64,000 bases of DNA from Cryobacterium ruanii (GTDB lineage Bacteria > Actinomycetota > Actinomycetes > Actinomycetales > Microbacteriaceae), in contig NZ_SOHK01000023.1 in assembly GCF_004404055.1 (NCBI RefSeq), positions 62,001-126,000 on the forward strand, read 5' to 3'. Shown one piece after another: positions 1 through 64,000 of the stretch. How positions within the stretch are numbered: the first letter of the stretch is position 1; each line of letters begins with the position of its first letter. The position numbers and the translations under genes are program-made. Under the pieces are notes generated by a model. It worked only from the letters and a program-made list of their open reading frames with translations, was not told the origin of the DNA and ran no database searches.

Positions 1-443
1 AGAACCTCGCGCACGAACCAGGCGATCACGAAATTGTGGGTGATCAGCAGGTCGTGCCGTTGGCTGCGACGAGGCTGCAGAAATTCGGCAACAGCGTCTT
101 CCATCTGCGCACGTCCCGCAGCGATCTCATCGTCGGTGACCGAGCCGAAGAATGGGTCGTAGGCCGACGGTGTCTCGGCAGCCCGGCCGGAGGGTATGCA
201 GTCGAATAGCAGAGCCGACGGCTCGCTCTGCACCGCCGGCAGCCGTCCCCCCATGATCTCGGCGGTTTCGGCGGCGCGCTGCAGCGGCGAATGCCAGGCA
301 CCCGTGAATGGAACTCCGCTGAGGCGATCGGCGATCAGCAGAGCCTGGCGCTTGCCGCGCGGCGACAGCGGGCCGTCATGCAAGCCGTGTTCGGCATCCT
401 GCTGCTCGCCGTGGCGTATCAGATAGACGTACTGGGGCATCAT
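1..443 (-). CDS. histidine phosphatase family protein (3' end outside window)
   Basis: The N-terminus begins MMPQYVYLIRHGEQQ. The RHGE motif carries the phospho-accepting histidine of the phosphoglycerate mutase/histidine phosphatase superfamily. The second family histidine lies near residue 135 in a THNFVIAWF stretch. The substrate cannot be told from sequence; small members act on sugar phosphates, cofactor precursors or phosphoproteins. The frame is open to the left edge, so the C-terminal part is missing (about 147 residues visible). The second ATG, one codon later, is an equally good start. It lies on the same strand and just downstream of the M16 peptidase gene, 62 bases away, and may be cotranscribed with it. 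Confidence 0.85.
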   Translation of the reverse strand, partial: MMPQYVYLIRHGEQQDAEHGLHDGPLSPRGKRQALLIADRLSGVPFTGAWHSPLQRAAETAEIMGGRLPAVQSEPSALLFDCIPSGRAAETPSAYDPFFGSVTDDEIAAGRAQMEDAVAEFLQPRRSQRHDLLITHNFVIAWFVREV

Positions 444-505
444 TGTCCATTTCGAAGATCGGGAGCCCGGCTGGGCCGGTTAGTGCAGAAGCAGGTGGCA
501 GCCGG

Positions 506-1858
506 TCAGCCAGGGAAGATCGCCGCGAACGCGTCGTCCTCGAGGGCTCCGACGGCGGCGATCGACACCGGACCGCTGACGAGCTCGCCGGCGAGCGCCT
601 GCACGTCGGCCGCAGTGACGAGCGCGAGGCGCCGCAGGGCTTCGTCGAGGTCAGCGAACTCGCCGAGGGTAATTTCGGAGCGGCCCAGCCGGGACATACG
701 GGTGTCCGAGTCTTCGAGTGCGAGAGCGGATGCCCCACTCAACTGTCCAGACGCCCGCTTCATCTCGTCGGCGGTCACCCCGCCATCGGCAAGCCGGCGC
801 AGTTCGCTGAGCATGAGCTCGGCAACCTGGCCGGCCTTGGCCGGAGTGCACCCGGCATACATACCAAACAGGCCGGCGTCTGAGTAGCCGGGCGCGAACG
901 AATACACGGAGTAGGCCAGGCCGCGCTTCTCCCGCACTTCCTGAAACAGGCGACTCGACATACCCCCGCCGAAGATGGAGGTGAGTACGCTCATCGCAAC
1001 GCGGCGGTCATCAGTCGCCAACAGGCCGGGCATGCCGAGCAGCAGATTCGCCTGCTCCAGCGGGCGTTTGACGATGGTCAGGGCCTGGCCCTGGTGAATC
1101 TGGGCTGGCGCACCGCCACGACGACCGACCGGAGTCTGGGCGATGCTGAGGTCCCAGCCGGCGCGTTCGAGGGCCCGGGTAACGGCGGCGAGGAGCCCAT
1201 CGTGGTCGACGGCACCGGCAACAGTGACGACGAGGTCCTGAGGTCGATAGTTGGCCTGGTAGTGCTCCCACACGGCCGTGCGGGTGGCGCCCCGAATGTC
1301 GTCTGCGCTGCCGCCGATCGGGCGGCCGAGCGGATGCCTACCGAGCACGGCTTCGAAGAACCGCTCATTGGCGACGTCGGACGGGTCGTCATCGGCCATG
1401 GCGAGTTCCTCGAGAATAACGCCGCGCTCGGTTTCGAACTCATCGGCATCCAGTTTTGAGGAGGTAAGCATGTCGGTGAGCACGTCGATCGCCATGCCAA
1501 GGTCGCGGTCCTGCACCTTGGCGTAGTAACAGGTGTATTCCTTGGCGGTCATGGCGTTGTGCTCGCCGCCGACCGCGTCGAACGAGATTGCTATGTCGAG
1601 GGCCGACCGCGTTGCCGTTCCCTTGAACAGCAGGTGCTCGAGAAAGTGTGTGGAGCCGAAATGGCCCGGCTGTTCGTCACGCGACCCGACGGCGACCCAA
1701 TAGCCAATGGTGACGCTGCGTGCACCCGGAACCTGCTCGCTGAGAATGCGCACGCCGCTCGGTAGAACGGTGCGACGCACGAGGGCATCGCCGGCGGCCC
1801 GAAACGAAAGTTCGGCCTGGTCTAGGGGAAAGTCGACTGCACCGTTCATATCATTCAT
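506..1858 (-). CDS. M16 family zinc metallopeptidase (PepR-type, pitrilysin/processing peptidase)
   Basis: A 450-residue protein with the inverted zinc motif HFLEH at residues 71-75 (zinc ligands H71 and H75, catalytic E74) and a downstream ERGVILEEL segment that supplies the third ligand. Length and two-domain layout match actinobacterial PepR (Rv2782c type), a cytosolic protease related to mitochondrial processing peptidase. An upstream in-frame start would add 15 residues; I chose MNDMNGAV because homology begins shortly after it, but no strong ribosome site decides this. In many actinobacteria this gene directly follows pnp. Here pnp is about 28.5 kb away on the same strand, so the usual block is split. 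Confidence 0.88.
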   Translation of the reverse strand: MNDMNGAVDFPLDQAELSFRAAGDALVRRTVLPSGVRILSEQVPGARSVTIGYWVAVGSRDEQPGHFGSTHFLEHLLFKGTATRSALDIAISFDAVGGEHNAMTAKEYTCYYAKVQDRDLGMAIDVLTDMLTSSKLDADEFETERGVILEELAMADDDPSDVANERFFEAVLGRHPLGRPIGGSADDIRGATRTAVWEHYQANYRPQDLVVTVAGAVDHDGLLAAVTRALERAGWDLSIAQTPVGRRGGAPAQIHQGQALTIVKRPLEQANLLLGMPGLLATDDRRVAMSVLTSIFGGGMSSRLFQEVREKRGLAYSVYSFAPGYSDAGLFGMYAGCTPAKAGQVAELMLSELRRLADGGVTADEMKRASGQLSGASALALEDSDTRMSRLGRSEITLGEFADLDEALRRLALVTAADVQALAGELVSGPVSIAAVGALEDDAFAAIFPG

Positions 1859-1952
1859 CAGCTTACAAGACCCGATCAGGACGACCATTGCGGGCGCGCC
1901 CACCGGTGAGTTACCCCCAGTTTGGCCGGAATGGCTCGTGCAGCCGGTTACG

Positions 1953-1966
1953 ACAGACTGGTCTGT
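1953..1966. promoter_or_regulatory. candidate TetR operator (perfect 14-bp palindrome)
   Basis: ACAGAC-TG-GTCTGT is a perfect inverted repeat with 6-base arms and a 2-base centre. It lies about 95 bases upstream of the TetR-type gene at 2061 and 95 bases upstream of the M16 gene on the other strand. Its size and place suit autoregulation by the TetR protein. Binding is inferred, not shown. Confidence 0.45.
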
Positions 1967-2060
1967 CTAGGGTGTGTTACAGTCTGGATGACGATCGGGG
2001 AAAACCCCGGATTGGTGCTCATCTGGGGTTGATTACTCGCCCTCAACTAAGGAGTGCCGC

Positions 2061-2651
2061 ATGACCACGCTGACAGCTGAGGCCGTTCGCCCGGCGACGC
2101 ACGCGAAAGTGCGCATCCTTGCCACGGCCGACCGCCTGTTCTACACCGAGGGTGTGCACACCGTGGGTGTGGATCGCATCATCAGCGAATCCAAGGTCAC
2201 CAAAGCGACCTTCTACAAGTACTACCGCTCGAAAGATGCCCTCATCGTCGTGTACCTGCAGGGCCGGGACCGGCTCGCCCGTGATTTTCTCGCGAGCCTC
2301 GACACCCGCTTCGATACTCCCGAGCAGCGCCTGCGTGCCGTCGTCACCGAGATCTCAGCCCAGGTCATTCGGGAAGGGTTTCACGGCTGCCCATTCATCA
2401 ACGCGGCCGCCCAGTTCACCGACCCTGCCCACCCCGTGCGTCAGGCGGTAGCCACCCACCGTGACTGGTACGGCCGGTCGATCGAGGACATGTTCCGGGG
2501 TATGGGCCACGCTCGGCCCGGCGACGCCGCCGACGATTTCTTTCTCGCCAGGGACGGCGCCTTCGCCGGTGCCAACCTCGGCGATCCGATCGGCGCCCAC
2601 ACCGCCCTGCTGCGCGCTATCCAGCGTGTGCTCGACGAGTCAGGCGATTAG
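2061..2651 (+). CDS. TetR/AcrR family transcriptional regulator
   Basis: A 196-residue protein. Residues about 12-60 form the TetR helix-turn-helix: an ILATADRLFYTEGVHTVGVD helix pair followed by the recognition segment KVTKATFYKYYRSKD. The C-terminal domain has the CPFINAAAQF segment seen in TetR proteins of the YxaF/LmrA type. The ATG follows a clear AAGGAG site. It is divergent from the M16 gene and convergent with the aldo/keto reductase gene, which ends 22 bases away. A perfect palindrome in its upstream region is a plausible operator. The ligand and targets are unknown; the neighbouring reductase is a candidate target by position only. Confidence 0.88.
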   Translation: MTTLTAEAVRPATHAKVRILATADRLFYTEGVHTVGVDRIISESKVTKATFYKYYRSKDALIVVYLQGRDRLARDFLASLDTRFDTPEQRLRAVVTEISAQVIREGFHGCPFINAAAQFTDPAHPVRQAVATHRDWYGRSIEDMFRGMGHARPGDAADDFFLARDGAFAGANLGDPIGAHTALLRAIQRVLDESGD

Positions 2652-2672
2652 CGCACTCGCCCAGGTGCCGAG

Positions 2673-3692
2673 TCAACTGGCCGACACCCGGTCGAGGTCG
2701 AGCAGGTCGTTACGGCCGAGACGGATTGCCGCCGCCGCGACCAGGGACTGCACCTGGTCCGCCCGGCCAGCACCGGCCACCGGCGCCACCACGTCGGGCC
2801 GGGCGAGCAGCCAGGCGAGGGCAATCGATGCTGGAGCCGCCTCCTGCGCGGCGGCGATGCGGTCGACCACAGCGAGCACCCGCAGCGAGCGACGGTTGAG
2901 GTAGACCGCGGCGAGCTGCCCGCGTGCGGTGCCGGCGGCGTCCGTTTTGGTGCGAAAAGCGCCGGCCAGAAAACCGTGCGCCAACGCGAAACCGGGCATC
3001 ACGGCGAGGTGTTGGGCGCGGGCCACGACGGCGACGTCTTTTTCAAGCTCGGCACGGTGCACCAGATTGTAGGGGGTTTCGACGGCGACGAACTTGGGCA
3101 GGCCGAGGGCGGAGAGCACCCGTGCCTGCATGAGCCGTTCCGCTGAGAAATTGCTGGCACCGAGGTAACGCACCTTGCCAGCGCGAACGAGGGCGTCAAC
3201 AGCAACCAGGCTCTCTTCGAGGGCGACGGTTTTGTCGTCGAAGTGAAAGTAGAGCAGGTCGATGTAGTCGGTTCCCAGCCGCACGAGGCTGGCTTCGACG
3301 GCGGCCACGATGCTTCGTTGAGTCAGCCCGGGATTGTCGAGATTGCGGCCGATCTTGGTGGCAATCACAGTCTCGGTGCGTGCATCGCGCGAACGCAGCC
3401 AAGACCCGATGATCACTTCACTGCGCCCCGCGGCAAAACTGTCGGCGGTGTCGAGAAAATTGCCCCCGAGGCTGTGGTGAGCGTCGAGAATAGCGTGGGA
3501 GGCTTCACCGGTCGCGGTCCAGCCGAAGGCATTGCATCCCAAGGCCAGCGGATGCACGCGCAGGTCGGTTCCCGGAATCTGGCGACGAAGCGCACCAGCA
3601 CTGATCGTTGTGTCGGCCGGCGCTGTCTCGACCGAGTCGACACGGCCGATCGACAGCGCATCGAGTGAAGACGAGACAGCCTGTCGGGTCAT
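2673..3692 (-). CDS. aldo/keto reductase family oxidoreductase, catalytic Tyr replaced by Phe
   Basis: A 339-residue TIM-barrel NADPH-dependent reductase of the AKR superfamily. The usual tetrad is D81, Tyr, K113 and H150. Asp is in LDTADSF, Lys in IATKIGR and His in LLYFHFDD, but the tyrosine position is F86 (codon TTT). The C-terminal part keeps the NADP-binding SIALAWLL and later GAGRADQV segments. The ATG at 3692 is preceded by a GGGAGGAG site, which favours it over an upstream start 18 codons earlier. The N-terminus has about 40 extra residues before the barrel. Loss of the general acid suggests altered chemistry or a binding role. Confidence 0.85.
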   Translation of the reverse strand: MTRQAVSSSLDALSIGRVDSVETAPADTTISAGALRRQIPGTDLRVHPLALGCNAFGWTATGEASHAILDAHHSLGGNFLDTADSFAAGRSEVIIGSWLRSRDARTETVIATKIGRNLDNPGLTQRSIVAAVEASLVRLGTDYIDLLYFHFDDKTVALEESLVAVDALVRAGKVRYLGASNFSAERLMQARVLSALGLPKFVAVETPYNLVHRAELEKDVAVVARAQHLAVMPGFALAHGFLAGAFRTKTDAAGTARGQLAAVYLNRRSLRVLAVVDRIAAAQEAAPASIALAWLLARPDVVAPVAGAGRADQVQSLVAAAAIRLGRNDLLDLDRVSAS

Positions 3693-4012
3693 AGTGTGCT
3701 CCTCCCGGCGGTTCTGCCGGGCAGTCGCGTCTGCCCGGTTTTTCATTCGTGAACTGCTCTTGGCCCGACCTTAGGCGAGGCCACCGACATTTCCGGGCGG
3801 CACGCTAAACCGTTACCAAAACGTATGTCGGTTGCGGCCAAACAGGGGTGGGATGACTGGCCGAATGTCGGTACGCGCCCGATTTGTTAGACTGGCTGTT
3901 GCGCGAAAAACGGGCCGAGTGTGCAGGTGCACATCCGCCCCGGGCCGCCGGCTGCCGAATCTCCTGATCGTTGGCTAGGTATCCTGCCCGAATCAGCCGC
4001 AGGAAAGCAGCC
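3693..4012. other. 320-bp intergenic region between divergent AKR and prfC genes
   Basis: No gene is supported here. A TAGACT hexamer at 3888-3893 could be the -10 element of the prfC promoter, and an AGGAAAG ribosome site sits just before 4013. No palindrome or leader structure stands out. Confidence 0.4.
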
Positions 4013-5626
4013 ATGACCACCGTCGCCGACGTGCCCAACCCCCAGGTTCCCCGTGAGGCTCGCCGACGCCGCACCTTCGCCGTGATCTCCCACCCCGACG
4101 CGGGCAAGTCCACCCTGACCGAAGCCCTCCTGCTGCACGCGCGCGCGATCACCACGGCCGGCGCCACACATGGTAAGGCCGGTCGCAGCGGCACCGTCTC
4201 CGACTGGATGGAGATGGAGAAGGCCCGCGGCATCTCGGTGACGAGCGCCGCAATCCAGTTCGAGTACCACGACGCCGTGATCAACCTCGTCGACACTCCC
4301 GGCCACGCCGACTTCTCCGAGGACACCTTTCGAGTGCTCTCCGCAGTGGATGCCGCGGTGATGCTCGTCGACGCCGCCAAGGGGCTCGAGCCGCAGACCA
4401 TGAAGCTGTTCGCGGTCTGTAAGCAGCGCGGGCTACCTGTCATTACCGTCATCAACAAGTGGGACCGCCCCGGCGACACTCCCCTCGCCCTGATGGATGA
4501 GATCCAGACCCGTACCGGCCTGCTGCCGACCCCGCTGAACTGGCCGGTCGGTGAGGCCGGCGACCTGCGCGGTGTGCTCGATCGCCGTTCCGGCGACTTT
4601 TTGCGCTACACCCGCACAGCCGGCGGTGCGACCGTGGCCGAATCGGTGCGGCTGGCTGCGGCCGACGCGGCACGCGAGGAGGGCCCGGCGTGGGCATCCG
4701 CTGTCGAAGAATCAGAGTTGCTCGACGCGGAATCGCAAAATCATGACTCCGAATTGTTCCTCGATGGGCAGACCACCCCGGTGCTGTTCTGTGCCGCCGT
4801 GGCCAACTTCGGGGTGCAGCAGCTACTCGACACCCTGGTCGAATTCGCGCCGCCGGCCGAAGCCCGCATGGATATCGACGGCAACCCGCGCAAGGTCACC
4901 TCGCCGTTTTCCGGTTTCGTATTCAAGGTTCAGTCCGGCATGAACTCGGCGCACCGCGACCACGTGGCCTTCGTGCGCGTATGCTCGGGCGAATTCCGCC
5001 GCGGCATGATCGTCACCCACGCCGCCACGGGCCGCCCCTTCGCCACCAAGTACGCCCAACAGCTGTTCGGCAAGGAACGCACCGTCACCGACCAGGCCTG
5101 GCCCGGCGACATCGTCGGGCTGGTGAACGCGTCGGCACTGCGCGTGGGCGACTCGATCTTCGAAGACGAACGGGTTGAGTTTCCGCCGCTGCCGTTGTTC
5201 TCCCCCGAACACTTTCGGGCCATTCGCCCGGTCGACAGCAGCAAGCACAAACAATTTCGCCGCGGCATCGACCAGCTTGACCACGAAGGCGTCATCCAGG
5301 TGATGCGCTCAGAGGTGCGTGGTGAGCAGGCTCCGGTGCTCGGCGCTGTCGGCCCGATGCAGTTCGAGGTTGTTGAGGACCGCATGGTGCACGACTTTCA
5401 CGCGGACATTCGCATGGAGGCGCTCCCCTACCAGGTGGCCCGCAAGACCGACAAGGAGAGCGCGCTCGTGCTCACCGGGACCCGCCAGGTCGAGGTTTTC
5501 ACCCGCTCCGACGGTACGCTGCTCGCACTGTTCAGCACCCCGTGGCGGTTACAGGCGATCGCCAAGGAGAACCCGAAGCTTGTGCTGATCGACATTGCGA
5601 ACGCTACTGCCGACGACTTCATGTAG
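4013..5626 (+). CDS. prfC: peptide chain release factor 3
   Basis: A 537-residue translational GTPase that recycles RF1/RF2 after peptide release. G1 is SHPDAGKST (residues about 23-31), G3 is DTPGHADFSEDT and G4 is NKWDR. The SEDTFRVL segment after G3 and the C-terminal MRSEVRGEQAPVLGAVGPMQFEV region are typical of RF3 and differ from EF-G and TypA. ATG at 4013 follows an AGGAAAG site; a longer in-frame start 14 codons upstream lacks one. The gene is monocistronic: it is convergent with rnj and ends before a strong two-way hairpin terminator. Confidence 0.96.
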   Translation: MTTVADVPNPQVPREARRRRTFAVISHPDAGKSTLTEALLLHARAITTAGATHGKAGRSGTVSDWMEMEKARGISVTSAAIQFEYHDAVINLVDTPGHADFSEDTFRVLSAVDAAVMLVDAAKGLEPQTMKLFAVCKQRGLPVITVINKWDRPGDTPLALMDEIQTRTGLLPTPLNWPVGEAGDLRGVLDRRSGDFLRYTRTAGGATVAESVRLAAADAAREEGPAWASAVEESELLDAESQNHDSELFLDGQTTPVLFCAAVANFGVQQLLDTLVEFAPPAEARMDIDGNPRKVTSPFSGFVFKVQSGMNSAHRDHVAFVRVCSGEFRRGMIVTHAATGRPFATKYAQQLFGKERTVTDQAWPGDIVGLVNASALRVGDSIFEDERVEFPPLPLFSPEHFRAIRPVDSSKHKQFRRGIDQLDHEGVIQVMRSEVRGEQAPVLGAVGPMQFEVVEDRMVHDFHADIRMEALPYQVARKTDKESALVLTGTRQVEVFTRSDGTLLALFSTPWRLQAIAKENPKLVLIDIANATADDFM

Positions 5627-5638
5627 CTGGTGCGATGA

Positions 5639-5681
5639 ACGTAAAAGGCCGCATCCTCGTGGAGGATGCGGCCTTTTACGT
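5639..5681. terminator. bidirectional hairpin terminator between prfC and rnj
   Basis: Two perfect 20-base arms (5639-5658 and 5662-5681) flank a 3-base loop. The stem contains AAAAGG on one side and CCTTTT on the other, so each strand ends in a short T-run within the stem. It lies between the stop codons of the convergent genes prfC (5626) and rnj (5697). Confidence 0.9.
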
Positions 5682-5696
5682 GGCTGTCGGTGCTGG

Positions 5697-7391
5697 TTAA
5701 GCGTCGACGACTACGGAGGTGATGACCGGGCTGCGACGGTACTTGCGATTCATCCAGCGGCTCACGGACTGCGTGAACAGGTCTTCGAGCTCAGCGCCGT
5801 CGACGATCTTGATGCGGTTCGCGGCCTTCATAGCCTCATCGATGACCTTGGTCGCCCCCTTGACCCATTCGTCGTCGTGCACGAATCCGCGGGCAAGGAA
5901 CTCCACCGGCTCGGAGAGAGTGCCGGTCTTGGCGTTGAGAATTCCGAGGATGGTGATGGTGCCATCTTCGGCGAGCTTGCGACGGTCTTCCATCGCGGCA
6001 GTGGATGCGCCACCGACGGTCATCCCATCGACGAAGATGTAATCGGCGACGACACGGCCGGTGACCTTGGCGTGGCCGTCGACGAGGTCCACGACGACGC
6101 CGTCTTCGACGACGATGACGTTCTCTTCGGGAACACCGGTCGCGATGGCGAGATCGGCGTTGGCGGTGAGGTGGCGCCATTCACCGTGGATCGGCATGAC
6201 GTTGACCGGCTTGACAATGTTGTAGCAGTAGACGAGCTCGCCGGCGCTCGCGTGACCGGAGACGTGCACCTTGGCGTTGCCCTTGTGCACGACGTTCGCG
6301 CCCCAACGGATCAGGCCGTTGATGACGCGGTAGATAGAGTTCTCGTTGCCGGGGATCAGCGAGCTCGCGAGCAGCACAGTGTCGCCCTCGCCGATTTTGA
6401 TGACGTGCTCACGGTTGGCCATGCGCGAGAGAGCGGCCATCGGCTCACCCTGCGAGCCGGTGCAGATGAGAACGACCTTGTCGTCCTTCATACGCTCGAG
6501 CGCCTTCATGTCGACGAGCAGGCCCTTGGGAATATTGAGATAGCCGAGCTCGCTCGCGATGCCCATGTTTCGTACCATGGAGCGGCCGACGAAGGCCACC
6601 TTGCGGTTGTGCTTGACAGCAGCGTCGATGACCTGCTGGATGCGGTGCACGTGGCTGGCGAAGCTCGACACGATGATTCGGCGCGGGGAGGTACGGAACA
6701 CGGTGTCGATCGCCGGTCCGATGTCCTTCTCGGCGGTGGTGAAGCCGGGAACCTCGGCGTTGGTCGAGTCCGTCATGAACAGGTCGACGCCCTCTTCGGC
6801 CAGGCGGGCGAAGGCGCCGAGGTCGGTGAGGCGCTTGTCGAGCGGGAACTGGTCCATCTTGAAGTCACCGGTGGCGAGCACGAGGCCGGCTTCGGTGCGG
6901 ATCGCGATGGCGAGGCCATCCGGGATGGAGTGGTTCACGGCGATGAACTCGAGGTCGAACTGGCCGATGGTGCGGCGCTCACCCTCCTTCACCTCGATGA
7001 AGTTCTGGCTCAGACGGTGCTCCTGCAACTTGGCGGCGAGGAAGGCGAGGGTGAGCTTGGAGCCGACCACGGGAATATCACCGCGTTCCTTGAGCAGGTA
7101 CGGGACGGCGCCGATGTGGTCTTCGTGGCCGTGGGTGAGCACGATGGCCTCGATGTCCTGCAGGCGGTCGCGGATGGCGGTGAAGTCGGGCAGGATCACG
7201 TTGATGCCGGGCTGGTTGTCCTCGGGGAAGAGAACGCCGCAGTCGATGATGAGCAGCTTTCCCTTGTGCTCGAAGACGGTCATGTTGCGGCCGATCTCGC
7301 CGAGACCTCCGAGCGGGATGATGCGCATGCCGCGCGCCGGCAATGCCGGCGGAGTGCTCAGGTCGAGGTAGTGGTTATTCATGAATCTCAT
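5697..7391 (-). CDS. rnj: ribonuclease J
   Basis: A 564-residue metallo-beta-lactamase/beta-CASP nuclease, acting as 5'-3' exonuclease and endonuclease in mRNA decay and rRNA maturation. The zinc motif LTHGHEDHIGA is near residue 80, followed by the beta-CASP domain (ICTGSQGEPMAALSRMA near 310) and the HASAGEL and MPIHGEWRH segments. Length fits the actinobacterial family. The first ATG is at 7391 and a second, three codons on at 7382, is equally possible because neither has a convincing ribosome site. The gene is preceded by a 280-base leader without a gene and followed by a hairpin terminator. Confidence 0.95.
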   Translation of the reverse strand: MRFMNNHYLDLSTPPALPARGMRIIPLGGLGEIGRNMTVFEHKGKLLIIDCGVLFPEDNQPGINVILPDFTAIRDRLQDIEAIVLTHGHEDHIGAVPYLLKERGDIPVVGSKLTLAFLAAKLQEHRLSQNFIEVKEGERRTIGQFDLEFIAVNHSIPDGLAIAIRTEAGLVLATGDFKMDQFPLDKRLTDLGAFARLAEEGVDLFMTDSTNAEVPGFTTAEKDIGPAIDTVFRTSPRRIIVSSFASHVHRIQQVIDAAVKHNRKVAFVGRSMVRNMGIASELGYLNIPKGLLVDMKALERMKDDKVVLICTGSQGEPMAALSRMANREHVIKIGEGDTVLLASSLIPGNENSIYRVINGLIRWGANVVHKGNAKVHVSGHASAGELVYCYNIVKPVNVMPIHGEWRHLTANADLAIATGVPEENVIVVEDGVVVDLVDGHAKVTGRVVADYIFVDGMTVGGASTAAMEDRRKLAEDGTITILGILNAKTGTLSEPVEFLARGFVHDDEWVKGATKVIDEAMKAANRIKIVDGAELEDLFTQSVSRWMNRKYRRSPVITSVVVDA

Positions 7392-7608
7392 TTCGTTGTC
7401 TGCGGTACTGCATGTCCAGGTGTGTGGGGACCGGGCACGGGCATGTCAAGCCTGCGAGGAAAACTCAGGGGGCTTCAGCGCGCATGCGCGTACGTCGTGT
7501 CGTACTTGGCGGGCAAGCAAAATACCGGCCAGATACCTCTTCAGTGTACCGGCGCGTCGGCGACCGTCGTTTCGGTGCCGCCGGTGCGACGCGCAGAAAC
7601 AGCAAAAA

Positions 7609-7633
7609 AGGGACTCCGCTGGGCGGAGTCCCT
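7609..7633 (-). terminator. intrinsic terminator of the small-protein gene
   Basis: AGGGACTCCG and CGGAGTCCCT form perfect 10-base arms around a 5-base loop. Read on the minus strand the stem is followed by TTTTTT. It lies about 40 bases beyond the stop codon of the gene at 7674-7898, which supports that short gene as a real transcription unit. Confidence 0.88.
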
Positions 7634-7673
7634 CTCAGGTCTGTCGATTCCGGCGCGGCCGGAACGTGCTGGC

Positions 7674-7898
7674 TCAGGCTGCCGCGGCCAAGTGCCTGCT
7701 GTCGGCCACCTGTGACGGCGCGACGCGACGCGAGGTCACCGAGGTCACGGTGGCACGCGACACGTACTCACCGGCGTCGAGGTGCTGCGCGGTTCCGCTG
7801 ACGTAGCCGCTGCCGGTGACCGCACGCCGTGCGGTGTTGGAGATGTATTCGTTGGGCAGGTTGATGCTCTGCGTGGTGTGCGATACGTAAGAATTCAT
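7674..7898 (-). CDS. small hypothetical protein with four YVS-T repeats
   Basis: A 74-residue protein of unknown function. A strong AGGAG site precedes the ATG at 7898 and a hairpin-T6 terminator follows the stop, so I regard it as real. Four copies of a short motif occur at Y4 (YVSHTT), Y18 (YISNTA), Y32 (YVSGTA) and Y45 (YVSRAT), spaced 14, 14 and 13 residues. The C-terminus ends in four alanines. There is no signal peptide, transmembrane segment or cysteine. The tyrosine ladder could be a phosphorylation or binding array, but nothing in the neighbourhood names a partner. Confidence 0.75.
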   Translation of the reverse strand: MNSYVSHTTQSINLPNEYISNTARRAVTGSGYVSGTAQHLDAGEYVSRATVTSVTSRRVAPSQVADSRHLAAAA

Positions 7899-8266
7899 GA
7901 TGCTCCTGGTGCGATCTAGTGATGACGGATGCCGACCGGGGGCCAGAGCAATGACGAGACACAGACCATCCGAATGTCTGCAGGAAGCGACGTGCACTTC
8001 ATGACTGACTGGTTCGAGTGAGCTGGGGTGTTGGCCCGTTCGGCGGGAAATGCGCTGCGCCGCGCGGGAAGAGAAACCCGGATCCTCTAATGGACCACCA
8101 TGATTTCTGAACTGTTCTAATGGTAGGTGAAATTGTCACCGATTTGGGGGAAACGCACCTTCTACACAGGTAGTGTGCAGCTAGACATCGTGCAGCTGGA
8201 CAGGCATCGTGCAGCTGGACAGGCATCGTGCAGCCAGCTCGGAGATTCGATCGATACGTTCTTCGA
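7899..8266. other. 368-bp intergenic region upstream of glutathione peroxidase
   Basis: This stretch separates the small-protein gene (minus) from the peroxidase gene (plus). Apart from the tandem repeat at 8175-8235, I see no gene, tRNA or clear operator. Confidence 0.5.
8175..8235. repeat. 19-bp tandem repeat in the peroxidase leader
   Basis: The unit GTGCAGCTGGACAGGCATC is present twice exactly (8190-8208 and 8209-8227). A 15-base degenerate copy precedes them (8175-8189) and an 8-base partial copy follows (8228-8235). The array ends 31 bases before the peroxidase ATG, so it lies in the leader or promoter. Confidence 0.9.
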
Positions 8267-8770
8267 ATGACTGCTTCCGCGCTGTACGACATTCCCCTCA
8301 CTCTTATCGATGGAACCAAAACCACTGTCGGCGCTTTTGAGGGCAAAGCGATACTCGTCGTCAACGTGGCATCGAAGTGCGGCTTCACCCCGCAGTACGC
8401 AGGACTCGAAGCGCTTTACCAGCGTTACGCCGACAAGGGGCTGGTCGTGCTGGGACTACCGAGCAACCAGTTCATGGGTCAGGAGCCCGGTACCGAAGAC
8501 GACATTGCGGCATTCTGCGGGATGACTTATGGGGTGACCTTTCCAATGACAGCCAAGGTCGATGTGCGGGGTAAGCACCAGCATCCGCTCTATGCAGAGC
8601 TGACGAAGTTCAAGCAGGGACTGTTCCCCGGTTTGATCAAGTGGAACTTCGAAAAGTTTCTGGTGACACCAGCCGGTGTGATCGTGGACCGCTTCTCCTC
8701 GTCGGTGGAGCCGGAGTCGCAGGAGATCGTTGACGCGATCGAGAAGGTTCTGGCCGACGAGGCCGCCTGA
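8267..8770 (+). CDS. glutathione peroxidase family protein (Cys type)
   Basis: A 167-residue thioredoxin-fold peroxidase, the usual size. The active-site Cys lies in NVASKCGFTPQ (residues about 36-46). The Gln of the LPSNQF segment and the Trp of KWNFEKF complete the family tetrad. It carries cysteine, not selenocysteine. Bacterial Cys-type members usually reduce hydroperoxides with thioredoxin and not with glutathione; an actinobacterium would probably do so too. ATG at 8267 gives the normal N-terminus; an upstream GTG lies in the tandem repeat and is unlikely. It is convergent with the leucine-catabolism operon, 34 bases away. Confidence 0.93.
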   Translation: MTASALYDIPLTLIDGTKTTVGAFEGKAILVVNVASKCGFTPQYAGLEALYQRYADKGLVVLGLPSNQFMGQEPGTEDDIAAFCGMTYGVTFPMTAKVDVRGKHQHPLYAELTKFKQGLFPGLIKWNFEKFLVTPAGVIVDRFSSSVEPESQEIVDAIEKVLADEAA

Positions 8771-8804
8771 CCCCCTGGCGCGATCGAGAGTTCACAAGGC
8801 TGGC

Positions 8805-9728
8805 TTAGCGGGCTGCTCGGCGCAATACAGCCTCGGCGTGACGCAGCACGGGGCCGTCGATCATGCGGCCGTCATGTTGGAAGACGCCGCGGGCACTCGC
8901 GGCGGCCTCGAGCAGTCCGAGGGCATAGTCCACTTCGGCGGCGGACGGTTGGTATGCGGCACGAATGACGGCGACTTGGTCGGGGTGGATGCAGGCGGTG
9001 GCGGTGAAGCCGCTCGCGACGGCATCAGCGGCCTCATTGTGCAAACCTGCCGTGTCGGTGATATCTAGGTGCACGGTGTCGATGGTGGCCTTATCGTGGG
9101 CACCGGCTGCGAGCAGCACCAGTGAGCGGGCCTGGCGCGCGACGTCACGATAGCGTCCGTCGGCGAATCGGCTGGAGGTGCCGCCGAGGGACGCGACGAG
9201 GTCTTCGGCGCCCCACATGAGCGCGACGACGTTGCGTGCCGCGGCAATCTCGGTCGCCGAGATCACGCCCGCGGCGGTCTCGCACAGCGCAATCACCCGA
9301 TATTCCCCGAGTCGTTCGACCTGATTGGCGCTGACGGTTTTGGCGAGCATGACGTCGCGGTACTCCGTGCGCTCGAGCGCGGCCAGGTCGTGCGCGAAAT
9401 CATCGCTGTCGGCCGGATTGATGCGCACGATCGTGCGGGCCGGGTCCAGCGGATTCTCGATCAGCGCCCGCCGCGCCGCCGCCCGGTCGGCGGGCGCGAC
9501 GGCGTCTTCGAGGTCGAGGATGACCCCATCGGCGCGCTCTGTTGCCTTCGCGAAACGCTCCGGCCGGTCGGCCGGGCAGAACAACAGGGCCGGACCGAGG
9601 GTAAACGGTGCCGGTGTGAACGGGCTGAGCCCGGCAGGACTGTCATCGAAGGCATCGAGGCCGGCCGGATCACCAAATTCGTCAAAGTCGCCCTGCTCAA
9701 ACGGGTCACCATCGAAGGGGCCGCTCAC
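8805..9728 (-). CDS. citE: HpcH/HpaI (CitE-like) beta-hydroxyacyl-CoA lyase
   Basis: A 307-residue TIM-barrel CoA-ester lyase. Family hallmarks are the CPADRPERFAKA opening near residue 55, DGVILDLEDAV (Mg/CoA binding) and the ALCETAAGV segment with the metal-ligand Glu. It is the last gene of the accD1-accA1-ACAD-maoC-citE operon, the same place as Rv2498c in M. tuberculosis. By that context it probably cleaves a 3-hydroxy-3-methylglutaryl-CoA-like intermediate in leucine breakdown and not citryl-CoA. GTG at 9728 overlaps the maoC stop by 4 bases (GTGA). The first 50 residues are acidic, Pro/Phe-rich and unusual for the family. Confidence 0.88.
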   Translation of the reverse strand: MSGPFDGDPFEQGDFDEFGDPAGLDAFDDSPAGLSPFTPAPFTLGPALLFCPADRPERFAKATERADGVILDLEDAVAPADRAAARRALIENPLDPARTIVRINPADSDDFAHDLAALERTEYRDVMLAKTVSANQVERLGEYRVIALCETAAGVISATEIAAARNVVALMWGAEDLVASLGGTSSRFADGRYRDVARQARSLVLLAAGAHDKATIDTVHLDITDTAGLHNEAADAVASGFTATACIHPDQVAVIRAAYQPSAAEVDYALGLLEAAASARGVFQHDGRMIDGPVLRHAEAVLRRAAR

Positions 9729-10234
9729 TGGGCAGCGCCAAGGCACCAGACCAGCACCGCGCGCACGGCCGTACCGACGACGACTCCGTGCTGGTTGCGC
9801 CCGGTGTGCTCGAGCGTGACGATGCCCTGACCCGAACGACTCGTCGACAGCCGTTTGTCGGTGACGATGGTCTCGGAGTAGAGGGTGTCACCGTGGTGAA
9901 GCGGATGCGGAAACGTCACGGCAGAAAACCCCAGGTTGGCTACGATCGTGCCCTGGGTCAGCTGCGCGACCGAGCTGCCGACCATGGTCGAGAGGGTGAA
10001 CATGGAATTGACCAGGCGTTCGCCGAACGGCTGGGCGGCCGACCACGCCGCATCGAGGTGCAGGGCCTGGGTATTCATGGTCATCGTCGTGAAGAAAACG
10101 TTGTCGGCCTCGGTCACGGTGCGGCCTGGCCGGTGCTGGTACAGAGCCGAGAGGTCGAATTCCTCAAAGTAAAGTCCGCGCTGTAGGGCCGGGCGTCGCT
10201 TCCCCGCTGCGGGCGTGTCTGGGGTATCGGGCAT
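9725..10234 (-). CDS. MaoC family (R)-specific enoyl-CoA hydratase
   Basis: A 169-residue hot-dog-fold protein. It carries FEEFDLSALYQHRPGRTVTE at the start, the ANLGFSAVTFPHPLHHGDTLYSET core and the SRSGQGIVTLEH segment. The hydration Asp/His dyad expected in MaoC is not obvious at the classical spacing, as in other short members. A GAGGAGAAG site precedes the ATG. It corresponds to Rv2499c in the mycobacterial leucine locus, where a methylglutaconyl-CoA hydratase step is required. Assignment to that step is by context. It sits 32 bases after the ACAD gene and overlaps citE by 4 bases. Confidence 0.85.
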   Translation of the reverse strand: MPDTPDTPAAGKRRPALQRGLYFEEFDLSALYQHRPGRTVTEADNVFFTTMTMNTQALHLDAAWSAAQPFGERLVNSMFTLSTMVGSSVAQLTQGTIVANLGFSAVTFPHPLHHGDTLYSETIVTDKRLSTSRSGQGIVTLEHTGRNQHGVVVGTAVRAVLVWCLGAAQ

Positions 10235-10266
10235 CCGCTTCTCCTCGGTCTTGTCGTGCGGCCAGG

Positions 10267-11433
10267 TCAGGCCGCAAAACCGAGCGTCCGGGCAATGACC
10301 ATGAGCTGGACCTCGGTCGTACCCTCGCCCAGTTCGAGCACTTTGGAATCACGATAGTGCCGAGCGACCGGATTTTCATTCAGAAAGCCGTATCCTCCGA
10401 AGATCTGGGTGGCGTCGCGGGCGTTGTCCATAGCCGCTTCGCTACCGATCATCTTGGCGATCGACGCTTCCATCTTGAACGACTTGCCGTTGATCATTTT
10501 GAGGGCCGCGTCGTAGTAGGCGAGGCGCGCACTGTGCACGCGCGCCTGCATGCGGGCGAGTTTGAAAGCGATGTGCTGGTTTGATCCGATGGCGCGACCG
10601 AACACGTTGCGGCTCTTCGCGTACCGCACCGACTCGTCGAGGCAACCCTGCGCCGCCCCGGTGCAGAGCGCGGCGAAGGCGATGCGGCCCTCGTCGAGGG
10701 TCTGCACGAAGTTGGCGAAGCCGCGCCCGCGCTCACCGAGCAGGTTCCCTTCCGGTACGCGCACGTTGTCGAAGAGCAGCGGATGCGTGTCGGAGGTATG
10801 CCAGCCGACCTTGTCGTAGGCGGGCAAGACGGTGAATCCAGGAGCCGGGGTCGGCACCAGGATGGCGGTAAGTTCCTTCTTGATCGAACCGTCGGGGCGG
10901 GCCGACTGACCGGTGACCGCGGTAACGGTGACCAGACGGGTGATGTCGGTTCCGGAGTTGGTGATGAACTGCTTGCTGCCGTTGATCACCCACTCGCCGC
11001 CCGTCAGTTCTGCGGTGGTCTTGGTACCGGCAGCGTCGGAGCCGGCATCCGCTTCGGTGAGGCCGAATGCGGAGAGTGCCTTGCCACTCGCGAGCAGCGG
11101 CACCCAGTGCTGCTTCTGTTGTTCGGTTCCGCGACGGTAGACCGGCATGATGCCCAGACCCACGCCGGCTTCGAGGGTGACGGCGATGCTCTGGTCGACG
11201 CGAGCAAGTTGTTCGACGGCGAGACAGAGCGAGAAGTAGTCGCTGCCCTGGCCGCCGTATTCTTTCGGGAACGGCAGGCCGAACAGTCCCATCTCGCCCA
11301 TCTGGTCGATGATGTCGTAGGGCAGGCTGCGCTTGGTGTCGTACTCGTAGGCGGCCGGCGCGACGACGGCGTCGGCGAAGTCGCGAACCTGGTCACTGAG
11401 GGCCTGCTGGATGGGGCTGAGTTCGTAGCTCAT
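10267..11433 (-). CDS. acyl-CoA dehydrogenase, probable isovaleryl-CoA dehydrogenase (FadE19-like)
   Basis: A 388-residue FAD flavoenzyme of the short/branched-chain ACAD family. Signature 1 is FGLTEADAGSDAAG near residue 130. Signature 2 with QIFGGYGF is near 350, and the catalytic Glu is in LGEGTTEVQ near the C-terminus. It corresponds to FadE19 (Rv2500c) in the conserved leucine locus, so isovaleryl-CoA to 3-methylcrotonyl-CoA is the best guess. The ATG at 11433 overlaps the stop of the carboxylase alpha gene by one base (TAATG) and follows GGGAGATC, which rejects the longer frame upstream. Confidence 0.92.
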   Translation of the reverse strand: MSYELSPIQQALSDQVRDFADAVVAPAAYEYDTKRSLPYDIIDQMGEMGLFGLPFPKEYGGQGSDYFSLCLAVEQLARVDQSIAVTLEAGVGLGIMPVYRRGTEQQKQHWVPLLASGKALSAFGLTEADAGSDAAGTKTTAELTGGEWVINGSKQFITNSGTDITRLVTVTAVTGQSARPDGSIKKELTAILVPTPAPGFTVLPAYDKVGWHTSDTHPLLFDNVRVPEGNLLGERGRGFANFVQTLDEGRIAFAALCTGAAQGCLDESVRYAKSRNVFGRAIGSNQHIAFKLARMQARVHSARLAYYDAALKMINGKSFKMEASIAKMIGSEAAMDNARDATQIFGGYGFLNENPVARHYRDSKVLELGEGTTEVQLMVIARTLGFAA

Positions 11434-13463
11434 TATGGATCTCCCTGATCTCGGGTGGTTTTGGTATCGGGGGTAACGGTCGCAACGATCTGGTCTAGGC
11501 GCACGAGATCGCCCGGGCCGACGCTGATCATGACCGTTCCCGCTTGGGGCGCGACGAGTTTGTGCTCCATTTTCATGGCCTCGATGGTGGCGAGCGTTTG
11601 CCCGGCAACCACGCGGTCTCCGCACGACACCGGCACCGCGACGACGGTGCCGGGCATCGGGGAGCGAACCTCGGGCTGCAGCGTGCCGGCCACCCGATCG
11701 CGTTCGGCTAGCAACTCGGCCAGTTGTTCGGCGCGGGTCGGCAGCAGCAGATCAAAAGCGACACCGTCATGGCCGAGGTGCAGGCGGCCGTGCGCTCGCG
11801 CCACGTCGTAGACCCGCGTCACACCCGCGAACTCGACCCGCACCCGGCCGACAGCCAGAGTGGCGAGGCTGCCGAGTCTGGGCGAAAGCTCGCCGACGCA
11901 AACGGATGCTGCGCCCGGCTCCCCCCAAACGCCCACGGTGCACACGCTGCCGCCGCCCACCCCGAGTTGGTACCGGGCTGGGCGGTGCTCACCGAGGCGC
12001 CAGCCGCTCGGCCGCTGCCAGACCGAGATCGCCGCATCGAAGCGGGCATTGTGAACGAGCAGGGCTGCGGCGGCAAGCACGTGGTCGTCGGCATGCCGAA
12101 ATGCGAGGTGCGGCAGGGTGCGCTCGATCAGTGCGGTGTCGAGCTGGCCAGCCCGCACAGGCGGTTCCTGCAGCAGCAGGCGAAGATATTCCAGATTGGT
12201 ATGCACCCCGAGCACGAGAAAGTCGGCGAGGGCACGATCAAGGCGCGCAATGGCGGCGGTCCGGTCGGGGGCCCACGCCACGACCTTGGCGAGCATCGGG
12301 TCGTAGGCGCCCCCAATTTGCAAGCCAGGCAGAAGGGCGCTGTCGACTCGGATGCCCTCGCCCACCGGCTCACGCAGCGCGAGCACCGTGCCGGTCATCG
12401 GCAGAAAATCGCGCTCGGGATTCTCCGCGTACACCCGAGCCTCGATCGCATGCCCATTGAGGCATATGTCGCTCTGCGCGAGGCCGAGCGGCTCACCCGC
12501 GGCGATTCGCAGCTGCCAGTCGACGAGGTCTACGCCGGTGACGAGTTCGGTGACCGGGTGTTCGACCTGCAGGCGAGTGTTCATCTCCATGAAAAAGAAA
12601 TCGCCGGGGGCGTCGGCGGCGACCAGGAACTCGACCGTGCCGGCTCCGCGATAGTCGACGCTGCGGGCGGCAGCGCACGCGGCCTCGCCGATGCGCACAC
12701 GCGTCGCCGGGTCGAGCAGTGGCGAGGGGGCTTCCTCGATGACTTTCTGATGGCGGCGTTGCAGGGAGCACTCACGTTCGCCGAGGTGGATGACGGCACC
12801 GTAATTGTCGGCGAGCACCTGAACCTCGATGTGGCGGGGGGTGGCGACGAGCCGTTCCAGAAAGAGGGTGTCGTCGCCGAACGCGCTCGCGGCCACGCGA
12901 CGTGCGGTGACCAGGGCGTCGGCGAGCTGCTCGGCGGCCTCGACGACTTCCATGCCCTTGCCGCCGCCGCCGGCGGACGGTTTGATCAGCAACGGGTAGC
13001 CCACTTCAGCGGCAGCCTCGATGAGCTGTTCGTCGCTGAGTCCGGGGCGGGCGATTCCGGGAATGATCGGCACCCCGAAACCGGCGACGTGATTCTTGGA
13101 ACGGATCTTATCGCCCATCACGGCCAACGCGTTGACGCTCGGTCCGATGAAGACGATGCCGGCGTCGGCGCAGGCCTGCGCGAACGCCTGGTTCTCGCTG
13201 AGGAACCCGTAACCCGGATGGATGGCCTCGGCGTCGGTCCGTGCGGCCGCGTCGAGGATAGCGTCGATATTGAGGTAGCTGCTGGCCGGGGCGGCGGGAC
13301 CGATCCGCACCGCGGCATCCGCTAGCTGTACATGTCTGGCCCCACGGTCGGCGTCACTGTACACGGCAACCGAGCGGATGCCCCGCTCGCGCAGGGTGCG
13401 CATGATGCGGCAGGCGATCTCACCGCGATTAGCGACGAGCACGGTGGTGAAGTCAGTTGTCAC
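11433..13463 (-). CDS. accA1: acyl-CoA carboxylase alpha subunit: biotin carboxylase + biotin carrier (AccA1-type)
   Basis: A 676-residue fusion. The biotin carboxylase domain (about 1-450) has VLVANRGEIACRIMRTL at the start, the ATP-grasp glycine loop KPSAGGGGKGM and the EMNTRLQVEHPVTE signature. A biotinyl domain at the C-terminus has the EAMKMEH acceptor lysine. Length matches 3-methylcrotonyl-CoA carboxylase alpha. GTG at 13463 lies 4 bases after the accD1 stop, in keeping with translational coupling. Together with accD1 it is expected to carboxylate 3-methylcrotonyl-CoA in leucine breakdown, by synteny with Rv2501c. Confidence 0.94.
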   Translation of the reverse strand: MTTDFTTVLVANRGEIACRIMRTLRERGIRSVAVYSDADRGARHVQLADAAVRIGPAAPASSYLNIDAILDAAARTDAEAIHPGYGFLSENQAFAQACADAGIVFIGPSVNALAVMGDKIRSKNHVAGFGVPIIPGIARPGLSDEQLIEAAAEVGYPLLIKPSAGGGGKGMEVVEAAEQLADALVTARRVAASAFGDDTLFLERLVATPRHIEVQVLADNYGAVIHLGERECSLQRRHQKVIEEAPSPLLDPATRVRIGEAACAAARSVDYRGAGTVEFLVAADAPGDFFFMEMNTRLQVEHPVTELVTGVDLVDWQLRIAAGEPLGLAQSDICLNGHAIEARVYAENPERDFLPMTGTVLALREPVGEGIRVDSALLPGLQIGGAYDPMLAKVVAWAPDRTAAIARLDRALADFLVLGVHTNLEYLRLLLQEPPVRAGQLDTALIERTLPHLAFRHADDHVLAAAALLVHNARFDAAISVWQRPSGWRLGEHRPARYQLGVGGGSVCTVGVWGEPGAASVCVGELSPRLGSLATLAVGRVRVEFAGVTRVYDVARAHGRLHLGHDGVAFDLLLPTRAEQLAELLAERDRVAGTLQPEVRSPMPGTVVAVPVSCGDRVVAGQTLATIEAMKMEHKLVAPQAGTVMISVGPGDLVRLDQIVATVTPDTKTTRDQGDP

Positions 13464-13467
13464 CGGG

Positions 13468-15075
13468 TCACATCCGAAACAGGCCGAAGGCGGGGTCGGG
13501 TAGGGGAACGGCAGCGCAGACATCGAGGGCGAGTCCGAGCACGGTGCGGGTATCGGCCGGGTCGATGACGCCGTCGTCCCAGAGTCGGGCGGTGGAATAG
13601 TAAGGACTGCCCTGTTGCTCGTATTGGTCGGTGATCGGTTTCTTGAAGTCGGCTTCGGCCTCGGTCGACCACTGCTCGCCGCGGCCCTCGATCTGCTCGC
13701 GTTTGACGGTCGCGAGCACCGCGGAGGCCTGCGGGCCGCCCATCACCGAGATGCGGCTGCCCGGCCACATCCAGAGAAAGCGTGGCGAGTACGCGCGACC
13801 ACACATGGAGTAGTTGCCGGCACCGAAAGAGCCGCCGATGACCACGGTGAGTTTGGGTACGCGGGTGGTGGCGACGGCGGTGACCATTTTGGCACCGTGC
13901 TTGGCGATACCGCCGGTCTCGGCGTCGGTGCCGACCATGAAGCCCGAGATGTTCTGCAGAAAGATCAGCGGGATGCCGCGTTGGTCGCACAGTTCGATGA
14001 AGTGGGCGCCTTTTTGCGCCGATTCGGCGAAGAGGATGCCGTTGTTGGCGACGATGCCCACCGGGTGGCCGTGCAGGTGGGCGAATCCGGTGACGAGGGT
14101 GGGGCCATATTCCTTCTTGAATTCGTGCAATTCGCTCGCGTCGACGAGTCGGGAAATGACCTCGCGCACGTCGTAGGGCTGTTGCACGTCGACGGGTACG
14201 GCCGCATAGAGTTCGTCGGCGCTAACGGCCGGCTCGCGCACGGGCAGCACCGGCCAGGCCGACGGCGCGGGCAGCGGCAGGGTCGATACGATGTCACGAA
14301 CGATCTGCAGCGCGTGCTCGTCGTTCTCGGCGAGATGGTCGGTGACGCCGGACACCCGGGAATGCAGGTCGCCGCCGCCGAGTTCTTCGGCCGAAACGAT
14401 CTCGCCGATCGCGGCCTTGACGAGCGGCGGGCCGCCGAGAAAGATGGTGCCCTGGTTTCGTACGATCACGGTTTCGTCGCTCATTGCCGGAACGTAGGCA
14501 CCGCCGGCCGTGCAGGAGCCGAGCACCGCGGCGATCTGCGGGATGCGGAATGCGGACATCCGTGCCTGGTTGTAGAAGATGCGGCCGAAGTGGTCGCGGT
14601 CGGGGAAGACCTCGTCCTGCCGGGGCAGGAAGGCCCCACCGGAGTCGACGAGGTAGACGCAGGGAAGACGGTTCTCGAGGGCGATTTCCTGCGCGCGCAG
14701 GTGTTTTTTGACGGTCAGCGGATAGTAGGTGCCGCCCTTGACGGTGGCGTCGTTGCAGATTATGAGCACCGGGCGGCCGTGCACGAGGCCGATTCCGGCG
14801 ATGAGCCCGGCTCCGGGACTGTCGTCGTTGTAGAGACCGGCGGCGGCGAGCGGGCCGATTTCAAGAAAGGGGCTGCCCTCATCGAGCAGCCGGTCGACGC
14901 GCTCCCTGGGCAGCAGCTTTCCGCGGGCGACGTGCCGCTGCCGGGAGCTCTGCGGGCCACCGAGCGCAGCCAACGCCAGACGCGAGCGAAGATCGGCGAC
15001 GAGGGCGCGCTGCCCGGAGTCATTGGCACGAAAGGTGGGGTCGGTGTGGTCGAGCTCACTGGTGAGTACGTGCAT
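13468..15075 (-). CDS. accD1: acyl-CoA carboxylase beta subunit (AccD1-type carboxyltransferase)
   Basis: A 535-residue carboxyltransferase with both crotonase-like domains. The first has [20 protein letters not shown] near residue 50 and [16 protein letters not shown]. The second has [15 protein letters not shown] and the [21 protein letters not shown] segment typical of methylcrotonyl-CoA carboxylase beta. It heads the leucine operon. ATG at 15075 follows GGGAG and is preferred over an upstream in-frame start. The 80-base gap to the divergent TetR gene holds inverted repeats likely to control both. Confidence 0.95.
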
Positions 15076-15108
15076 CGACCGCTGTCTCCCTCGACTGGGT
15101 GCCAATCA

Positions 15109-15153
15109 CAGTTAATGATTGGTAACTCAAATTAGGTTAGCTAGTATTAACTG
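15109..15153. promoter_or_regulatory. divergent promoter/operator between accD1 and TetR genes
   Basis: CAGTTAAT (15109-15116) is the exact reverse complement of ATTAACTG (15146-15153), and AGTTA...TAACT forms a second, inner inverted repeat at 15110-15127. A TAGTAT -10-like hexamer ends only about 9 bases before the TetR ATG, and no ribosome site is visible there, so the regulator mRNA may be leaderless. Its place between the divergent genes suits TetR autoregulation and operon control. Confidence 0.55.
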
Positions 15154-15155
15154 AA

Positions 15156-15755
15156 ATGTCTAGCATTCAGAGAACGGCACGCAGCCAGGCCAAGGCCCAC
15201 CGGCGTGCCGAACTACTCCGCGCGGCGGCTACCCTGTTTGCCCGCTCGGGTTTCAACGGGGTCTCGATCGAAGACCTGGGCACGGCCGTCGGGGTGAGCG
15301 GACCGGCGGTCTACCGCCATTTCAGCGGCAAGCCGGCCGTGCTCGCCGCCCTGCTCATCGACGTGAGCGAGGATCTGGTCGCCGGGGGCAACTCGGTCGT
15401 CACGGCGACAGCGGATGCCGCGTCCGCCCTGCAGGGACTCGTGCGCTTTCACGTGACCTTCGCCCTGGCCAACCCCGACGTGATTCGGGTGCAGGACCGA
15501 GACCTCGACAGTCTGGCCGAGCCAGACCGCCACCGGGTGCGCGTGCTCCAGCGCGAGTACGTGGAACTGTGGGTGCAGGTTTTGCAGCGGGTGCACCCGG
15601 CGGTCGACATGGCGCAGCTGCGCATTCGCGCCCACGCGACCTTTGGGCTGCTGAACTCGACGCCGCACAGTGCGCGCGCCTCGGCGCAGCCCGCCGTGCG
15701 GGCCCTGCTCGAGGAGATGGCACTCGCTGCCCTCGGCCTGCCCGGTCAGGTATGA
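15156..15755 (+). CDS. TetR/AcrR family regulator of the leucine-catabolism operon
   Basis: A 199-residue regulator. The helix-turn-helix spans about residues 15-62, with RAAATLFARSGFNGVSIEDL and then SGPAVYRHFSGKPAVLAALL. The C-terminal ligand domain is TetR_C_33-like. It is divergent from accD1, as is the TetR gene Rv2506 in the mycobacterial locus. By analogy with LiuR/KstR-like regulators it probably senses an acyl-CoA intermediate, which is an inference. The ATG has no ribosome-binding sequence and lies right behind a -10-like element, suggesting a leaderless transcript. The stop is one base from that of the exporter gene on the other strand. Confidence 0.88.
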   Translation: MSSIQRTARSQAKAHRRAELLRAAATLFARSGFNGVSIEDLGTAVGVSGPAVYRHFSGKPAVLAALLIDVSEDLVAGGNSVVTATADAASALQGLVRFHVTFALANPDVIRVQDRDLDSLAEPDRHRVRVLQREYVELWVQVLQRVHPAVDMAQLRIRAHATFGLLNSTPHSARASAQPAVRALLEEMALAALGLPGQV

Positions 15756-15756
15756 C

Positions 15757-16380
15757 CTAGTGACCGAGGGCCAGGCGCACGCCGAGGGCGATCATCACCA
15801 CGGCGATCACCGCGTCAAGCACTCGCCACGACGTGGGCCTGGCGAACACCGGGCGCAGTAGTCGTGCTCCGAAGCCGAGCGCCGAGAACCAGATGAAACT
15901 GGCCGCAATGGCGCCGCCAGCCCACCACCAGCGCTGCTCCATGCCCTGCTGGTTGGCGACGGCGCCGAGGAATAGCACGGTGTCCAGGTAGACGTGCGGA
16001 TTCAGCCAGGTGAGGGCGAGCACGTTCGCGACGGCGACCCGCATCCCCGTTGCACCCATGGCTCCCGACACGACGAGTGTTCCGGGGCGAATTGCCCGGC
16101 GGGCAGCGACGAGTCCGTAACCAATCAGAAAGGCGGAGCCGAGCACGCGGATCACGATGATCGCCACCGGCGCCCCGGCCACGACCAGCCCGAGGCCGAG
16201 CACCCCAGCCAGAATGAGCACGGCATCGGACAGCGCGCAGATCAGGACGACAGGAACGATGACTTTATTGTGTCCCTCGATGCCGAGTCGCAGCACGAAC
16301 GCGTTTTGGGACCCGATCGCGATGATGAGAGAGAGCCCGGTGGCGAGGCCCAGAAGAGCCGGGAGAAGAGTTGTGGTCAC
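15757..16380 (-). CDS. LysE/ArgO family amino acid exporter
   Basis: A 207-residue membrane protein with six predicted hydrophobic segments. The N-terminus has the family GLATGLSLIIAIGSQNAFVLRLG signature, then CALSDAVLILAGVLGLG and the LTWLNPHVYLDTVLF segment with conserved NPHV. It is expected to export lysine or arginine. The usual divergent LysG-type regulator is absent. The start is GTG at 16380 with a GAGGAGGA stretch about 17 bases upstream, rather far for a ribosome site. Convergent with the TetR gene. Confidence 0.93.
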   Translation of the reverse strand: MTTTLLPALLGLATGLSLIIAIGSQNAFVLRLGIEGHNKVIVPVVLICALSDAVLILAGVLGLGLVVAGAPVAIIVIRVLGSAFLIGYGLVAARRAIRPGTLVVSGAMGATGMRVAVANVLALTWLNPHVYLDTVLFLGAVANQQGMEQRWWWAGGAIAASFIWFSALGFGARLLRPVFARPTSWRVLDAVIAVVMIALGVRLALGH

Positions 16381-16411
16381 CTGTGCAACGCTAGATCCTC
16401 CTCATCGCCGT

Positions 16412-17074
16412 TCAGAACGCGGTGGTACAGATGCAGAGTTCGTTGCCTTCGACATCGGCGAGCACCCACCAGTCGGGAGCATGCTCGTCGGTGAGCAGCA
16501 CTCCTCCGACCTCGAGCACGGCCGCGACCCGCTCTTCGGCATCATCGTTCGGCACGTGCACGTCGAGGTGAATTCGGTTTCGGTCGGTACGGGCGATCTC
16601 CATGTGCTGAAACCAGACTTTCGGGCCAAGGCCGCCCGGGTCGACCAGTTCCACGCCGTCGTCACCGGCAACCTCGGTGTAGCCGAGGGCGACCCGCCAG
16701 AACGGGCGCACGGCGTCCTCGTCGGTGCAGTCGATCGCGATGTCGTAACGGGTCGGCCGCACAGGGCCGGCAGTCGCACCGAGGGTGTCGGCGATCTGCT
16801 GCACCCGGGCAGCGAGATCAAGATCACGCGCGGTGACTCCCCCGGCGTCGTGCGAGGTGACCACGAGCGACACCGTGCCGTAGCCGAGGCGCACGTCAGG
16901 GTGGTGGTTCAGTTTTTCAGCGACTTCGCCGATCCGATTGACGAGTTCGAGAGCGGACGCGAAGTCTTTGGTGCGAAATGTGGCGTGCAGGCATCCGTCG
17001 AGATGCACGAAAGCGGTGCCCGCCAACTGATTCTTTGTCGAAAGGGAGGTGAGGAGTGCGCCGTGAGCGTTCAT
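16412..17074 (-). CDS. pterin carbinolamine dehydratase-like domain fused to a VOC/glyoxalase domain
   Basis: A 220-residue two-domain protein. Residues about 1-95 resemble DCoH/PCD: the active-site LNHHPDVRLGYGTV motif, a downstream SHDAGGVT and DLDLAARV match 4a-hydroxytetrahydrobiopterin dehydratase. Residues about 105-220 form a VOC fold (YDIAIDCTDEDAVRPFW, RIHLDVHVPNDD, LADVEGNELCIC). DCoH recycles pterin cofactor after aromatic hydroxylation; what the VOC half binds is unknown. ATG at 17074 follows GGAGGACAG. No aromatic amino acid hydroxylase gene is in the window, so the role may differ from classical pterin recycling. Confidence 0.85.
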   Translation of the reverse strand: MNAHGALLTSLSTKNQLAGTAFVHLDGCLHATFRTKDFASALELVNRIGEVAEKLNHHPDVRLGYGTVSLVVTSHDAGGVTARDLDLAARVQQIADTLGATAGPVRPTRYDIAIDCTDEDAVRPFWRVALGYTEVAGDDGVELVDPGGLGPKVWFQHMEIARTDRNRIHLDVHVPNDDAEERVAAVLEVGGVLLTDEHAPDWWVLADVEGNELCICTTAF

Positions 17075-17285
17075 GCCCCCACTGTCCTCCGCCCCCGCAC
17101 CCCGGTCAACCGCCGTCATTCGGCATAACTCCAGCAATCCGCGCCCGCGAAGCGTGGATGCCCCGGAATTCCACTGATTTTCACCGGCAGGCTTTCACAT
17201 TGAAGGAGTTGTGTGCACCGAGGTGGGCAAAGAATACTGGTCTTGGAATTGGTGGGAGAAATATTGGTGGCGAGAATAGAAGGAG

Positions 17286-18824
17286 CTAAACCATGGTCAA
17301 TACCCGGGCCGGGTCGGCGAGGATGGTTCCGACATCGGCGAGAAAGCGGGAACCCTGCTCGCCGTCGACCAGGCGGTGGTCGAACGACAGGCTGAGCGTG
17401 AGCACCTTGCGCAGGGCGACCTGCCCGCGGTACTCCCACGGCTGTGAGCGGATGCTGCCCAGCGCGAGGATCGCCGCCTCCCCCGGATTAAGGATGGGGG
17501 TACCCGCATCGATACCGAAGACCCCGATATTGGTGATGGTGATCGTGCTGCCGGCCAGCGCCGCCGGCGTGGTCGTTCCGGCCCTGGCCGCCGTGGTGAG
17601 TTCGGCGAGCGCGGCGGCGAGGCCGCGCAGGTCGAGCCGTTCGGCATCCGGAATGTTCGGCACGAGCAGGCCGCGGGGGGTGGCCGCGGCGATGCCGAGG
17701 TTCACGTGGTGGAATTGCACGATTTCGCCGGCCGGCTCATCCCATCGGGTGTTCACCGCTGGAGTGCGGCCGACCGCGAGGCAGAGCGCCTTGGCCACCA
17801 CGGCGAGGATGCCGATGCCCGCGTCGGCAAACTGACGGTCGCCACTCAGGGACTCGAGCAGCTCGACGACGGGTGTGACGTCGATCGTGAGGAACTCGGT
17901 CACGTGCGGCGCCGTGAAAGCGCTCTGCACCATGGCGGCGGCCGTGAGCTTGCGCAGGCTCTTGATCGGCGTGCGGGTCTCGCGCTCGAACGCTCCGGCT
18001 CCGGCTCCGGCACCGGTACCGGCACCGGGCAGCGTGCCCGAGGGGTGGGGCGTCGTTGTGTGCAGGCCTGGCTCCGGCACGGAGTGGGTGAGGTGGGCGC
18101 GCACGTCGTCGCGGGTGATCAAGCCGTCGCGCCCGGTTCCGGTGACGGTGGTCAGGTCGACCCCGAGGTCACGTGCCAGCGCGCGCACCGGCGGCGTCGA
18201 GCGCGGTCGCTCCCCAGGCAATGCTGCGGCCGGTTGGTCTACAGCTGCCGCGGCGAGCGTCAACGGGTCTAGCGCGGCATCCGCTGCCGTGCGCGGTTGC
18301 GTGAATGGCGCGACCGGTGTTTTCCGATCAGCGAGAGCAGCCTGATCGGACGCAGGCCGGTCGACCACGACCGGCAGGCCGCCGCCCTGGCGGGCCCGGC
18401 GATGGGGATGACCGCCGCGCTCCACTGCGGGACCATAGCCGACCAGGTTGGCCTCGCGCTGCTCGACGGGTGCGAGTACTGGTGCGGGTACTGGTACTGG
18501 TGCGGGTAATGGTGCGGGTGCGGGTACTGGTGCGGGTGCGGGTGCGGGTGCGGCAGCATCCGCTGTCGGAGGCGTGTCAGGTTCGCCGCCGATATCGAAG
18601 CTGACGATAGGTTCGCCGACGTGCACGACCACACCGGCCGGCTGATGCAGTACGCGCACGACCCCGGCGAAGGGGCTCGGCAGTTCGACGACCGCTTTGG
18701 CCGTTTCAACGTCGGCGATGTGCTGGTTGAGGGTGACTTCGTCGCCCGGCGCCACGAGCCAGGCCACGATCTCGCTCTCGGTAAGCCCCTCACCGAGGTC
18801 GGGCAGTTTGAAGATCTTGATCAT
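17286..18824 (-). CDS. bkdC: branched-chain 2-oxo acid dehydrogenase E2 (dihydrolipoamide acyltransferase)
   Basis: A 512-residue E2 with one lipoyl domain (residues 1-80, lipoyl Lys K43 in VETAKAVVE), a long Ala/Pro linker (about 85-120), a peripheral-subunit-binding domain (VRALARDLGVDLTTVTGTG, about 200-235) and a CoA acyltransferase domain ending with the active-site SFDHRLVDGEQG. It transfers the branched acyl group to CoA. It is the last gene of bkdABC; its ATG overlaps the bkdB stop by 4 bases. No E3 gene is adjacent, so a shared lipoamide dehydrogenase must serve the complex. Confidence 0.94.
   Translation of the reverse strand: MIKIFKLPDLGEGLTESEIVAWLVAPGDEVTLNQHIADVETAKAVVELPSPFAGVVRVLHQPAGVVVHVGEPIVSFDIGGEPDTPPTADAAAPAPAPAPVPAPAPLPAPVPVPAPVLAPVEQREANLVGYGPAVERGGHPHRRARQGGGLPVVVDRPASDQAALADRKTPVAPFTQPRTAADAALDPLTLAAAAVDQPAAALPGERPRSTPPVRALARDLGVDLTTVTGTGRDGLITRDDVRAHLTHSVPEPGLHTTTPHPSGTLPGAGTGAGAGAGAFERETRTPIKSLRKLTAAAMVQSAFTAPHVTEFLTIDVTPVVELLESLSGDRQFADAGIGILAVVAKALCLAVGRTPAVNTRWDEPAGEIVQFHHVNLGIAAATPRGLLVPNIPDAERLDLRGLAAALAELTTAARAGTTTPAALAGSTITITNIGVFGIDAGTPILNPGEAAILALGSIRSQPWEYRGQVALRKVLTLSLSFDHRLVDGEQGSRFLADVGTILADPARVLTMV
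18472..18553. repeat. low-complexity GGTGCGGGTA-type repeats encoding the E2 linker
   Basis: Irregular repeats of GGTGCGGGTACTGGT-like units lie inside bkdC and encode the Ala/Pro hinge after the lipoyl domain. Such linkers are normal for E2 proteins. The DNA repetition makes length variation by slippage likely. Confidence 0.85.
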
Positions 18825-19894
18825 CGGCGCCCCATGACCCGGTCGACGCCGTCGAGAATACGGTCGAGGTCGGGCAGGTGGTGGCTTTCGAGTTTGGCCG
18901 GCGGGTACGGCACGTCGAAGCCGGTCACCCGCACCGGCGCGGCTTCCAGGTAGCTGAAGCAGCGTTCAGTGACGGTCGCGATGATCTCGCCGCCGAGCCC
19001 GCCCGACTGGGCCGCCTCGTGGGTCACGACGAGACGCCCGGTCTTCTGAACGGATGCCTCCACCACCGCGTAGTCCACCGGTGACAGTGAGCGCAGGTCG
19101 ATGACTTCGATCGACACGCCCTCGTCAAGAGCGGCGAGCGCCGCGTCGCGCGCCGTAGACACGAGCGCGCCGTAGGCGAGGAGCGTGACATCCGTTCCTG
19201 GGCGCACGATGACGGCCTGGTCCATCGGGGTACCCAGTTCGGGAACGACCTCACCCTTGACGTGATAACGACGTTTGGGCTCGAAGTAGAGCACCGGGTC
19301 GTCACTCGCGATGGCCTGCCGAATGAGACTGTAGGCGTCCTGGGCGTTGGAGACGGCGATCACGCGCAGGCCGGAGGTGTGCGTGAAGTAGGCCTCGGGC
19401 GACTCGGAGTGGTGTTCGGCCGCTCCGATGCCACCGCCGAACGGCACCCGGATGGTGATCGGCATGCGCACGGCGCCCTGGGTACGGTAGTGGAACTTGG
19501 CGACCTGGCTGACGATCTGGTCGAAACCGGGAAAGATGAAGCCGTCGAACTGGATCTCACAGACCGGGCGGTAGCCGCGGTAGGCGAGGCCGACCGCGGT
19601 GCCGATGATCGCGGATTCGGCGAGCGGCGTGTCGATGACCCGGCGAGCGCCGAACTGGGCGAGCAGGTCGCTCGTTACACGGAAGACGCCGCCGAGGGCT
19701 CCGATGTCTTCGCCGAGCAGCACAACCCTGGGGTCGTCGAGCATGGCCTGGCGCAGGCCCTCGTTGATAGCCTTGCCCATGGTAAGCGTCTTGGTCTCCC
19801 TCAGGGGAGTGGGGGCCGGGTCCGTGTAGGCCGGCACAGCGAGGCCGGGGACGGTCGACACGGTGGCGGGGGTCATCAGGGTGGTCATGGTCAT
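18821..19894 (-). CDS. bkdB: branched-chain 2-oxo acid dehydrogenase E1 beta
   Basis: A 357-residue transketolase-like beta subunit of the thiamine-diphosphate E1. Hallmarks are GKAINEGLRQAMLDDPRVVLLGEDIG at the start of the domain, FGGGIGAAEHHSESPEAYF and GLRVIAVSNAQDAYSLI. Starts are possible at GTG 19897 or ATG 19894. I give the ATG, which forms a TGATG overlap with the bkdA stop, and a GGAAAGG site precedes both. It pairs with bkdA to decarboxylate the 2-oxo acids of leucine, isoleucine and valine. The first 30 residues are Thr/Pro-rich and poorly conserved. Confidence 0.94.
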   Translation of the reverse strand: MTMTTLMTPATVSTVPGLAVPAYTDPAPTPLRETKTLTMGKAINEGLRQAMLDDPRVVLLGEDIGALGGVFRVTSDLLAQFGARRVIDTPLAESAIIGTAVGLAYRGYRPVCEIQFDGFIFPGFDQIVSQVAKFHYRTQGAVRMPITIRVPFGGGIGAAEHHSESPEAYFTHTSGLRVIAVSNAQDAYSLIRQAIASDDPVLYFEPKRRYHVKGEVVPELGTPMDQAVIVRPGTDVTLLAYGALVSTARDAALAALDEGVSIEVIDLRSLSPVDYAVVEASVQKTGRLVVTHEAAQSGGLGGEIIATVTERCFSYLEAAPVRVTGFDVPYPPAKLESHHLPDLDRILDGVDRVMGRR

Positions 19895-21009
19895 CACGCC
19901 TTTCCGTTCTGTTCTGCACCGCTCTGTTCTGCACCGCCGAAGCTCGTGAGGTACCCGGCGTAGTCGGTGCGCTGGCGCTCGAGGGTGGCGTTTGGGGTGA
20001 CGTAGACGTGGTCGAACACGCTCAGCGGTTCGGGGTCCGGCATGCCGATGCAGCCGGCCCGCAGTTCGACTGCCGCGGCGTCGGCGAGGGCCGCAGTGGC
20101 TTCCTCGACCTCGGGGGTGATCTCACCGAGACTGGTCAACAGCCGGTGCAGGCGCAGCAGGGGGTCCCGCGTCTTCCACGCGGCGAGTTCGGCCGGGTCT
20201 CGGTAGCGGGTGGGGTCATCCGCTGTGGTGTGCGGCCCCATGCGGTAGGTGACGGCTTCGACGAAGGTGGGGCCGCCGCCGGTGCGGGCCCGGTCGAGGG
20301 CGATGCGGGTGGCCGCCAGCACCGCGATCACATCATTGCCGTCGACGCGAAGGCTCGGAATGCCGAAGCCCGGCGCGCGATCGGCGATGTTGCGGTGCGC
20401 CTGCACCCCGACCGGCTCGGAGATGGCCCAGTGGTTGTTTTGGCAGAAGAAGACCACCGGGGCCTGGAAACTCGCCGCGAAGACCATGGCCTCGTTGACG
20501 TCGCCCTCGCTCGTGGCACCGTCGCCGAAGTAGGCGATGGCGACGGAGTCGACTTCGTCGCGCTGCGCGCCGAGCGCCCACCCGGTGGCGTGCAGGGTCT
20601 GCGCGCCGATGATGATCGCCGGGGTGGCCAGATTGACGGTGTAGGGATCCCAGCCGGACTGGGCGTTACCGCGCCACACCTTGACGATGTCGGTCAGTTT
20701 GACTCCGCGGCAGTAGGCGACCGCGTTCTCGCGGTAGCTCGGAAAGGCGAAGTCGTCACTGCGCAGGGCGCGGGCCGAGCCGACCTGGGCAGCTTCCTGG
20801 CCGAGCAGCGGCGGCCACAGGCCGAGTTCGCCCTGGCGTTGCAGGGCGGTCGCCTCGGTATCGAGGCGGCGCACCACGACCATGTCACGGTACAGCGCGA
20901 GCAGGGCCGCCCCGTCGAGATCTTCGACCCACGAGTCGAAGTCCGGGCGGGGCATCCGCTCGCCGTCAAGCGAGAGGAGCTGCACCGGCTGGAGGGATGA
21001 ATCAATCAT
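19894..21009 (-). CDS. bkdA: branched-chain 2-oxo acid dehydrogenase E1 alpha
   Basis: A 371-residue alpha subunit. The thiamine-diphosphate motif YFGDGATSEGDVNEAM...QNNHWAIS is near residues 165-205 and the conserved FPSYRENAVAYCRG is near 90. YRMGPHTTADDPTRYR is the phosphorylation-loop equivalent that orders the active site. It opens the bkdABC operon; the ATG follows a GGAGC site. The order and spacing match pdhABC/bkdABC (Rv2497c-Rv2495c), which in M. tuberculosis encodes branched-chain and not pyruvate dehydrogenase. It is divergent from an Lrp/AsnC gene. Confidence 0.94.
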   Translation of the reverse strand: MIDSSLQPVQLLSLDGERMPRPDFDSWVEDLDGAALLALYRDMVVVRRLDTEATALQRQGELGLWPPLLGQEAAQVGSARALRSDDFAFPSYRENAVAYCRGVKLTDIVKVWRGNAQSGWDPYTVNLATPAIIIGAQTLHATGWALGAQRDEVDSVAIAYFGDGATSEGDVNEAMVFAASFQAPVVFFCQNNHWAISEPVGVQAHRNIADRAPGFGIPSLRVDGNDVIAVLAATRIALDRARTGGGPTFVEAVTYRMGPHTTADDPTRYRDPAELAAWKTRDPLLRLHRLLTSLGEITPEVEEATAALADAAAVELRAGCIGMPDPEPLSVFDHVYVTPNATLERQRTDYAGYLTSFGGAEQSGAEQNGKA

Positions 21010-21074
21010 GGGTAGCTCCGAGCGTCATTGCTAAAGTTGACGTGAGCCTATGTCGACGTAGCAGGGAGCACAAC

Positions 21075-21091
21075 CACTATCAAAAATAGTG
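21075..21091. promoter_or_regulatory. candidate Lrp/AsnC operator in the bkdA-lrp gap
   Basis: CACTAT-CAAAA-ATAGTG is a perfect inverted repeat with 6-base arms and a 5-base centre. A further CACTAT half site at 21138-21143 overlaps the regulator's ATG. Length and spacing suit a dimer site of an Lrp-type protein. It lies 66 bases upstream of bkdA and about 50 bases upstream of the regulator gene. Confidence 0.5.
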
Positions 21092-21140
21092 AGCAGAGTG
21101 CCCTATTCAAGCGCGCCGGTCCATGTTAATGTTTTGCACT

Positions 21141-21605
21141 ATGTACAGCCTTGACAAGACCGACACGAAGCTTCTCCAGGCGCTCTCCGCCGACCCGCGC
21201 AGCACCTTTGTTGCACTCGCCGACACGCTGGGCCTGTCCCGCAATACCGTGCAGGCCCGAATGAAACGCCTGGAAGACTCTGGCGCCTTTCTCGGCTTCG
21301 ATCGTCGCATCAATCCGGCCGCGCTCGGCTATCCGCTGACCGCGTTCATCGAGGTTCACGTGCAGCAGAAACGGCTCGCCCAGATCGTGATCGACCTCGC
21401 TCAGATCCCCGAGATCGTGCAGGCGCACGGAATGAGCGGGCAGACCGACCTGCTCGTGCGGGTGGTCTGTACGGATGCCGCAGACCTGTTCCGCATTGAC
21501 GGAACCATCCTCGCCTGCGACGGGGTCGAACGCACCGAGACCTCGCTCGCGATGGGCGAGGTCATCCCGTATCGTCTCACCCCGCTGCTCGACCGTCGCG
21601 GGTAA
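21141..21605 (+). CDS. Lrp/AsnC family regulator (BkdR-like)
   Basis: A 154-residue regulator. The N-terminal winged helix (LDKTDTKLLQALSADPRSTFV...LGLSRNTVQARMKRLE) is followed by a RAM ligand-binding domain (FIEVHVQQKRLAQIV, VRVVCTDAADLFRI). It is divergent from bkdABC. In pseudomonads an Lrp-type BkdR controls the same dehydrogenase in response to branched-chain amino acids, so a similar role here is likely. The start could also be at 21123, which lacks a ribosome site and adds six residues; ATG at 21141 gives the usual family N-terminus. Confidence 0.9.
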   Translation: MYSLDKTDTKLLQALSADPRSTFVALADTLGLSRNTVQARMKRLEDSGAFLGFDRRINPAALGYPLTAFIEVHVQQKRLAQIVIDLAQIPEIVQAHGMSGQTDLLVRVVCTDAADLFRIDGTILACDGVERTETSLAMGEVIPYRLTPLLDRRG

Positions 21606-21615
21606 CGATATCTAT

Positions 21616-21644
21616 TTGCGAAAGTCTTCATATACTTATATAAA
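21616..21644 (+). promoter_or_regulatory. promoter of the Ehr-type operon
   Basis: TTGCGA (21616-21621) and TATAAA (21639-21644) are spaced by exactly 17 bases in an AT-rich island that stands out from the GC-rich surroundings. Transcription would start near 21651, leaving a leader of roughly 135 bases before the first gene. The overlapping ATACTTATATAAAG stretch resembles a sequence in front of the ArsR gene at 29335-29348. Confidence 0.55.
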
Positions 21645-21787
21645 GAAGTAATGGACTTATACGCGCCGGTAGTCTTGCACTCAACCAGACGTATCGCAGA
21701 ATCCGTCGCCTGCCCTTCACCCTTCGACTTCGCGCTTCCCACAGAAGGCACCAGCTTCGTGAACATGCATGCACACCGGGGACTCGT

Positions 21788-22273
21788 ATGAGTTTCCTGC
21801 GATTGGCCACCCTGATCCGTCACGGCGCAAGGATCGCCGAACCGGCACCGCCCGCTCCGCCGCTTTTTGCCGGAGCCGAGGCGCTCGGCGGCAGCGTGCA
21901 GGTGCGCTTCATCAATGCCGGCGGCTGCAATGACTGTGCACTCGAAGTCTCGGCCGCCTTCGGTCCGGTCTACGACGTCGAACGCTATGGCGCGCGCCTG
22001 GTTCCCTCGCCGCGGCACGCCGACGTGCTCCTCATCGTCGGCAGCGTCACCCGCAACATGGCGGAGCCGCTGCGCCGCACCATCGAGGCCACCCCCACCC
22101 CCCGGTTTGTGATTGCGGTCGGTGACTGCGCTCTGAACGGCGGTGCCTTTCGCGACGGTTACGGCATCGTGGGGCCCGTTTCTGACTTCGTGCACGTCGA
22201 TATCGAGGTTCCGGGCAGCCCGCCGGAACCGGCCGATATCGTGCGGGCCCTGCGCCGGATAACCGGCCGATGA
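21788..22273 (+). CDS. NuoB/HycG-like small subunit of an Ehr complex, lacking one Fe-S cysteine
   Basis: A 161-residue homologue of the complex I PSST / group 4 hydrogenase small subunit, which holds the proximal [4Fe-4S] cluster next to the quinone/NiFe site. C47 and C50 (GGCNDCALE) and C114 (VGDCALNGG) match three ligands. The fourth, normally in VPGCPP, is serine (VPGSPP, S144, codon AGC). The cluster may therefore be Ser-ligated, a 3Fe form, or absent. First gene of a tightly coupled six-gene operon, with an ATGA overlap to the next gene; a GGGGA site precedes the ATG. It corresponds to Rv0082 in the M. tuberculosis Rv0081-Rv0087 cluster. Confidence 0.88.
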   Translation: MSFLRLATLIRHGARIAEPAPPAPPLFAGAEALGGSVQVRFINAGGCNDCALEVSAAFGPVYDVERYGARLVPSPRHADVLLIVGSVTRNMAEPLRRTIEATPTPRFVIAVGDCALNGGAFRDGYGIVGPVSDFVHVDIEVPGSPPEPADIVRALRRITGR

Positions 22274-24408
22274 CCGCCATCGGAGCCGAACTGCTCCTGC
22301 AGACCGAGATCGGTGCGGGACTGCTCCCACAAACCGCCATCGGAGCCGAACTGCTCCTGCAGACCGAGATCGGTGCGGGACTGCTCCCACAAACCGCCAT
22401 CGGAGCCGGACTGCTCCTGCAACTCGGTCTCGGTGCGCTCGCCGTGGTGAGCGGTCTCATGGCCGCACCGTCCTTACGGTCGCGGGCGGGCGGCATCCTC
22501 TGCACCCTCCTTGCCGTGACCGGCTTGGCCACCGGCCTCGGGGCGCTGCTCGGCGCCACCGGCGGCCTGCTCATTCCGATCGCCCTTCCAATGGATCCGC
22601 TAGTGCTGGCCCCCGACCGCTTGGGTGGCCTGTTCATGCTCGTCGTCTCCGGCGTCGGCATTCTCGTGTCGCTCTACTCCATGAGTTCCACTCGGGGAGC
22701 CGACGCGAGCCGCACCGCCTGGGTGGCCATGCCGGTCTTCCTCGTGGGCATGCAGCTCGTACCGGCTGCGACCGACTCTGTCTCGTTCCTGCTGGCCTGG
22801 GAGATCATGACACTCGGCTCCACCGTGCTGCTGCTCGCCGACCATGCCAGCCGCGCCACGGTCGCCTCCGCCAGCATCTGGTATTCGGCTATGTCGCAGC
22901 TGAGTTTCTTCTTCATCCTGGCCGGATTCGCGGTGCTCGCCGCTGCATCGGGCGGCACGAGCTTCACCAGCCTGCAGGCCGTCGAACCCGGCTCCTGGCC
23001 GGCGAACCTGGCTTTCGTACTCCTTTTACTCGGATTTGGCGGCAAGGCCGAACTCGTGCCGCTGCACGTCTGGGTACCCCGGGTGCTGCCCGAAGCGCCC
23101 AGTCACGTCTCGGCCGCCATGAGCGGCGCCATGGTCAAGATCGGCGTCTATGGCGGCCTGCTGGTCTGCGTTCGCCTGCTGCCCGACGGCCCGCCCTGGT
23201 GGGGCATCGCGATCATGCTCGTGGGCGGCGTATCCGCTCTCTACGGCATTCTGCAGGCCTCCGTGTCGAGCGATCTCAAGGTTCTGCTCGCCTACTCGAC
23301 CACCGAGAACATGGGCCTGGTCTTTCTCGGACTCGGGGCGAGCATGCTGCTGCGCGGCTTCGACGCCACAGCGGCAGCGGATGCCGCGCTCGTCGCCGCT
23401 CTGCTGCTCACCATCAGCCACGCCGCGTTCAAATCGACCCTGTTCCTCGGCGCCGGCGCGATCATCCACGCCACCGGAGAACGCAACCTCGACCGGCTCG
23501 GCGGGCTCGGTGCCCGCATGCCGGTGACCGCCGCCGCGTTCGGCATTGCAAGCCTCGGCGCGGCCGCCATCCCGATCACGAGCGGCTTCGTCGCCGAGTG
23601 GATGCTGCTGCAGTCGCTCATCCACGGTGGTCGCCTTGACGGGGCGGTCGTCTCGGTCGCGGCATCCGTTGCCATGCCGCTGGCCGTCGCCGTGATCGCA
23701 CTGACCGCCGGCCTCGCCCTGCTCACTTTCGTGAAGGCCTACGGCATCGCTTTTCTCGCGCGGCCGCGCAGCGCAGCGGCAGCGGATGCCCGTGAGGTGC
23801 CGCGGCTCATGCAGCTCGCCCTCGCCCTCGGCGCGCTGTTCGTGCTCGCCCTCGGGCTGCTCCCCGGGCCGATCGCCGCGCTCGTTGCGCACACGGTCAG
23901 CTCGAACCCGACAACCGCCGTGCAGTCGGTCGGCCTCGGCGGCGTCTCGCTGCCGGGTATCGGGGCGGTGCTCGACCCGATCATGCTCGTCGTGCTGTCG
24001 GCACTGGTCGCCATCCCGGTGATCGTCTCGATCATCGTGTCGGCCCGCCGGCATCCGCATCGCACGGTCGACCTGCCATGGGGTGGTGGCGGCTCCCGCG
24101 CCAGGCCGCGCATGCAGTACACCGCAACCTCCTACGCCGAGCCGCTCGTGCGGGTGTTCGACGACGTGCTCAAGCCGTCCCGCGACGTGCAGGTCACCCA
24201 CGTCGCCGAGTCGCGTTATCTGGTGGAACGCGTGCGGGTGGAACAACGCGTCTCGGACATTTTTGAAACCCGGCTGTACCGGCCGGTGCTCAACCTGCTC
24301 CAGCGCTACGGAATCGTCGTACGCCACCTGGCCAACGGCAGCATCCACCGATACCTGTCCTATTCCTTCGTTGCTCTACTGATCGTGCTGATCGTGGTCT
24401 CGCTATGA
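22270..24408 (+). CDS. HyfB/NuoL-like proton-channel subunit of the Ehr complex
   Basis: A 712-residue antiporter-like membrane protein with about 14-16 hydrophobic segments. The proton-channel region has ELVPLHVWVPRVLPEAPSHVSA with the conserved Lys/His pattern, then LLAYSTTENMG and SHAAFKSTLFLGAGAI. A cytosolic-facing C-terminal stretch (SYAEPLVRVFDDVLKP) precedes a last helix, as in HyfB. The first 50 residues are an in-frame tandem repeat of TAIGAELLLQ / TEIGAGLLPQ units with no counterpart known to me. Start overlaps the previous stop (ATGA) and the stop overlaps the next start. Corresponds to Rv0083. Confidence 0.9.
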   Translation: MTAIGAELLLQTEIGAGLLPQTAIGAELLLQTEIGAGLLPQTAIGAGLLLQLGLGALAVVSGLMAAPSLRSRAGGILCTLLAVTGLATGLGALLGATGGLLIPIALPMDPLVLAPDRLGGLFMLVVSGVGILVSLYSMSSTRGADASRTAWVAMPVFLVGMQLVPAATDSVSFLLAWEIMTLGSTVLLLADHASRATVASASIWYSAMSQLSFFFILAGFAVLAAASGGTSFTSLQAVEPGSWPANLAFVLLLLGFGGKAELVPLHVWVPRVLPEAPSHVSAAMSGAMVKIGVYGGLLVCVRLLPDGPPWWGIAIMLVGGVSALYGILQASVSSDLKVLLAYSTTENMGLVFLGLGASMLLRGFDATAAADAALVAALLLTISHAAFKSTLFLGAGAIIHATGERNLDRLGGLGARMPVTAAAFGIASLGAAAIPITSGFVAEWMLLQSLIHGGRLDGAVVSVAASVAMPLAVAVIALTAGLALLTFVKAYGIAFLARPRSAAAADAREVPRLMQLALALGALFVLALGLLPGPIAALVAHTVSSNPTTAVQSVGLGGVSLPGIGAVLDPIMLVVLSALVAIPVIVSIIVSARRHPHRTVDLPWGGGGSRARPRMQYTATSYAEPLVRVFDDVLKPSRDVQVTHVAESRYLVERVRVEQRVSDIFETRLYRPVLNLLQRYGIVVRHLANGSIHRYLSYSFVALLIVLIVVSL
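22273..22422 (+). repeat. 60-bp in-frame tandem repeat at the start of the HyfB-like gene
   Basis: Two identical 60-base units (22273-22332 and 22333-22392) and a 30-base near-identical half unit (22393-22422) encode a 20-residue block, itself made of two 10-residue halves (TAIGAELLLQ and TEIGAGLLPQ). It begins right after the ATG, so repeat number changes would lengthen the N-terminus without a frameshift. Confidence 0.97.
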
Positions 24409-25358
24409 ACACCGCGCTCAGTTCCATCATCATCGCCTCCGTGCAGGTCGTGCTGTTCGTCTTCCTCGCTCCGCTGCTGATGGGCCTGATCCGTCAGGTG
24501 CGGGCCACGATCGAGGGGCGCGCCGGAGCCGGAATCTGGCAGCCCTGGCGTGACGTGCGCAAGCTACTCGCCAAGAACCCCGTGCGTGCCGAAGGCAGCA
24601 GCTGGATGCTCAGGGCCGGGCCGGTCGCCCTTATGGTGTCGAGTCTGCTGCTCTGCGTGCTGCTGCCGCTCGTGGGTACCATCCCGTTCCCGTCCATTCC
24701 GAGCGACCTCTTCGTCATCGTCTCGGTCATGCTCATCGGCGTCGTCGCACTCGCCCTGGTCGGGCTCGACGGCGGAACCGCATTCGGAGGCATGGGGTCG
24801 AGCCGGCACATGACCGTTGCCGCTCTCGTCGAACCCACGCTGTTGCTCTCGGTCTACGCCCTGTCGATCCCCGCTGGGACCAGCACCATCTCGGCCATCG
24901 TCGAAACCCGGCTGCTCTCCCCCGAGGTCATCATCTCACCGGTCAGCGTGCTCGCCCTCGTGGCCCTGTCGATCGCAATCATGGCCGAAACGGCCCGTCT
25001 GCCGATCGACAATCCGGGCACCCACCTCGAACTAACCATGCTGCATGAGGCGATGACCCTCGAGGCAAGCGGCCGCGACCTGGCCTGGCTCGAAGTTGGC
25101 TCCTGGCTGAAGCTCGCCGCCCTGCTCGGTCTGGTCAGCAACCTGGTCGTGCCGTGGGGTATCGTGACCGATTTCAGCGCCCTGGGCCTGCTGATTGGCG
25201 TCGTCACCATCGCGGTGAAGGTGCTCGTGCTCGGCGTGCTGCTGAGCGTCGGCGAGATCTTTCTGGCCAAGGTGCGTCTGTTCCAGGTGCCCGAGCTGCT
25301 CGCGGGTTCCTTCGCCCTCGCCTTCCTAGCCGTCACCGCCTCCTACCTGGTCGCCTGA
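24405..25358 (+). CDS. HycD/HyfC (NuoH-like) membrane subunit of the Ehr complex
   Basis: A 317-residue membrane protein with about eight hydrophobic segments. It is the NuoH-type anchor that couples the hydrophilic module to the ion-pumping arm. Markers are GLIRQVRATIEGRAGAGIWQPWRDVRKLLAK near residue 25, MAETARLPIDNPGTHLELTM near 200 and GEIFLAKVRLFQVPELL near the end. The Glu-rich TM5-6 loop is retained. Its ATG overlaps the previous stop by 4 bases. Corresponds to HycD, Rv0084. Confidence 0.93.
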   Translation: MNTALSSIIIASVQVVLFVFLAPLLMGLIRQVRATIEGRAGAGIWQPWRDVRKLLAKNPVRAEGSSWMLRAGPVALMVSSLLLCVLLPLVGTIPFPSIPSDLFVIVSVMLIGVVALALVGLDGGTAFGGMGSSRHMTVAALVEPTLLLSVYALSIPAGTSTISAIVETRLLSPEVIISPVSVLALVALSIAIMAETARLPIDNPGTHLELTMLHEAMTLEASGRDLAWLEVGSWLKLAALLGLVSNLVVPWGIVTDFSALGLLIGVVTIAVKVLVLGVLLSVGEIFLAKVRLFQVPELLAGSFALAFLAVTASYLVA

Positions 25359-25370
25359 GGAGCATCCGTC

Positions 25371-26030
25371 GTGTTTGAAGCTTTCTATCCCCAGCTGATC
25401 GGCCTCTGCACCGGCTCCCTGCTGCTCACGAGCGCACTCATGGTCTGGCGTCATTCCCTGCTCGCCTCGATCCGGCTGCTCGCCCTGCAGGGTATGGCCC
25501 TCGCCGCGCTCGTCGCCGTGATCGGCATCGCCGAGGGCGAGCCCGAGCTCGTGCTCGTGTCGCTGCTGATTTTCTCGGTCAAGGGCGTCGGCCTGCCGTG
25601 GGTGCTCGCACACCAGTCCAAGGCCGCGGTCAAGCAGATTCAGGAATCACCCCGGCTCAACCCGACCGCCGCGCTGCTCGCCGTCACCCTGCTGACCATC
25701 CTCAGCTACGTCGTGGTCAGCCGCGTCTTCGGCCTCGGCGACAGTGTGACCGGCCACGCCGCACCGATCGGCCTCGCCATGGTGCTGATCGGTTTTCTGC
25801 TGCTGATCAGCCGGCGCCGCGCCCGCTCCCAGCTCATCGGCTTTCTGATGCTCGACAACGGCATCGCCACGCTCGCGTTCTTGACTAGCGGCGGTGTGCC
25901 GATTCTGCTCGAGTTCGCGGTCTCCCTCGACGTGCTGCTGGTCGTGCTCATTCTGCACGTGTTCGCCGGCCGCATGCGCACCAAGTTCGGCGGCACGGCC
26001 GTCGATCAGCTCAGAGAGTTGCACGACTGA
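25371..26030 (+). CDS. HyfE/HycP-like membrane subunit of the Ehr complex
   Basis: A 219-residue protein with about seven hydrophobic segments, similar to hydrogenase-4 component HyfE. Its first half resembles NuoK-type subunits (LLLTSALMVWRHSLLASIRLLALQG), and its later part has LLLISRRRARSQLIGFLMLDNGI. GTG at 25371 follows a GAGGAG site. The stop overlaps the next ATG by one base. Subunits of this type occur only in hydrogenase-4-like and Mrp-linked complexes, not in standard complex I, which helps to classify the operon. Corresponds to HycP, Rv0085. Confidence 0.9.
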   Translation: MFEAFYPQLIGLCTGSLLLTSALMVWRHSLLASIRLLALQGMALAALVAVIGIAEGEPELVLVSLLIFSVKGVGLPWVLAHQSKAAVKQIQESPRLNPTAALLAVTLLTILSYVVVSRVFGLGDSVTGHAAPIGLAMVLIGFLLLISRRRARSQLIGFLMLDNGIATLAFLTSGGVPILLEFAVSLDVLLVVLILHVFAGRMRTKFGGTAVDQLRELHD

Positions 26031-27478
26031 TGTCGTTCATACTGTGGATTCCCCTGGTCGGCCCGCTGGCCTTCGCCGTCCTCGGCCTGCTGCTGCGCGG
26101 CTCGGCGCTGTGCCGCTTCGTCGGCGTCGCCGCGTCGAGCGCCGTGCTCGTGTCGGGACTGCTTCTGGTCAGCGCAGCGCTGAGCGGCTACGTGCCCGAC
26201 AGCGGCGGCGGCATGCTGCGCGCCGATGCTCTCTCCGCCTATATGCTCACGGTCGTCGGAGCGGTCGGCCTCATCTCCACCTGGGGCGGCCTCAGCAGCG
26301 CTACGTCGAGCCGAACCAGGGACGCCGCCGGCTACGAGGCGCTCATCGCCCTGTTCCTTGCCGCGATGTCCCTCGCCGTACTCGCCGACAGCATCGGCCT
26401 GATGTGGGCCGCCGTGGAAGCCACGACCATCGCCACCGCGTTCCTGGTCGGCCACCACCGCACCCGCCGGTCGCTTGAAGCGGCGTGGAAGTACGTCATC
26501 CTCGGCTCGGTCGGCGTCGCCATCGCGCTGCTCGGCATCGTGCTGATCTACGCGGCCTCGGTCGGCACCGACACCCCGACCCTGTCCTGGTTACTGCTGA
26601 GCCAGTCCGACCTCGGCCTCGACCCGGCGCTCATCACCGCCGGCGGCGCACTCGCCGTACTCGGTTTCGCCACCAAGTCGGGCCTCGCCCCAATGCACAG
26701 TTGGCTGCCGGACGCCCACAGCCAGGCCCCGGCACCGGTCTCCGGTCTCATGTCGGGTGTACTGCTCTCGGTCGCGCTCTACGCCATCCTGCGCATCCAG
26801 TCCATCACCGACCTCGTCATCGGCCCGGAGTTCCTGCGCACCATGCTCAGCATCGGCGGCCTGCTCTCGCTGCTCGTGGCCGCTTCCCTGCTGATTCGCC
26901 AACGCGACTACAAACGGATGCTCGCCTACTCCAGCATCGAACACATGGGCCTCATGGCGATCGGTGTCGCCATCGGCCCAGCCGCGCTCCCCTCGGTGCT
27001 GTTGTACATTTTCGGCCACGGCCTGATCAAAGCGACCCTGTTCGTGATCTCCGGGCGCATCCTCAAGATCGAGGGCACCCCGTCGATCTCCGACGTGCGC
27101 GCCCTGCTGGTGCGACGGCCCGGCCTGGCCGTGCCCTGGCTCATCGCCATGGCAGCCATCGTCGGCTTCCCGCCGTTCAGCATCTTCTTCTCCGAGGTCG
27201 GCATCATCATGGCCGGTTGGTCGGTGGGCCTCGGCGGCATCGTCGGGGCAGCCCTCGTGCTGCTACTCGTGATCTTCGCCGCGTTCACCCGCCTGACCGT
27301 GCAGATGACCATCGGAGTTCCCTCGGCGGGCACCGCCTTCACACCGGACTACTCGGCCCACGGCCCACGCCTGCCGATCATTTTGGCCCTGGCCACGACG
27401 GCAACGATCGCATTCGTGGCCGAACCGGTCGGCACCCTTCTGTTGCAGGCCACAGCCGTTCTGGGAGGTACTAACTGA
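26030..27478 (+). CDS. HyfF/HycQ (NuoN/NuoM-like) proton-channel subunit of the Ehr complex
   Basis: A 482-residue antiporter-like membrane protein with about 14 hydrophobic segments. The conserved channel segment TKSGLAPMHSWLPDAHSQAPAPVSG is near residue 220 with its Lys and His, followed by RMLAYSSIEHMGLM and FGHGLIKATLFVISGRIL. It is the second antiporter-like subunit of the operon. It overlaps both neighbours by one base (TGATG). Corresponds to HycQ, Rv0086. Confidence 0.93.
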   Translation: MSFILWIPLVGPLAFAVLGLLLRGSALCRFVGVAASSAVLVSGLLLVSAALSGYVPDSGGGMLRADALSAYMLTVVGAVGLISTWGGLSSATSSRTRDAAGYEALIALFLAAMSLAVLADSIGLMWAAVEATTIATAFLVGHHRTRRSLEAAWKYVILGSVGVAIALLGIVLIYAASVGTDTPTLSWLLLSQSDLGLDPALITAGGALAVLGFATKSGLAPMHSWLPDAHSQAPAPVSGLMSGVLLSVALYAILRIQSITDLVIGPEFLRTMLSIGGLLSLLVAASLLIRQRDYKRMLAYSSIEHMGLMAIGVAIGPAALPSVLLYIFGHGLIKATLFVISGRILKIEGTPSISDVRALLVRRPGLAVPWLIAMAAIVGFPPFSIFFSEVGIIMAGWSVGLGGIVGAALVLLLVIFAAFTRLTVQMTIGVPSAGTAFTPDYSAHGPRLPIILALATTATIAFVAEPVGTLLLQATAVLGGTN

Positions 27479-28956
27479 TGCATGACGAACTGCGCGAGCT
27501 GGACCGGGCCGACCTGGCCGCCGCCGCGAGTGCTCTGCTCGACGCCGGAAGCCGCCTGGCCCTGGTCGCGTGCCACGAGGACACCGACAGCTTTCGCATC
27601 GTCTATTCCTTCGTCGGCACGACCCCGGCGTTGCGGGCCGACCTGTCGGTCACCATGCCGCGGGACGACGCCTGGATTCCGAGCCTCGCCGAGATTTCCC
27701 TGTCAGCCGGCAACTTCGAGCGCGGAATACGCGATCTGTATGGGGTTGTGCCGCGCAACCATCCGCAGCCGCACCGTCTGGTGCGCCACGGCCACTGGCC
27801 GCGCGGCTGGTACCCGATGCTGCGCGCCAACGCCGTCGTGCCCGAGTTCGAACCCGACACGGAATCGTTCCCGTTCGTGCCGGTGGAGGGTCCCGGTGTG
27901 TACGAGATCGCCGTCGGCCCCATTCACGCCGGCATCATCGAGCCGGGTCACTTTCGGTTCTCGGTCGTCGGCGAAACCGTCGTACGGATGGAAGCCCGCC
28001 AGTGGTACCTGCATCGCGGTGTCGAGAAGGTCTTCGAGGGCAAGACCGCGGCCGAGGGAGTCCCCCTGGCTGAACAGATCAGCGGCGACACCGCCGTTGG
28101 GCACTCCCTCGCTTTCGTCATGGCCGTTGAACAGGCTGCCGGCATCGAGGTCTCCGAGCCCGATCGGCTGCTGCGCGCGCTGCTGCTCGAGTTGGAACGT
28201 CTCTACAACCACGTGACCGATCTCGGCTCCCTCGCCAACGACGTGGGGTTCGGCATCATCGACGCTCAGGCCCAGGGGTTGCGCGAGCAACTGTTGCGCA
28301 TCAACAAAACGGTCACCGGCCACCGGCTGCTGCGCGGCGCCCTGAGCGTGGGCGGCACCCGGGTCGCGGCACTTCCCGACGCGGCCGACCTCGTTCGCAT
28401 CGGTGCCGCCATGGCCGAACTGGTCGGCATCACCCTCGACCACGCCATCGTGCGCGGCCGTTTCACCGGCACCGCCCGGCTCTCCAACGCGCAGGCAACC
28501 ACGATCGGAACGCTCGGCTACGTCGCCCGTGCATCCGGCATCGATACGGATGCCCGCAACGAGCATCCGTTCATCAATCTCGGCGAAGTCTTCCACGTCG
28601 TGACCGAGGAGGGCGGCGACGTACTCGCTCGGTACACCGTGCGTGCCCGCGAGGTGGAAGTGTCCATAGCGGTCGCCGTCGACCTGCTACGCCGATTGCA
28701 GGGACACACCGGGACCGCAGTCAGCGTTGATCCGGCGACGGCCGGCACCGGGCTCGCCCTGGTCGAAGCGTGGCGGGGAACCGCAACTCACCGGGTCGAA
28801 CTCGCCGCCGACGGCACCCTCGCCCGGGTGAAGGTCGTCGACCCGTCATTCCTGAACTGGCCCGCAGTGCCGGGCGCCTTATCGGAGACCATCGTTCCCG
28901 ACTTTCCGCTCGCCAACAAGAGCTTCAACCTCTCCTACGCGGGAAACGATCTGTAA
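27478..28956 (+). CDS. HycE-like large subunit (NuoC-NuoD fusion) without NiFe ligands
   Basis: A 492-residue protein: a NuoC/HycE-N-like domain (about 1-115, RGIRDLYGVVPRNHPQPHRL) fused to a NuoD/hydrogenase large-subunit domain (VGPIHAGIIEPGHFRF near 147). In group 4 hydrogenases two CxxC motifs bind the NiFe centre. Here the first (E-x-x-CGxC) is EQISGDT with S202 and T205. The second (DPCxxC) is DPSFLNW with S457 and N460. All four cysteines are gone, so the protein cannot hold a NiFe site. The conserved H209 after the first motif is kept. Last gene of the Ehr operon; corresponds to HycE, Rv0087. Confidence 0.93.
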   Translation: MHDELRELDRADLAAAASALLDAGSRLALVACHEDTDSFRIVYSFVGTTPALRADLSVTMPRDDAWIPSLAEISLSAGNFERGIRDLYGVVPRNHPQPHRLVRHGHWPRGWYPMLRANAVVPEFEPDTESFPFVPVEGPGVYEIAVGPIHAGIIEPGHFRFSVVGETVVRMEARQWYLHRGVEKVFEGKTAAEGVPLAEQISGDTAVGHSLAFVMAVEQAAGIEVSEPDRLLRALLLELERLYNHVTDLGSLANDVGFGIIDAQAQGLREQLLRINKTVTGHRLLRGALSVGGTRVAALPDAADLVRIGAAMAELVGITLDHAIVRGRFTGTARLSNAQATTIGTLGYVARASGIDTDARNEHPFINLGEVFHVVTEEGGDVLARYTVRAREVEVSIAVAVDLLRRLQGHTGTAVSVDPATAGTGLALVEAWRGTATHRVELAADGTLARVKVVDPSFLNWPAVPGALSETIVPDFPLANKSFNLSYAGNDL

Positions 28957-28983
28957 CGAACACCGGCGTCCTTGGAGAAGGAC

Positions 28984-29319
28984 TTATTCCTGTTCGAGAT
29001 GCTGGAGCAAGGCGTGCGAATCGGTGAGGTTGGCCAATACCATGCGCTTGGCTGCGGCGAGCAGCTCGACCGCGCTCGGGTCGCGCAGGGCATAGAAAAT
29101 GGAGTTGCCCTCCCGGCGGGTCAGGACCACGCCGGCGCGGCGCAGCACGCCGAGTTGCTGCGAGAGGTTGGACAGCTCGCAGCCGAGGGCCTCGGCGAGA
29201 GAACCGACCGAACGCTCGCCGGCCACGAGCTGCTCCAGAACCTGCACCCGCAACGGATGCCCGAGCGATTTGAACAGGTCAGACTTCAATTGGGCAGCAG
29301 GCAAACCGGAAGACAGCAC
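28984..29319 (-). CDS. ArsR family regulator (Rv0081-like), probable regulator of the Ehr operon
   Basis: A 111-residue winged-helix protein: LFKSLGHPLRVQVLEQLVAGERSV, then LGCELSNLSQQLGVLRRAGVVLTRREGN. It has a single cysteine, so the classical CxCxxC metal site is missing. In M. tuberculosis the homologue Rv0081 heads the same gene cluster and acts in the hypoxia network. Here it lies tail-to-tail at the 3' end of the operon, 27 bases away. The start is GTG at 29319. An AT-rich promoter-like stretch upstream (29335-29348) resembles the operon's own promoter region. Confidence 0.9.
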   Translation of the reverse strand: MLSSGLPAAQLKSDLFKSLGHPLRVQVLEQLVAGERSVGSLAEALGCELSNLSQQLGVLRRAGVVLTRREGNSIFYALRDPSAVELLAAAKRMVLANLTDSHALLQHLEQE

Positions 29320-29334
29320 AGGTTTAGTGTATCC

Positions 29335-29348
29335 ATACTTTATAAATC
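29335..29348 (-). promoter_or_regulatory. promoter/candidate ArsR operator in front of the ArsR gene
   Basis: ATACTTTATAAATC lies 16 bases upstream of the GTG. It shares ATACTT plus TATAAA with the operon promoter at 21632-21645, differing by one inserted base. Both could be -10 elements, an operator of the ArsR protein, or both. Confidence 0.4.
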
Positions 29349-29388
29349 TTTCATTTAGATTCCGGCGCCCGCCGGTCGGCCGAACGGG

Positions 29389-30261
29389 CTATTGCCGACG
29401 CAACACCGCGTCGCTGACGAGGGCCCGCGTGTAGCCAAGGCTGTTGCCGAGCGCGTTCGGGTGAAAGTTCGCCGGTGCGAACGGGTTGAGCGGATCAAAC
29501 GCGAAGTACGGCACCCGTGAACCGATACCGTGTCCGGCGAATTCCTGGGAGGCGTCGACAAAACGGATGCGCGGGCTCGCCATGGCCGCGACGGACCCGG
29601 CGATAACCGTGTTCAGGGCGTCGGTCGCCGAGTTCAGCACGTCTCCGAGCGGGGAAAAGCCGGTCTTGAACTGACGCGGGTAGCTCAGGACCGCGATCCT
29701 CGCCTGGGGCAGTGCCGTGGCCACCGCCGTGTAAGCGCCCACGAGCCTGGGGGCGAGGAAGCCCAGCTGTGCCACACTGAATCCGATGGCGTCGAGGCAG
29801 GCCGGGCTGGTCGCATCGGGAGCACACGCCGCCAGGACGATATTGGAGCCGGCGTCGATGCCGCCGACAGTGAGGGTGACCAGGGCGGTACCGGGGCTGA
29901 CTCCTAGAAGTTGCGCCGGGACATCCGCTGTGCTGGCGCCGGAGCAGGCCCGATTGGACGTGAGGCGATACGGACTCACGAGCGCCGCGAAAGTCGGGTA
30001 GCTGGCCCTCTTGCTACGCAGGCAGGCGGCGCCGTCGGTGACGTAGGGCGGGGCGCCCTGGCCGGCGGTGAAGGAGTCGCCGAGAGCGACATAACCGAGA
30101 GCGGATGCGGCGGTGGGAGTCACCGTGGACTGCACCATGGACTGCACCGTGGACTGTGCGAGGGCCGGGGCGGTCGCCACGCCGGCCACGAGGCCGACCG
30201 TGAGCAGAGAAACGACGCTGAGGCGCGACAGGAAGAACACAACGTTCCGTTGATTAGTCAT
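29389..30261 (-). CDS. secreted SGNH/GDSL hydrolase (lipase/esterase)
   Basis: A 290-residue exported esterase. The N-terminus has a basic start, a hydrophobic core (LSVVSLLTVGLVAGVA) and an ALA cleavage site near residue 36. Mature blocks are I (YVALGDSFTAGQG, catalytic Ser), III (GGIDAGSN) and V (NFHPNALG, catalytic His). The paired Cys in the ACLRSK and ACSGAS segments suggest disulphides, as in Streptomyces SGNH lipases. I chose ATG at 30261 because it gives a normal signal peptide; a TTG start 12 codons upstream is possible. Confidence 0.9.
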   Translation of the reverse strand: MTNQRNVVFFLSRLSVVSLLTVGLVAGVATAPALAQSTVQSMVQSTVTPTAASALGYVALGDSFTAGQGAPPYVTDGAACLRSKRASYPTFAALVSPYRLTSNRACSGASTADVPAQLLGVSPGTALVTLTVGGIDAGSNIVLAACAPDATSPACLDAIGFSVAQLGFLAPRLVGAYTAVATALPQARIAVLSYPRQFKTGFSPLGDVLNSATDALNTVIAGSVAAMASPRIRFVDASQEFAGHGIGSRVPYFAFDPLNPFAPANFHPNALGNSLGYTRALVSDAVLRRQ

Positions 30262-30333
30262 GCGCGTAACGGTAATCCCGGTCCACCGGGTCGACAAGGC
30301 GTAATAACCGTTCGGCCGTGCCGGGCGCGAGAA

Positions 30334-30363
30334 AAGGCCCGCACTGCAAGCAGTGCGGGCCTT
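30334..30363 (-). terminator. intrinsic terminator of pnp
   Basis: Perfect 13-base arms AAGGCCCGCACTG (30334-30346) and CAGTGCGGGCCTT (30351-30363) flank a 4-base loop. On the minus strand the stem is followed by TTTTC. It lies 67 bases beyond the pnp stop codon. Confidence 0.9.
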
Positions 30364-30429
30364 CCATCTACCCGACCGACCTGGCGAGAGGTGATCGGGA
30401 GATCTTTGGGGGCAGGTCAGGCCTGAGCG

Positions 30430-32718
30430 TTAGACCTCGGTCGAAGCGTCGGCGCTGTCGGAAGCCGCGGCGCGACCCTCAGTGTCAGCAGCTTCGTCAA
30501 TGACCGGGGCGAGCGACAGCTTGCCACGGTCATCGATCTTCGTGATTTCCACGAGAACCTTCTGGCCCACGCCGAGCACGTCTTCGACGTTTTCAACGCG
30601 CTTGCCACCCGCAAGTTTACGCACCTCGGAGATGTGCAACAGACCATCCTTGCCAGGAAGCAGCGAAACGAAGGCGCCGAACGCGGCGATCTTTACGACG
30701 GTGCCGAGGAACTGCTCGCCAACCTCGGGGTTGGTCGGGTTGGCGATGGCGTTCACCTGGGCGCGAGCGGCTTCAGCCGACGGTCCGTCAACGGCGCCAA
30801 TGTACACGGTCCCGTCTTCCTCGATCGAGATGTCGGCACCGGTGGTGTCCTGGATCGAGTTGATCGTCTTGCCCTTCGGGCCGATCAGCTCGCCGATCTT
30901 GTCGACGGGGATCTGCACGCTGATGACGCGGGGCGCGGTGGGCGCCATCTCGTCGGGAGCGTCGATCGCCGCGTTGAGCACGGACAGGATCGTGGTGCGG
31001 GCATCCTTCGCCTGCATCAGCGCGCCGGCCAGGACCGAGGCGGGGATGCCATCGAGCTTGGTATCGAGCTGGATCGCGGTGATGAACTCGCTCGTACCGG
31101 CGACCTTGAAGTCCATGTCGCCGAGGGCGTCTTCAGCGCCGAGGATGTCGGTCAGGGCCGCGTAGCGGGTCTGACCGTCGACGGTGTCGCTGATCAGGCC
31201 CATGGCGATACCGGCGACCGGGGCGCGCAGCGGCACTCCGGCGTTCAGCAGCGACAGGGTGGAAGCGCAGACGGAACCCATCGAGGTGGATCCGTTGGAG
31301 CTGAGCGCCTCGGAGACCTGGCGGATGGCGTAGGGGAACTCCTCACGCGTCGGCAGCACGGGAACCAGAGCGCGCTCAGCGAGCGCTCCATGGCCGATCT
31401 CGCGGCGCTTCGGCGTTCCGACACGACCGGTTTCACCGGTGGAGTAGGGCGGGAAGTTGTAGTTGTGCATGTAGCGCTTCTTGGTGACCGGGTTCAACGA
31501 GTCGATCGACTGCTCGAGCTTGAGCATGTTCAGGGTGGTGACGCCCAGAATCTGGGTTTCGCCGCGCTGGAAGATGGCCGAGCCGTGCACACGCGGGATG
31601 ACCGCGACCTCGGCGTCGAGCGGACGGATGTCTGCAAGCCCACGACCGTCGATGCGGATGCCCTCATTGAGAACGCGCGAACGTACTACGAGCTTGGTGA
31701 CCGACTTGTAGGCTGCGTTCACCTGGTTGTTGGCGTTCGCGTCGAGTTCGCCGGCGTCGACCTTGGCCGCGATGGCGGTCTTGACGGATGCCTTCAGCGC
31801 GTCGTCGGCGATCTGACGTTCGACCTTGTCGGCGATCGTGTAGACCGTCTTGAGCTGGTCATAGGACAGCGCAGCGACGGCGTCGTAGGTGGCCGGCTGG
31901 TAGGGCGGGAACAGCGCGAAGTCAGCGGTCGGCTTGGCGGCAGCGTCGGCTACCTGCTGCTGCGCGAACACGAGCTGCTTGATGAAGGGCTTGGAGGCCT
32001 CGATGCCCTGAGCAACGACGGCTTCGTTCGGCGCGACGGCGCCACCCTTGATCAGGTTCCAGGCGGCGTCGGTCGCTTCGGCCTCGATCATCATGATCGC
32101 GACGTCCTGGGTTCCGTTGGCGTCCGTGACAACGCGGCCGGCAACGACCATGCTGAACACGGCATCGTCGAGCTGCGAGTGCTTCGGGAAGGCGACCCAT
32201 TGTCCGCCACCGTTCTCGTCGGGTATCAGGGCGACGCGAACGCCACCGATCGGTCCGGAGAACGGCAGGCCGGCGAGCTGGGTCGACATGGAGGCCGCGT
32301 TGATCGCGAGCACGTCGTAGAGTTCGTCGGGCTCGATGGCCAGAACGGTGATGACAACCTGGATCTCGTTGCGGAGGCCGTCAACGAAAGACGGGCGCAG
32401 TGGCCGGTCGATCAGGCGGCAGGTAAGGATCGCGTCGGTCGAGGGACGACCTTCGCGGCGAAAAAAGCTGCCCGGGATGCGGCCAGCAGCGTACATCCGC
32501 TCTTCGACGTCGATGGTGAGCGGGAAGAAGTCGAAGTTATCCTTCGGCTGCTTGCTGACGCTCGTGGCGGAGAGCAGCATCGTCTCTTCGTCGATGTACG
32601 CGGCGGCAGAACCCTGCGCCTGCTGGGCGAGACGCCCGGTTTCAAAACGGATGGTGCGCTTGCCGTACTTGCCGTTATCGATAACGGTTTCGGCGAACGT
32701 GATTTCTGGACCCTCCAT
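30430..32718 (-). CDS. pnp: polyribonucleotide nucleotidyltransferase (PNPase)
   Basis: A 762-residue phosphorolytic 3'-5' exoribonuclease. Two RNase PH domains flank a helical domain (first domain about 10-240, with [22 protein letters not shown]; second about 350-580, with GRTVDG-type core and [12 protein letters not shown]). Next come a KH domain ([21 protein letters not shown]) and an S1 domain ([25 protein letters not shown]). ATG at 32718 follows an AAAGGAG site 12 bases upstream, rejecting a longer frame. The C-terminal tail is acidic and Ala-rich. Normally rpsO is directly upstream; here two unrelated genes intervene. Confidence 0.97.
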
Positions 32719-33114
32719 GTGGGGGTGTTCTCCTTTAAGTTTGCTTCTCGCCATTCTGGCGACGAAGGCTCGCGTGCCCAAGTGGCGCACGAGTGGGACG
32801 AGGAGCCCGAACAGGCAGGACTGACCTGCGTGTCAACTGTCTCTTTTCCGACACTGTCGCTTTGCTGGCCACCAGTAGAAATTCACCAGAGGCTGCGCGT
32901 CTGGGAAACCACCACCGAGGACCAGCTTCCTGCCAGCTGCGCTCCGGTTGCATGGCCACTTCTGAAGAAGGACCAGTACAACCGTACCAGACCGGGCGTT
33001 GTTACCGAGTGGGGCCGCTGTTGTCGACAGGCTTCGAATAGCCCCGAACTGGTGTCATAAAGACTGCAGGCCAGACCTGTTACTCAGGCAAAGTAGTTGT
33101 GAGTGAAATGAGGC
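32719..33114. other. 396-bp region between divergent pnp and SGNH-like genes
   Basis: No gene is supported. It must hold the pnp promoter and leader and the promoter of the gene at 33115. The AAAGGAG site of pnp is at its left end. I see no clear hairpin like the RNase III-processed leader of enterobacterial pnp. Confidence 0.4.
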
Positions 33115-33912
33115 GTGCACGTGCAGGGACTCGGACGGCTGCTGGTTGTCGGGGTCATGCGCGCCTGGATGGGTTTTATTCGGCAGGGAAGCGCGAGCAT
33201 ACCCCGCCCGACCGGTCCTCCACGGGCACACTCACCGGGGATTGAAAGAGATCGTGTGCTTATTCTTGGCGGCGGCCCCGCTTCGGGCTGGGGGGTCAGC
33301 AGCCATGACCTCGCCTTGCCCGGGTCCTTGGCCCGTGCTCTTTCAGCTCAAACCGGCCGCGGGGCCGACGTGACCCTGGCTACCGACCCCTTTGGATTTC
33401 TGAAGGATCTTCCGAACCTGATCGAGGGACAAGACCTGGGCCGGTTCCATGCGATCGTCGTATTTGTCGGCGTCAATGACGCGGTTAATCTCACATCAGA
33501 AAAATCCTGGGAGCGGAACATGGGCCGCCTGCTCCGCTCTCTCGAGCAGGAAACGCTGGACAGCACGTTTGTGTACGTCATGGATATCCAGCCGATTCGA
33601 ACAGTTCCCGTATTTGACAGCTTGCTGGGTTCCGTCGCCAACGCTCACGCACGGCGTCTGACCGTTCGTACCGAGAGGGTTTGCCGAGCCGTGCCGCAGT
33701 CGGTCTATCTTCCGCTGACCGAAAACGCCTTCCTAGTCTTCGGTCGGTACCGAAATTCAACGGACTACCGATTGTGGGGAGAGTTCCTCGCCGGCAAAAT
33801 AGCTGAGCGACTGATTCTGGCCCGCAGGCACCCCGGTACGAGCGGGGCCAAGCCGGCATCGAGCAAGGACGAGCATCACGCAAGCGTTGCGTTCACCGCC
33901 ACCACAACCTAG
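33115..33912 (+). CDS. SGNH/GDSL hydrolase-like protein with degenerate catalytic blocks
   Basis: A 265-residue protein. RVLILGGGPASGWGVSSHDL resembles block I of SGNH hydrolases but has PAS where GDS is expected. VVFVGVNDAVN is a good block III (GxND). The C-terminal DYRLWGEFLAGKIAERL stands where block V (DxxH) should be, without the His. It may be an inactive relative. The start is GTG at 33115 or 33121 after GAGG. It sits between pnp and rpsO, genes that are usually adjacent, and its base composition looks less GC-rich than the neighbours. Its stop shares a CTAG with the stop of the convergent permease gene. Confidence 0.65.
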   Translation: MHVQGLGRLLVVGVMRAWMGFIRQGSASIPRPTGPPRAHSPGIERDRVLILGGGPASGWGVSSHDLALPGSLARALSAQTGRGADVTLATDPFGFLKDLPNLIEGQDLGRFHAIVVFVGVNDAVNLTSEKSWERNMGRLLRSLEQETLDSTFVYVMDIQPIRTVPVFDSLLGSVANAHARRLTVRTERVCRAVPQSVYLPLTENAFLVFGRYRNSTDYRLWGEFLAGKIAERLILARRHPGTSGAKPASSKDEHHASVAFTATTT

Positions 33913-35447
33913 TCGACGGGCTTGGCCTCTAGCGGCTTGGCCTCTGCGGGCGCCCTGTGACTGGCCTCGGCTGCGGCACGCTGCTTGATGCCGAGCACGG
34001 AATGGCGACGGCCATAAGCGAAGTACACGATGAATCCGATCGCCAGCCAAACCGCGAACCGCACCCAGGTGAGGGTTGTGAGGTTCAGCATCAGCCAGGT
34101 ACAGAGCACGGCCGACAGAATCGGCAGCACCGGCGAGAACGGCACTTTGAAAGCGCGCGGCAGATCCGGGCGTTTCCTGCGCAGCACGACGACAGCGATA
34201 CTGACCAGTACGAAGGCCGACAGGGTACCGATATTGATCATCTCTTCAAGCACGCCGACGTCGGTGAGGCCGGCGATCAGCGCAACGGCGGTACCGGAGA
34301 TGATCTGGATTCGGGCCGGAGTGCGGCGCTTCTCGCTCGTGACGCTGAGCCAGCGCGGCAGCAGTCCGTCCCGGCTCATCGCGAACAGCACGCGCGACAG
34401 GCCGAGCAGCAGCACCATGATCACCGTCGTGAGGCCGACGAGAATTCCGATCGAGATGACCTGCGCGGCCCAGCCGGCGCCGACGGCAACGAAGGCGGTT
34501 GCGAGGGAGGCGTTGGGGTCGTCGGCCAGCACCGTGTACGGCACCATGCCGGTCAGCACCAGACTCACGCCGAGGTAGAGCACGGTGACGATCGCGAGAC
34601 CGGCGAAGATGCCCCGTGGCAGGGTCTTCTGCGGGTTTTTGACCTCTTCGGCGCTCGTGGCGACGACGTCGAACCCGATGAAGGCGAAGAACACCAGGGA
34701 AGCGCCGGCGAGCAGGCCGAACAGGCCGTACTGGGCCGGGGCGGCACCCGTCATGAAGGAGAACAAGGACTGCATCCAGACGTCACCGTCACCGCCGCTC
34801 GTGGGCACTTCGGCGGGGATGAACGGGACGTAGTTCTTCGGGTTGATGAAGAACGCACCGACGACGATCACGAAGACTACGATAGCGACCTTGATGATCG
34901 TGAAGACGCTTGCGACCCGGGCGGAGAGCTGGGTGCCGAGCACGAGCAGGGCGGTGAAGATGGCGACGATGACGAAAGCACCCCAGCTCACATCAAGGCC
35001 GAGCACATTGATCGTGGCGGGAACGTTCCAGCCGGCCAGATCAAAGACGGTGCTGAGGTAGATACCCCAGTACTTTGCGATCACGGCGGCCGCGGTGAGC
35101 ATCTCCAGGATGAGGTCCCAGCCGATGATCCAGGCGAGCAGTTCGCCGAGGGTGGCGTAGGTGAAGGTGTAGGCGGAGCCCGCGACGGGAACGGCGGAGG
35201 CGAACTCGGCGTAGCACATGATCGCGAGGGCGCAGGTGAACGCCGCCAGCAGAAAGGCGAGGGTGACCGACGGTCCGGCGTAGCTGCCGGCGGCCTTGGC
35301 ACCGACCGAGAAGATTCCCGCGCCGACGGCCACGGCAACGCCCATGATCATGAGGTCCCAGGTGCCGAGGGTCCGTTTGAGGCTGTGCCCTTTCTCCAGC
35401 GAGTCCGCTATCGAATCTTCAATACTTTTAGTGCGCCAGAGACTCAT
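33909..35447 (-). CDS. APC superfamily amino acid permease (cationic amino acid transporter-like)
   Basis: A 512-residue membrane protein with about 12-13 hydrophobic segments. The start region SLEKGHSLKRTLGTWDLMIMGVAVAVGAGIFSVGA is typical of the CAT/YfnA group, with the substrate-binding GAGIFS. FFAFIGFDVVATSAEEVKNPQKTLP is near residue 270. Probably imports amino acids with protons. I chose ATG at 35447, where homology begins; the longer frame has no support. Located between pnp and rpsO on the same strand as both. Confidence 0.92.
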   Translation of the reverse strand: MSLWRTKSIEDSIADSLEKGHSLKRTLGTWDLMIMGVAVAVGAGIFSVGAKAAGSYAGPSVTLAFLLAAFTCALAIMCYAEFASAVPVAGSAYTFTYATLGELLAWIIGWDLILEMLTAAAVIAKYWGIYLSTVFDLAGWNVPATINVLGLDVSWGAFVIVAIFTALLVLGTQLSARVASVFTIIKVAIVVFVIVVGAFFINPKNYVPFIPAEVPTSGGDGDVWMQSLFSFMTGAAPAQYGLFGLLAGASLVFFAFIGFDVVATSAEEVKNPQKTLPRGIFAGLAIVTVLYLGVSLVLTGMVPYTVLADDPNASLATAFVAVGAGWAAQVISIGILVGLTTVIMVLLLGLSRVLFAMSRDGLLPRWLSVTSEKRRTPARIQIISGTAVALIAGLTDVGVLEEMINIGTLSAFVLVSIAVVVLRRKRPDLPRAFKVPFSPVLPILSAVLCTWLMLNLTTLTWVRFAVWLAIGFIVYFAYGRRHSVLGIKQRAAAEASHRAPAEAKPLEAKPVD

Positions 35448-35523
35448 GCGTGGGGGTGTCCGTTCCTTATTGCCAACCCCATATTGTAGCGCCCGTTCTA
35501 CCCCCCTTCGCAGGGGACACAAA

Positions 35524-35553
35524 ACGGGCCGCCACCCGAAAGTGACGACCCGT
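35524..35553 (-). terminator. intrinsic terminator of rpsO
   Basis: A 12-base stem with three G-U pairs on the minus strand (arms 35542-35553 and 35524-35535, 6-base loop) is followed by TTTTGTG. It lies 60 bases past the rpsO stop and upstream of the permease start. Confidence 0.78.
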
Positions 35554-35612
35554 TGTGAAGAAGTTCGCGTTGTCAACGCTGCGCTGCTCCCTGCAAATCA
35601 AACGCAGAGATT

Positions 35613-35882
35613 TTAGCGACGCAGGCCGAGGCTGCCGATCAGTGTGCGGTATCGAGTGATGTCGATGTCCGACAGGTAACCGAGCAGACGGCGACGCTGA
35701 CCAACCATGAGAAGCAGGCCACGACGTGAGTGGTGGTCGTGCTTGTGCTCTTTCAGGTGCTCCGTGAGGTCGAGGATGCGCTGCGTGAGCATTGCAATCT
35801 GAACTTCCGGGGACCCGGTGTCGCCTGGGTGGGTAGCGTACTTTTCGATGATCGCCTTCTTAGCATCTGGTTCGAGTGCCAT
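35613..35882 (-). CDS. rpsO: 30S ribosomal protein S15
   Basis: The 89-residue length is exactly that of S15. It binds the central domain of 16S rRNA early in small-subunit assembly. The signature is intact: [46 protein letters not shown] and ending [11 protein letters not shown] at 35882 follows AAGGGG and gives the canonical MALEPDAKK start. A terminator follows, so it looks monocistronic and not linked to pnp. Confidence 0.98.
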
Positions 35883-36090
35883 AAAGTGGGATCCCCTTTC
35901 TCTCACTGCGCGGTGCCCTTGGCTGAATGCCTGAGCTCTCTTTATCCGCGGCCGTTGAACGGCAACCTACATACTTTAGCAGAGCGGGCGACCGGCGCGG
36001 TCCCGCAGGACGGATTCGGCGACAACAGGCCCCGGTCTGTCCCTCTCGCGCGTACCGCTACAGTGGGGGAACCATCGAGGAGGCGCACGT

Positions 36091-36423
36091 ATGGGTACGT
36101 TGCTATACGGCAATCCGGGCATCGTGATCTCCTTCGACGATCGTGCCCTCATGCACCTGCAGATTGTGATCAGCACCAAGCTGCGCCGACGGGAAAGCTT
36201 CGTCTTCACCTGGACCGATTCCGCCGACGAGGGCAGCGGCCGCAGCGCCATCTGGCTCGACCCGACGAGCACGCTCTACTACCGGTATTTCGGTTGTCAC
36301 ACCCCGTCGATTAACCGAGACTGGATCGAAACGCTCATGCTCTCGGCCAACAGCACCGGCGGCCTAGTCTTAATCGCCGAACCCGAGCCGGCGCCGCCCG
36401 CCCTGTCTAAAACGCGTCGGTAG
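36091..36423 (+). CDS. small conserved actinobacterial protein (DUF7882-like)
   Basis: A 110-residue protein of a family common in Microbacteriaceae and sometimes mislabelled as ATP-dependent DNA ligase. Markers are MGTLLYGNPGIVISFDDRAL, KLRRRESFVFTW, GSGRSAIWLDP and NRDWIETLMLSANSTGGL. No catalytic residues, signal peptide or membrane segment are seen. A strong GAGGAGG site precedes the ATG. The function is unknown. It lies alone between rpsO (divergent) and the fusion gene (convergent, 30 bases away). Confidence 0.85.
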   Translation: MGTLLYGNPGIVISFDDRALMHLQIVISTKLRRRESFVFTWTDSADEGSGRSAIWLDPTSTLYYRYFGCHTPSINRDWIETLMLSANSTGGLVLIAEPEPAPPALSKTRR

Positions 36424-36453
36424 CGCGGGCGTCCCCCGGTTGCGAGACCCGTC

Positions 36454-39372
36454 TCAGGATGCGATCTCGCCGAGCACGGCGGCGAGCGCACACAGAAAGT
36501 GGTCGGCGCTGGCGATCGTGAGGCACAGTGGCGGCTTGATCTTCAGCACGTTTTTGAAGTCACCGGTGGGCTGCACGATGCAGCCGCGCAGCAGCAGTTC
36601 GTCGCAGACGGCGACGGCAACGGCGGTGGCGGGCGTGAACTCAGCCCGATCACTCACCAGTTCGACGCCGAGGTAGAGCCCCATGCCGTAGACGGCACCG
36701 ACCAGGTCGAATCGTTCGCCGAGACGTTCGAGGCCCCGCTTGAGGTGCTCCCCCACGACCTCGGCGTTCTGCTGCAGGCCCTCGTCACGCATGATGTCGA
36801 GCACGGTGAGCCCGATGCGGCAGCTGAGCGGGCTTCCGCCGGCAGAAGAGAAGAACGGTCCGTCGTCGGCGAAACGTTCGGCCACGTCGCGACGCGTGAT
36901 GACGGCTCCGAGCGGATGCCCGTTACCCATCGCCTTGGCGATGGTGATGATGTCGGGAACCACATTCTGCTGTTCGGTGCCCCAGAAGTGTTGACCGAGG
37001 CGCGCGTAGCTCACCTGCACCTCGTCGGCGATGCAGAGCGCGCCGCGGGCGCGCATCCGCTCGTAAACGCCGCTCAGGTAGCCGTCGGGCAGCAGCACGC
37101 CGCCGGCATTGCCGAACACCGGTTCGGCAATGAAGGCGGCGATCGTACGCCCGTCGGCGGCGAGGGCCTGCAGGTCACCGTCGAGGTCATTCAGGTACTG
37201 CGGCGCCGACTGCATTCCCCGATACTTGCCGCGCACGGCGTTCGGCGCCTCAACGAGGTGCACCCATTCCGGCCGGGTCTCAAGCGCCCGCGGGTTGTCG
37301 GCGACCGACGATGAGACGGCATCCGCTGCCATCGACCAGCCGTGATACGCCTCCCGTACCGACACGACGGTGTCGTGGCCGGTGTAGCTGAGGGCCAGGC
37401 GCAGGGCCAGGTCGACCGCCTCGGTACCGCTGTTGACCAGGAAGACCGTGTCGAGCGGGTCGGGGGCGAGTTCGGCGAGGCGCTCGGTGAACCGTATGAG
37501 TTCTTCATAGTGGAAGCGGGAGTTGGTGTTGAGCAGCGACCATTGGCTGCGGGCGGCCTCGGCTATGCGCGGGTGCCCGTGCCCGACGGTCGTGACGTTG
37601 TTGACCATGTCGACGTAGCTCTGTCCGTGCGTGTCGATGAGGTGGTGTTTCCAGCCGCGTTCGATCTGCGGCGGTGCCGCGTAATAGTGTTCCTGCACGC
37701 GCGCGAACGTCGCGTCGCGGCGCTGCAACAGGGCGGCAGGGTCGGCGAGCGGTCCCAGGGGCGTGAGCCCGAGCAGGGCGGAAGGGTCTGGGCAGACGCG
37801 CTGCCACAGCGCAGCCCCCGACGGCGCCACGAAGAATGGCGGACGGATGCCGCGCAGCCGGCTGGTCTGCACCGTCACGCGGTCGATGGCCGTGCCGTGT
37901 CGTGCGTGTCGGGGGCTGGCAGCGACGCTGCCGAGAGCGCTGCCGGCCCGAACGATCTGCCCGTCGGCGGCCGCGTCGACCCCGGTCAGCCACAGGTCGA
38001 AGTCGATACCCTCGAGTCGCACTGTTTTGGTATCGACCACGATGACGGTTCCGTCGATGGGTGCCGTGACCGGCATGTCGGCGGGCAGGTACACCTCGAT
38101 GCCGAGGGCGAGGGTGATCGATTCGTCGGCCGTGTCGATACGGGTCTGTGAGAGGCGGAATTCGCCGTAGCCGGTGACGGCGTGGCCGAGGCAAGCTGCG
38201 GAATCCAGTGCCACTCGCTCGTCGATCCCGGGTTCGAGCCACCTGCCGGCGTCGTACGCGGCGCTCGTCACTGAGAGGTCGATCCGGGCCGCTGGGTCGA
38301 GCGGTCCGAGCACCGGATGCCCGGTTGCCGCGATCGCCTCGTGTGGGTCGGCTACGGCGAAGCGGATAAGGGCTTCGATTTCGGCGCCCTCTTGAGCGGA
38401 GGCCGTCTGGAAGGCAAGCCACTCGCGGGAGCGGTTGGCGTCGGCGTACTGGTTGCCGTCATCGAGGTGCACCTGCGCTTCACCGCTCACGACGAGTACC
38501 GCGGTTCGCAGGACGATCAACGGCCAGAGGGCCGAGAGTTCGGCATCGGTGAGTGGAACCTGCGCGGCGAAGGCCTCGATGGTGTCGAGAATGGCAAGCG
38601 GACGCTGCGGGCTGCGGTAGAGCACGCAGGCGCAGGTCGCGGCGAGCTCGGCGACGAGCCAGCCCTGGGCCACATCACCGAAGTCGATGACCCCGCTGAT
38701 GGCGCCGGCGGCACCGTCCCCACTCACGACGTTGTCGTCGGTCAGGTCACCATGAATCGCCTGCACGCGCAGGTCTGCCGACACCCGGGTGAGCTGCCGC
38801 CGGGCGGCGTCGGTGACCGTGCGCAGCCGATCGCGGCGTGCCTCATCGTCGACCTGAACCAGGAGCGCATCGATCACTTCACCGCCGCGCCGCAGGTCCC
38901 ACTGCAGAAATCGGTCCGTTCCGGGGTGCTCGAAGTCGGCGAGGCCACGAACGATGCGGGCGGCCACGTCGCCGAGCGAGCGAATCTGCTCGAGCGACAG
39001 GTGCAACGTGTCGGTCAGCGGATGCCCGTCGACGTAGGTCAGCAGCCGCAGGTCCAGGTTCTGCCCGTCGATAATGACGCGCACGATCTGGCTGCCGACG
39101 ACGTCGGCGACGGCAGCGGGCAGATCGAGGTCCAGCCCGATGAGGTGCTCCAGCGCCGCATTTTGGGCCTCGAGTTCGATCGTAGCGACGGCGGGGTTGG
39201 AGACCTTGAGAACGACCGTGCCGGCATCCGCTTCAATGCGAAAGTTGCGGTCTTGATGGCTGCCGAGTTCGGTGACGGTGCCCGTGACGCCGAACCGGTC
39301 GCGGGCGAGCTCGGTCGCCTGCTCGATCGTCAGGCGCGGGCGCGGCAGGTGGAAGGGGCTGTGCTCGGTCAT
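36454..39372 (-). CDS. three-part fusion: APH-like kinase, M23-like domain, class III aminotransferase
   Basis: A 972-residue protein. Residues about 10-330 form an aminoglycoside/choline-kinase-like domain (AIHGDLTDDNVVSGD catalytic loop, GVIDFGDVAQGW metal motif). Residues about 400-530 resemble an M23-type beta fold (LPADMPVTAPIDGTVIVVD) but lack the HxxxD zinc ligands. Residues about 545-970 form a PLP class III aminotransferase: NSGTEAVDLALRLA, the AYHGW loop, IADEVQVSYARLG and the Schiff-base Lys in IAKAMGNGHP. The last domain resembles the ethanolamine-phosphate phospho-lyase/AGXT2-like branch. One chain could phosphorylate an amino alcohol and then eliminate phosphate, which is an inference. 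CTGGAGAACG precedes the ATG. Confidence 0.9.
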   Translation of the reverse strand: MTEHSPFHLPRPRLTIEQATELARDRFGVTGTVTELGSHQDRNFRIEADAGTVVLKVSNPAVATIELEAQNAALEHLIGLDLDLPAAVADVVGSQIVRVIIDGQNLDLRLLTYVDGHPLTDTLHLSLEQIRSLGDVAARIVRGLADFEHPGTDRFLQWDLRRGGEVIDALLVQVDDEARRDRLRTVTDAARRQLTRVSADLRVQAIHGDLTDDNVVSGDGAAGAISGVIDFGDVAQGWLVAELAATCACVLYRSPQRPLAILDTIEAFAAQVPLTDAELSALWPLIVLRTAVLVVSGEAQVHLDDGNQYADANRSREWLAFQTASAQEGAEIEALIRFAVADPHEAIAATGHPVLGPLDPAARIDLSVTSAAYDAGRWLEPGIDERVALDSAACLGHAVTGYGEFRLSQTRIDTADESITLALGIEVYLPADMPVTAPIDGTVIVVDTKTVRLEGIDFDLWLTGVDAAADGQIVRAGSALGSVAASPRHARHGTAIDRVTVQTSRLRGIRPPFFVAPSGAALWQRVCPDPSALLGLTPLGPLADPAALLQRRDATFARVQEHYYAAPPQIERGWKHHLIDTHGQSYVDMVNNVTTVGHGHPRIAEAARSQWSLLNTNSRFHYEELIRFTERLAELAPDPLDTVFLVNSGTEAVDLALRLALSYTGHDTVVSVREAYHGWSMAADAVSSSVADNPRALETRPEWVHLVEAPNAVRGKYRGMQSAPQYLNDLDGDLQALAADGRTIAAFIAEPVFGNAGGVLLPDGYLSGVYERMRARGALCIADEVQVSYARLGQHFWGTEQQNVVPDIITIAKAMGNGHPLGAVITRRDVAERFADDGPFFSSAGGSPLSCRIGLTVLDIMRDEGLQQNAEVVGEHLKRGLERLGERFDLVGAVYGMGLYLGVELVSDRAEFTPATAVAVAVCDELLLRGCIVQPTGDFKNVLKIKPPLCLTIASADHFLCALAAVLGEIAS

Positions 39373-39409
39373 CGTTCTCCAGTTACGTGGGTGGCAGCGG
39401 CGGCAGGAC

Positions 39410-40525
39410 TCAGCGCTTGCGCACGCGCCGCTTGGGCGGGATGGCGCGTGGACGCGGGGCATCCGGTGTGTTCCAGGCCTTGGCGATGGCCCACGCGACG
39501 GCCGCGATCGGCACTGAGAGCACGGCGCCGACGATGCCGCCGAGAATGGTTCCGGCGGTCAACCCCACCAGGATGACGAGCGGGTGCAGCTTGAGCGACT
39601 GCGCCATGACGACCGGCTGCAGAAAATTACCCTCGAGCTGGTTGACGGCGATCACGATGATGATGACGATGAGCGCGACGCCCGGCCCGCTCGCGACGAG
39701 GGCGACTAGGGCGGCGAGCACACCGGCCGCGGTCGCGCCGATCAGCGGGATGAAGGCACCCAGAAACACGATGACGGCGAGCGGCAGGGCCAGCGGCACC
39801 TGCAGGATGACCAGGCCGATGCCGATCGCGGTGGCATCGACGGCCGCGACGATCGCCGTGCCGCGCACGTAACCGCCGAGCACGCGCAGCGAGGTGTGGC
39901 CGATGCGGCGTCCGCGGGCGAGGCGTTCGCCCTTGAACGGGGTGAGGAAGAAATTCCAGATCTGGCCGCCGTCCTTGAGAAAGAAGAACAGGATGACGAT
40001 GAGCAGCACGGCTCCGGTGATCAGTTCGAAGACAGCGGATGCCCCGGCAAGTGCTCCGGTGCCGAACTGGCTGCTCGTGAGAAAACCCACGACACTGTCG
40101 CGGGCGTCGTTGATCTGTTTCTCGTCGATCTCGATCGGTCCGTCGATGAGAAATTGCTGAAGGCGGTCGATGCCCTTGGAGGCCGAGGAGAACAGCTCGT
40201 CCCACTGGTCACGCACCGCTAAGACGATGAGGGTGATGATGCCGCCGAAGACGGCGATCCCACCGAGCAGGGTGATCCAGGTGGCCAGGATGGCCGCGAC
40301 TCCGCGCCCCCGCAGGCCGTTGATGACCGGGCTCAGTGCCGAGGCGAGGATGATGGCGATCAGCACCGGGATGACGACGAGCTTGAGCTGGACCAGACCG
40401 AAGATGATTGCGGAGGCCAGAATGATGACGAGCAGAATCTGTCCGCTGCGTAATCCGAGCCAGCCGAGCCGATCGGTCAGCGGGGTGCGAGGAACGAGGG
40501 GCGTGGGGTCGTCGTGTGCGCGCAT
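39410..40525 (-). CDS. AI-2E (PerM/YdiK) family transporter
   Basis: A 371-residue membrane protein with about eight hydrophobic segments. It contains the family VVIPVLIAIILASALSPVINGLRGRGVAAILAT opening and a soluble helical stretch (WDELFSSASKGIDRLQQFL). It also has FFFLKDGGQIWNFF and NFLQPVVMAQSLKLHPLVILVGLTAG near the end. The family includes an autoinducer-2 exporter and sodium/proton antiporters; the substrate here is unknown. The C-terminus is strongly basic. It lies 37 bases from the fusion gene on the same strand and could be cotranscribed upstream of it. Confidence 0.92.
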   Translation of the reverse strand: MRAHDDPTPLVPRTPLTDRLGWLGLRSGQILLVIILASAIIFGLVQLKLVVIPVLIAIILASALSPVINGLRGRGVAAILATWITLLGGIAVFGGIITLIVLAVRDQWDELFSSASKGIDRLQQFLIDGPIEIDEKQINDARDSVVGFLTSSQFGTGALAGASAVFELITGAVLLIVILFFFLKDGGQIWNFFLTPFKGERLARGRRIGHTSLRVLGGYVRGTAIVAAVDATAIGIGLVILQVPLALPLAVIVFLGAFIPLIGATAAGVLAALVALVASGPGVALIVIIIVIAVNQLEGNFLQPVVMAQSLKLHPLVILVGLTAGTILGGIVGAVLSVPIAAVAWAIAKAWNTPDAPRPRAIPPKRRVRKR

Positions 40526-40667
40526 GCACCCAGCCTAGACATCCGCCGCGCAGAAACAGCGATCGATCGGCCTCTTCGCCACCGTGGGCAGTATCGAAGT
40601 GCGGAGAATTCGACGATTCCGTCGAATCCACGGCAGACAGGACGGCCGGCTGGAGGAATGTCCGCCG

Positions 40668-41573
40668 TTAGGCACCCGTGTGAGCGTTCAGGGATGCGGC
40701 GACCGTGTCGAGGATGGCTTCGTCGCCGGCATAGATTCCCTGGTCGCGCGGCCAGTGACTGATCAGATCCGTGAAGCCGAGCTCGGCGGCTCGGCCGACG
40801 GCATCCTCGAACGCTTGCATGCTCTGCAGGGAATAGGTTCCGCCGCTGTCGAGCGATAGGTAGCGGTCGATCGTGGCAGGGTCGCGGCCGGCCGCGCTGG
40901 CGACGTCGTCGAGCCGCCCGGTGAGACCGCGCACGCTCGCCCACCAGTCCTCCCCCACCGCGCCGTCCTGCCCGGTCGTCACCCAGCCCTGCCCGAAACG
41001 GCTCACCAGCCCGAGGCCTTTCGGTCCGTTGGCAGCGATCAGGAACGGGACCCGTTGGTGTGCCGGAGTGCCGACTTCGGACGAAACCATGCGCGCTCCC
41101 GCTGCGGTGTACCACCCGCCGGTGAAACTGATTCCCTCGGTGGCACCGGGTTCTTCACCACGCAGTAGCAGGTCGAGGTCGGTGACGAATTCGGCGAACC
41201 GCTCGTGCCGTTGCCGGGGCGTGTACTCCGGCTGGCCTAGAACGGTGGCATCAAAACCGGTGCCGCCCGACCCGACGCCGAGCAGAAACCGCCCACTAGA
41301 CACATCGTCGACCGTCGCGACTTCTTTGGCAAACGGCACCGGATGCCGAAAATTCGGAGACGAGACAAAAGTGCCGAGCGTGATGCGCTCGGTCACGGCG
41401 GCCGCCGCGGCGAGGGTGGGGACGGTCGCGTTCCAGGGTTCGTCGGCGAGCGATCGCCACGACAAGTGGTCGTAGGTGAAGGCGTGGTCGAAACCGAACT
41501 GCTCGGCGGCGAGCCATTTTCTGCGCGCAATCGGCCACGGGTCCTGCGGAAGAATCACGATTCCAAAGCGCAT
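40668..41573 (-). CDS. LLM class flavin/F420-dependent oxidoreductase
   Basis: A 301-residue luciferase-like TIM barrel. It has MRFGIVILPQDPW at the start, FDHAFTYDHLSWRS, ITLGTFVSSPNFRHPVPFAKEV and the GRFLLGVGSGGTGFD segment that binds the cofactor phosphate. Similar actinobacterial proteins use F420 and not FMN. The substrate is unknown. It is divergent from the M4 protease gene 69 bases away. The ATG at 41573 gives the usual barrel start. Confidence 0.9.
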   Translation of the reverse strand: MRFGIVILPQDPWPIARRKWLAAEQFGFDHAFTYDHLSWRSLADEPWNATVPTLAAAAAVTERITLGTFVSSPNFRHPVPFAKEVATVDDVSSGRFLLGVGSGGTGFDATVLGQPEYTPRQRHERFAEFVTDLDLLLRGEEPGATEGISFTGGWYTAAGARMVSSEVGTPAHQRVPFLIAANGPKGLGLVSRFGQGWVTTGQDGAVGEDWWASVRGLTGRLDDVASAAGRDPATIDRYLSLDSGGTYSLQSMQAFEDAVGRAAELGFTDLISHWPRDQGIYAGDEAILDTVAASLNAHTGA

Positions 41574-41642
41574 GGGTCGAGTCTATTCAGCACAGGGAAG
41601 ACTCTTGGTTGCAATGTCGGCGGCCAGTGCCAGACTCTGCAC

Positions 41643-42737
41643 ATGGACACTCCGCACCCAGGCCCCGATCTCCACCCGCACTGCACGATCGTGCCGCCGT
41701 ACCTGCTGGTGCGGCTGGCGAAACTCGACGATCCGCGCTTCGCACAGGCCGCGGCGGCCGCACGCGAGTCTCTGCTGCGGGACTCGCAGATCCGCCAGTT
41801 GCGGGGCGGGGAGCATCCGTTTACCTATTCCGGGGCTCGCACCCTGCCAGCTCGCACTCCCGGCGAGTCCGACCGCACCATTTCGGATGCCGGCGGCCAG
41901 GAGCGCCTGCCCGGCCGGCGGGTGCGTGCCGAGGGTCAGCCTGCCGGTAGCGACCCGGCCGTGAATGAGGCATACGACAGTCTCGGTGCCACCCAGGCCC
42001 TGTTCTGGACGCAGTTCGGGCGGGACAGCATCGACGGGCTGGGGCTGCCGATGGACGCGACCGTGCATTACGGCAAGCAGTACGACAACGCCTTTTGGGA
42101 CGGCGAGCGCATGGTGTTCGGCGACGGTGACGGGCAGGTCTTCAACCGCTTCACCATTTCGCCCAGTGTGATCGGACATGAGCTGACGCACGGAGTCACC
42201 CAGTTCACCGCCAACCTTCAATACGAGGGACAGTCGGGGGCGCTCAACGAGTCCATCTCCGACGTGTTCGGTGCGCTGGTCGAGCAGCACACCCGGGGTC
42301 AGTCGAGTGCAGAGGCGAGCTGGCTGATCGGTGACGGCCTGTTCACCGACCAGGTCGAGGGCGTTGCCCTGCGATCGATGAAGGCGCCCGGCACCGCGTA
42401 CAACGACGACGTGCTCGGCAAAGACCCGCAGCCGGGCAGCATGGCCGATTACATCGAAACCGACGACGACAACGGCGGTGTCCACCTCAATTCGGGCATC
42501 CCGAACCGCGCGTTCTACTTGGTCGCCGACGCCCTCGGTGGCAACGCCTGGGAAAGGCCGGGCCGCATTTGGTACAACACGCTCACCGGCACGGGGCTCG
42601 GCCGCGAGAGTGATTTCGCTGCCTTCGCCGCGGCCACCGCCGCAACGGCCGCGCAACTCCACGGCATCGGTGGGGCCGCCCACAATGCGGTCCTGCAAGC
42701 CTGGGTTACGGTCGGGGTGATGACGGGACGGGAGTAA
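41643..42737 (+). CDS. M4 family (protealysin-like) zinc metalloprotease
   Basis: A 364-residue thermolysin-family protease. Zinc ligands and catalytic residues are all present: H179-E-L-T-H183 (IGHELTHGVTQF), E203 (NESISD) and H281 (GGVHLNSG). There is no signal peptide. The N-terminal part is short and has IVPPYLL near residue 16, the mark of the short protealysin-type propeptide. Protealysin-like enzymes can be cytosolic and are paired with the inhibitor emfourin, and the next gene encodes such a protein 9 bases downstream. ATG at 41643 was chosen because homology starts there. Confidence 0.93.
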   Translation: MDTPHPGPDLHPHCTIVPPYLLVRLAKLDDPRFAQAAAAARESLLRDSQIRQLRGGEHPFTYSGARTLPARTPGESDRTISDAGGQERLPGRRVRAEGQPAGSDPAVNEAYDSLGATQALFWTQFGRDSIDGLGLPMDATVHYGKQYDNAFWDGERMVFGDGDGQVFNRFTISPSVIGHELTHGVTQFTANLQYEGQSGALNESISDVFGALVEQHTRGQSSAEASWLIGDGLFTDQVEGVALRSMKAPGTAYNDDVLGKDPQPGSMADYIETDDDNGGVHLNSGIPNRAFYLVADALGGNAWERPGRIWYNTLTGTGLGRESDFAAFAAATAATAAQLHGIGGAAHNAVLQAWVTVGVMTGRE

Positions 42738-42746
42738 CATCGCCCT

Positions 42747-43013
42747 ATGAAAGTCATCGTCTCGCGCAGCGGCGGGATGGCGGGAATCCGCCTCACCTGG
42801 GAAGTCCGAGTCGAAGAGCAACCCGACCCGGCGACCTGGGCAGATTTTCTCAATTCACTGCCCTGGGACGACGTCACCGACAGTGAGGCCGCCCCCGATC
42901 GATTCGCTTACCGCATCCGGTGCGCCCCGCACGAGGTTGTGCTCGGCGAAACCCAAGTGAACGGTCCCTGGCGCGACCTGGTCAACCGGGTCAGGGCCGC
43001 CAACGGCATGTAG
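42747..43013 (+). CDS. emfourin-like inhibitor of the adjacent M4 protease
   Basis: An 88-residue protein starting MKVIVSRSGGMAGIRLTWEV, which matches the N-terminal pattern of emfourins, the slow-tight inhibitors of protealysin-like proteases. It is short, without signal peptide or cysteine pair, and lies 9 bases after the protease stop. That order and spacing are those of the protealysin-emfourin operon of Serratia. Function here is by family resemblance and context. Coupled synthesis would keep the protease silent inside the cell. Confidence 0.8.
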   Translation: MKVIVSRSGGMAGIRLTWEVRVEEQPDPATWADFLNSLPWDDVTDSEAAPDRFAYRIRCAPHEVVLGETQVNGPWRDLVNRVRAANGM

Positions 43014-43066
43014 CGGCCCGACCCGTTAGCCACCCGACCCGTTAGCGGCCCAAGCCGAGTGAAGGT

Positions 43067-44818
43067 TTAAGCCTGCGGACGACGGCCCCAACGGGTCCGG
43101 CGAGCCGGTTCGTCGGTCAGTGCCGCCTCGATGTGTCCGTCGACCTGGTCGCCGAAGTGGTCGTCGAAGTTCTCCTCGAGGTGTGCCGTGACGGTCTTTC
43201 CGATACGGCGAGCCATCTCCTCACGACGCTGGCGGCGTTCGGCAGCGACCAAAACCTCGTGTTCGATGCGGAACGCCCGGTAGATGGCAATACACATACC
43301 GATCATCACGACGCTCACCGGAATCGCGGTCAGAATGGCGCCGGTCTGCAGAGCCGCGAGTCCACCGGCCAGGAGCAGGGAAATGGCCACGAGGCCGCCC
43401 AGACCGGCCCACATGATGCGACTCCACTTGGGCGGATTGGTATCACCACCGGAAGCGAGCATGTCGATCACGAGTGAACCAGAGTCGGCTGATGTGATGA
43501 AGAAGATCGCGATGACGATCACCGCAATCACCGAGAGAATCACACCGAACGGCAGGGTACCCAGAAAGTTGAACAGAACATTCTCGGGGATGATACCGAC
43601 TTCGGGGTCGAAGAGTCCCCCTCCGTCACCGTCCCAGGCCTGCCGAATCGCGCTGCCACCCATGACCGCGAACCAGACGAAGGTGACCAGGGTCGGTACC
43701 AGCAGCACGCCGGCGATGAACTGACGAACCGTACGTCCGCGTGAGATACGCGCGATGAACACGCCCACAAACGGGGCCCACGAGATCCACCATCCCCAGT
43801 AAAAGACGGTCCAGGAACCTTGGAAGTCGAGTCCGGCCTGGCCGGTGAACGCACCGGTGTCAAAGGTGAGTCCGACCACGTTCTGGAAATACCCACCGAT
43901 CGACTGCACGAGAAGGCGCAGCAGGTACATCGTGGGGCCGAGCAGAAGCACAGCCACGAGCAGCAGACCAGCCATACCGAGATTGATGTTGGAGAGCCAC
44001 TTGATGCCCTTCCCTACGCCGCTTACAACTGAGGCAGTGGCGATGATGGTGATGACGACGATCAGGATCACGAGCAGGGTATTGGTGACCTGGCCTACCA
44101 CGCCGAGGTAGCTCAATCCCGCGGCGATCTGCTTGACCCCGAGGCCGAGGGAGGTGGCGACTCCGAACAGCGTTCCGACGATAGCAATAACGTCGATCAC
44201 GTCACCGAGGCGACCCTTGACGCGACGTGTGCCGAGGAGCGGCTCGAGGGCCCAACGGATGGAGACCGGTCGACCCTTCCGGTGGATCGAGTACGCGAGG
44301 GCCAGGCCGACAACGGCGTAGATTGCCCAGGCGTGGAAGCCCCAGTGCAGGAAGGTCTGCGACATCGCGGCGGCGGCGAGATCCGCGGAATCCCCGGTCA
44401 CTCCCGGCTTCGGAGTCGTGAAGAAAGTGAGGGGTTCTGAGGCCCCCCAGAAGACCAGGCCGATGCCCATGCCGGCAGCAAAGAGCATCGAGAACCAGCT
44501 CATCAGGCCGAATTCCGGTTCGTCGTCGTCTTTACCAAGTTTGATGTCACCGAAACGGCTGAGTCCCATCCAAATCGCGAACACGACGAAAGCCGCGACG
44601 ATGACGACATAGTAGGGGCCGAGTCCGGCTACCACCCAGCCCTGCAGCAGGGCGAGCACGCTGCCGGTGCGTACCGGGAAGGCGATGGCGATCACAACGA
44701 CGGCCAGGATGATGCCGAGTGCCGGATAAAACACCCGAGGTGCCGGAACGACGAAACGACGGGACTTAGGAAGACTGCTACTCGGCGTTTTCGCCGGTAC
44801 TTCGGGTAGTGCACTCAC
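43067..44818 (-). CDS. BCCT family betaine/choline/carnitine transporter
   Basis: A 583-residue secondary transporter with 12 predicted membrane segments. Markers are MLFAAGMGIGLVFWGASEPLTFF near residue 110, HWGFHAWAIY and the signature GWWISWAPFVGVFIARISRGRTVR near 340. The Gly-rich unwound helix (GMGIG) fits sodium-coupled betaine-type members. A long charged C-terminal tail could be an osmosensor as in BetP, which is an inference. The start is GTG at 44818 with AAAGG upstream; the longer frame begins in non-homologous sequence. Confidence 0.93.
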   Translation of the reverse strand: MSALPEVPAKTPSSSLPKSRRFVVPAPRVFYPALGIILAVVVIAIAFPVRTGSVLALLQGWVVAGLGPYYVVIVAAFVVFAIWMGLSRFGDIKLGKDDDEPEFGLMSWFSMLFAAGMGIGLVFWGASEPLTFFTTPKPGVTGDSADLAAAAMSQTFLHWGFHAWAIYAVVGLALAYSIHRKGRPVSIRWALEPLLGTRRVKGRLGDVIDVIAIVGTLFGVATSLGLGVKQIAAGLSYLGVVGQVTNTLLVILIVVITIIATASVVSGVGKGIKWLSNINLGMAGLLLVAVLLLGPTMYLLRLLVQSIGGYFQNVVGLTFDTGAFTGQAGLDFQGSWTVFYWGWWISWAPFVGVFIARISRGRTVRQFIAGVLLVPTLVTFVWFAVMGGSAIRQAWDGDGGGLFDPEVGIIPENVLFNFLGTLPFGVILSVIAVIVIAIFFITSADSGSLVIDMLASGGDTNPPKWSRIMWAGLGGLVAISLLLAGGLAALQTGAILTAIPVSVVMIGMCIAIYRAFRIEHEVLVAAERRQRREEMARRIGKTVTAHLEENFDDHFGDQVDGHIEAALTDEPARRTRWGRRPQA

Positions 44819-45040
44819 TGTAAAACCTTTTTGAAGAATTGATTGCGGCGCCCGGAGAAACCACCGGTGGTGGAAATCGCGGGCGCACCGCCAGGTGCCT
44901 GCCGCGCTGGGCAACGAATCAGCTTACAGGTATCGCACCCCTATTGTGGGGCCAATTCTCTCTGCACCTGTTCGACCGGCGCAGCACAGATTTCATACCG
45001 CCCCGCTCGCCCTCAAGCTCGGGGCATGTGACTATGGATC

Positions 45041-45484
45041 ATGACTTACGACGACGTGAACGCGGCAGCAGTCCCCGTGCAGATTCTCAGCGAAGAAGAC
45101 TGTTGGAATGTCCTGCTCTCGGCCAGTCTCGGCCGCCTCGCCGTGGCAGTCGGCGGCATCCCCGACATTTTTCCGGTCAACTTCGTGGCCGCCGACCGGC
45201 GCCTGCTGTTTCGCACCGCGTCGGGCACCAAATTGATCGAGCTCACGGTGAACAACCGGGTCGCTTTCGAAACGGATGGTGTGGGACGCGACGAGGCGTG
45301 GAGCGTCGTCGTGCACGGAACGGCCCGAAAGCTGGATACTCAGCGTGAGCTCGATGACGCCGCGGCGTTGCCGTTGCACCCGCTCATTCCCACGGTCAAG
45401 CCCGTCTTCGTCGAGATCGTGCCGGAGTCGATCACCGGACGGCGGTTCACGCTCGGCCCGGAACCAACGTCGAACCTGATTTGA
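45041..45484 (+). CDS. pyridoxamine 5'-phosphate oxidase-like flavin-binding protein
   Basis: A 147-residue split-barrel protein. LSEEDCWNVLLSASLGRLAVAVGGIPDIFPVNFVA and LFRTASGTKLIEL are the FMN/F420-binding features of the PNPOx-like group, and VVVHGTARKLD follows. Actinobacterial relatives bind F420, FAD or haem; the cofactor is unclear. No ribosome site is evident before the ATG. It stands alone between the transporter and the FKBP gene. Confidence 0.86.
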   Translation: MTYDDVNAAAVPVQILSEEDCWNVLLSASLGRLAVAVGGIPDIFPVNFVAADRRLLFRTASGTKLIELTVNNRVAFETDGVGRDEAWSVVVHGTARKLDTQRELDDAAALPLHPLIPTVKPVFVEIVPESITGRRFTLGPEPTSNLI

Positions 45485-45580
45485 GCACTTACGCGACACC
45501 GTTGAAGTGTGCCCGTCACCTCAAACCGGGACGCGACTGCAGCAGCCGCATCCCGTTCATGGTGATTCTCGGTCGTGGGC

Positions 45581-45952
45581 TTAGCTCACGCCGAGCAGGT
45601 CGATGACGAAGATCAGGGTCTGGCCGGAGAGGCGGTGGCCAGAGCCGGCCGGTCCGTAGGCAAGGTGCGGGGGCACGACGAGCTTGCGACGCCCGCCCAC
45701 CTTCATGCCGGGAATGCCTTCCTGCCAACCCGCGATGAGCGAGCGCAGCGGAAAGTTGATCGACTGGCCGCGGTTCCAGGACGAGTCGAACTCGTCGCCG
45801 GAGTCGAACTCGACGCCGAGGTAGTGCACGTCGACGGTGGCTCCGGCGGTCGCCTCGGAGCCCTCACCGACGACGATATCGGTGATCTCGAGTTGTTCGG
45901 GCGCAGCGCCCTCCGGAAAGTCAAGTTCGGGTTTGGAATTCAAATCAGTCAT
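45581..45952 (-). CDS. FKBP-type peptidyl-prolyl cis-trans isomerase
   Basis: A 123-residue single-domain FKBP. VDVHYLGVEFDSGDEFDSSWNRGQ, the SLIAGWQEGIPGMKVGGRRKL core and PPHLAYGPAGSGHRLSGQTLIFVIDLL are complete. There is no signal peptide, so it is cytosolic. Probably helps protein folding; the active-site Tyr, Asp, Phe, Trp and Tyr positions look conserved. ATG at 45952 is preferred over one four codons upstream because GGATGGG lies at ribosome-site distance. Confidence 0.93.
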   Translation of the reverse strand: MTDLNSKPELDFPEGAAPEQLEITDIVVGEGSEATAGATVDVHYLGVEFDSGDEFDSSWNRGQSINFPLRSLIAGWQEGIPGMKVGGRRKLVVPPHLAYGPAGSGHRLSGQTLIFVIDLLGVS

Positions 45953-46149
45953 AAACCCATCCAACCGGATTCCACGCCGGATTGCACACCGGGCGGGACC
46001 TCAAAAAAAAAATAGTGCTTGCGTCCGGCCGCCAGGGGGTGCACTCTTGTGATACACCAACTCGTCGCATCGGGAGAGTCGTCGGCATTGCCACACCACC
46101 GAGGCGGCGAGTTTCTGTTGCCGCTGCCTGGTAGTGCAGCCAGGCCCTC

Positions 46150-47397
46150 CTACTGAGCCGCTGGCGCCGAACCTGGCAGCGTCTGTCCGAGCACGTCGGC
46201 CCGATGTCGCATCAGCAGTTCGAGCAGTCGCGCCTCGGTGGCGTGCAGGGCCGGGGTATTCTGCCCGCGAACGAGGCGGTCGCGCACGAAGGCGAGGCGC
46301 GTCGCATCCGCTATGAAGTGGCGCATGGCGACCTTCTTCGATCGGTCCTGACGGTTGCCCCAAAGCAGCGCCTGACGTCGACCGGCACCGGTGCCGAGCA
46401 TCGAGACCTCGGCCGCGGTGAACCATCCGGCCTGCGAGTATTCGTGCAGCCGACGCAGGGTGATGCGGGCTTCCTGTCGGCGCAGGAACACCACGACGAG
46501 TATGGCGGCGATGAATAACGGCACCTGCACCACCACGTAGTAAAGGAGCACCGAGGCATCGCCGGCGAGCACGAAGGTCGCCCCGTTCCAGAGCGCGTGC
46601 AGAGCGATCGCGGGCGCCAGGCCGATTAGAAAGCAGCCGACTGCACCGCCCTTGCTGGCGCCGCGCCGCGCGGCCAGGCCGAGGGCGAGCCCGATGCAGA
46701 TGGTGAACGTGACGTGCGCGAACGGAGAGAACACGCCGCGCAACAGAAACGTGACGCCGAGGGTCTGCGCGGTGCCCTCGGTCAGGGCCAGCCCGAAGTA
46801 CTGGATATTCTCCGAGAAAGCAAAGCCCGCGGCGATCGTCGAGGCGTAGACGACACCGTCGTTAGGGCCGTCGAAGTGGCGACGCACCGCCCAGAACAGC
46901 ACCAGTACGCCGAAACCCTTGGCAACTTCTTCCACGATCGGCGCCTGAATGACAGCGGATGCGAAATCACTCCCGGCGAGCGCCCCCGCGCTGGCCGCGA
47001 TCGTGACCTGCACGCCGAGGTCGACGACGAGCGCGCTGACGATGGAGATGCCGGCACCCCAGAGCAAGGCAAAGACGAGGGCGGACCGTGGCTCCGGGTC
47101 CCAGCTGTCGATCCACCGCACGGCGAACAGCACGAGTGCGAGCGGCAGCAGCGCCAGGAGCAGCCCGAACAACAGCGCGCCGCTGCCGAGGAACGTCATG
47201 AGGTACGCGAATACGGCAAGGAGGGCCAGCCCGGCGAGCACGATGCCGACGACGGCCACGACGATGCGGCCAATGCGACGAGGGGGAACCGGCTCGTTCC
47301 AGACGGGGTGCACCGGGCCGGGGCTCGCCTGCACGGGCTGGTGGCCTGGCGGATGCTGTGCGGCGGGCTGGTGGCCTGGCGGCCGGTCGAGGCTCAT
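46150..47397 (-). CDS. PrsW family intramembrane glutamic-type metalloprotease
   Basis: A 415-residue membrane protein. After a Pro/His/Gln-rich tail of about 40 residues come seven to eight hydrophobic segments with the PrsW motifs in order: APIVEEVAKG (EExxK), FAFSENIQYF, RGVFSPFAHVTFT and HALWNG. PrsW proteases cleave membrane proteins, for example anti-sigma factors. The substrate is unknown and no sigma/anti-sigma pair is nearby. It lies 29 bases downstream of the GlcD-type gene on the same strand. Confidence 0.92.
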   Translation of the reverse strand: MSLDRPPGHQPAAQHPPGHQPVQASPGPVHPVWNEPVPPRRIGRIVVAVVGIVLAGLALLAVFAYLMTFLGSGALLFGLLLALLPLALVLFAVRWIDSWDPEPRSALVFALLWGAGISIVSALVVDLGVQVTIAASAGALAGSDFASAVIQAPIVEEVAKGFGVLVLFWAVRRHFDGPNDGVVYASTIAAGFAFSENIQYFGLALTEGTAQTLGVTFLLRGVFSPFAHVTFTICIGLALGLAARRGASKGGAVGCFLIGLAPAIALHALWNGATFVLAGDASVLLYYVVVQVPLFIAAILVVVFLRRQEARITLRRLHEYSQAGWFTAAEVSMLGTGAGRRQALLWGNRQDRSKKVAMRHFIADATRLAFVRDRLVRGQNTPALHATEARLLELLMRHRADVLGQTLPGSAPAAQ

Positions 47398-47426
47398 TAC
47401 TCGAGATTACCGGCCCGACCGGTGGC

Positions 47427-48812
47427 TCAGGCCTTGAACATGGTGCCGGGGTTTAGCAGGCCAAGCGGATCGAAGACCGTTTTGAGCTGGCGTTGCAGGA
47501 CCAGGCTCGTGTCGCCGATCTCGTCCTGCAACCAGCGCCGCTTCAGCACGCCGACGCCGTGTTCGCCGGTGAGCGTGCCGCCGAGGGCGAGCGCTGCCTG
47601 GAACATCTCGTCGGCGGCGGCCCAGATCTCATCGGGTACCGCCGCATCCGCTGCTCCGTCGCGAGGAATGACGAAGTTCGGGTGCAGGTTGCCGTCGCCA
47701 GCGTGAGCAACCGTGGGAATGGAAATACCGGTGCGGGCGCTGATCTCGGCGATCGCGCCGAACATCTCGGCCATGCGCGAGCGGGGTACCGACACGTCTT
47801 CGATCAGGACTTGGCCCAACTGCTCGAGGGCCGGGTGCATGGCGCGGCGGACGGCCAGCAGACGATCGCCGGAGGCAGCATCCATTGACAGGGTCGCTTC
47901 GCCGCCGGCTTCGCGCAACACGATAAGCGCGGCCTCGGCCTCGGCGAGCGCGGCGGGGCCGTCGGTCTGCACGAGCAGGAACGCGCCGCGGCCGAGGGGT
48001 AACCCGGCCGAGCCCTCCGGACCGAGGTAGTTTGCGACGTGGCCGAGCGCAACCGGGTCGATCAGTTCCATGACGGCGGGCCGGATGCGTGCGGCCGTGA
48101 TCGCCGCGCTGGCCGCGGCCGCCGCCGTGACCGTGCCGAAAACCGCGCCGATCGTGGCGACCGTACCCGCGGTGAGTGCGCGCACCCGCACGGTCGCCTC
48201 GACGATGACGCCGAGCGTACCCTCCGAACCGGTGAGCAGCGCGGTCAGATCGTAACCGGTGACGCCCTTGACGGTGCGATGCCCGGTACGCAGCAGGCTG
48301 CCGTCGGCGAGCACGACGGTCAGGCCGAGAACCGCCTCCCGGGTGACCCCGTACTTCGCGCAGAGCAACCCGCCGGCGTTCGTGGCAATGTTGCCGCCGA
48401 CGGTGGAAATGGCTTTACTGGCCGGATCGGGGGCGAACCAAAGGTTGTGCCTGGCGAGCGCATCGTTCAGGTGCTGGTTGATCACTCCGGCTTCGACCAC
48501 GGCGAGTTCGTCATCGGGGTTGATCTCGAGGATGCGGGTCAATCCGGCCACGCTCAGCACGATGGATCCGTCGGTGCCGCAGGCTCCGCCCGACAGGCCG
48601 GTTCCGGCGCCGCGCGTCACTACGGGCACCCGGAATTCCGTCGCTGTGCGCAGCACTGCCTGCACATGGTCGACCGTCGTGGCCCGCACGACGGCGAGCG
48701 GCGTGCCGTCAGCCACCCAGCCGGACTTGTCGGTGCGGTGGGCGTCGAGGTCGAGGGGATCGATGCTGACGATGTCGCCGAGCTCGGACTGGAGGCGCAG
48801 CAGTGCGTTCAT
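47427..48812 (-). CDS. FAD-linked oxidase (GlcD / D-lactate dehydrogenase-like)
   Basis: A 461-residue flavoprotein. The PCMH FAD-binding domain has PVVTRGAGTGLSGGACGTDGSIVLS near residue 65 and STVGGNIATNAGG near 130. The C-terminal FAD-oxidase domain has VAHAGDGNLHPNFVI with the His pair and the final TGEHGVGVLKRRWL. The family oxidises glycolate, D-lactate or D-2-hydroxyglutarate. GlcE and GlcF partners are absent, so D-lactate or another D-2-hydroxy acid is more likely. Possibly cotranscribed with the downstream PrsW gene. Confidence 0.93.
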   Translation of the reverse strand: MNALLRLQSELGDIVSIDPLDLDAHRTDKSGWVADGTPLAVVRATTVDHVQAVLRTATEFRVPVVTRGAGTGLSGGACGTDGSIVLSVAGLTRILEINPDDELAVVEAGVINQHLNDALARHNLWFAPDPASKAISTVGGNIATNAGGLLCAKYGVTREAVLGLTVVLADGSLLRTGHRTVKGVTGYDLTALLTGSEGTLGVIVEATVRVRALTAGTVATIGAVFGTVTAAAAASAAITAARIRPAVMELIDPVALGHVANYLGPEGSAGLPLGRGAFLLVQTDGPAALAEAEAALIVLREAGGEATLSMDAASGDRLLAVRRAMHPALEQLGQVLIEDVSVPRSRMAEMFGAIAEISARTGISIPTVAHAGDGNLHPNFVIPRDGAADAAVPDEIWAAADEMFQAALALGGTLTGEHGVGVLKRRWLQDEIGDTSLVLQRQLKTVFDPLGLLNPGTMFKA

Positions 48813-48886
48813 CGCCCCAGCCTATCGACCCGCCTAATGTCTGATTTCCGCTACCCGCACTCGGCCGGGCGTGGCAGGCTCGAGGG

Positions 48887-50383
48887 GTGACCACTTCCAG
48901 CGCCGCCGCACTGCGACTCACCGACCCGGATTTCGCCGAGCGCTACCGCATCATGTGTTCGAGGGACACCCGGTTCGATGGCCAGTTCATCACCGGCGTG
49001 CACACGACCGGCATCTACTGCCGGCCGAGCTGCCCGGCGACCACACCCAAACCCCGCAACGTGACCTTCTACCTCACCGCGGCAGCCGCCCACGAAGCGG
49101 GGCTGCGGGCCTGCAAACGCTGCCTGCCCGACGCTGTGCCCGGCTCACCGGCCTGGAACACGCGGGACGACCTCGCCGCCCGCTCGATGCGTCTCATCGC
49201 TGACGGCGTCGTGGAGCGTGATGGCGTGCCGGGCCTCGCCGCCCGTCTCGGCTACACGCCCCGGCACCTGGCCCGGGTGCTCGTGGCCGAGCTCGGTGCC
49301 GGTCCGCTCGCCCTAGCCAGAGCGCACCGGGCGCAGACCGCACGCTTGCTTCTGCTGGGCACCGACCTTTTGATCACCGACGTGGCCTTCGCCGCCGGCT
49401 TCGGCAGTGTGCGCCAATTCAACGACACCGTTGCCACTGTGTACGAACGCACCCCGTCCGAGGTGCGCTCTGCCCGGCGTTCCGCGCCCGGGCCGGAGTC
49501 CCCCGGCGTCGATCCCGCCGACACGAGACTCACCCTGCAGCTTCCGGCGCGGGCACCGTTCGATGGCGCCGGTATGCTGCATTTTCTCGGCACGCGGGCA
49601 CTACCCGGCGTCGAAACGGCCACCGATACGAGTTATTCCCGATCCGTGCGATTACCGCGCGGCACCGCCACGATGGAGGTGACGCTGTCGGGAACGGATG
49701 CTGCCCCCGCGCTGGCCTGCAGCATCCGTCTGGCGCACCTCACCGACCTGGCACCGCTGGTCAGCCGGATGCGACGGTTGTTCGACCTCGATGCCGACGC
49801 CGAGTCGATCGACCGTCACCTGGCCGCAGACCCGGCGCTGGCCGCGTCGGTCGCGCGGACCCCCGGCATCCGCCTGCCGGGCAGCATGGAACCCGAGGAA
49901 ACCTTGTTCCGAGCGCTGATCGGGCAGCAGGTGTCGGTCGCCGCGGCCCGCACGACTCTGACCAGGCTGGCCGACGCCCTCGGCGACCGCCTGCCCGGCC
50001 CCGAGCTGCGGCTGCTGTTTCCTACCGCGGCGCAGATCGCAGCGGGCGGTCGCGCGGTGTTGCGGGGACCAGGCGCTCGCATCGAGACCATTCTTCGGGT
50101 TGCGCAGTCGCTGGTTGCGGGCGATCTGACGCTGTCGTTCGGTCAGACGCGCGCCGAGCTGGAAGCGAGCCTGGTGGCCCTGCCCGGAATCGGACCGTGG
50201 ACCGCCGGTTACGTAGCCATGCGGGTGCTTGGCAGTCCCGACATTCTGCTGACGAGCGACCTGGCGCTGCGGCAGGGTGCCGGCCGGCTCGGACTCGCCG
50301 TTGAACCACGCTCGCTCGCTGCCCGCGGAGCCGATTGGGCTCCCTGGCGCAGTTACGCCGGAATGCACCTGTGGCGGGCATAG
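48887..50383 (+). CDS. alkA: Ada-type methyl sensor / AraC HTH fused to AlkA 3-methyladenine DNA glycosylase
   Basis: A 498-residue repair-regulator fusion. Residues 15-80 are the Ada zinc domain with C45, C49, C76 and C79 (TGIYCRPSC, CKRCL); C45 is the expected methyl acceptor. An AraC-type helix-turn-helix follows (LARAHRAQTARLLLLGTDLLITDVAFAAGFGSVRQFN, about 135-180). AlkA-N and the HhH-GPD glycosylase form the rest (LVALPGIGPWTAGYVAMR, with the catalytic Asp in LLTSDLALRQ). The start is GTG at 48887. One protein can thus sense alkyl-phosphotriesters, activate transcription and remove alkylated bases. Confidence 0.94.
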   Translation: MTTSSAAALRLTDPDFAERYRIMCSRDTRFDGQFITGVHTTGIYCRPSCPATTPKPRNVTFYLTAAAAHEAGLRACKRCLPDAVPGSPAWNTRDDLAARSMRLIADGVVERDGVPGLAARLGYTPRHLARVLVAELGAGPLALARAHRAQTARLLLLGTDLLITDVAFAAGFGSVRQFNDTVATVYERTPSEVRSARRSAPGPESPGVDPADTRLTLQLPARAPFDGAGMLHFLGTRALPGVETATDTSYSRSVRLPRGTATMEVTLSGTDAAPALACSIRLAHLTDLAPLVSRMRRLFDLDADAESIDRHLAADPALAASVARTPGIRLPGSMEPEETLFRALIGQQVSVAAARTTLTRLADALGDRLPGPELRLLFPTAAQIAAGGRAVLRGPGARIETILRVAQSLVAGDLTLSFGQTRAELEASLVALPGIGPWTAGYVAMRVLGSPDILLTSDLALRQGAGRLGLAVEPRSLAARGADWAPWRSYAGMHLWRA

Positions 50384-50460
50384 AACTCCTCCAAGCAGAC
50401 CGACCGAGGGTTGGAGCACCCCACAGGGCGACCCGGGGCAAGGCAAGTTAGCCTAGAAGA

Positions 50461-51336
50461 GTGAAATTTGCGCACTTGAGAGTTGACGGCTCCTCCGTTC
50501 CCCGATTAGCCGTGATCTTTGACGATGCGGCACTGTTCCTCGACGACGTCATCGCTGACGCACCCCAGGACCTGCAAGACTTGCTCGAACAGGGCGACTC
50601 CGCGTACGAACGTATCCGTGCGATCAGCCTCGACGCCGTCTCCAACGGCGCCGCACTGACCCCGGTCGACGACCTCCGGCATTCCTCCGCGGTACTGCGC
50701 CCACCGCAGATCATCGCGATCGGCGCCAACTACGCCGCGCACTCCTCCGAGCTGAGTCTGCGTCTGGAGACGGCGGCGACCGTCTTCTCGCTCTGGCCCA
50801 ACTCACTCACCGGGCACGGCTCGACCATCACTTGGCCGCGTGACCTCACCACCCAGGTCGACTACGAGGCTGAACTCGGTGTGATCATCGGGCGTCCGGC
50901 CCGCAACGTATCGGTCGCCGACGCCCTCGACTATGTTTTCGGGTACACCGCCGTGAATGACATCACCGCCCGTGACCTGCAGTTCTCCGAGGCACAGTGG
51001 TCGCGCTGCAAGTCTTTCGACGGTTTCACCCCCACCGGCCCGCTCGTCGTCACCGCCGATGAGATCGGCGACCCGCAGAACTTGTGGCTGACCACCCACG
51101 TCGACGGTCGCATTCTGCAGGACGCCTCGAGCGGCGACATGGTGCGCACCGTCGCGGAGATCATCTCCTACCTCTCGAAAACCTCCACGCTGATGCCGGG
51201 AACCCTCATCTCTACCGGCAGCCCGGGCGGCGCCGGCTACAGCCGTAAGCCCCCGATCTTTCTGCGTGAAGGATCGACCGTGACCATCTCGATCGACAAG
51301 ATCGGCATGCTCACGACGCACTGCCGCGAGATCTGA
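50461..51336 (+). CDS. fumarylacetoacetate hydrolase family protein
   Basis: A 291-residue protein with the FAH fold. Markers are PPQIIAIGANYAAHSSEL, the metal-binding TTQVDYEAELGVIIGR (D, E and E), VFGYTAVNDITARDLQ and TGSPGGAGYSRKPP. Family members are hydrolases, decarboxylases or isomerases of beta-diketo or keto-acid compounds. The usual GVG loop in the last motif is replaced by GAG. GTG at 50461 is the likely start. It is convergent with the permease gene at 51347, 10 bases away, and could serve an aromatic or sugar-acid route not present in the window. Confidence 0.88.
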   Translation: MKFAHLRVDGSSVPRLAVIFDDAALFLDDVIADAPQDLQDLLEQGDSAYERIRAISLDAVSNGAALTPVDDLRHSSAVLRPPQIIAIGANYAAHSSELSLRLETAATVFSLWPNSLTGHGSTITWPRDLTTQVDYEAELGVIIGRPARNVSVADALDYVFGYTAVNDITARDLQFSEAQWSRCKSFDGFTPTGPLVVTADEIGDPQNLWLTTHVDGRILQDASSGDMVRTVAEIISYLSKTSTLMPGTLISTGSPGGAGYSRKPPIFLREGSTVTISIDKIGMLTTHCREI

Positions 51337-51346
51337 CCGCGCCAGG

Positions 51347-52891
51347 TCAGAGTCGGAGGTCATCCTTCCCGTCGCGCGCGAGCAACTCGTCCTCGACACT
51401 GCCACCGTAGCCATCCGCTTGCGGGTCACGGTGCAAGCCGCCCGATACCGCGTATTCCTCCTCCGGCGAGAGGACCAGCCGTTTGCGCCCCCACAGTGCG
51501 AAGCCCAGCAGCATGACGACGTAGACCACGGCTATGGCCGCAATCGCCGGCCGAGCCGGTTCGTTGATGAAGAATCCGAAGAAGATCGCCAACGAGAGGA
51601 TGCCCGCGATGACGGCACCGGGAACTCCCCAGGGGCTGCGATACGGGCGGCTGGCGTTTGGAAATTTTTTACGCAGCAGCACAAACGACACCATCTGCAG
51701 GACGTAAGCGATCACGGCACCCCAGACGGCGATATTGAGCACGATAGCGCCAGCGACACCGCCGGACCCGCCGAGCGAATCAACCAGCACGAGCGCCACA
51801 AATCCGATGATCGCGCCCACGAGCAGGGCGATGGCCGGAGTCTGGCGTTTTCCGGTGAGCGACAGAAATTTCGGATAGTAGCCGGCACGGGAGAGCGAAT
51901 ACATATTACGTCCGTAGGCGAACATGATCCCCTGCAGGGAGGCCAAGAGCCCGATCAGTGCGAACAGGGCAAGCACAGCTGCGGCACCGTCGCCCACGAT
52001 CGCTCGAAACCCGTCGAGCAGGGGCTCGCTCGATCCGGCAATCTCGGCCGCGCCAACCACTCCGGTGTTGAGAAACAATACGAGCAGGCCGGTAACGATC
52101 AGCGTGGTCCGGGCGATGAGGCCGGCACGGGGGATATCGCGCACCGGGTTGTGTGATTCCTCGGCGGCCAGCGGAAGTTCCTCGATGCCCAGGAAGAACC
52201 ACATGGCATACGGCAGCGCGAACAGGATCGGGATTATGCCGTGCGGCAGGAAGGCGCTCTGGCCGGCATCCGGCGTGATATCGAAGAGATTGCCCCAGCT
52301 GAACAGCCCGGAGAACGCGGCCATTGCAGAGAACACCAGCAAGATGACAATCGAGATGATCGCCACAACGATGGCGAATTTAAAGGAGATGGCAGCGCCG
52401 GCAGCGTTGAGCGCGATGAAGGCAACGTACAGGATGAGCCACCACACCCACGGCGGCAGGGAGACTCCGAGTAGTTCCTGGGTGATCCCGTCGGCGTAGG
52501 AAGCAGAGAAATATACGATGACCGCGGTGGTCGCGACGTATTCGATGGTCTCGGCGAGCCCCGTGACGAAACCGCCCCACGGTCCCATCGCCGCCCGGGC
52601 GAAGGAATACGCCCCGCCGGTGTGTGGCATCGCCGCCGCCATCTCGCCGATACTGAAAATCATTCCGTAGTACATGACGATGAGCAGCAGGAAGGCGATC
52701 AGCATTCCGCCGAAACCGGCGAAGCCGATTCCAAAGTTCCAGCCCGAGAAGTCCCCGGAGATGACCGCTGCCACGGCCAAACCCCACAGACCCCAGATTC
52801 CGGCGCTGCGGGTGAGCCGACGCTTCTCAAAGTAACCGGCCTGCGCCGTGGTGTACTTCACGCCTGAAACTTTCAAGGTGTCTTTGGACAT
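51347..52891 (-). CDS. eat: APC family permease, ethanolamine-permease type
   Basis: A 514-residue transporter with about 12 membrane segments. AAVISGDFSGWNFGIGFAGFGGMLIAF in the first segments and EMAAAMPHTGGAYSFARAAMGPWGGFVTGLAE are characteristic of the ethanolamine permease subgroup. FFLGIEELPLAAEESHNPVRDIP is near residue 215. ATG at 52891 follows AAAGGAATTGAG. It is divergent from a glutamine-synthetase-like gene cluster, which makes uptake of an amino alcohol or amine substrate for that cluster likely. Substrate is inferred from subgroup and context. Confidence 0.87.
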   Translation of the reverse strand: MSKDTLKVSGVKYTTAQAGYFEKRRLTRSAGIWGLWGLAVAAVISGDFSGWNFGIGFAGFGGMLIAFLLLIVMYYGMIFSIGEMAAAMPHTGGAYSFARAAMGPWGGFVTGLAETIEYVATTAVIVYFSASYADGITQELLGVSLPPWVWWLILYVAFIALNAAGAAISFKFAIVVAIISIVILLVFSAMAAFSGLFSWGNLFDITPDAGQSAFLPHGIIPILFALPYAMWFFLGIEELPLAAEESHNPVRDIPRAGLIARTTLIVTGLLVLFLNTGVVGAAEIAGSSEPLLDGFRAIVGDGAAAVLALFALIGLLASLQGIMFAYGRNMYSLSRAGYYPKFLSLTGKRQTPAIALLVGAIIGFVALVLVDSLGGSGGVAGAIVLNIAVWGAVIAYVLQMVSFVLLRKKFPNASRPYRSPWGVPGAVIAGILSLAIFFGFFINEPARPAIAAIAVVYVVMLLGFALWGRKRLVLSPEEEYAVSGGLHRDPQADGYGGSVEDELLARDGKDDLRL

Positions 52892-53193
52892 CTCAATTCC
52901 TTTGCGCTCGTTGCGCACCCAATGACGGAATTAGTAGCGAGGGCGCAATCGTTCAGTGAGGTTGCCACGATGCTAGGGGCTGAATGGTGCGGTGTATATA
53001 CCTTTGAAAAAAATCACGGCACCAATTCAAAAGACGACGCCTCTCCCTCAGCCAGTGAAGTGTGGTCTAATGGTGAAAAATCGCACAATTGAAGTCCTGC
53101 GCCGCACCATGCGATCGCCACCGATTGCCAGTACGCCTCAGATCAGCACGCCTCAGATCAGCACGCCTCAGATCAGCACCGAGGAGAAGCCCA
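52892..53193. other. 302-bp divergent control region of the permease and gamma-glutamyl cluster
   Basis: No gene is supported. It contains two divergent promoters by necessity, an 8-base GTATATAC palindrome near 52993, and the 15-base triple repeat at 53134-53178. The GntR regulator encoded at the end of the cluster probably acts here, but I cannot point to a convincing GntR-type operator. Confidence 0.4.
53134..53178. repeat. 15-bp triple tandem repeat in the leader of the GS-like gene
   Basis: CGCCTCAGATCAGCA occurs three times without a mismatch (53134-53148, 53149-53163, 53164-53178). It ends just before the GAGGAG ribosome site and 15 bases before the ATG at 53194, so it is transcribed as leader. 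Confidence 0.95.
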
Positions 53194-54561
53194 ATGACAA
53201 CCCGCACCGGAAACCTCACTCTCGACGACCTGACCGATCTCGTTTCCCGCCGTGAGATCGACACCGTCATTGTCGCCTTCACCGACATGCAGGGGCGCCT
53301 CGTGGGAAAACGGCTCTCTGCCCGACTCTTCCTGGAGGATGCGGCCGCGCATGGCGCGGAGTGCTGCAATTATCTTCTCGCCGTCGATGTCGAGATGAAT
53401 ACCGTCGAGGGCTATTCAATGTCGAGCTGGTCGCACGGTTACGGTGATATGGCCATGATTCCCGACCTCGATACGCTGCGTTTGGCCCCGTGGCTGCCCG
53501 GAACAGCGCTGGTCACCGCCGATCTGCACTGGCTCGATGAGAAACCCGTGCTCGCCTCGCCGCGCCAGATTCTGCGCCGGCAGCTAGACCGGCTGGCGGA
53601 ACACGGCCTAACTCCGTTTTGCGCTACCGAGCTCGAGTTCATCGTCTTCGACGACGGCTACCGTGATGCCCAGAACAAGGGATACCGCGGCCTCACCCCG
53701 GGCAGCGACTACAACATCGATTACTCGCTGCTGGCATCCACTCGAATGGAACCGCTGCTGCGCGATATTCGCCTCGCCATGGACGGCGCAGGCATGTACT
53801 GCGAAGGGGTAAAGGGAGAATGCAATTTCGGGCAGCAGGAGATCGGCTTTCGCTACGCGACGGCGCTGGCCACCTGTGACAATCATTCTGTTTACAAGAA
53901 CGGCGCGAAGGAGATCGCGGACGCGCACGGCAAGAGTCTCACCTTCATGGCCAAGTTCAATGAACGTGAGGGCAACAGCTGCCATATCCACATCAGCCTG
54001 CAGGGCCCGGGGGGCATCCCGGTGTTTCACGACCCGCAGGCGGAGCACGGCATGTCGAAGCTGTTCCGACACTTCCTGGCTGGGCAGCTCACCCTCATGC
54101 GGGAGCTGACCCTGTTTTCCGCCCCCAACATCAACTCGTATAAGCGTTACGTTCCGGGTAGTTTCGCCCCAACCGCGTTAGCGTGGGGGTTCGACAATCG
54201 CACCTGTGCCCTGCGCGTCGTCGGTCACGGCCCGGCACTCCGGGTCGAGAACCGAGTGCCCGGAGGCGATGTGAACCAGTATCTGGCCGTCGCGGCCCTG
54301 ATCGCGGCGGGTCTCTACGGCATCGAGCACGAACTTGAGCTGCAGCCCGCCTATGAGGGAAACGCCTACACCAGCGACGTGCCGCGGGTACCGTCGACCC
54401 TGCGCGAATCGGCCGAACTGTTCGCCGGTTCCGCCGTGGCCCGCGAGGCCTTCGGCGACGAGGTCGTCGACCACTACTTGAACAATGCCCGCATCGAGGT
54501 GCAGGCCTACGATGCCGTCGTCACCGACTGGGAGCGGGTGCGCGGTTTTGAGCGACTCTGA
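53194..54561 (+). CDS. glutamine synthetase-like gamma-glutamyl-amine ligase (GlnA4/PuuA type)
   Basis: A 455-residue GS-fold protein. VAFTDMQGRLVGKRL is near residue 30, the ATELEFIVFD metal motif near 155, GECNFGQQEIGFRYA near 210, GNSCHIHISLQ near 265 and WGFDNRTCALRV near 335. The adenylylation tyrosine segment of true GlnA is absent. Such proteins ligate glutamate to amines: PuuA to putrescine, IpuC to isopropylamine, Streptomyces GlnA4 to ethanolamine. Next to an ethanolamine-type permease, the ethanolamine form is favoured. GAGGAGAAG precedes the ATG. First gene of a five-gene cluster. Confidence 0.9.
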   Translation: MTTRTGNLTLDDLTDLVSRREIDTVIVAFTDMQGRLVGKRLSARLFLEDAAAHGAECCNYLLAVDVEMNTVEGYSMSSWSHGYGDMAMIPDLDTLRLAPWLPGTALVTADLHWLDEKPVLASPRQILRRQLDRLAEHGLTPFCATELEFIVFDDGYRDAQNKGYRGLTPGSDYNIDYSLLASTRMEPLLRDIRLAMDGAGMYCEGVKGECNFGQQEIGFRYATALATCDNHSVYKNGAKEIADAHGKSLTFMAKFNEREGNSCHIHISLQGPGGIPVFHDPQAEHGMSKLFRHFLAGQLTLMRELTLFSAPNINSYKRYVPGSFAPTALAWGFDNRTCALRVVGHGPALRVENRVPGGDVNQYLAVAALIAAGLYGIEHELELQPAYEGNAYTSDVPRVPSTLRESAELFAGSAVAREAFGDEVVDHYLNNARIEVQAYDAVVTDWERVRGFERL

Positions 54562-55339
54562 CATCGGACCGGTGATCGGCCTAACCACCTACCTTGAACA
54601 GGCACAGACCGGGGTCTGGGATGTGCCGGCCGCAATTCTGCCGCGGGTCTATTTCGACGCGATCACCAATGCCGGAGGAATTGCCGTGCTGCTGCCGCCC
54701 CAGCCGGTAAACGCTGCCATCGCCAACCGCGTGCTCGACGGGCTCGATGCCCTGGTTGTCACCGGCGGTAAGGACGTCGATCCGGCCCGGTACGGACAGG
54801 CCCGGCACCCCCACACCGACGAGCCCCGGCCCGATCGGGATGCCTGGGAAAATATTCTGCTGCACGAGGCCATCGCCCGCGAACTGCCGTTCCTGGGCAT
54901 TTGTCGCGGTGCGCAAATGCTCAATGTCGCCCTCGGCGGGAGCCTCCACCAGCATCTGCCCGATCTGGTCGGGGATACTACCTATCAGGCTGGCAATGGT
55001 GTGTTCAACGTCGTCGACGTTGCCGTGGAAACAGATTCGACGCTCAGCGCGTTGCTGGGCGGCCAGACTCTCCTGCCCGCGGTGCCGGTATACCACCACC
55101 AGTCCATCGACCGCGTCGCCGCCGGTCTGCGGGTAACCGCCAGAACGGATGCCGGCATTGTGCAGGCGGTCGAGCTGACGGCGGTGCCGTTCGGGGTAGC
55201 CGTGCAATGGCATCCGGAGCAGTCGCCCGGCGACCTTCGTTTGTTCACCGGACTGGTCAGCGCCGCCCGCGACTACCGCGTCGCAGATCCGCACCGGACC
55301 CGGCCCGCACCCCACGGCGCAGCAGAGGCAACAGCATGA
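54548..55339 (+). CDS. class I glutamine amidotransferase-like gamma-glutamyl hydrolase (PuuD type)
   Basis: A 263-residue peptidase C26 protein. The catalytic triad is C119 ([10 protein letters not shown]), H222 and E224 (QWHPEQS). [12 protein letters not shown] and [11 protein letters not shown] are typical of PuuD, which hydrolyses gamma-glutamyl-GABA. Here it would release glutamate from the oxidised gamma-glutamyl compound. No ATG starts the conserved part; TTG at 54548 overlaps the ligand-synthetase gene by 14 bases and follows GGGAGCGGG, while a GTG at 54571 is an alternative. Stop and next start overlap (ATGA). Confidence 0.88.
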
Positions 55340-56697
55340 GCAGCTATACCGTCGTCAACCCGGCCGATGAATCGATCGGTGAAACCGTCGAACACCTCGG
55401 CGAGGACGAAACCGACGAGGCGATCGCCCGCGCCGTCTTGGCCCAGAAGGCGTGGGCTGGCGTTGCTCCCGCCGACAAGGCCCGCGTCTTGCGGCGATTC
55501 GCTGAGGTCGTTGACGCGGACCGAGAAAACCTGGCCGGAATCGAAGTGCGCAACTCGGGGCATCCGATCACACAGGCGCGCTGGGAAGCCGGGCACGTGC
55601 GTGATGTGCTCGACTACTACTCGGCAGCCCCCGAGCGCATGTTCGGGCAGCAGATTCCGGTCGCGGGCGGCATCGACCTCACCTTTCACGAGCCGCTTGG
55701 CGTTGTCGGCGTGATCACTCCGTGGAACTTTCCGATGACGATCGGTGCCTGGGGATTCGCGCCGGCCCTCGCCGCCGGCAACGCCGTGGTTTTGAAGCCG
55801 GCGGAGTGGACCCCTCTGTCGAGCATCCGTTTGGGTGAACTCGCCCTCGACGCGGGACTGCCGGAGGGACTGTTCCAGGTGCTGCCAGGGCGTGGTTCGG
55901 TCGTGGGAACCCGGTTTGTGACGCACCCCGACGTGCGCAAAGTCGTGTTCACCGGCTCGACCACTGTCGGCAAGCAGATCATGGCCGGGTGTGCCGAACA
56001 GGTCAAGCGGGTAACGCTCGAACTCGGCGGCAAGAGCGCCAATATCGTCTTCGCCGACGCCGACCTGGAACGCGCGGCCGCTGCGGCGCCGTCGGGCGTG
56101 TTCGAGAACGCGGGCCAGGATTGCTGCGCTCGAAGTCGCATCTTGGTGCAGGCCAGCGTGTTCGACCGGTTCATGGAGCTGCTCGAACCGGCCGTCGCCG
56201 CGGTGCGGGTCGGCGATCCGACCGACCCGGCCACCGAGATGGGCCCCCTCGTCTCACGGCAGCATCACGCTGCCGTGTCGGCGTATCTGCCCGCAGCTGC
56301 ACCGGTCGCCTTTCGTGGGAGCGCTCCGACCGGTGCAGGGTTCTGGATCGCCCCGACCGTGCTCACTCCATCCAGCCGTCTCGACCGGTGCGTGACCGAT
56401 GAGATCTTCGGTCCGGTCGTGACCGTGCTGCCCTTCGATGATGAGGCCGATGCCGTGAAGCTCGCTAACGACACCGACTACGGGCTGTCCGGCTCGATCT
56501 GGACCAGGGACGTCGGCCGGGCCATTCGTGTGGCCCGTGGGGTCGAGTCGGGCAATCTGTCGGTCAATTCGCACTCGTCCGTGCGCTACTCAACCCCTTT
56601 CGGCGGGTTCAAGCAGTCCGGGCTCGGACGGGAACTGGGACCGGATGCTCCCCTGCAATTCACCGAGACCAAGAACGTTTTCATCGCGGTTGACTAG
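55336..56697 (+). CDS. NAD(P)-dependent aldehyde dehydrogenase
   Basis: A 453-residue ALDH. N131 is in TPWNFPMT, K154 in LKPAEWTP, the FTGSTTVGK loop is near 205, the general base E229 is in LELGGKSAN and the catalytic C263 is in GQDCCARSR. It is slightly shorter than typical ALDHs because the N-terminal arm is brief. Within the cluster it would oxidise a gamma-glutamyl aldehyde to the acid, the PuuC step. ATGA overlap with the previous gene shows translational coupling. Confidence 0.93.
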
Positions 56698-56718
56698 TCC
56701 CACACTGAAGGAGACCCT

Positions 56719-57507
56719 GTGACAATCACTCCCATCGACCTGACCCAGCGCTTAGCCGGGAAGGTCGCCGTTATCACCGGCGGGGCCAGTGGTATTGGCT
56801 TGGCCACCGCGAAACGCTTCAGAGCCGAGGGCGCCACCGTCGTCATCGGTGACCTCGACGACAAGGCCGGCCAGGCGGCGGCCCTGCTGGTCGGCGGTCT
56901 CTTCGTGAAGGTCGATGTCACGGATCAAGACCAGGTGGATCACCTCTTCGACACCGCATTCGACACCTATGGATCGGTGGACGTGGCCTTCAACAACGCG
57001 GGAATTTCTCCACCCGACGACGACTCTATCGAGACGACCGAACTTCCCGCCTGGCAGAAGGTGCAGGACGTCAACCTCAAATCGGTGTACCTCTGCTGCC
57101 GCGCGGCCCTGCGCCATATGGTTCGACAGGGCAGCGGATCGATCATCAACACGGCTAGTTTCGTCGCCGTGCTGGGGTCAGCGACCAGCCAGATCTCCTA
57201 CACCGCGTCGAAGGGCGGAGTACTCGCGATGAGCCGGGAACTAGGCGTGCAGTTCGCCCGCCAGGGAATTCGGGTAAACGCACTCTGCCCGGGGCCGGTC
57301 AACACCCCGCTGCTGCAGGAACTGTTCGCCAAAGACCCCGAGAGAGCCGCACGACGACTCGTGCATATTCCGGTGGGTCGCTTCGCCGAACCCGAGGAAC
57401 TCGCTGCGGCCGTTGCTTTTCTGGCCAGTGACGACTCCTCTTTCATGACCGGCTCCACCTTTCTGGTGGACGGTGGCATCAGCTCGGCCTATGTCACGCC
57501 AGAATAG
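56719..57507 (+). CDS. short-chain dehydrogenase/reductase
   Basis: A 262-residue classical SDR. The Rossmann motif GGASGIG is near residue 21, NNAG near 91, the catalytic Ser in NTASF, and YTASK near 160. GDLDD after beta-2 indicates NAD preference because of the Asp. In the proposed pathway it could oxidise the alcohol of gamma-glutamylethanolamide to the aldehyde used by the ALDH; this is an inference from position. GTG at 56719 follows AAGGAGACCCT. The gene overlaps the GntR gene by 17 bases. Confidence 0.92.
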   Translation: MTITPIDLTQRLAGKVAVITGGASGIGLATAKRFRAEGATVVIGDLDDKAGQAAALLVGGLFVKVDVTDQDQVDHLFDTAFDTYGSVDVAFNNAGISPPDDDSIETTELPAWQKVQDVNLKSVYLCCRAALRHMVRQGSGSIINTASFVAVLGSATSQISYTASKGGVLAMSRELGVQFARQGIRVNALCPGPVNTPLLQELFAKDPERAARRLVHIPVGRFAEPEELAAAVAFLASDDSSFMTGSTFLVDGGISSAYVTPE

Positions 57508-58255
57508 TGTTCCGCCACCGACGGCGGGTCTGAGCGGTGATCTGCTTCTGGGCCCGGTCTCTGGCACCAACACGTTCGAAGAGACAATGCAACGACTGCT
57601 GCAAACGGTGCGGCTGGGTCTGATCGCGCCGGGCGAGCGGCTGCCGGCCGAACGAGACCTTGCTGCGCAGCTTGGCGTCAGTCGCGACACACTGCGAGAG
57701 GCGATTGGGTCGCTCGCCGAGGCCGGCTACCTGATCACCAGACGTGGGCGGTACGGCGGCACCTTCGTCAGCGACGTGCTGCCCTCGCCGCCGGTGATGG
57801 CGGCGGAAAGAACGGCCAGCGCCTCGCACCCGTCGATCACCGCCGCGGAGATCGATGATGTGCTCACCCTGCGGGACATTCTCGAGGTTGGAGCCGCGCG
57901 CGCCGCCGCCGGGCGGGTGCTATCCCCGCCAGAACGTGAGTTGCTCTGGTCGAGCCTCGCGGCGGCCGCAGATGCCGGCGCCGGCGAGTACCGCCGCGTC
58001 GATTCCCGCCTGCACCTCTATATCGGCGAGTTGGCCGGTTCCCCGTCGCTCGTGCCGCTTCTCGCCGACGTGCGCATGCGGCTCAACGAATTGCTCGATG
58101 CCATTCCGTTGCTGGCGCCCAACATCGCCCATTCCAATAGGCAGCACGAACAAATCGTCGTCGCGATTCTCACCGGCCGGCCGGATGCCGCAGCCGAGGC
58201 CATGCGGGAGCACCTGAGCGGTACCGCCCTGCTCCTGCGCGGCTTTCTCGAATGA
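57491..58255 (+). CDS. GntR/FadR family regulator of the gamma-glutamyl cluster
   Basis: A 254-residue regulator. The winged helix-turn-helix is at about 25-90 (LLQTVRLGLIAPGERLPAERDLAAQLGVSRDTLREAIGSL) with a GGTFV wing. The FCD ligand-binding domain follows (LTLRDILEVGAARAAAG, EYRRVDSRLHLYIGELAGSP, RQHEQIVVAILTGRPDAA), with the metal-binding Asp/His residues typical of FCD proteins. It is cotranscribed as the last gene. ATG at 57491 or GTG at 57473 may start it. It probably represses the cluster and permease and responds to a small carboxylate or gamma-glutamyl intermediate. Confidence 0.9.
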   Translation: MSRQNSVPPPTAGLSGDLLLGPVSGTNTFEETMQRLLQTVRLGLIAPGERLPAERDLAAQLGVSRDTLREAIGSLAEAGYLITRRGRYGGTFVSDVLPSPPVMAAERTASASHPSITAAEIDDVLTLRDILEVGAARAAAGRVLSPPERELLWSSLAAAADAGAGEYRRVDSRLHLYIGELAGSPSLVPLLADVRMRLNELLDAIPLLAPNIAHSNRQHEQIVVAILTGRPDAAAEAMREHLSGTALLLRGFLE

Positions 58256-58339
58256 GCCGGGCTTAAACGGGAGATCAGCAAGCGCGTCGTGAAGGCACGA
58301 GCGGCGGCATCCGCTCGCCTCAGCCGATCAGCGCCTCAG

Positions 58340-59836
58340 TCAATCAGCGCCTCCGCCGATCAGCGCCTCGACCGGGCCACGCACGAAGAAGAGCACGAAA
58401 CCGACCGCGACGACCCAGAGCAGCGGGCTGATCTCGCGGCCCTTGCCCGAGAAACTGCGTACGAGCACCCAGCTGATGAACCCGGCGCCGATGCCGTTGG
58501 CAATCGAATAGGTCAACGGCATCACGATAATGGTCAGGAAGATCGGTAGCGTGCTGGAGAATTCGGTGAAGTCGAGGTGTCGAATCTGCGCCACCATGAG
58601 CGCTCCAACGATGACCAGGGCGGCGGCGGCGACTTCGAGCGGCACGATCTGGGTCAGCGGGGTGAAGAACATTGCGGCCAGAAAGAGGATTCCGGTGATC
58701 ACGTTGGCCACGCCGGTGCGGGCTCCCTCGCCGATACCGGCCCCGGATTCGATGAACACGGTGTTCGAGGATGCGCTCGTCGCACCGCCGGCGACAGCAC
58801 CGATGCCCTCGACGATCAGGGCGGATTTGAGCCGAGGAAACTTGCCGTCCTTGTCGGCGAGGCCAGCCTCGCTGGCCAGGCCGGTCATGGTGCCCATGGC
58901 GTCGAAGAAATTGGTGAAAACGAGGGTGAAGACGAGCATGACGGCGGCAAGCATGCCGATGCGTTCGAAGGCACCGAACGAGACCTGGCCGATCAGGCCG
59001 AGGTCGGGCAGGGCTACCACTCTCGTCGGCAGCACCGGGGCGTTCAGGTTCCAGCCGGCCGGGTTCGTGCCGAGGGAGGGGCCGACCTTGAAAATCGCCT
59101 CGAGGATCACAGCGACGACGGTGGTCGCCACGATGCCGATCAGCAGCGCTGCCTTGACTTTGCGGGCCAGCAACACGCCGATGACGATGAGCCCGATCAC
59201 GAAGACCGCGGTCGGCAGGGTGGCAATGGAGCCGGCATCGCCGAGCTGTACCGGTGGCGAGTTCGCGCCGCTGGCCCGCACGAAGCCGGAGTCGACGAGG
59301 CCGATGAACGCGATGAACAGGCCAATGCCAACGGTGATGGCGATCTTCAGCTGGCGCGGGATGGCGTTGAAGATGAGTTCGCGCAGGCCGGTCGAGGCCA
59401 GCAACACGATGATGAGGCCGTTAATGACGACGAGGCCCATCGCTTCGGCCCAGGTGACCTGGCCGACGACACTCACCGCGAGGAAGGAGTTGATACCGAG
59501 ACCGGCGGCGAAACCGTAAGGCAGGCGGGCGATGACGCCGAACAGAATCGTCATGACGCCGGCGGTCAGCGCCGTGACGGCGGCCACCTGCTCGTTCGGC
59601 AACCAACCGCCCTCCACGTCGACGGCGGCCTGATCAGCGCTGAACCCACCGAGAATCAGCGGGTTCAAAATGACGATGTAGGCCATCGTGACGAAGGTGA
59701 CGATGCCGCCACGGAATTCGCGGGACCAGGTGGAGCCGCGTTTAGTGATCTCGAAGTAGGAGTCGACGCGGGCTTTCAGACCACGCGCTCCCGGCTGTGG
59801 CGACTCCCCTTGAGTAGGTGTTTCGGTGCTGCTGAT
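58340..59836 (-). CDS. NCS2 AzgA-type purine (adenine/guanine/hypoxanthine) permease with non-canonical start
   Basis: A membrane permease with 12-14 segments; 498 residues if read from 59836. The conserved N-terminus VDSYFEITKRGSTWSREFRGG lies upstream of the first in-frame ATG (59686), which would delete it. Between the upstream TAA and that ATG there is no ATG, GTG or TTG. The best candidate is ATC at 59836, six bases after GGGAG and continuing Ile-Ser-Ser-Thr-Glu. A CTG before AAAGCCCGC, with its own GGGAG, is a second choice. Core motifs are FAAGLGINSFLA, FTLVFTNFFDAMGTM and SASSNTVFIESGAGIGEGARTG. Probably imports purines. Confidence 0.85.
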   Translation of the reverse strand: MSSTETPTQGESPQPGARGLKARVDSYFEITKRGSTWSREFRGGIVTFVTMAYIVILNPLILGGFSADQAAVDVEGGWLPNEQVAAVTALTAGVMTILFGVIARLPYGFAAGLGINSFLAVSVVGQVTWAEAMGLVVINGLIIVLLASTGLRELIFNAIPRQLKIAITVGIGLFIAFIGLVDSGFVRASGANSPPVQLGDAGSIATLPTAVFVIGLIVIGVLLARKVKAALLIGIVATTVVAVILEAIFKVGPSLGTNPAGWNLNAPVLPTRVVALPDLGLIGQVSFGAFERIGMLAAVMLVFTLVFTNFFDAMGTMTGLASEAGLADKDGKFPRLKSALIVEGIGAVAGGATSASSNTVFIESGAGIGEGARTGVANVITGILFLAAMFFTPLTQIVPLEVAAAALVIVGALMVAQIRHLDFTEFSSTLPIFLTIIVMPLTYSIANGIGAGFISWVLVRSFSGKGREISPLLWVVAVGFVLFFVRGPVEALIGGGAD

Positions 59837-59896
59837 GGTGTGCTCCCGGTACCGTGGCGTTTAGCGCAAGGTTTCAGTCTACGACCGGCCGACCGC

Positions 59897-61462
59897 TCAA
59901 ACGTGCGGCACGAACCGGCCCCAGGCCAGGCGTCGTTCGCGATTCGGGTCGGATTCGACGTGGTCCTGCTGATCGATGATGAGGGTTTCCCGGGTGCCTT
60001 CGTCGTAATGCGGCCACGCGGCCGATGGCACCCCGCCGTGCACAAAGCCGAGCCACCAGCCCTGCATTCGGGTGCCGATGTCCTGAAAGGCGCGACGTCC
60101 GCCGAGCGCAGTCATGCCGCGACCGAACCAGCCGTCGAGGCGGTCGAACAGCGGAAAAAGTTCGAGGCCGTGCGTGGCATCGAGGCCCATCAGTCGAAGC
60201 AGTCGCGGCGCGGCATCGAAGCGGTAGAAGTACACCGGCGCGTATCGGGAGTGCCGCTCGCCGACCTTCACGCTCGGATACCAGAAGGAGTAGTCGCCAC
60301 CGAAATCGAGTGCTGCCCTCAGCGCGGGTATGCCCGGATACTGAGCCTTGAGCGCCTTCTTCGCCTTCTTCTTGGTGTTCTTGAAAATGGCGCGGATGCG
60401 CGGGGGTGTCGTGGCGAGAATGTCGATGCGCCCGCTGAATAGCGAGCCCTCCCGCGCGTTCGTGCCGATGATCAGCGGGATGCGCGCAGCCCGGCCATCC
60501 CGAAAGGCGTCGAGCGGGCGCTCAGGCAGAAAATCGCCGTCGATCACGGGGCAGAGCGGAATCGTGCCCGGGTCCTGGTCGGGCGTGCGCACCGTCAGCG
60601 CCGTCGTCGCCACGGCGAGCCACGCCGGGTCGGCCGCGAGTAGCAGGCGGGCAGCGTCGGCATCGCTGTACCGGCCGGGGGCGTCGACCAGGCTGTCGAC
60701 GAATTCGCTCGCCCAGCGCGCGGTGAGCTCACTCGGGTACACCGCGTTCGGCGGCGCACTCTGCGCGATTGCCCGATGGAACAAGCCGGCCGCGCTCGGC
60801 ACGGTCATCAGGGTGGTTACCGCGTTACCGCCGGCCGACTCACCGAACAGGGTGACGGCGTCCGGGTCGCCGCCGAAGGCGCGAATATTGTCGCGCACCC
60901 ATTGCAGGGCCGCAACCTGGTCGCGCAGCCCCAGATTGTTCTCAAACGGATGCTCCGGCGTGGCATACCGGGAGAAATCGAGGTACCCGAGGGCTCCCAG
61001 ACGGTAGTTGAGGCTGACGTAGACGATGCCGCCCCGCCGCACGAGCCCCTCCCCCTGACGCGGAACCTCACGGCTGGAGCCGACGCTGTAGGCGCCGCCG
61101 TGGATGAACACCATCACCGGACGCAGGGCGTCCTGCAGTTGCGCGCCGGGGCGCAACCGCTCGTCGGGAGCGATCACGTTGAGATTGAGGCAGTCCTCCC
61201 CCTGGGGAATCCGCGGGTGAGCACCGCGAAACTGGCCTTTGTGACTCTGCGGGGCGATCAGGCCCCACTCGCTTGCGTCTCGCACGCCGCACCAGGCGAG
61301 TGCCGGCTGCGGGGCGCGAAAACGCAGGTCACCGACCGGGGCGGCCGCGTAGGGGACGCCCCGCCACGCGAGCACTCCGCGCTCGCGCACCCCGCGCAGC
61401 AGGCCGGTGGATACACGCACCTCGAGACCCGCCGTGGTAGTCGGATCAGCGAGTTGACTCAT
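59897..61462 (-). CDS. type B carboxylesterase
   Basis: A 521-residue alpha/beta hydrolase. The nucleophile is in TLFGESAGG near residue 210, EDCLNLNV is near 88 and the oxyanion segment is VMVFIHGGAY near 118. The catalytic His is in ATHGLELFPLF near 455. No signal peptide is visible, so it is cytosolic. It hydrolyses esters of unknown nature; family members include p-nitrobenzyl esterase and phenmedipham hydrolase. ATG at 61462 is divergent from the uracil permease gene 139 bases away. Confidence 0.93.
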   Translation of the reverse strand: MSQLADPTTTAGLEVRVSTGLLRGVRERGVLAWRGVPYAAAPVGDLRFRAPQPALAWCGVRDASEWGLIAPQSHKGQFRGAHPRIPQGEDCLNLNVIAPDERLRPGAQLQDALRPVMVFIHGGAYSVGSSREVPRQGEGLVRRGGIVYVSLNYRLGALGYLDFSRYATPEHPFENNLGLRDQVAALQWVRDNIRAFGGDPDAVTLFGESAGGNAVTTLMTVPSAAGLFHRAIAQSAPPNAVYPSELTARWASEFVDSLVDAPGRYSDADAARLLLAADPAWLAVATTALTVRTPDQDPGTIPLCPVIDGDFLPERPLDAFRDGRAARIPLIIGTNAREGSLFSGRIDILATTPPRIRAIFKNTKKKAKKALKAQYPGIPALRAALDFGGDYSFWYPSVKVGERHSRYAPVYFYRFDAAPRLLRLMGLDATHGLELFPLFDRLDGWFGRGMTALGGRRAFQDIGTRMQGWWLGFVHGGVPSAAWPHYDEGTRETLIIDQQDHVESDPNRERRLAWGRFVPHV

Positions 61463-61601
61463 GCCGTCGAGTCTATTCCGCTGTGCCGGCTCGGAATCAT
61501 GCTTGCGCGGGCTGGTGCTGACCCGGAATGGTGGTGATTCGCACAGGCCACAGCTCGACTACGCTCGACAGTGCTCACGCAACAGACGAAATGAGAATCA
61601 C

Positions 61602-62879
61602 ATGGCACTGCCCTGGACCCTGCACGGCGACGGTAAATCGGTCGGGGCACAGGAGGTCGTCGGCCCGGGCGAACGACTGAGCTGGCCACTGACCATCGGT
61701 ATCGGCTCGCAGCACGTCGTCGCCATGTTCGGCGCGACGTTTCTGGTGCCGCTGCTCACTGACTTTCCGCCGAGCACGACGCTGCTGTTCTCCGGCATTG
61801 GAACCCTGCTGTTTCTGCTGATCACCGGCAATCAATTACCCAGCTATCTTGGATCGTCGTTTGCGTTCATCGCACCGATCACCGCGGCAACGGCCTCTGC
61901 TGGAATGGGCAGCGCCCTTTTCGGAATCCTGGTCGTCGGCGGGTTGCTCGCCCTGGTCGGCGTCGTCGTTCAGCTCACCGGCACCGGCTGGATCGATCGG
62001 CTCATGCCGCCGATCGTCTCGGGCGCCATCGTCGCGCTCATCGGCTTCAACCTTGCCCCGGTCGCCAAGGCCAACTTCGAGAAGGCACCGCTCACCGCCC
62101 TCATCACCCTCGGCGCTGTGATTTTGTGCGCCGTGCTGTTTCGCGGAATTCTCGGTCGGCTGTCGATTTTTCTCGGTGTTCTCGTGGGATACGTCGCGGC
62201 GGTCTTCTTGGGCGAGGTCGACTTCAGCCGGGTTGTCGATGCCGCCTGGATCGGCCTGCCGCCATTCACTGCGCCGGCCAACCCGTTTGAGAACCCGGCC
62301 GCCGTCTTCGGCGTGCTTCCCGCCTTTCTCCCGGTCGTTCTCGTGCTCATCGCCGAGAACGTCGGCCATATCAAGGGTGTAGCCCAAATGACGGATGCGA
62401 AGGTGAACCGACTCACCGGGCGGGCCCTGCTCGCCGACGGGTTGGCCACCATGCTCGCCGGTTTCGGCGGCGGTAGCGGCACCACGACCTACGGCGAGAA
62501 CATCGGCGTCATGGCGGCGACCCGCATCTACTCCACCGCGGCCTACTGGGTGGCCGGAATCGTCGCCATCCTGCTCGGCCTCTCCCCCAAGGTCGGTGCG
62601 ATCATCTTCACGATCCCTGAAGGTGTGCTCGGCGGTGTCACCACGGCGCTCTATGGCCTGATCGGTGTCATCGGCGTGAAGATCTGGCTCGACAACAAGG
62701 TCGACTTCTCCAAGCCGGTGAATCAGTTCACGGCCGCGACCGCTCTTGTGATCGGCATCGCCGACTTTACTCTCAATGCCGGAACGCTCAGCTTCAACGG
62801 TATCGCGCTCGGAACGGTCGCGGCCATCGTGATCTACCACCTGATGACCTGGCTCGGCCGGGTGCGCAAGACCGCCTAG
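61602..62879 (+). CDS. NCS2 uracil/xanthine permease (UraA-like)
   Basis: A 425-residue permease with 14 predicted segments. IGIGSQHVVAMFGATFLVP near residue 30 and VLVLIAENVGHIKGVAQMT near 245 (substrate-binding Glu) match UraA-type uracil transporters. GGGSGTTTYGENIGVMAATRIYS near 290 carries the second Glu. Proton-coupled import of uracil or xanthine is expected. ATG at 61602 gives a canonical N-terminus, with GAGA upstream. A purine permease of the same superfamily lies 1.8 kb away across the esterase gene. Confidence 0.94.
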   Translation: MALPWTLHGDGKSVGAQEVVGPGERLSWPLTIGIGSQHVVAMFGATFLVPLLTDFPPSTTLLFSGIGTLLFLLITGNQLPSYLGSSFAFIAPITAATASAGMGSALFGILVVGGLLALVGVVVQLTGTGWIDRLMPPIVSGAIVALIGFNLAPVAKANFEKAPLTALITLGAVILCAVLFRGILGRLSIFLGVLVGYVAAVFLGEVDFSRVVDAAWIGLPPFTAPANPFENPAAVFGVLPAFLPVVLVLIAENVGHIKGVAQMTDAKVNRLTGRALLADGLATMLAGFGGGSGTTTYGENIGVMAATRIYSTAAYWVAGIVAILLGLSPKVGAIIFTIPEGVLGGVTTALYGLIGVIGVKIWLDNKVDFSKPVNQFTAATALVIGIADFTLNAGTLSFNGIALGTVAAIVIYHLMTWLGRVRKTA

Positions 62880-63010
62880 CAAAGACCGCGAACCTACCGC
62901 GCGAACAGCGGCACGGTTGCGTCTAGTTGCGGTCGTCGCGTTGGCCATCCGGTCTCGGGTCGTCCCGGTCTCGTTGGTCGAGCCCGTCGACGACGGGCTG
63001 CGCTTGTCGA

Positions 63011-63049
63011 AGCAGGCGCAGCAGGCGAAGCAGGCGCAGCAGGCGCAGC
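63011..63049. repeat. 9-bp AGCAGGCGM repeat at the end of the pit remnant
   Basis: Four units of AGCAGGCGC/A stand in a row, with a partial fifth. They follow a GTTGGTCGAG...CTTGTCGA imperfect palindrome at about 62975-63010, of the sort scattered between genes in Microbacteriaceae. They abut the point where similarity to the Pit C-terminus ends. Confidence 0.85.
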
Positions 63050-63783
63050 CGGTGTACACGGCCAGGCGCTTCATCCCGGGCGTCAATGGATTCGCCGCAG
63101 CCGCATTCCGTGCCCGTTTCAGCCGCTTCGCGGCCTTCTTCGGGGTTAGCACGGTGATAGCACCGGTGAACTCATGCGGCTCGACCAGCGGGATGCGACC
63201 GGCCGTGGTGAGCGGGCGAAGGCCGAGGGAGTACAGGCTCACGAGCAGGGTGGCCTCGTTCCGATCACCATGTCGAGCACGATGCCAACCGGGCCGAGCA
63301 GGGCCAAAGCGGCAGCGAACGCGCCCATGGTCGCCGAGGCCGGCAGCGTCAGCGCCCAGCCGAGCGCGATTCGTCCGGCCATTCCCCAGCGAATCGTCGA
63401 GCCGCGGCGGTTAAGGCTCGAACCGATCACCGAACCGGAAGCAACCTGCGTTGTGGAGAGGACGAGTCCAAGATGGCTCGAGGCGAGGATCGTGGCCAAA
63501 TGACTGTCGCGCCGATCAGACCGGCAAAGATGACTTCGGGGGTGATTAGCACCCCGCCGTCACCCTCCCGAATGATGCCGCCCGATACGTACGTGCAACC
63601 TCGGTAGAAAGAAACGCCCCGACCAGGTTGAGAATGGCAGCGACACCAACAGCAACCCTGGGCTTCATCGCCCCGGTCGCGATCGGGGTGGCCGTGGCGT
63701 TCGCGGTGTCGTGGAACCCGTTGGTGAAGTCAAAGATGAGGGCGAGCAATGACCACCACGATGATGAGACTGAATTCAGGCAC
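63050..63783 (-). pseudogene. decayed Pit-type inorganic phosphate transporter
   Basis: Pieces of a Pit (PiT) transporter appear in order but in different frames. From GTG at 63783: PEFSLIIVVVIA; then in another frame IFDFTNGFHDTANATATPIATG (signature 1); then VSGGIIREGDGGVLITPEVIFAGLIGA in a third; then LASSHLGLVLSTTQVASGSVIG and RWGMAGRIALGWALTLPA (signature 2); then SLYSLGLRPLTTAGRIPLVEPHEFTGA in yet another. At least three frameshifts and a large internal deletion (roughly the middle half) have occurred, and the end runs into short repeats. No product can be made. Confidence 0.88.
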
Positions 63784-64000
63784 GAGACACCACGCTTTTC
63801 AGGTCGGCACCGAACGTGAATGTGGCGCGCACTGGAACGCCGGCGAGCACGCCCGGCAGCCAGTGGCGGGCATCGTCCCACATCTCATCGACCGGCAGGC
63901 GTGCGACGTCGAACCACAGGGGGTTCAGTTCGTTCGATTCCCGCGGGGTGCCCGACCACTCGTCGCAGATGAACACGGTCGACTCCTGACTCCACTCCTC
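63776..64000 (-). CDS. NUDIX hydrolase, C-terminal part (5' end outside window)
   Basis: The 74 visible residues end a MutT/NUDIX protein: STVFICDEWSGTPRESNELNPLWFDVARLP, then DEMWDDARHWLPGVLAG and RATFTFGADLKSVV. This matches the C-terminal half of the MTH1/8-oxo-dGTPase-like group, in which a Trp-Asp pair binds the oxidised base. The NUDIX box itself lies beyond the right edge. Its stop overlaps the old start of the Pit pseudogene by 8 bases, suggesting the two were once one transcription unit. Confidence 0.8.
   Translation of the reverse strand, partial: EEWSQESTVFICDEWSGTPRESNELNPLWFDVARLPVDEMWDDARHWLPGVLAGVPVRATFTFGADLKSVVSRA

What the first reader, a model, noticed from the sequence alone, without database searches (positions are those of the whole stretch)
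21788..29319. Hydrogenase-4/complex I-like Ehr operon with all NiFe ligands lost
Six overlapping genes encode a full membrane arm (HyfB, HycD, HyfE, HyfF types) plus HycG- and HycE-like subunits, with an ArsR gene at the end. The large subunit has S202/T205 and S457/N460 where two CxxC motifs should bind NiFe, so it cannot be a hydrogenase. No ferredoxin-like (NuoI/HyfH) or NADH-module gene is present, so the electron donor is unknown. The set parallels M. tuberculosis Rv0081-Rv0087, whose reaction is to my knowledge not established. Such energy-converting hydrogenase-related (Ehr) complexes have been proposed as links between hydrogenases and complex I.
Basis: partly seen in the sequence, partly recalled or inferred. 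Interest (0 to 1): 0.85.

Follow-up and report, generated by a model that had tools for sequence, protein, structure and literature searches.

The report
Pump complex losing its electron wire
A Cryobacterium-like bacterium keeps an intact relative of the respiratory proton pump complex I that has lost the hydrogenase metal site and one holder of its last iron-sulfur cluster, so it may move ions without carrying electrons.

Summary
The operon is real: HycG-, HyfB-, HycD-, HyfE-, HyfF- and HycE-like genes at 21788-28956 (+), ArsR convergent at 28984-29319. The host is Cryobacterium-like; its genome gave no other NuoD/HycE match, no NuoF and no HypD match.

Loss is graded over a 12-row Microbacteriaceae group (CCCS, CCCN, GCAS, ACAS; SH-aLRT 97), and other losses lie elsewhere in the tree. 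Yet the six genes are under purifying selection (dN/dS 0.065-0.148 against five close loci), and most pump residues and the pocket replacing NiFe are kept.

Best reading (0.45): an Ehr-family, complex I-like ion translocator whose conserved work no longer needs the proximal cluster. Main rival (0.32): a serine-ligated cluster still works in Cryobacterium. New variant of a known kind; no activity has been measured.

The parts
21788..22273 (+). HycG/NuoB-like small subunit, 161 aa; cluster positions C47, C50, C114, S144
   Evidence: Oxidored_q6 2.4e-27; alignment with E. coli HycG, HyfI, NuoB; model pLDDT 91.3, best PDB match MbhJ 6cfw_J
22217..22219 (+). codon of S144, where E. coli HycG, HyfI and NuoB have the fourth cluster cysteine (PGCPP)
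22270..24408 (+). HyfB-like antiporter subunit (start codon uncertain because of an N-terminal repeat)
   Evidence: Proton_antipo_M 5.6e-48; charged residues kept
24405..25358 (+). HycD/HyfC/NuoH-like membrane subunit
   Evidence: NADHdh 4.7e-32; eight charged positions 12 of 12 in the clade
25371..26030 (+). HyfE-like membrane subunit
   Evidence: NCBIfam hydrogenase 4 membrane subunit 9.3e-18, below cut-off; same place in relatives
26030..27478 (+). HyfF-like antiporter subunit
   Evidence: Proton_antipo_M 1.5e-55; charged residues kept
27478..28956 (+). HycE/NuoCD-like large subunit without NiFe ligands
   Evidence: Complex1_49kDa 1.3e-25, Complex1_30kDa 2.2e-12; best PDB match FHL HycE 7z0s_E
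28081..28104 (+). S202-H209 (SGDTAVGH), in place of the first NiFe motif CGxCxxxH
28915..28953 (+). N480-L492 (NKSFNLSYAGNDL, C-terminus), in place of the second NiFe motif DPCxxC
28984..29319 (-). ArsR-type regulator
   Evidence: HTH_5 1.6e-08; NCBIfam metalloregulator ArsR/SmtB 1.9e-23; ArsR recurs beside the operon
21610..21654 (+). conserved AT-rich block upstream of the operon, possible regulator site
   Evidence: present in 8 of 8 Cryobacterium-type loci aligned; no function shown
29320..29360 (-). stretch upstream of ArsR that begins with a similar ATCTAWWTG
   Evidence: a 15-base query from the operon block did not match here at 3 mismatches

Best explanation
[quoted passage not shown] In its clade that work no longer depends on electron transfer through the proximal cluster. 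The place where hydrogenases hold NiFe has become a conserved polar pocket (S/T-G-D-T...H plus a C-terminal NxSYxGNDL tail), next to a conserved proton path. I propose that binding of a ligand, or a non-redox reaction that takes up or releases protons in this pocket, is coupled to ion flow in the membrane arm, as DAB2 couples a NuoL-like subunit to CO2 hydration. Shown: gene content, ligand losses, retained pump and pocket residues, purifying selection. Inferred: ion movement, independence from electrons, any pocket chemistry.
For: Small-subunit ligands lost stepwise in a 12-row group with SH-aLRT 97. Within that group 22 of 25 charged membrane-arm positions checked are 12 of 12. Pocket residues G203, D204, T205, H209 are 12 of 12, and N484, S486, Y487, G489, D491 are 11 of 11 with letters. 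The same pocket is kept in the three T-C-D-D rows, with S for T205. dN/dS of the six genes 0.065-0.148 against five close loci. No ferredoxin or NADH-module match near any row of the group. Precedent for non-redox coupling of a NuoL-like subunit: DAB2 (PMC13144422, passages).
Against: Three cysteines remain in Cryobacterium, so a cluster may still form. C50 is kept even in the Agromyces-type rows. 61 of 81 Ehr rows keep all four cysteines, so the family at large probably uses the cluster. Geobacter Ehr proteins rise with formate, and the authors suggest a redox link (PMC7894505, passages). The pocket is not resolved in the model: residues 130-176 and 482-492 have pLDDT under 50. S202 is S6 T4 A2 and E155 is E9 D3 within the group. 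Against farther members of the group dN/dS is 0.099-0.484, partly with saturated dS. No activity data exist here.
Confidence: 0.45

Rival explanations
1. The Cryobacterium complex is still redox-active: three cysteines and S144 hold a [4Fe-4S] or [3Fe-4S] cluster that takes electrons from a soluble carrier, and reduction of an unknown acceptor in the pocket drives pumping. The deeper losses in Agromyces-type relatives are a later, separate step.
For: C47, C50, C114 are present in all nine CCCS/CCCN rows and in the window; serine can serve as a cluster ligand in other proteins (recalled). Most Ehr rows keep four cysteines. Papers suspect a redox role for Ehr (PMC6349859, PMC7894505, passages).
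Against: Asn at the same place in M96-type rows; three of four ligands lost in the sister rows with pump and pocket kept. No donor gene found nearby. No second cluster subunit to pass electrons on.
Confidence: 0.32
2. A plain cation/proton antiporter or ion channel of Mrp type; the HycG/HycE part is only an assembly cap and its pocket has no role.
For: Membrane subunits are of the antiporter family, and most charged residues are kept.
Against: The pocket and the proton-path residues of HycE are among the most conserved of the protein. The genome has two further Proton_antipo_M proteins on another contig, so an Mrp-like system probably exists besides (the other Mrp genes were not checked).
Confidence: 0.15
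3. The operon is decaying and has no function in this clade.
For: Ligand loss is graded, as in decay; 2 of 10 sampled genomes of the genus gave no small-subunit match.
Against: Intact frames in the close loci and dN/dS 0.065-0.148, like the flanking E1a/E1b genes at 0.055-0.169.
Confidence: 0.05
4. A formate hydrogenlyase or other [NiFe] hydrogenase.
For: The large subunit passes the Pfam cut-off of NiFeSe_Hases (30.9 bits against 25.8), so automatic annotation may say so.
Against: No NiFe cysteine and no HypD match in the genome.
Confidence: 0.01

Closest known systems
Ehr complexes (mycobacterial Rv0082-Rv0087 type; Nitrospira, CPR and other Ehr)
   Same: Same six subunits in the same order as in the mycobacterial loci fetched, ArsR nearby, no NiFe ligands
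   Different: Small subunit has lost a cluster ligand (S144), with more lost in sister rows; ArsR is convergent downstream
E. coli formate hydrogenlyase / hydrogenase 4
   Same: Best PDB sequence and fold match for the large subunit (7z0s_E); HyfB/C/E/F-like membrane arm
   Different: No NiFe ligands, no HycB/HycF/HyfA/HyfH-like gene found, no HypD in the genome
Respiratory complex I
   Same: NuoB/CD/H/L/M/N-type homology; proton-path residues N244, H245, R351, E392, R433 have counterparts
   Different: No NADH module; the quinone-site His position is I154 and the canopy Asp is Asn484
Archaeal Mbx/MBS type complexes
   Same: Hydrogenase-related, not hydrogenases (PMC6349859 and PMC9474812, passages and section 10)
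   Different: Described as reducing a substrate with electrons; no sequence comparison with them was made here
DAB2 (DabA2/DabB2)
   Same: A NuoL-like subunit coupled to non-redox chemistry (PMC13144422, passages): analogy of mechanism only
   Different: DabA2 is carbonic-anhydrase-like; the HycE/HycG models match complex I superfamily chains instead

Membership tests
Ehr (energy-converting hydrogenase-related complex) | Related to group 4 hydrogenases but lacking the residues that bind Ni and Fe (as worded in PMC6349859, passages) | tested here: met
Ehr (energy-converting hydrogenase-related complex) | Mrp antiporter-like membrane subunits (PMC6349859, passages) | tested here: met
   HyfB and HyfF: Proton_antipo_M; charged residues kept
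Ehr (energy-converting hydrogenase-related complex) | Four cluster cysteines in the small subunit: usual in the family, not stated as defining in the papers seen | tested here: not met
   C47, C50, C114, S144; 61 of 81 Ehr rows have all four
Ehr (energy-converting hydrogenase-related complex) | Redox reaction coupled to ion translocation (suspected in PMC6349859) | not testable with these tools
   no activity data
Group 4 [NiFe] hydrogenase | Two CxxC motifs binding NiFe | tested here: not met
   S202/T205 and S486/G489
Group 4 [NiFe] hydrogenase | Hyp maturation machinery in the genome | tested here: not met
   no HypD match, control genomes found; other Hyp proteins not searched
Respiratory complex I | NADH module (NuoE/F/G) and NuoI | tested here: not met
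   none in window 12001-40000; no Complex1_51K in the genome
Respiratory complex I | Quinone-site His on the beta1-beta2 loop (NDUFS2 H95 in PMC9474812) and Tyr (role recalled) | tested here: not met
   aligned positions are I154 and G203
Mrp antiporter | MrpA/MrpD-type subunits together with MrpB, C, E, F, G | not tested
   antiporter-type subunits present; the small Mrp subunits were not searched
DAB complex | DabA, carbonic-anhydrase-like partner | not tested
   no DabA search was run; considered only as an analogy

The most novel reading that the evidence does not exclude
A branch of the complex I superfamily has become a redox-free machine: its metal sites are gone or going while the pump and a new conserved pocket are kept under selection, so ion flow is coupled to a non-redox reaction or ligand. 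A similar end state seems to have been reached about three times (window clade; T-C-D-D rows; D-D-D-S/A with C-C-P-S rows).
Probability: 0.3. Interest if true: 0.87.

Novelty: new variant of a known kind. Interest (0 to 1): 0.62.

Why it matters
The role of Ehr complexes is called unknown or uninvestigated in three papers seen as passages (PMC10284858, PMC10432482, PMC7894505). A clade that keeps pump and pocket but gives up the last cluster makes the question 'is Ehr a redox enzyme?' directly testable. If the complex works without electrons, a complex I-type membrane arm can be driven by, or can drive, something other than redox chemistry, which bears on how complex I couples and how it arose. 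It also warns against the label hydrogenase: the large subunit passes the NiFeSe_Hases cut-off without any ligand.

Tried and rejected
Hydrogenase: rejected on ligands and HypD. Pseudogene: disfavoured by dN/dS and intact frames. Shifted NiFe cysteines: excluded, HycE has one cysteine. Hidden partner genes: among ORFs of 90 aa or more in 83 loci, the Ehr genes, ORFs lying over them (judged by position) and ArsR (44 loci) apart, no family reached more than 11 loci in the list printed. E. coli ferredoxin-type and NADH-module queries found nothing in 93 of 105 sources; of the 12 with a match 4 are the E. coli controls and 8 are L098, L106, L115, L118, L121, L142, L180, L181. Ferredoxins unlike those of E. 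coli, or small ones, could be missed.

Row L095, flagged as a loss (PCCC), has a shifted tandem Cys-Cys pair (sequence), so 19 of 83 rows, not 20, lack a full set; the count of changes was not recomputed. L180/L181 may keep a shifted third cysteine; only the fourth is clearly lost. Promoter scan: 0 sites, 0.7 expected; terminator-like sites 4, 3.8 expected: uninformative. The 15-base query from the operon's upstream block matched only that block, on both strands, and not the ArsR upstream stretch, so ArsR control is only suggested. The HycE model does not resolve the pocket. Passages in PMC6177252 and PMC12361115 gave nothing on function.
Full report
What is there. Six + strand genes (21788-28956) encode a HycG/NuoB-like small subunit, HyfB, HycD/NuoH, HyfE and HyfF membrane subunits and a HycE/NuoCD-like large subunit; an ArsR gene lies convergent at 28984-29319. 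Junctions are -4, -4, +12, -1, -1 bases. The nearest named relatives are Cryobacterium luteum and C. glaciale (HycE 93% identical), so I take the host to be a Cryobacterium (Microbacteriaceae). The genome gave one Complex1_49kDa match (this gene), no Complex1_51K, no HypD, one weak NiFeSe_Hases match (this gene) and four Proton_antipo_M matches, two of them on another contig. Of 10 genomes of the genus examined, 8 have the small subunit.

The NiFe site. In alignments with E. coli HycE, HyfG and NuoCD and with 81 Ehr-type rows, HycE C241/C244 face S202/T205 and C531/C534 face S486/G489. The large subunit has one cysteine, C32. The substitutes are themselves conserved. Among the 61 rows with four small-subunit cysteines, G203 is 61, D204 58, T205 48 (S 8), H209 60, S486 60, Y487 61, G489 60, D491 61; 67 of 81 rows end exactly in GNDL. 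One of these 61, L115, has cysteines at the NiFe positions. Proton-path residues named for HycE in PMC9474812 (section 10 read) map to E155, N244, H245, R351, E392 and R433; its canopy Asp529, called strictly conserved there, is Asn484 here. E392 is invariant in 29 of 29 aligned proteins; E155 is G in 8 of the 61 rows, and R351 is K in the three T-C-D-D rows.

The small subunit. The proximal cluster ligands of E. coli HycG and HyfI face C47, C50, C114 and S144; NuoB has a shifted Cys-Cys pair and the same last two. Of 398 Microbacteriaceae genomes, 15 match the small subunit at 1e-10. Of these 15, six are CCCS (window included), three CCCN, one GCAS, one ACAS, one CCCC (L137), and three (L138-L140) show no cysteine in the aligned part. 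In the host phylum 97 of 396 genomes match at 1e-22, complex I and hydrogenase small subunits included. I read the 29 new loci that were returned: 23 have four cysteines, two are TCDD, three CCPS, and one is CCP with its end cut.

Tree. 98 loci plus the window were offered; 14 lacked one of HycE, HyfF or HycG and two (L050, L082) failed length limits, leaving 83 rows. The tree is of HycE, a quick search with SH-aLRT only. The 12 Microbacteriaceae rows with lost ligands form one group (97) among actinobacterial rows with four cysteines. The T-C-D-D rows (Daviesbacteria MAG L119, and L178, L179 from the host's phylum) form another (100), and the D-D-D-S/A plus C-C-P-S rows a third (100). The tool needs four changes and starred branches force three; one flagged row (L095) is not a true loss.

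Selection and retained parts. Nei-Gojobori dN/dS of the window against five close loci is 0.065-0.148 over the six genes, 0.055-0.169 for flanking E1a/E1b, 0.041-0.081 for ArsR and 0.017-0.032 for AsnC; against five farther members of the group it is 0.099-0.484 for the six genes, with dS up to 2.43. Of 25 charged positions checked in HyfB, HyfF and HycD, 22 are 12 of 12 in the group; HyfB K290 and D335 are 9 of 12 and HyfF E389 is 11 of 12. K290 is also variable in rows with four cysteines (N30, K20). In HycE, G203, D204, T205, H209, N244, H245, R351 and R433 are 12 of 12; E155 is E9 D3, S202 is S6 T4 A2. So the cluster site erodes while pump and pocket mostly stay. C50 stays in the 12-row group and in the T-C-D-D rows, for which I have no explanation.

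Structure. The small-subunit model is confident (pLDDT 91.3); its best solved match is MbhJ, then complex I NuoB homologues and HycG. The large-subunit model (81.7) matches E. coli FHL HycE best, but residues 100-105, 130-176 and 482-492 are below 50, so the pocket cannot be judged.

Partners and regulation. Among ORFs of at least 90 aa in 83 loci, ArsR (44 loci) is the only neighbour family above 11 loci in the list printed, Ehr genes and ORFs over them apart. E. coli NuoI, HyfH, HycF, HycB, HyfA and NuoE, F, G found nothing in 93 of 105 sources, among them all 12 rows of the window's group; of the 12 with a match, 4 are E. coli controls and 8 are more distant loci. An AT-rich block upstream of the operon is conserved in 8 of 8 Cryobacterium-type loci and a similar ATCTAWWTG stretch lies before ArsR, but a pattern search did not link the two places.

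How it may work. Best reading (0.45): an ion translocator whose pocket acts without electrons; DAB2 is a precedent for a NuoL-like subunit with non-redox chemistry (PMC13144422, passages). Main rival (0.32): in Cryobacterium a cluster survives with serine as ligand. Antiporter with an idle cap 0.15, decay 0.05, hydrogenase 0.01.

Literature. Ehr complexes without NiFe ligands are known (PMC6349859, PMC10284858, PMC7304191, PMC10432482; passages only). Geobacter Ehr proteins are more abundant with formate, and a link to formate dehydrogenase is suggested (PMC7894505, passages). PMC7304191 says CPR Ehr proteins lack the cysteines that bind metal cofactors; the passage does not speak of the small subunit. 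In the listings of searches, and in the passages read, I saw no mention of Ehr small subunits that lost cluster ligands; these cover open-licence papers only. He 2011 is not held; Marreiros 2013 and Coppi 2004 were seen only as citations and were not looked up.

Noticed in passing
L141-L143 (other Microbacteriaceae); L142 4081-11642: A second, divergent hydrogenase-like complex whose small subunit shows no cluster cysteine (D-D-D-S/A). In L142 one 964-aa frame (8748-11642) holds a ferredoxin-like stretch, the small subunit and a HyfB-like part.
   Followed up: partly
L119, L178, L179: Ehr operons with T-C-D-D in place of the four cluster cysteines, in a Daviesbacteria MAG and in two genomes of the host's phylum, with the six genes in the same order.
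   Followed up: partly
L180, L181: Complexes with C-C-P-S in the small subunit and a HyfH/NuoI-like gene beside it.
   Followed up: no
L115 (Candidatus Brocadia MAG): A large subunit with cysteines at all four NiFe positions and a HyfH-like neighbour that falls among Ehr rows in the tree.
   Followed up: no
window 22272-22421: Tandem repeat of 30 bp (5 copies; 60 bp at 98%) that would encode the N-terminus of HyfB; the match in L032 begins only at residue 67, so the real start may lie downstream.
   Followed up: no
window 17286-21605: Genes that look like branched-chain-type dehydrogenase E2, E1 beta and E1 alpha (by eye) and an AsnC-type regulator lie beside the operon and keep that place in L032 and L033.
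   Followed up: no
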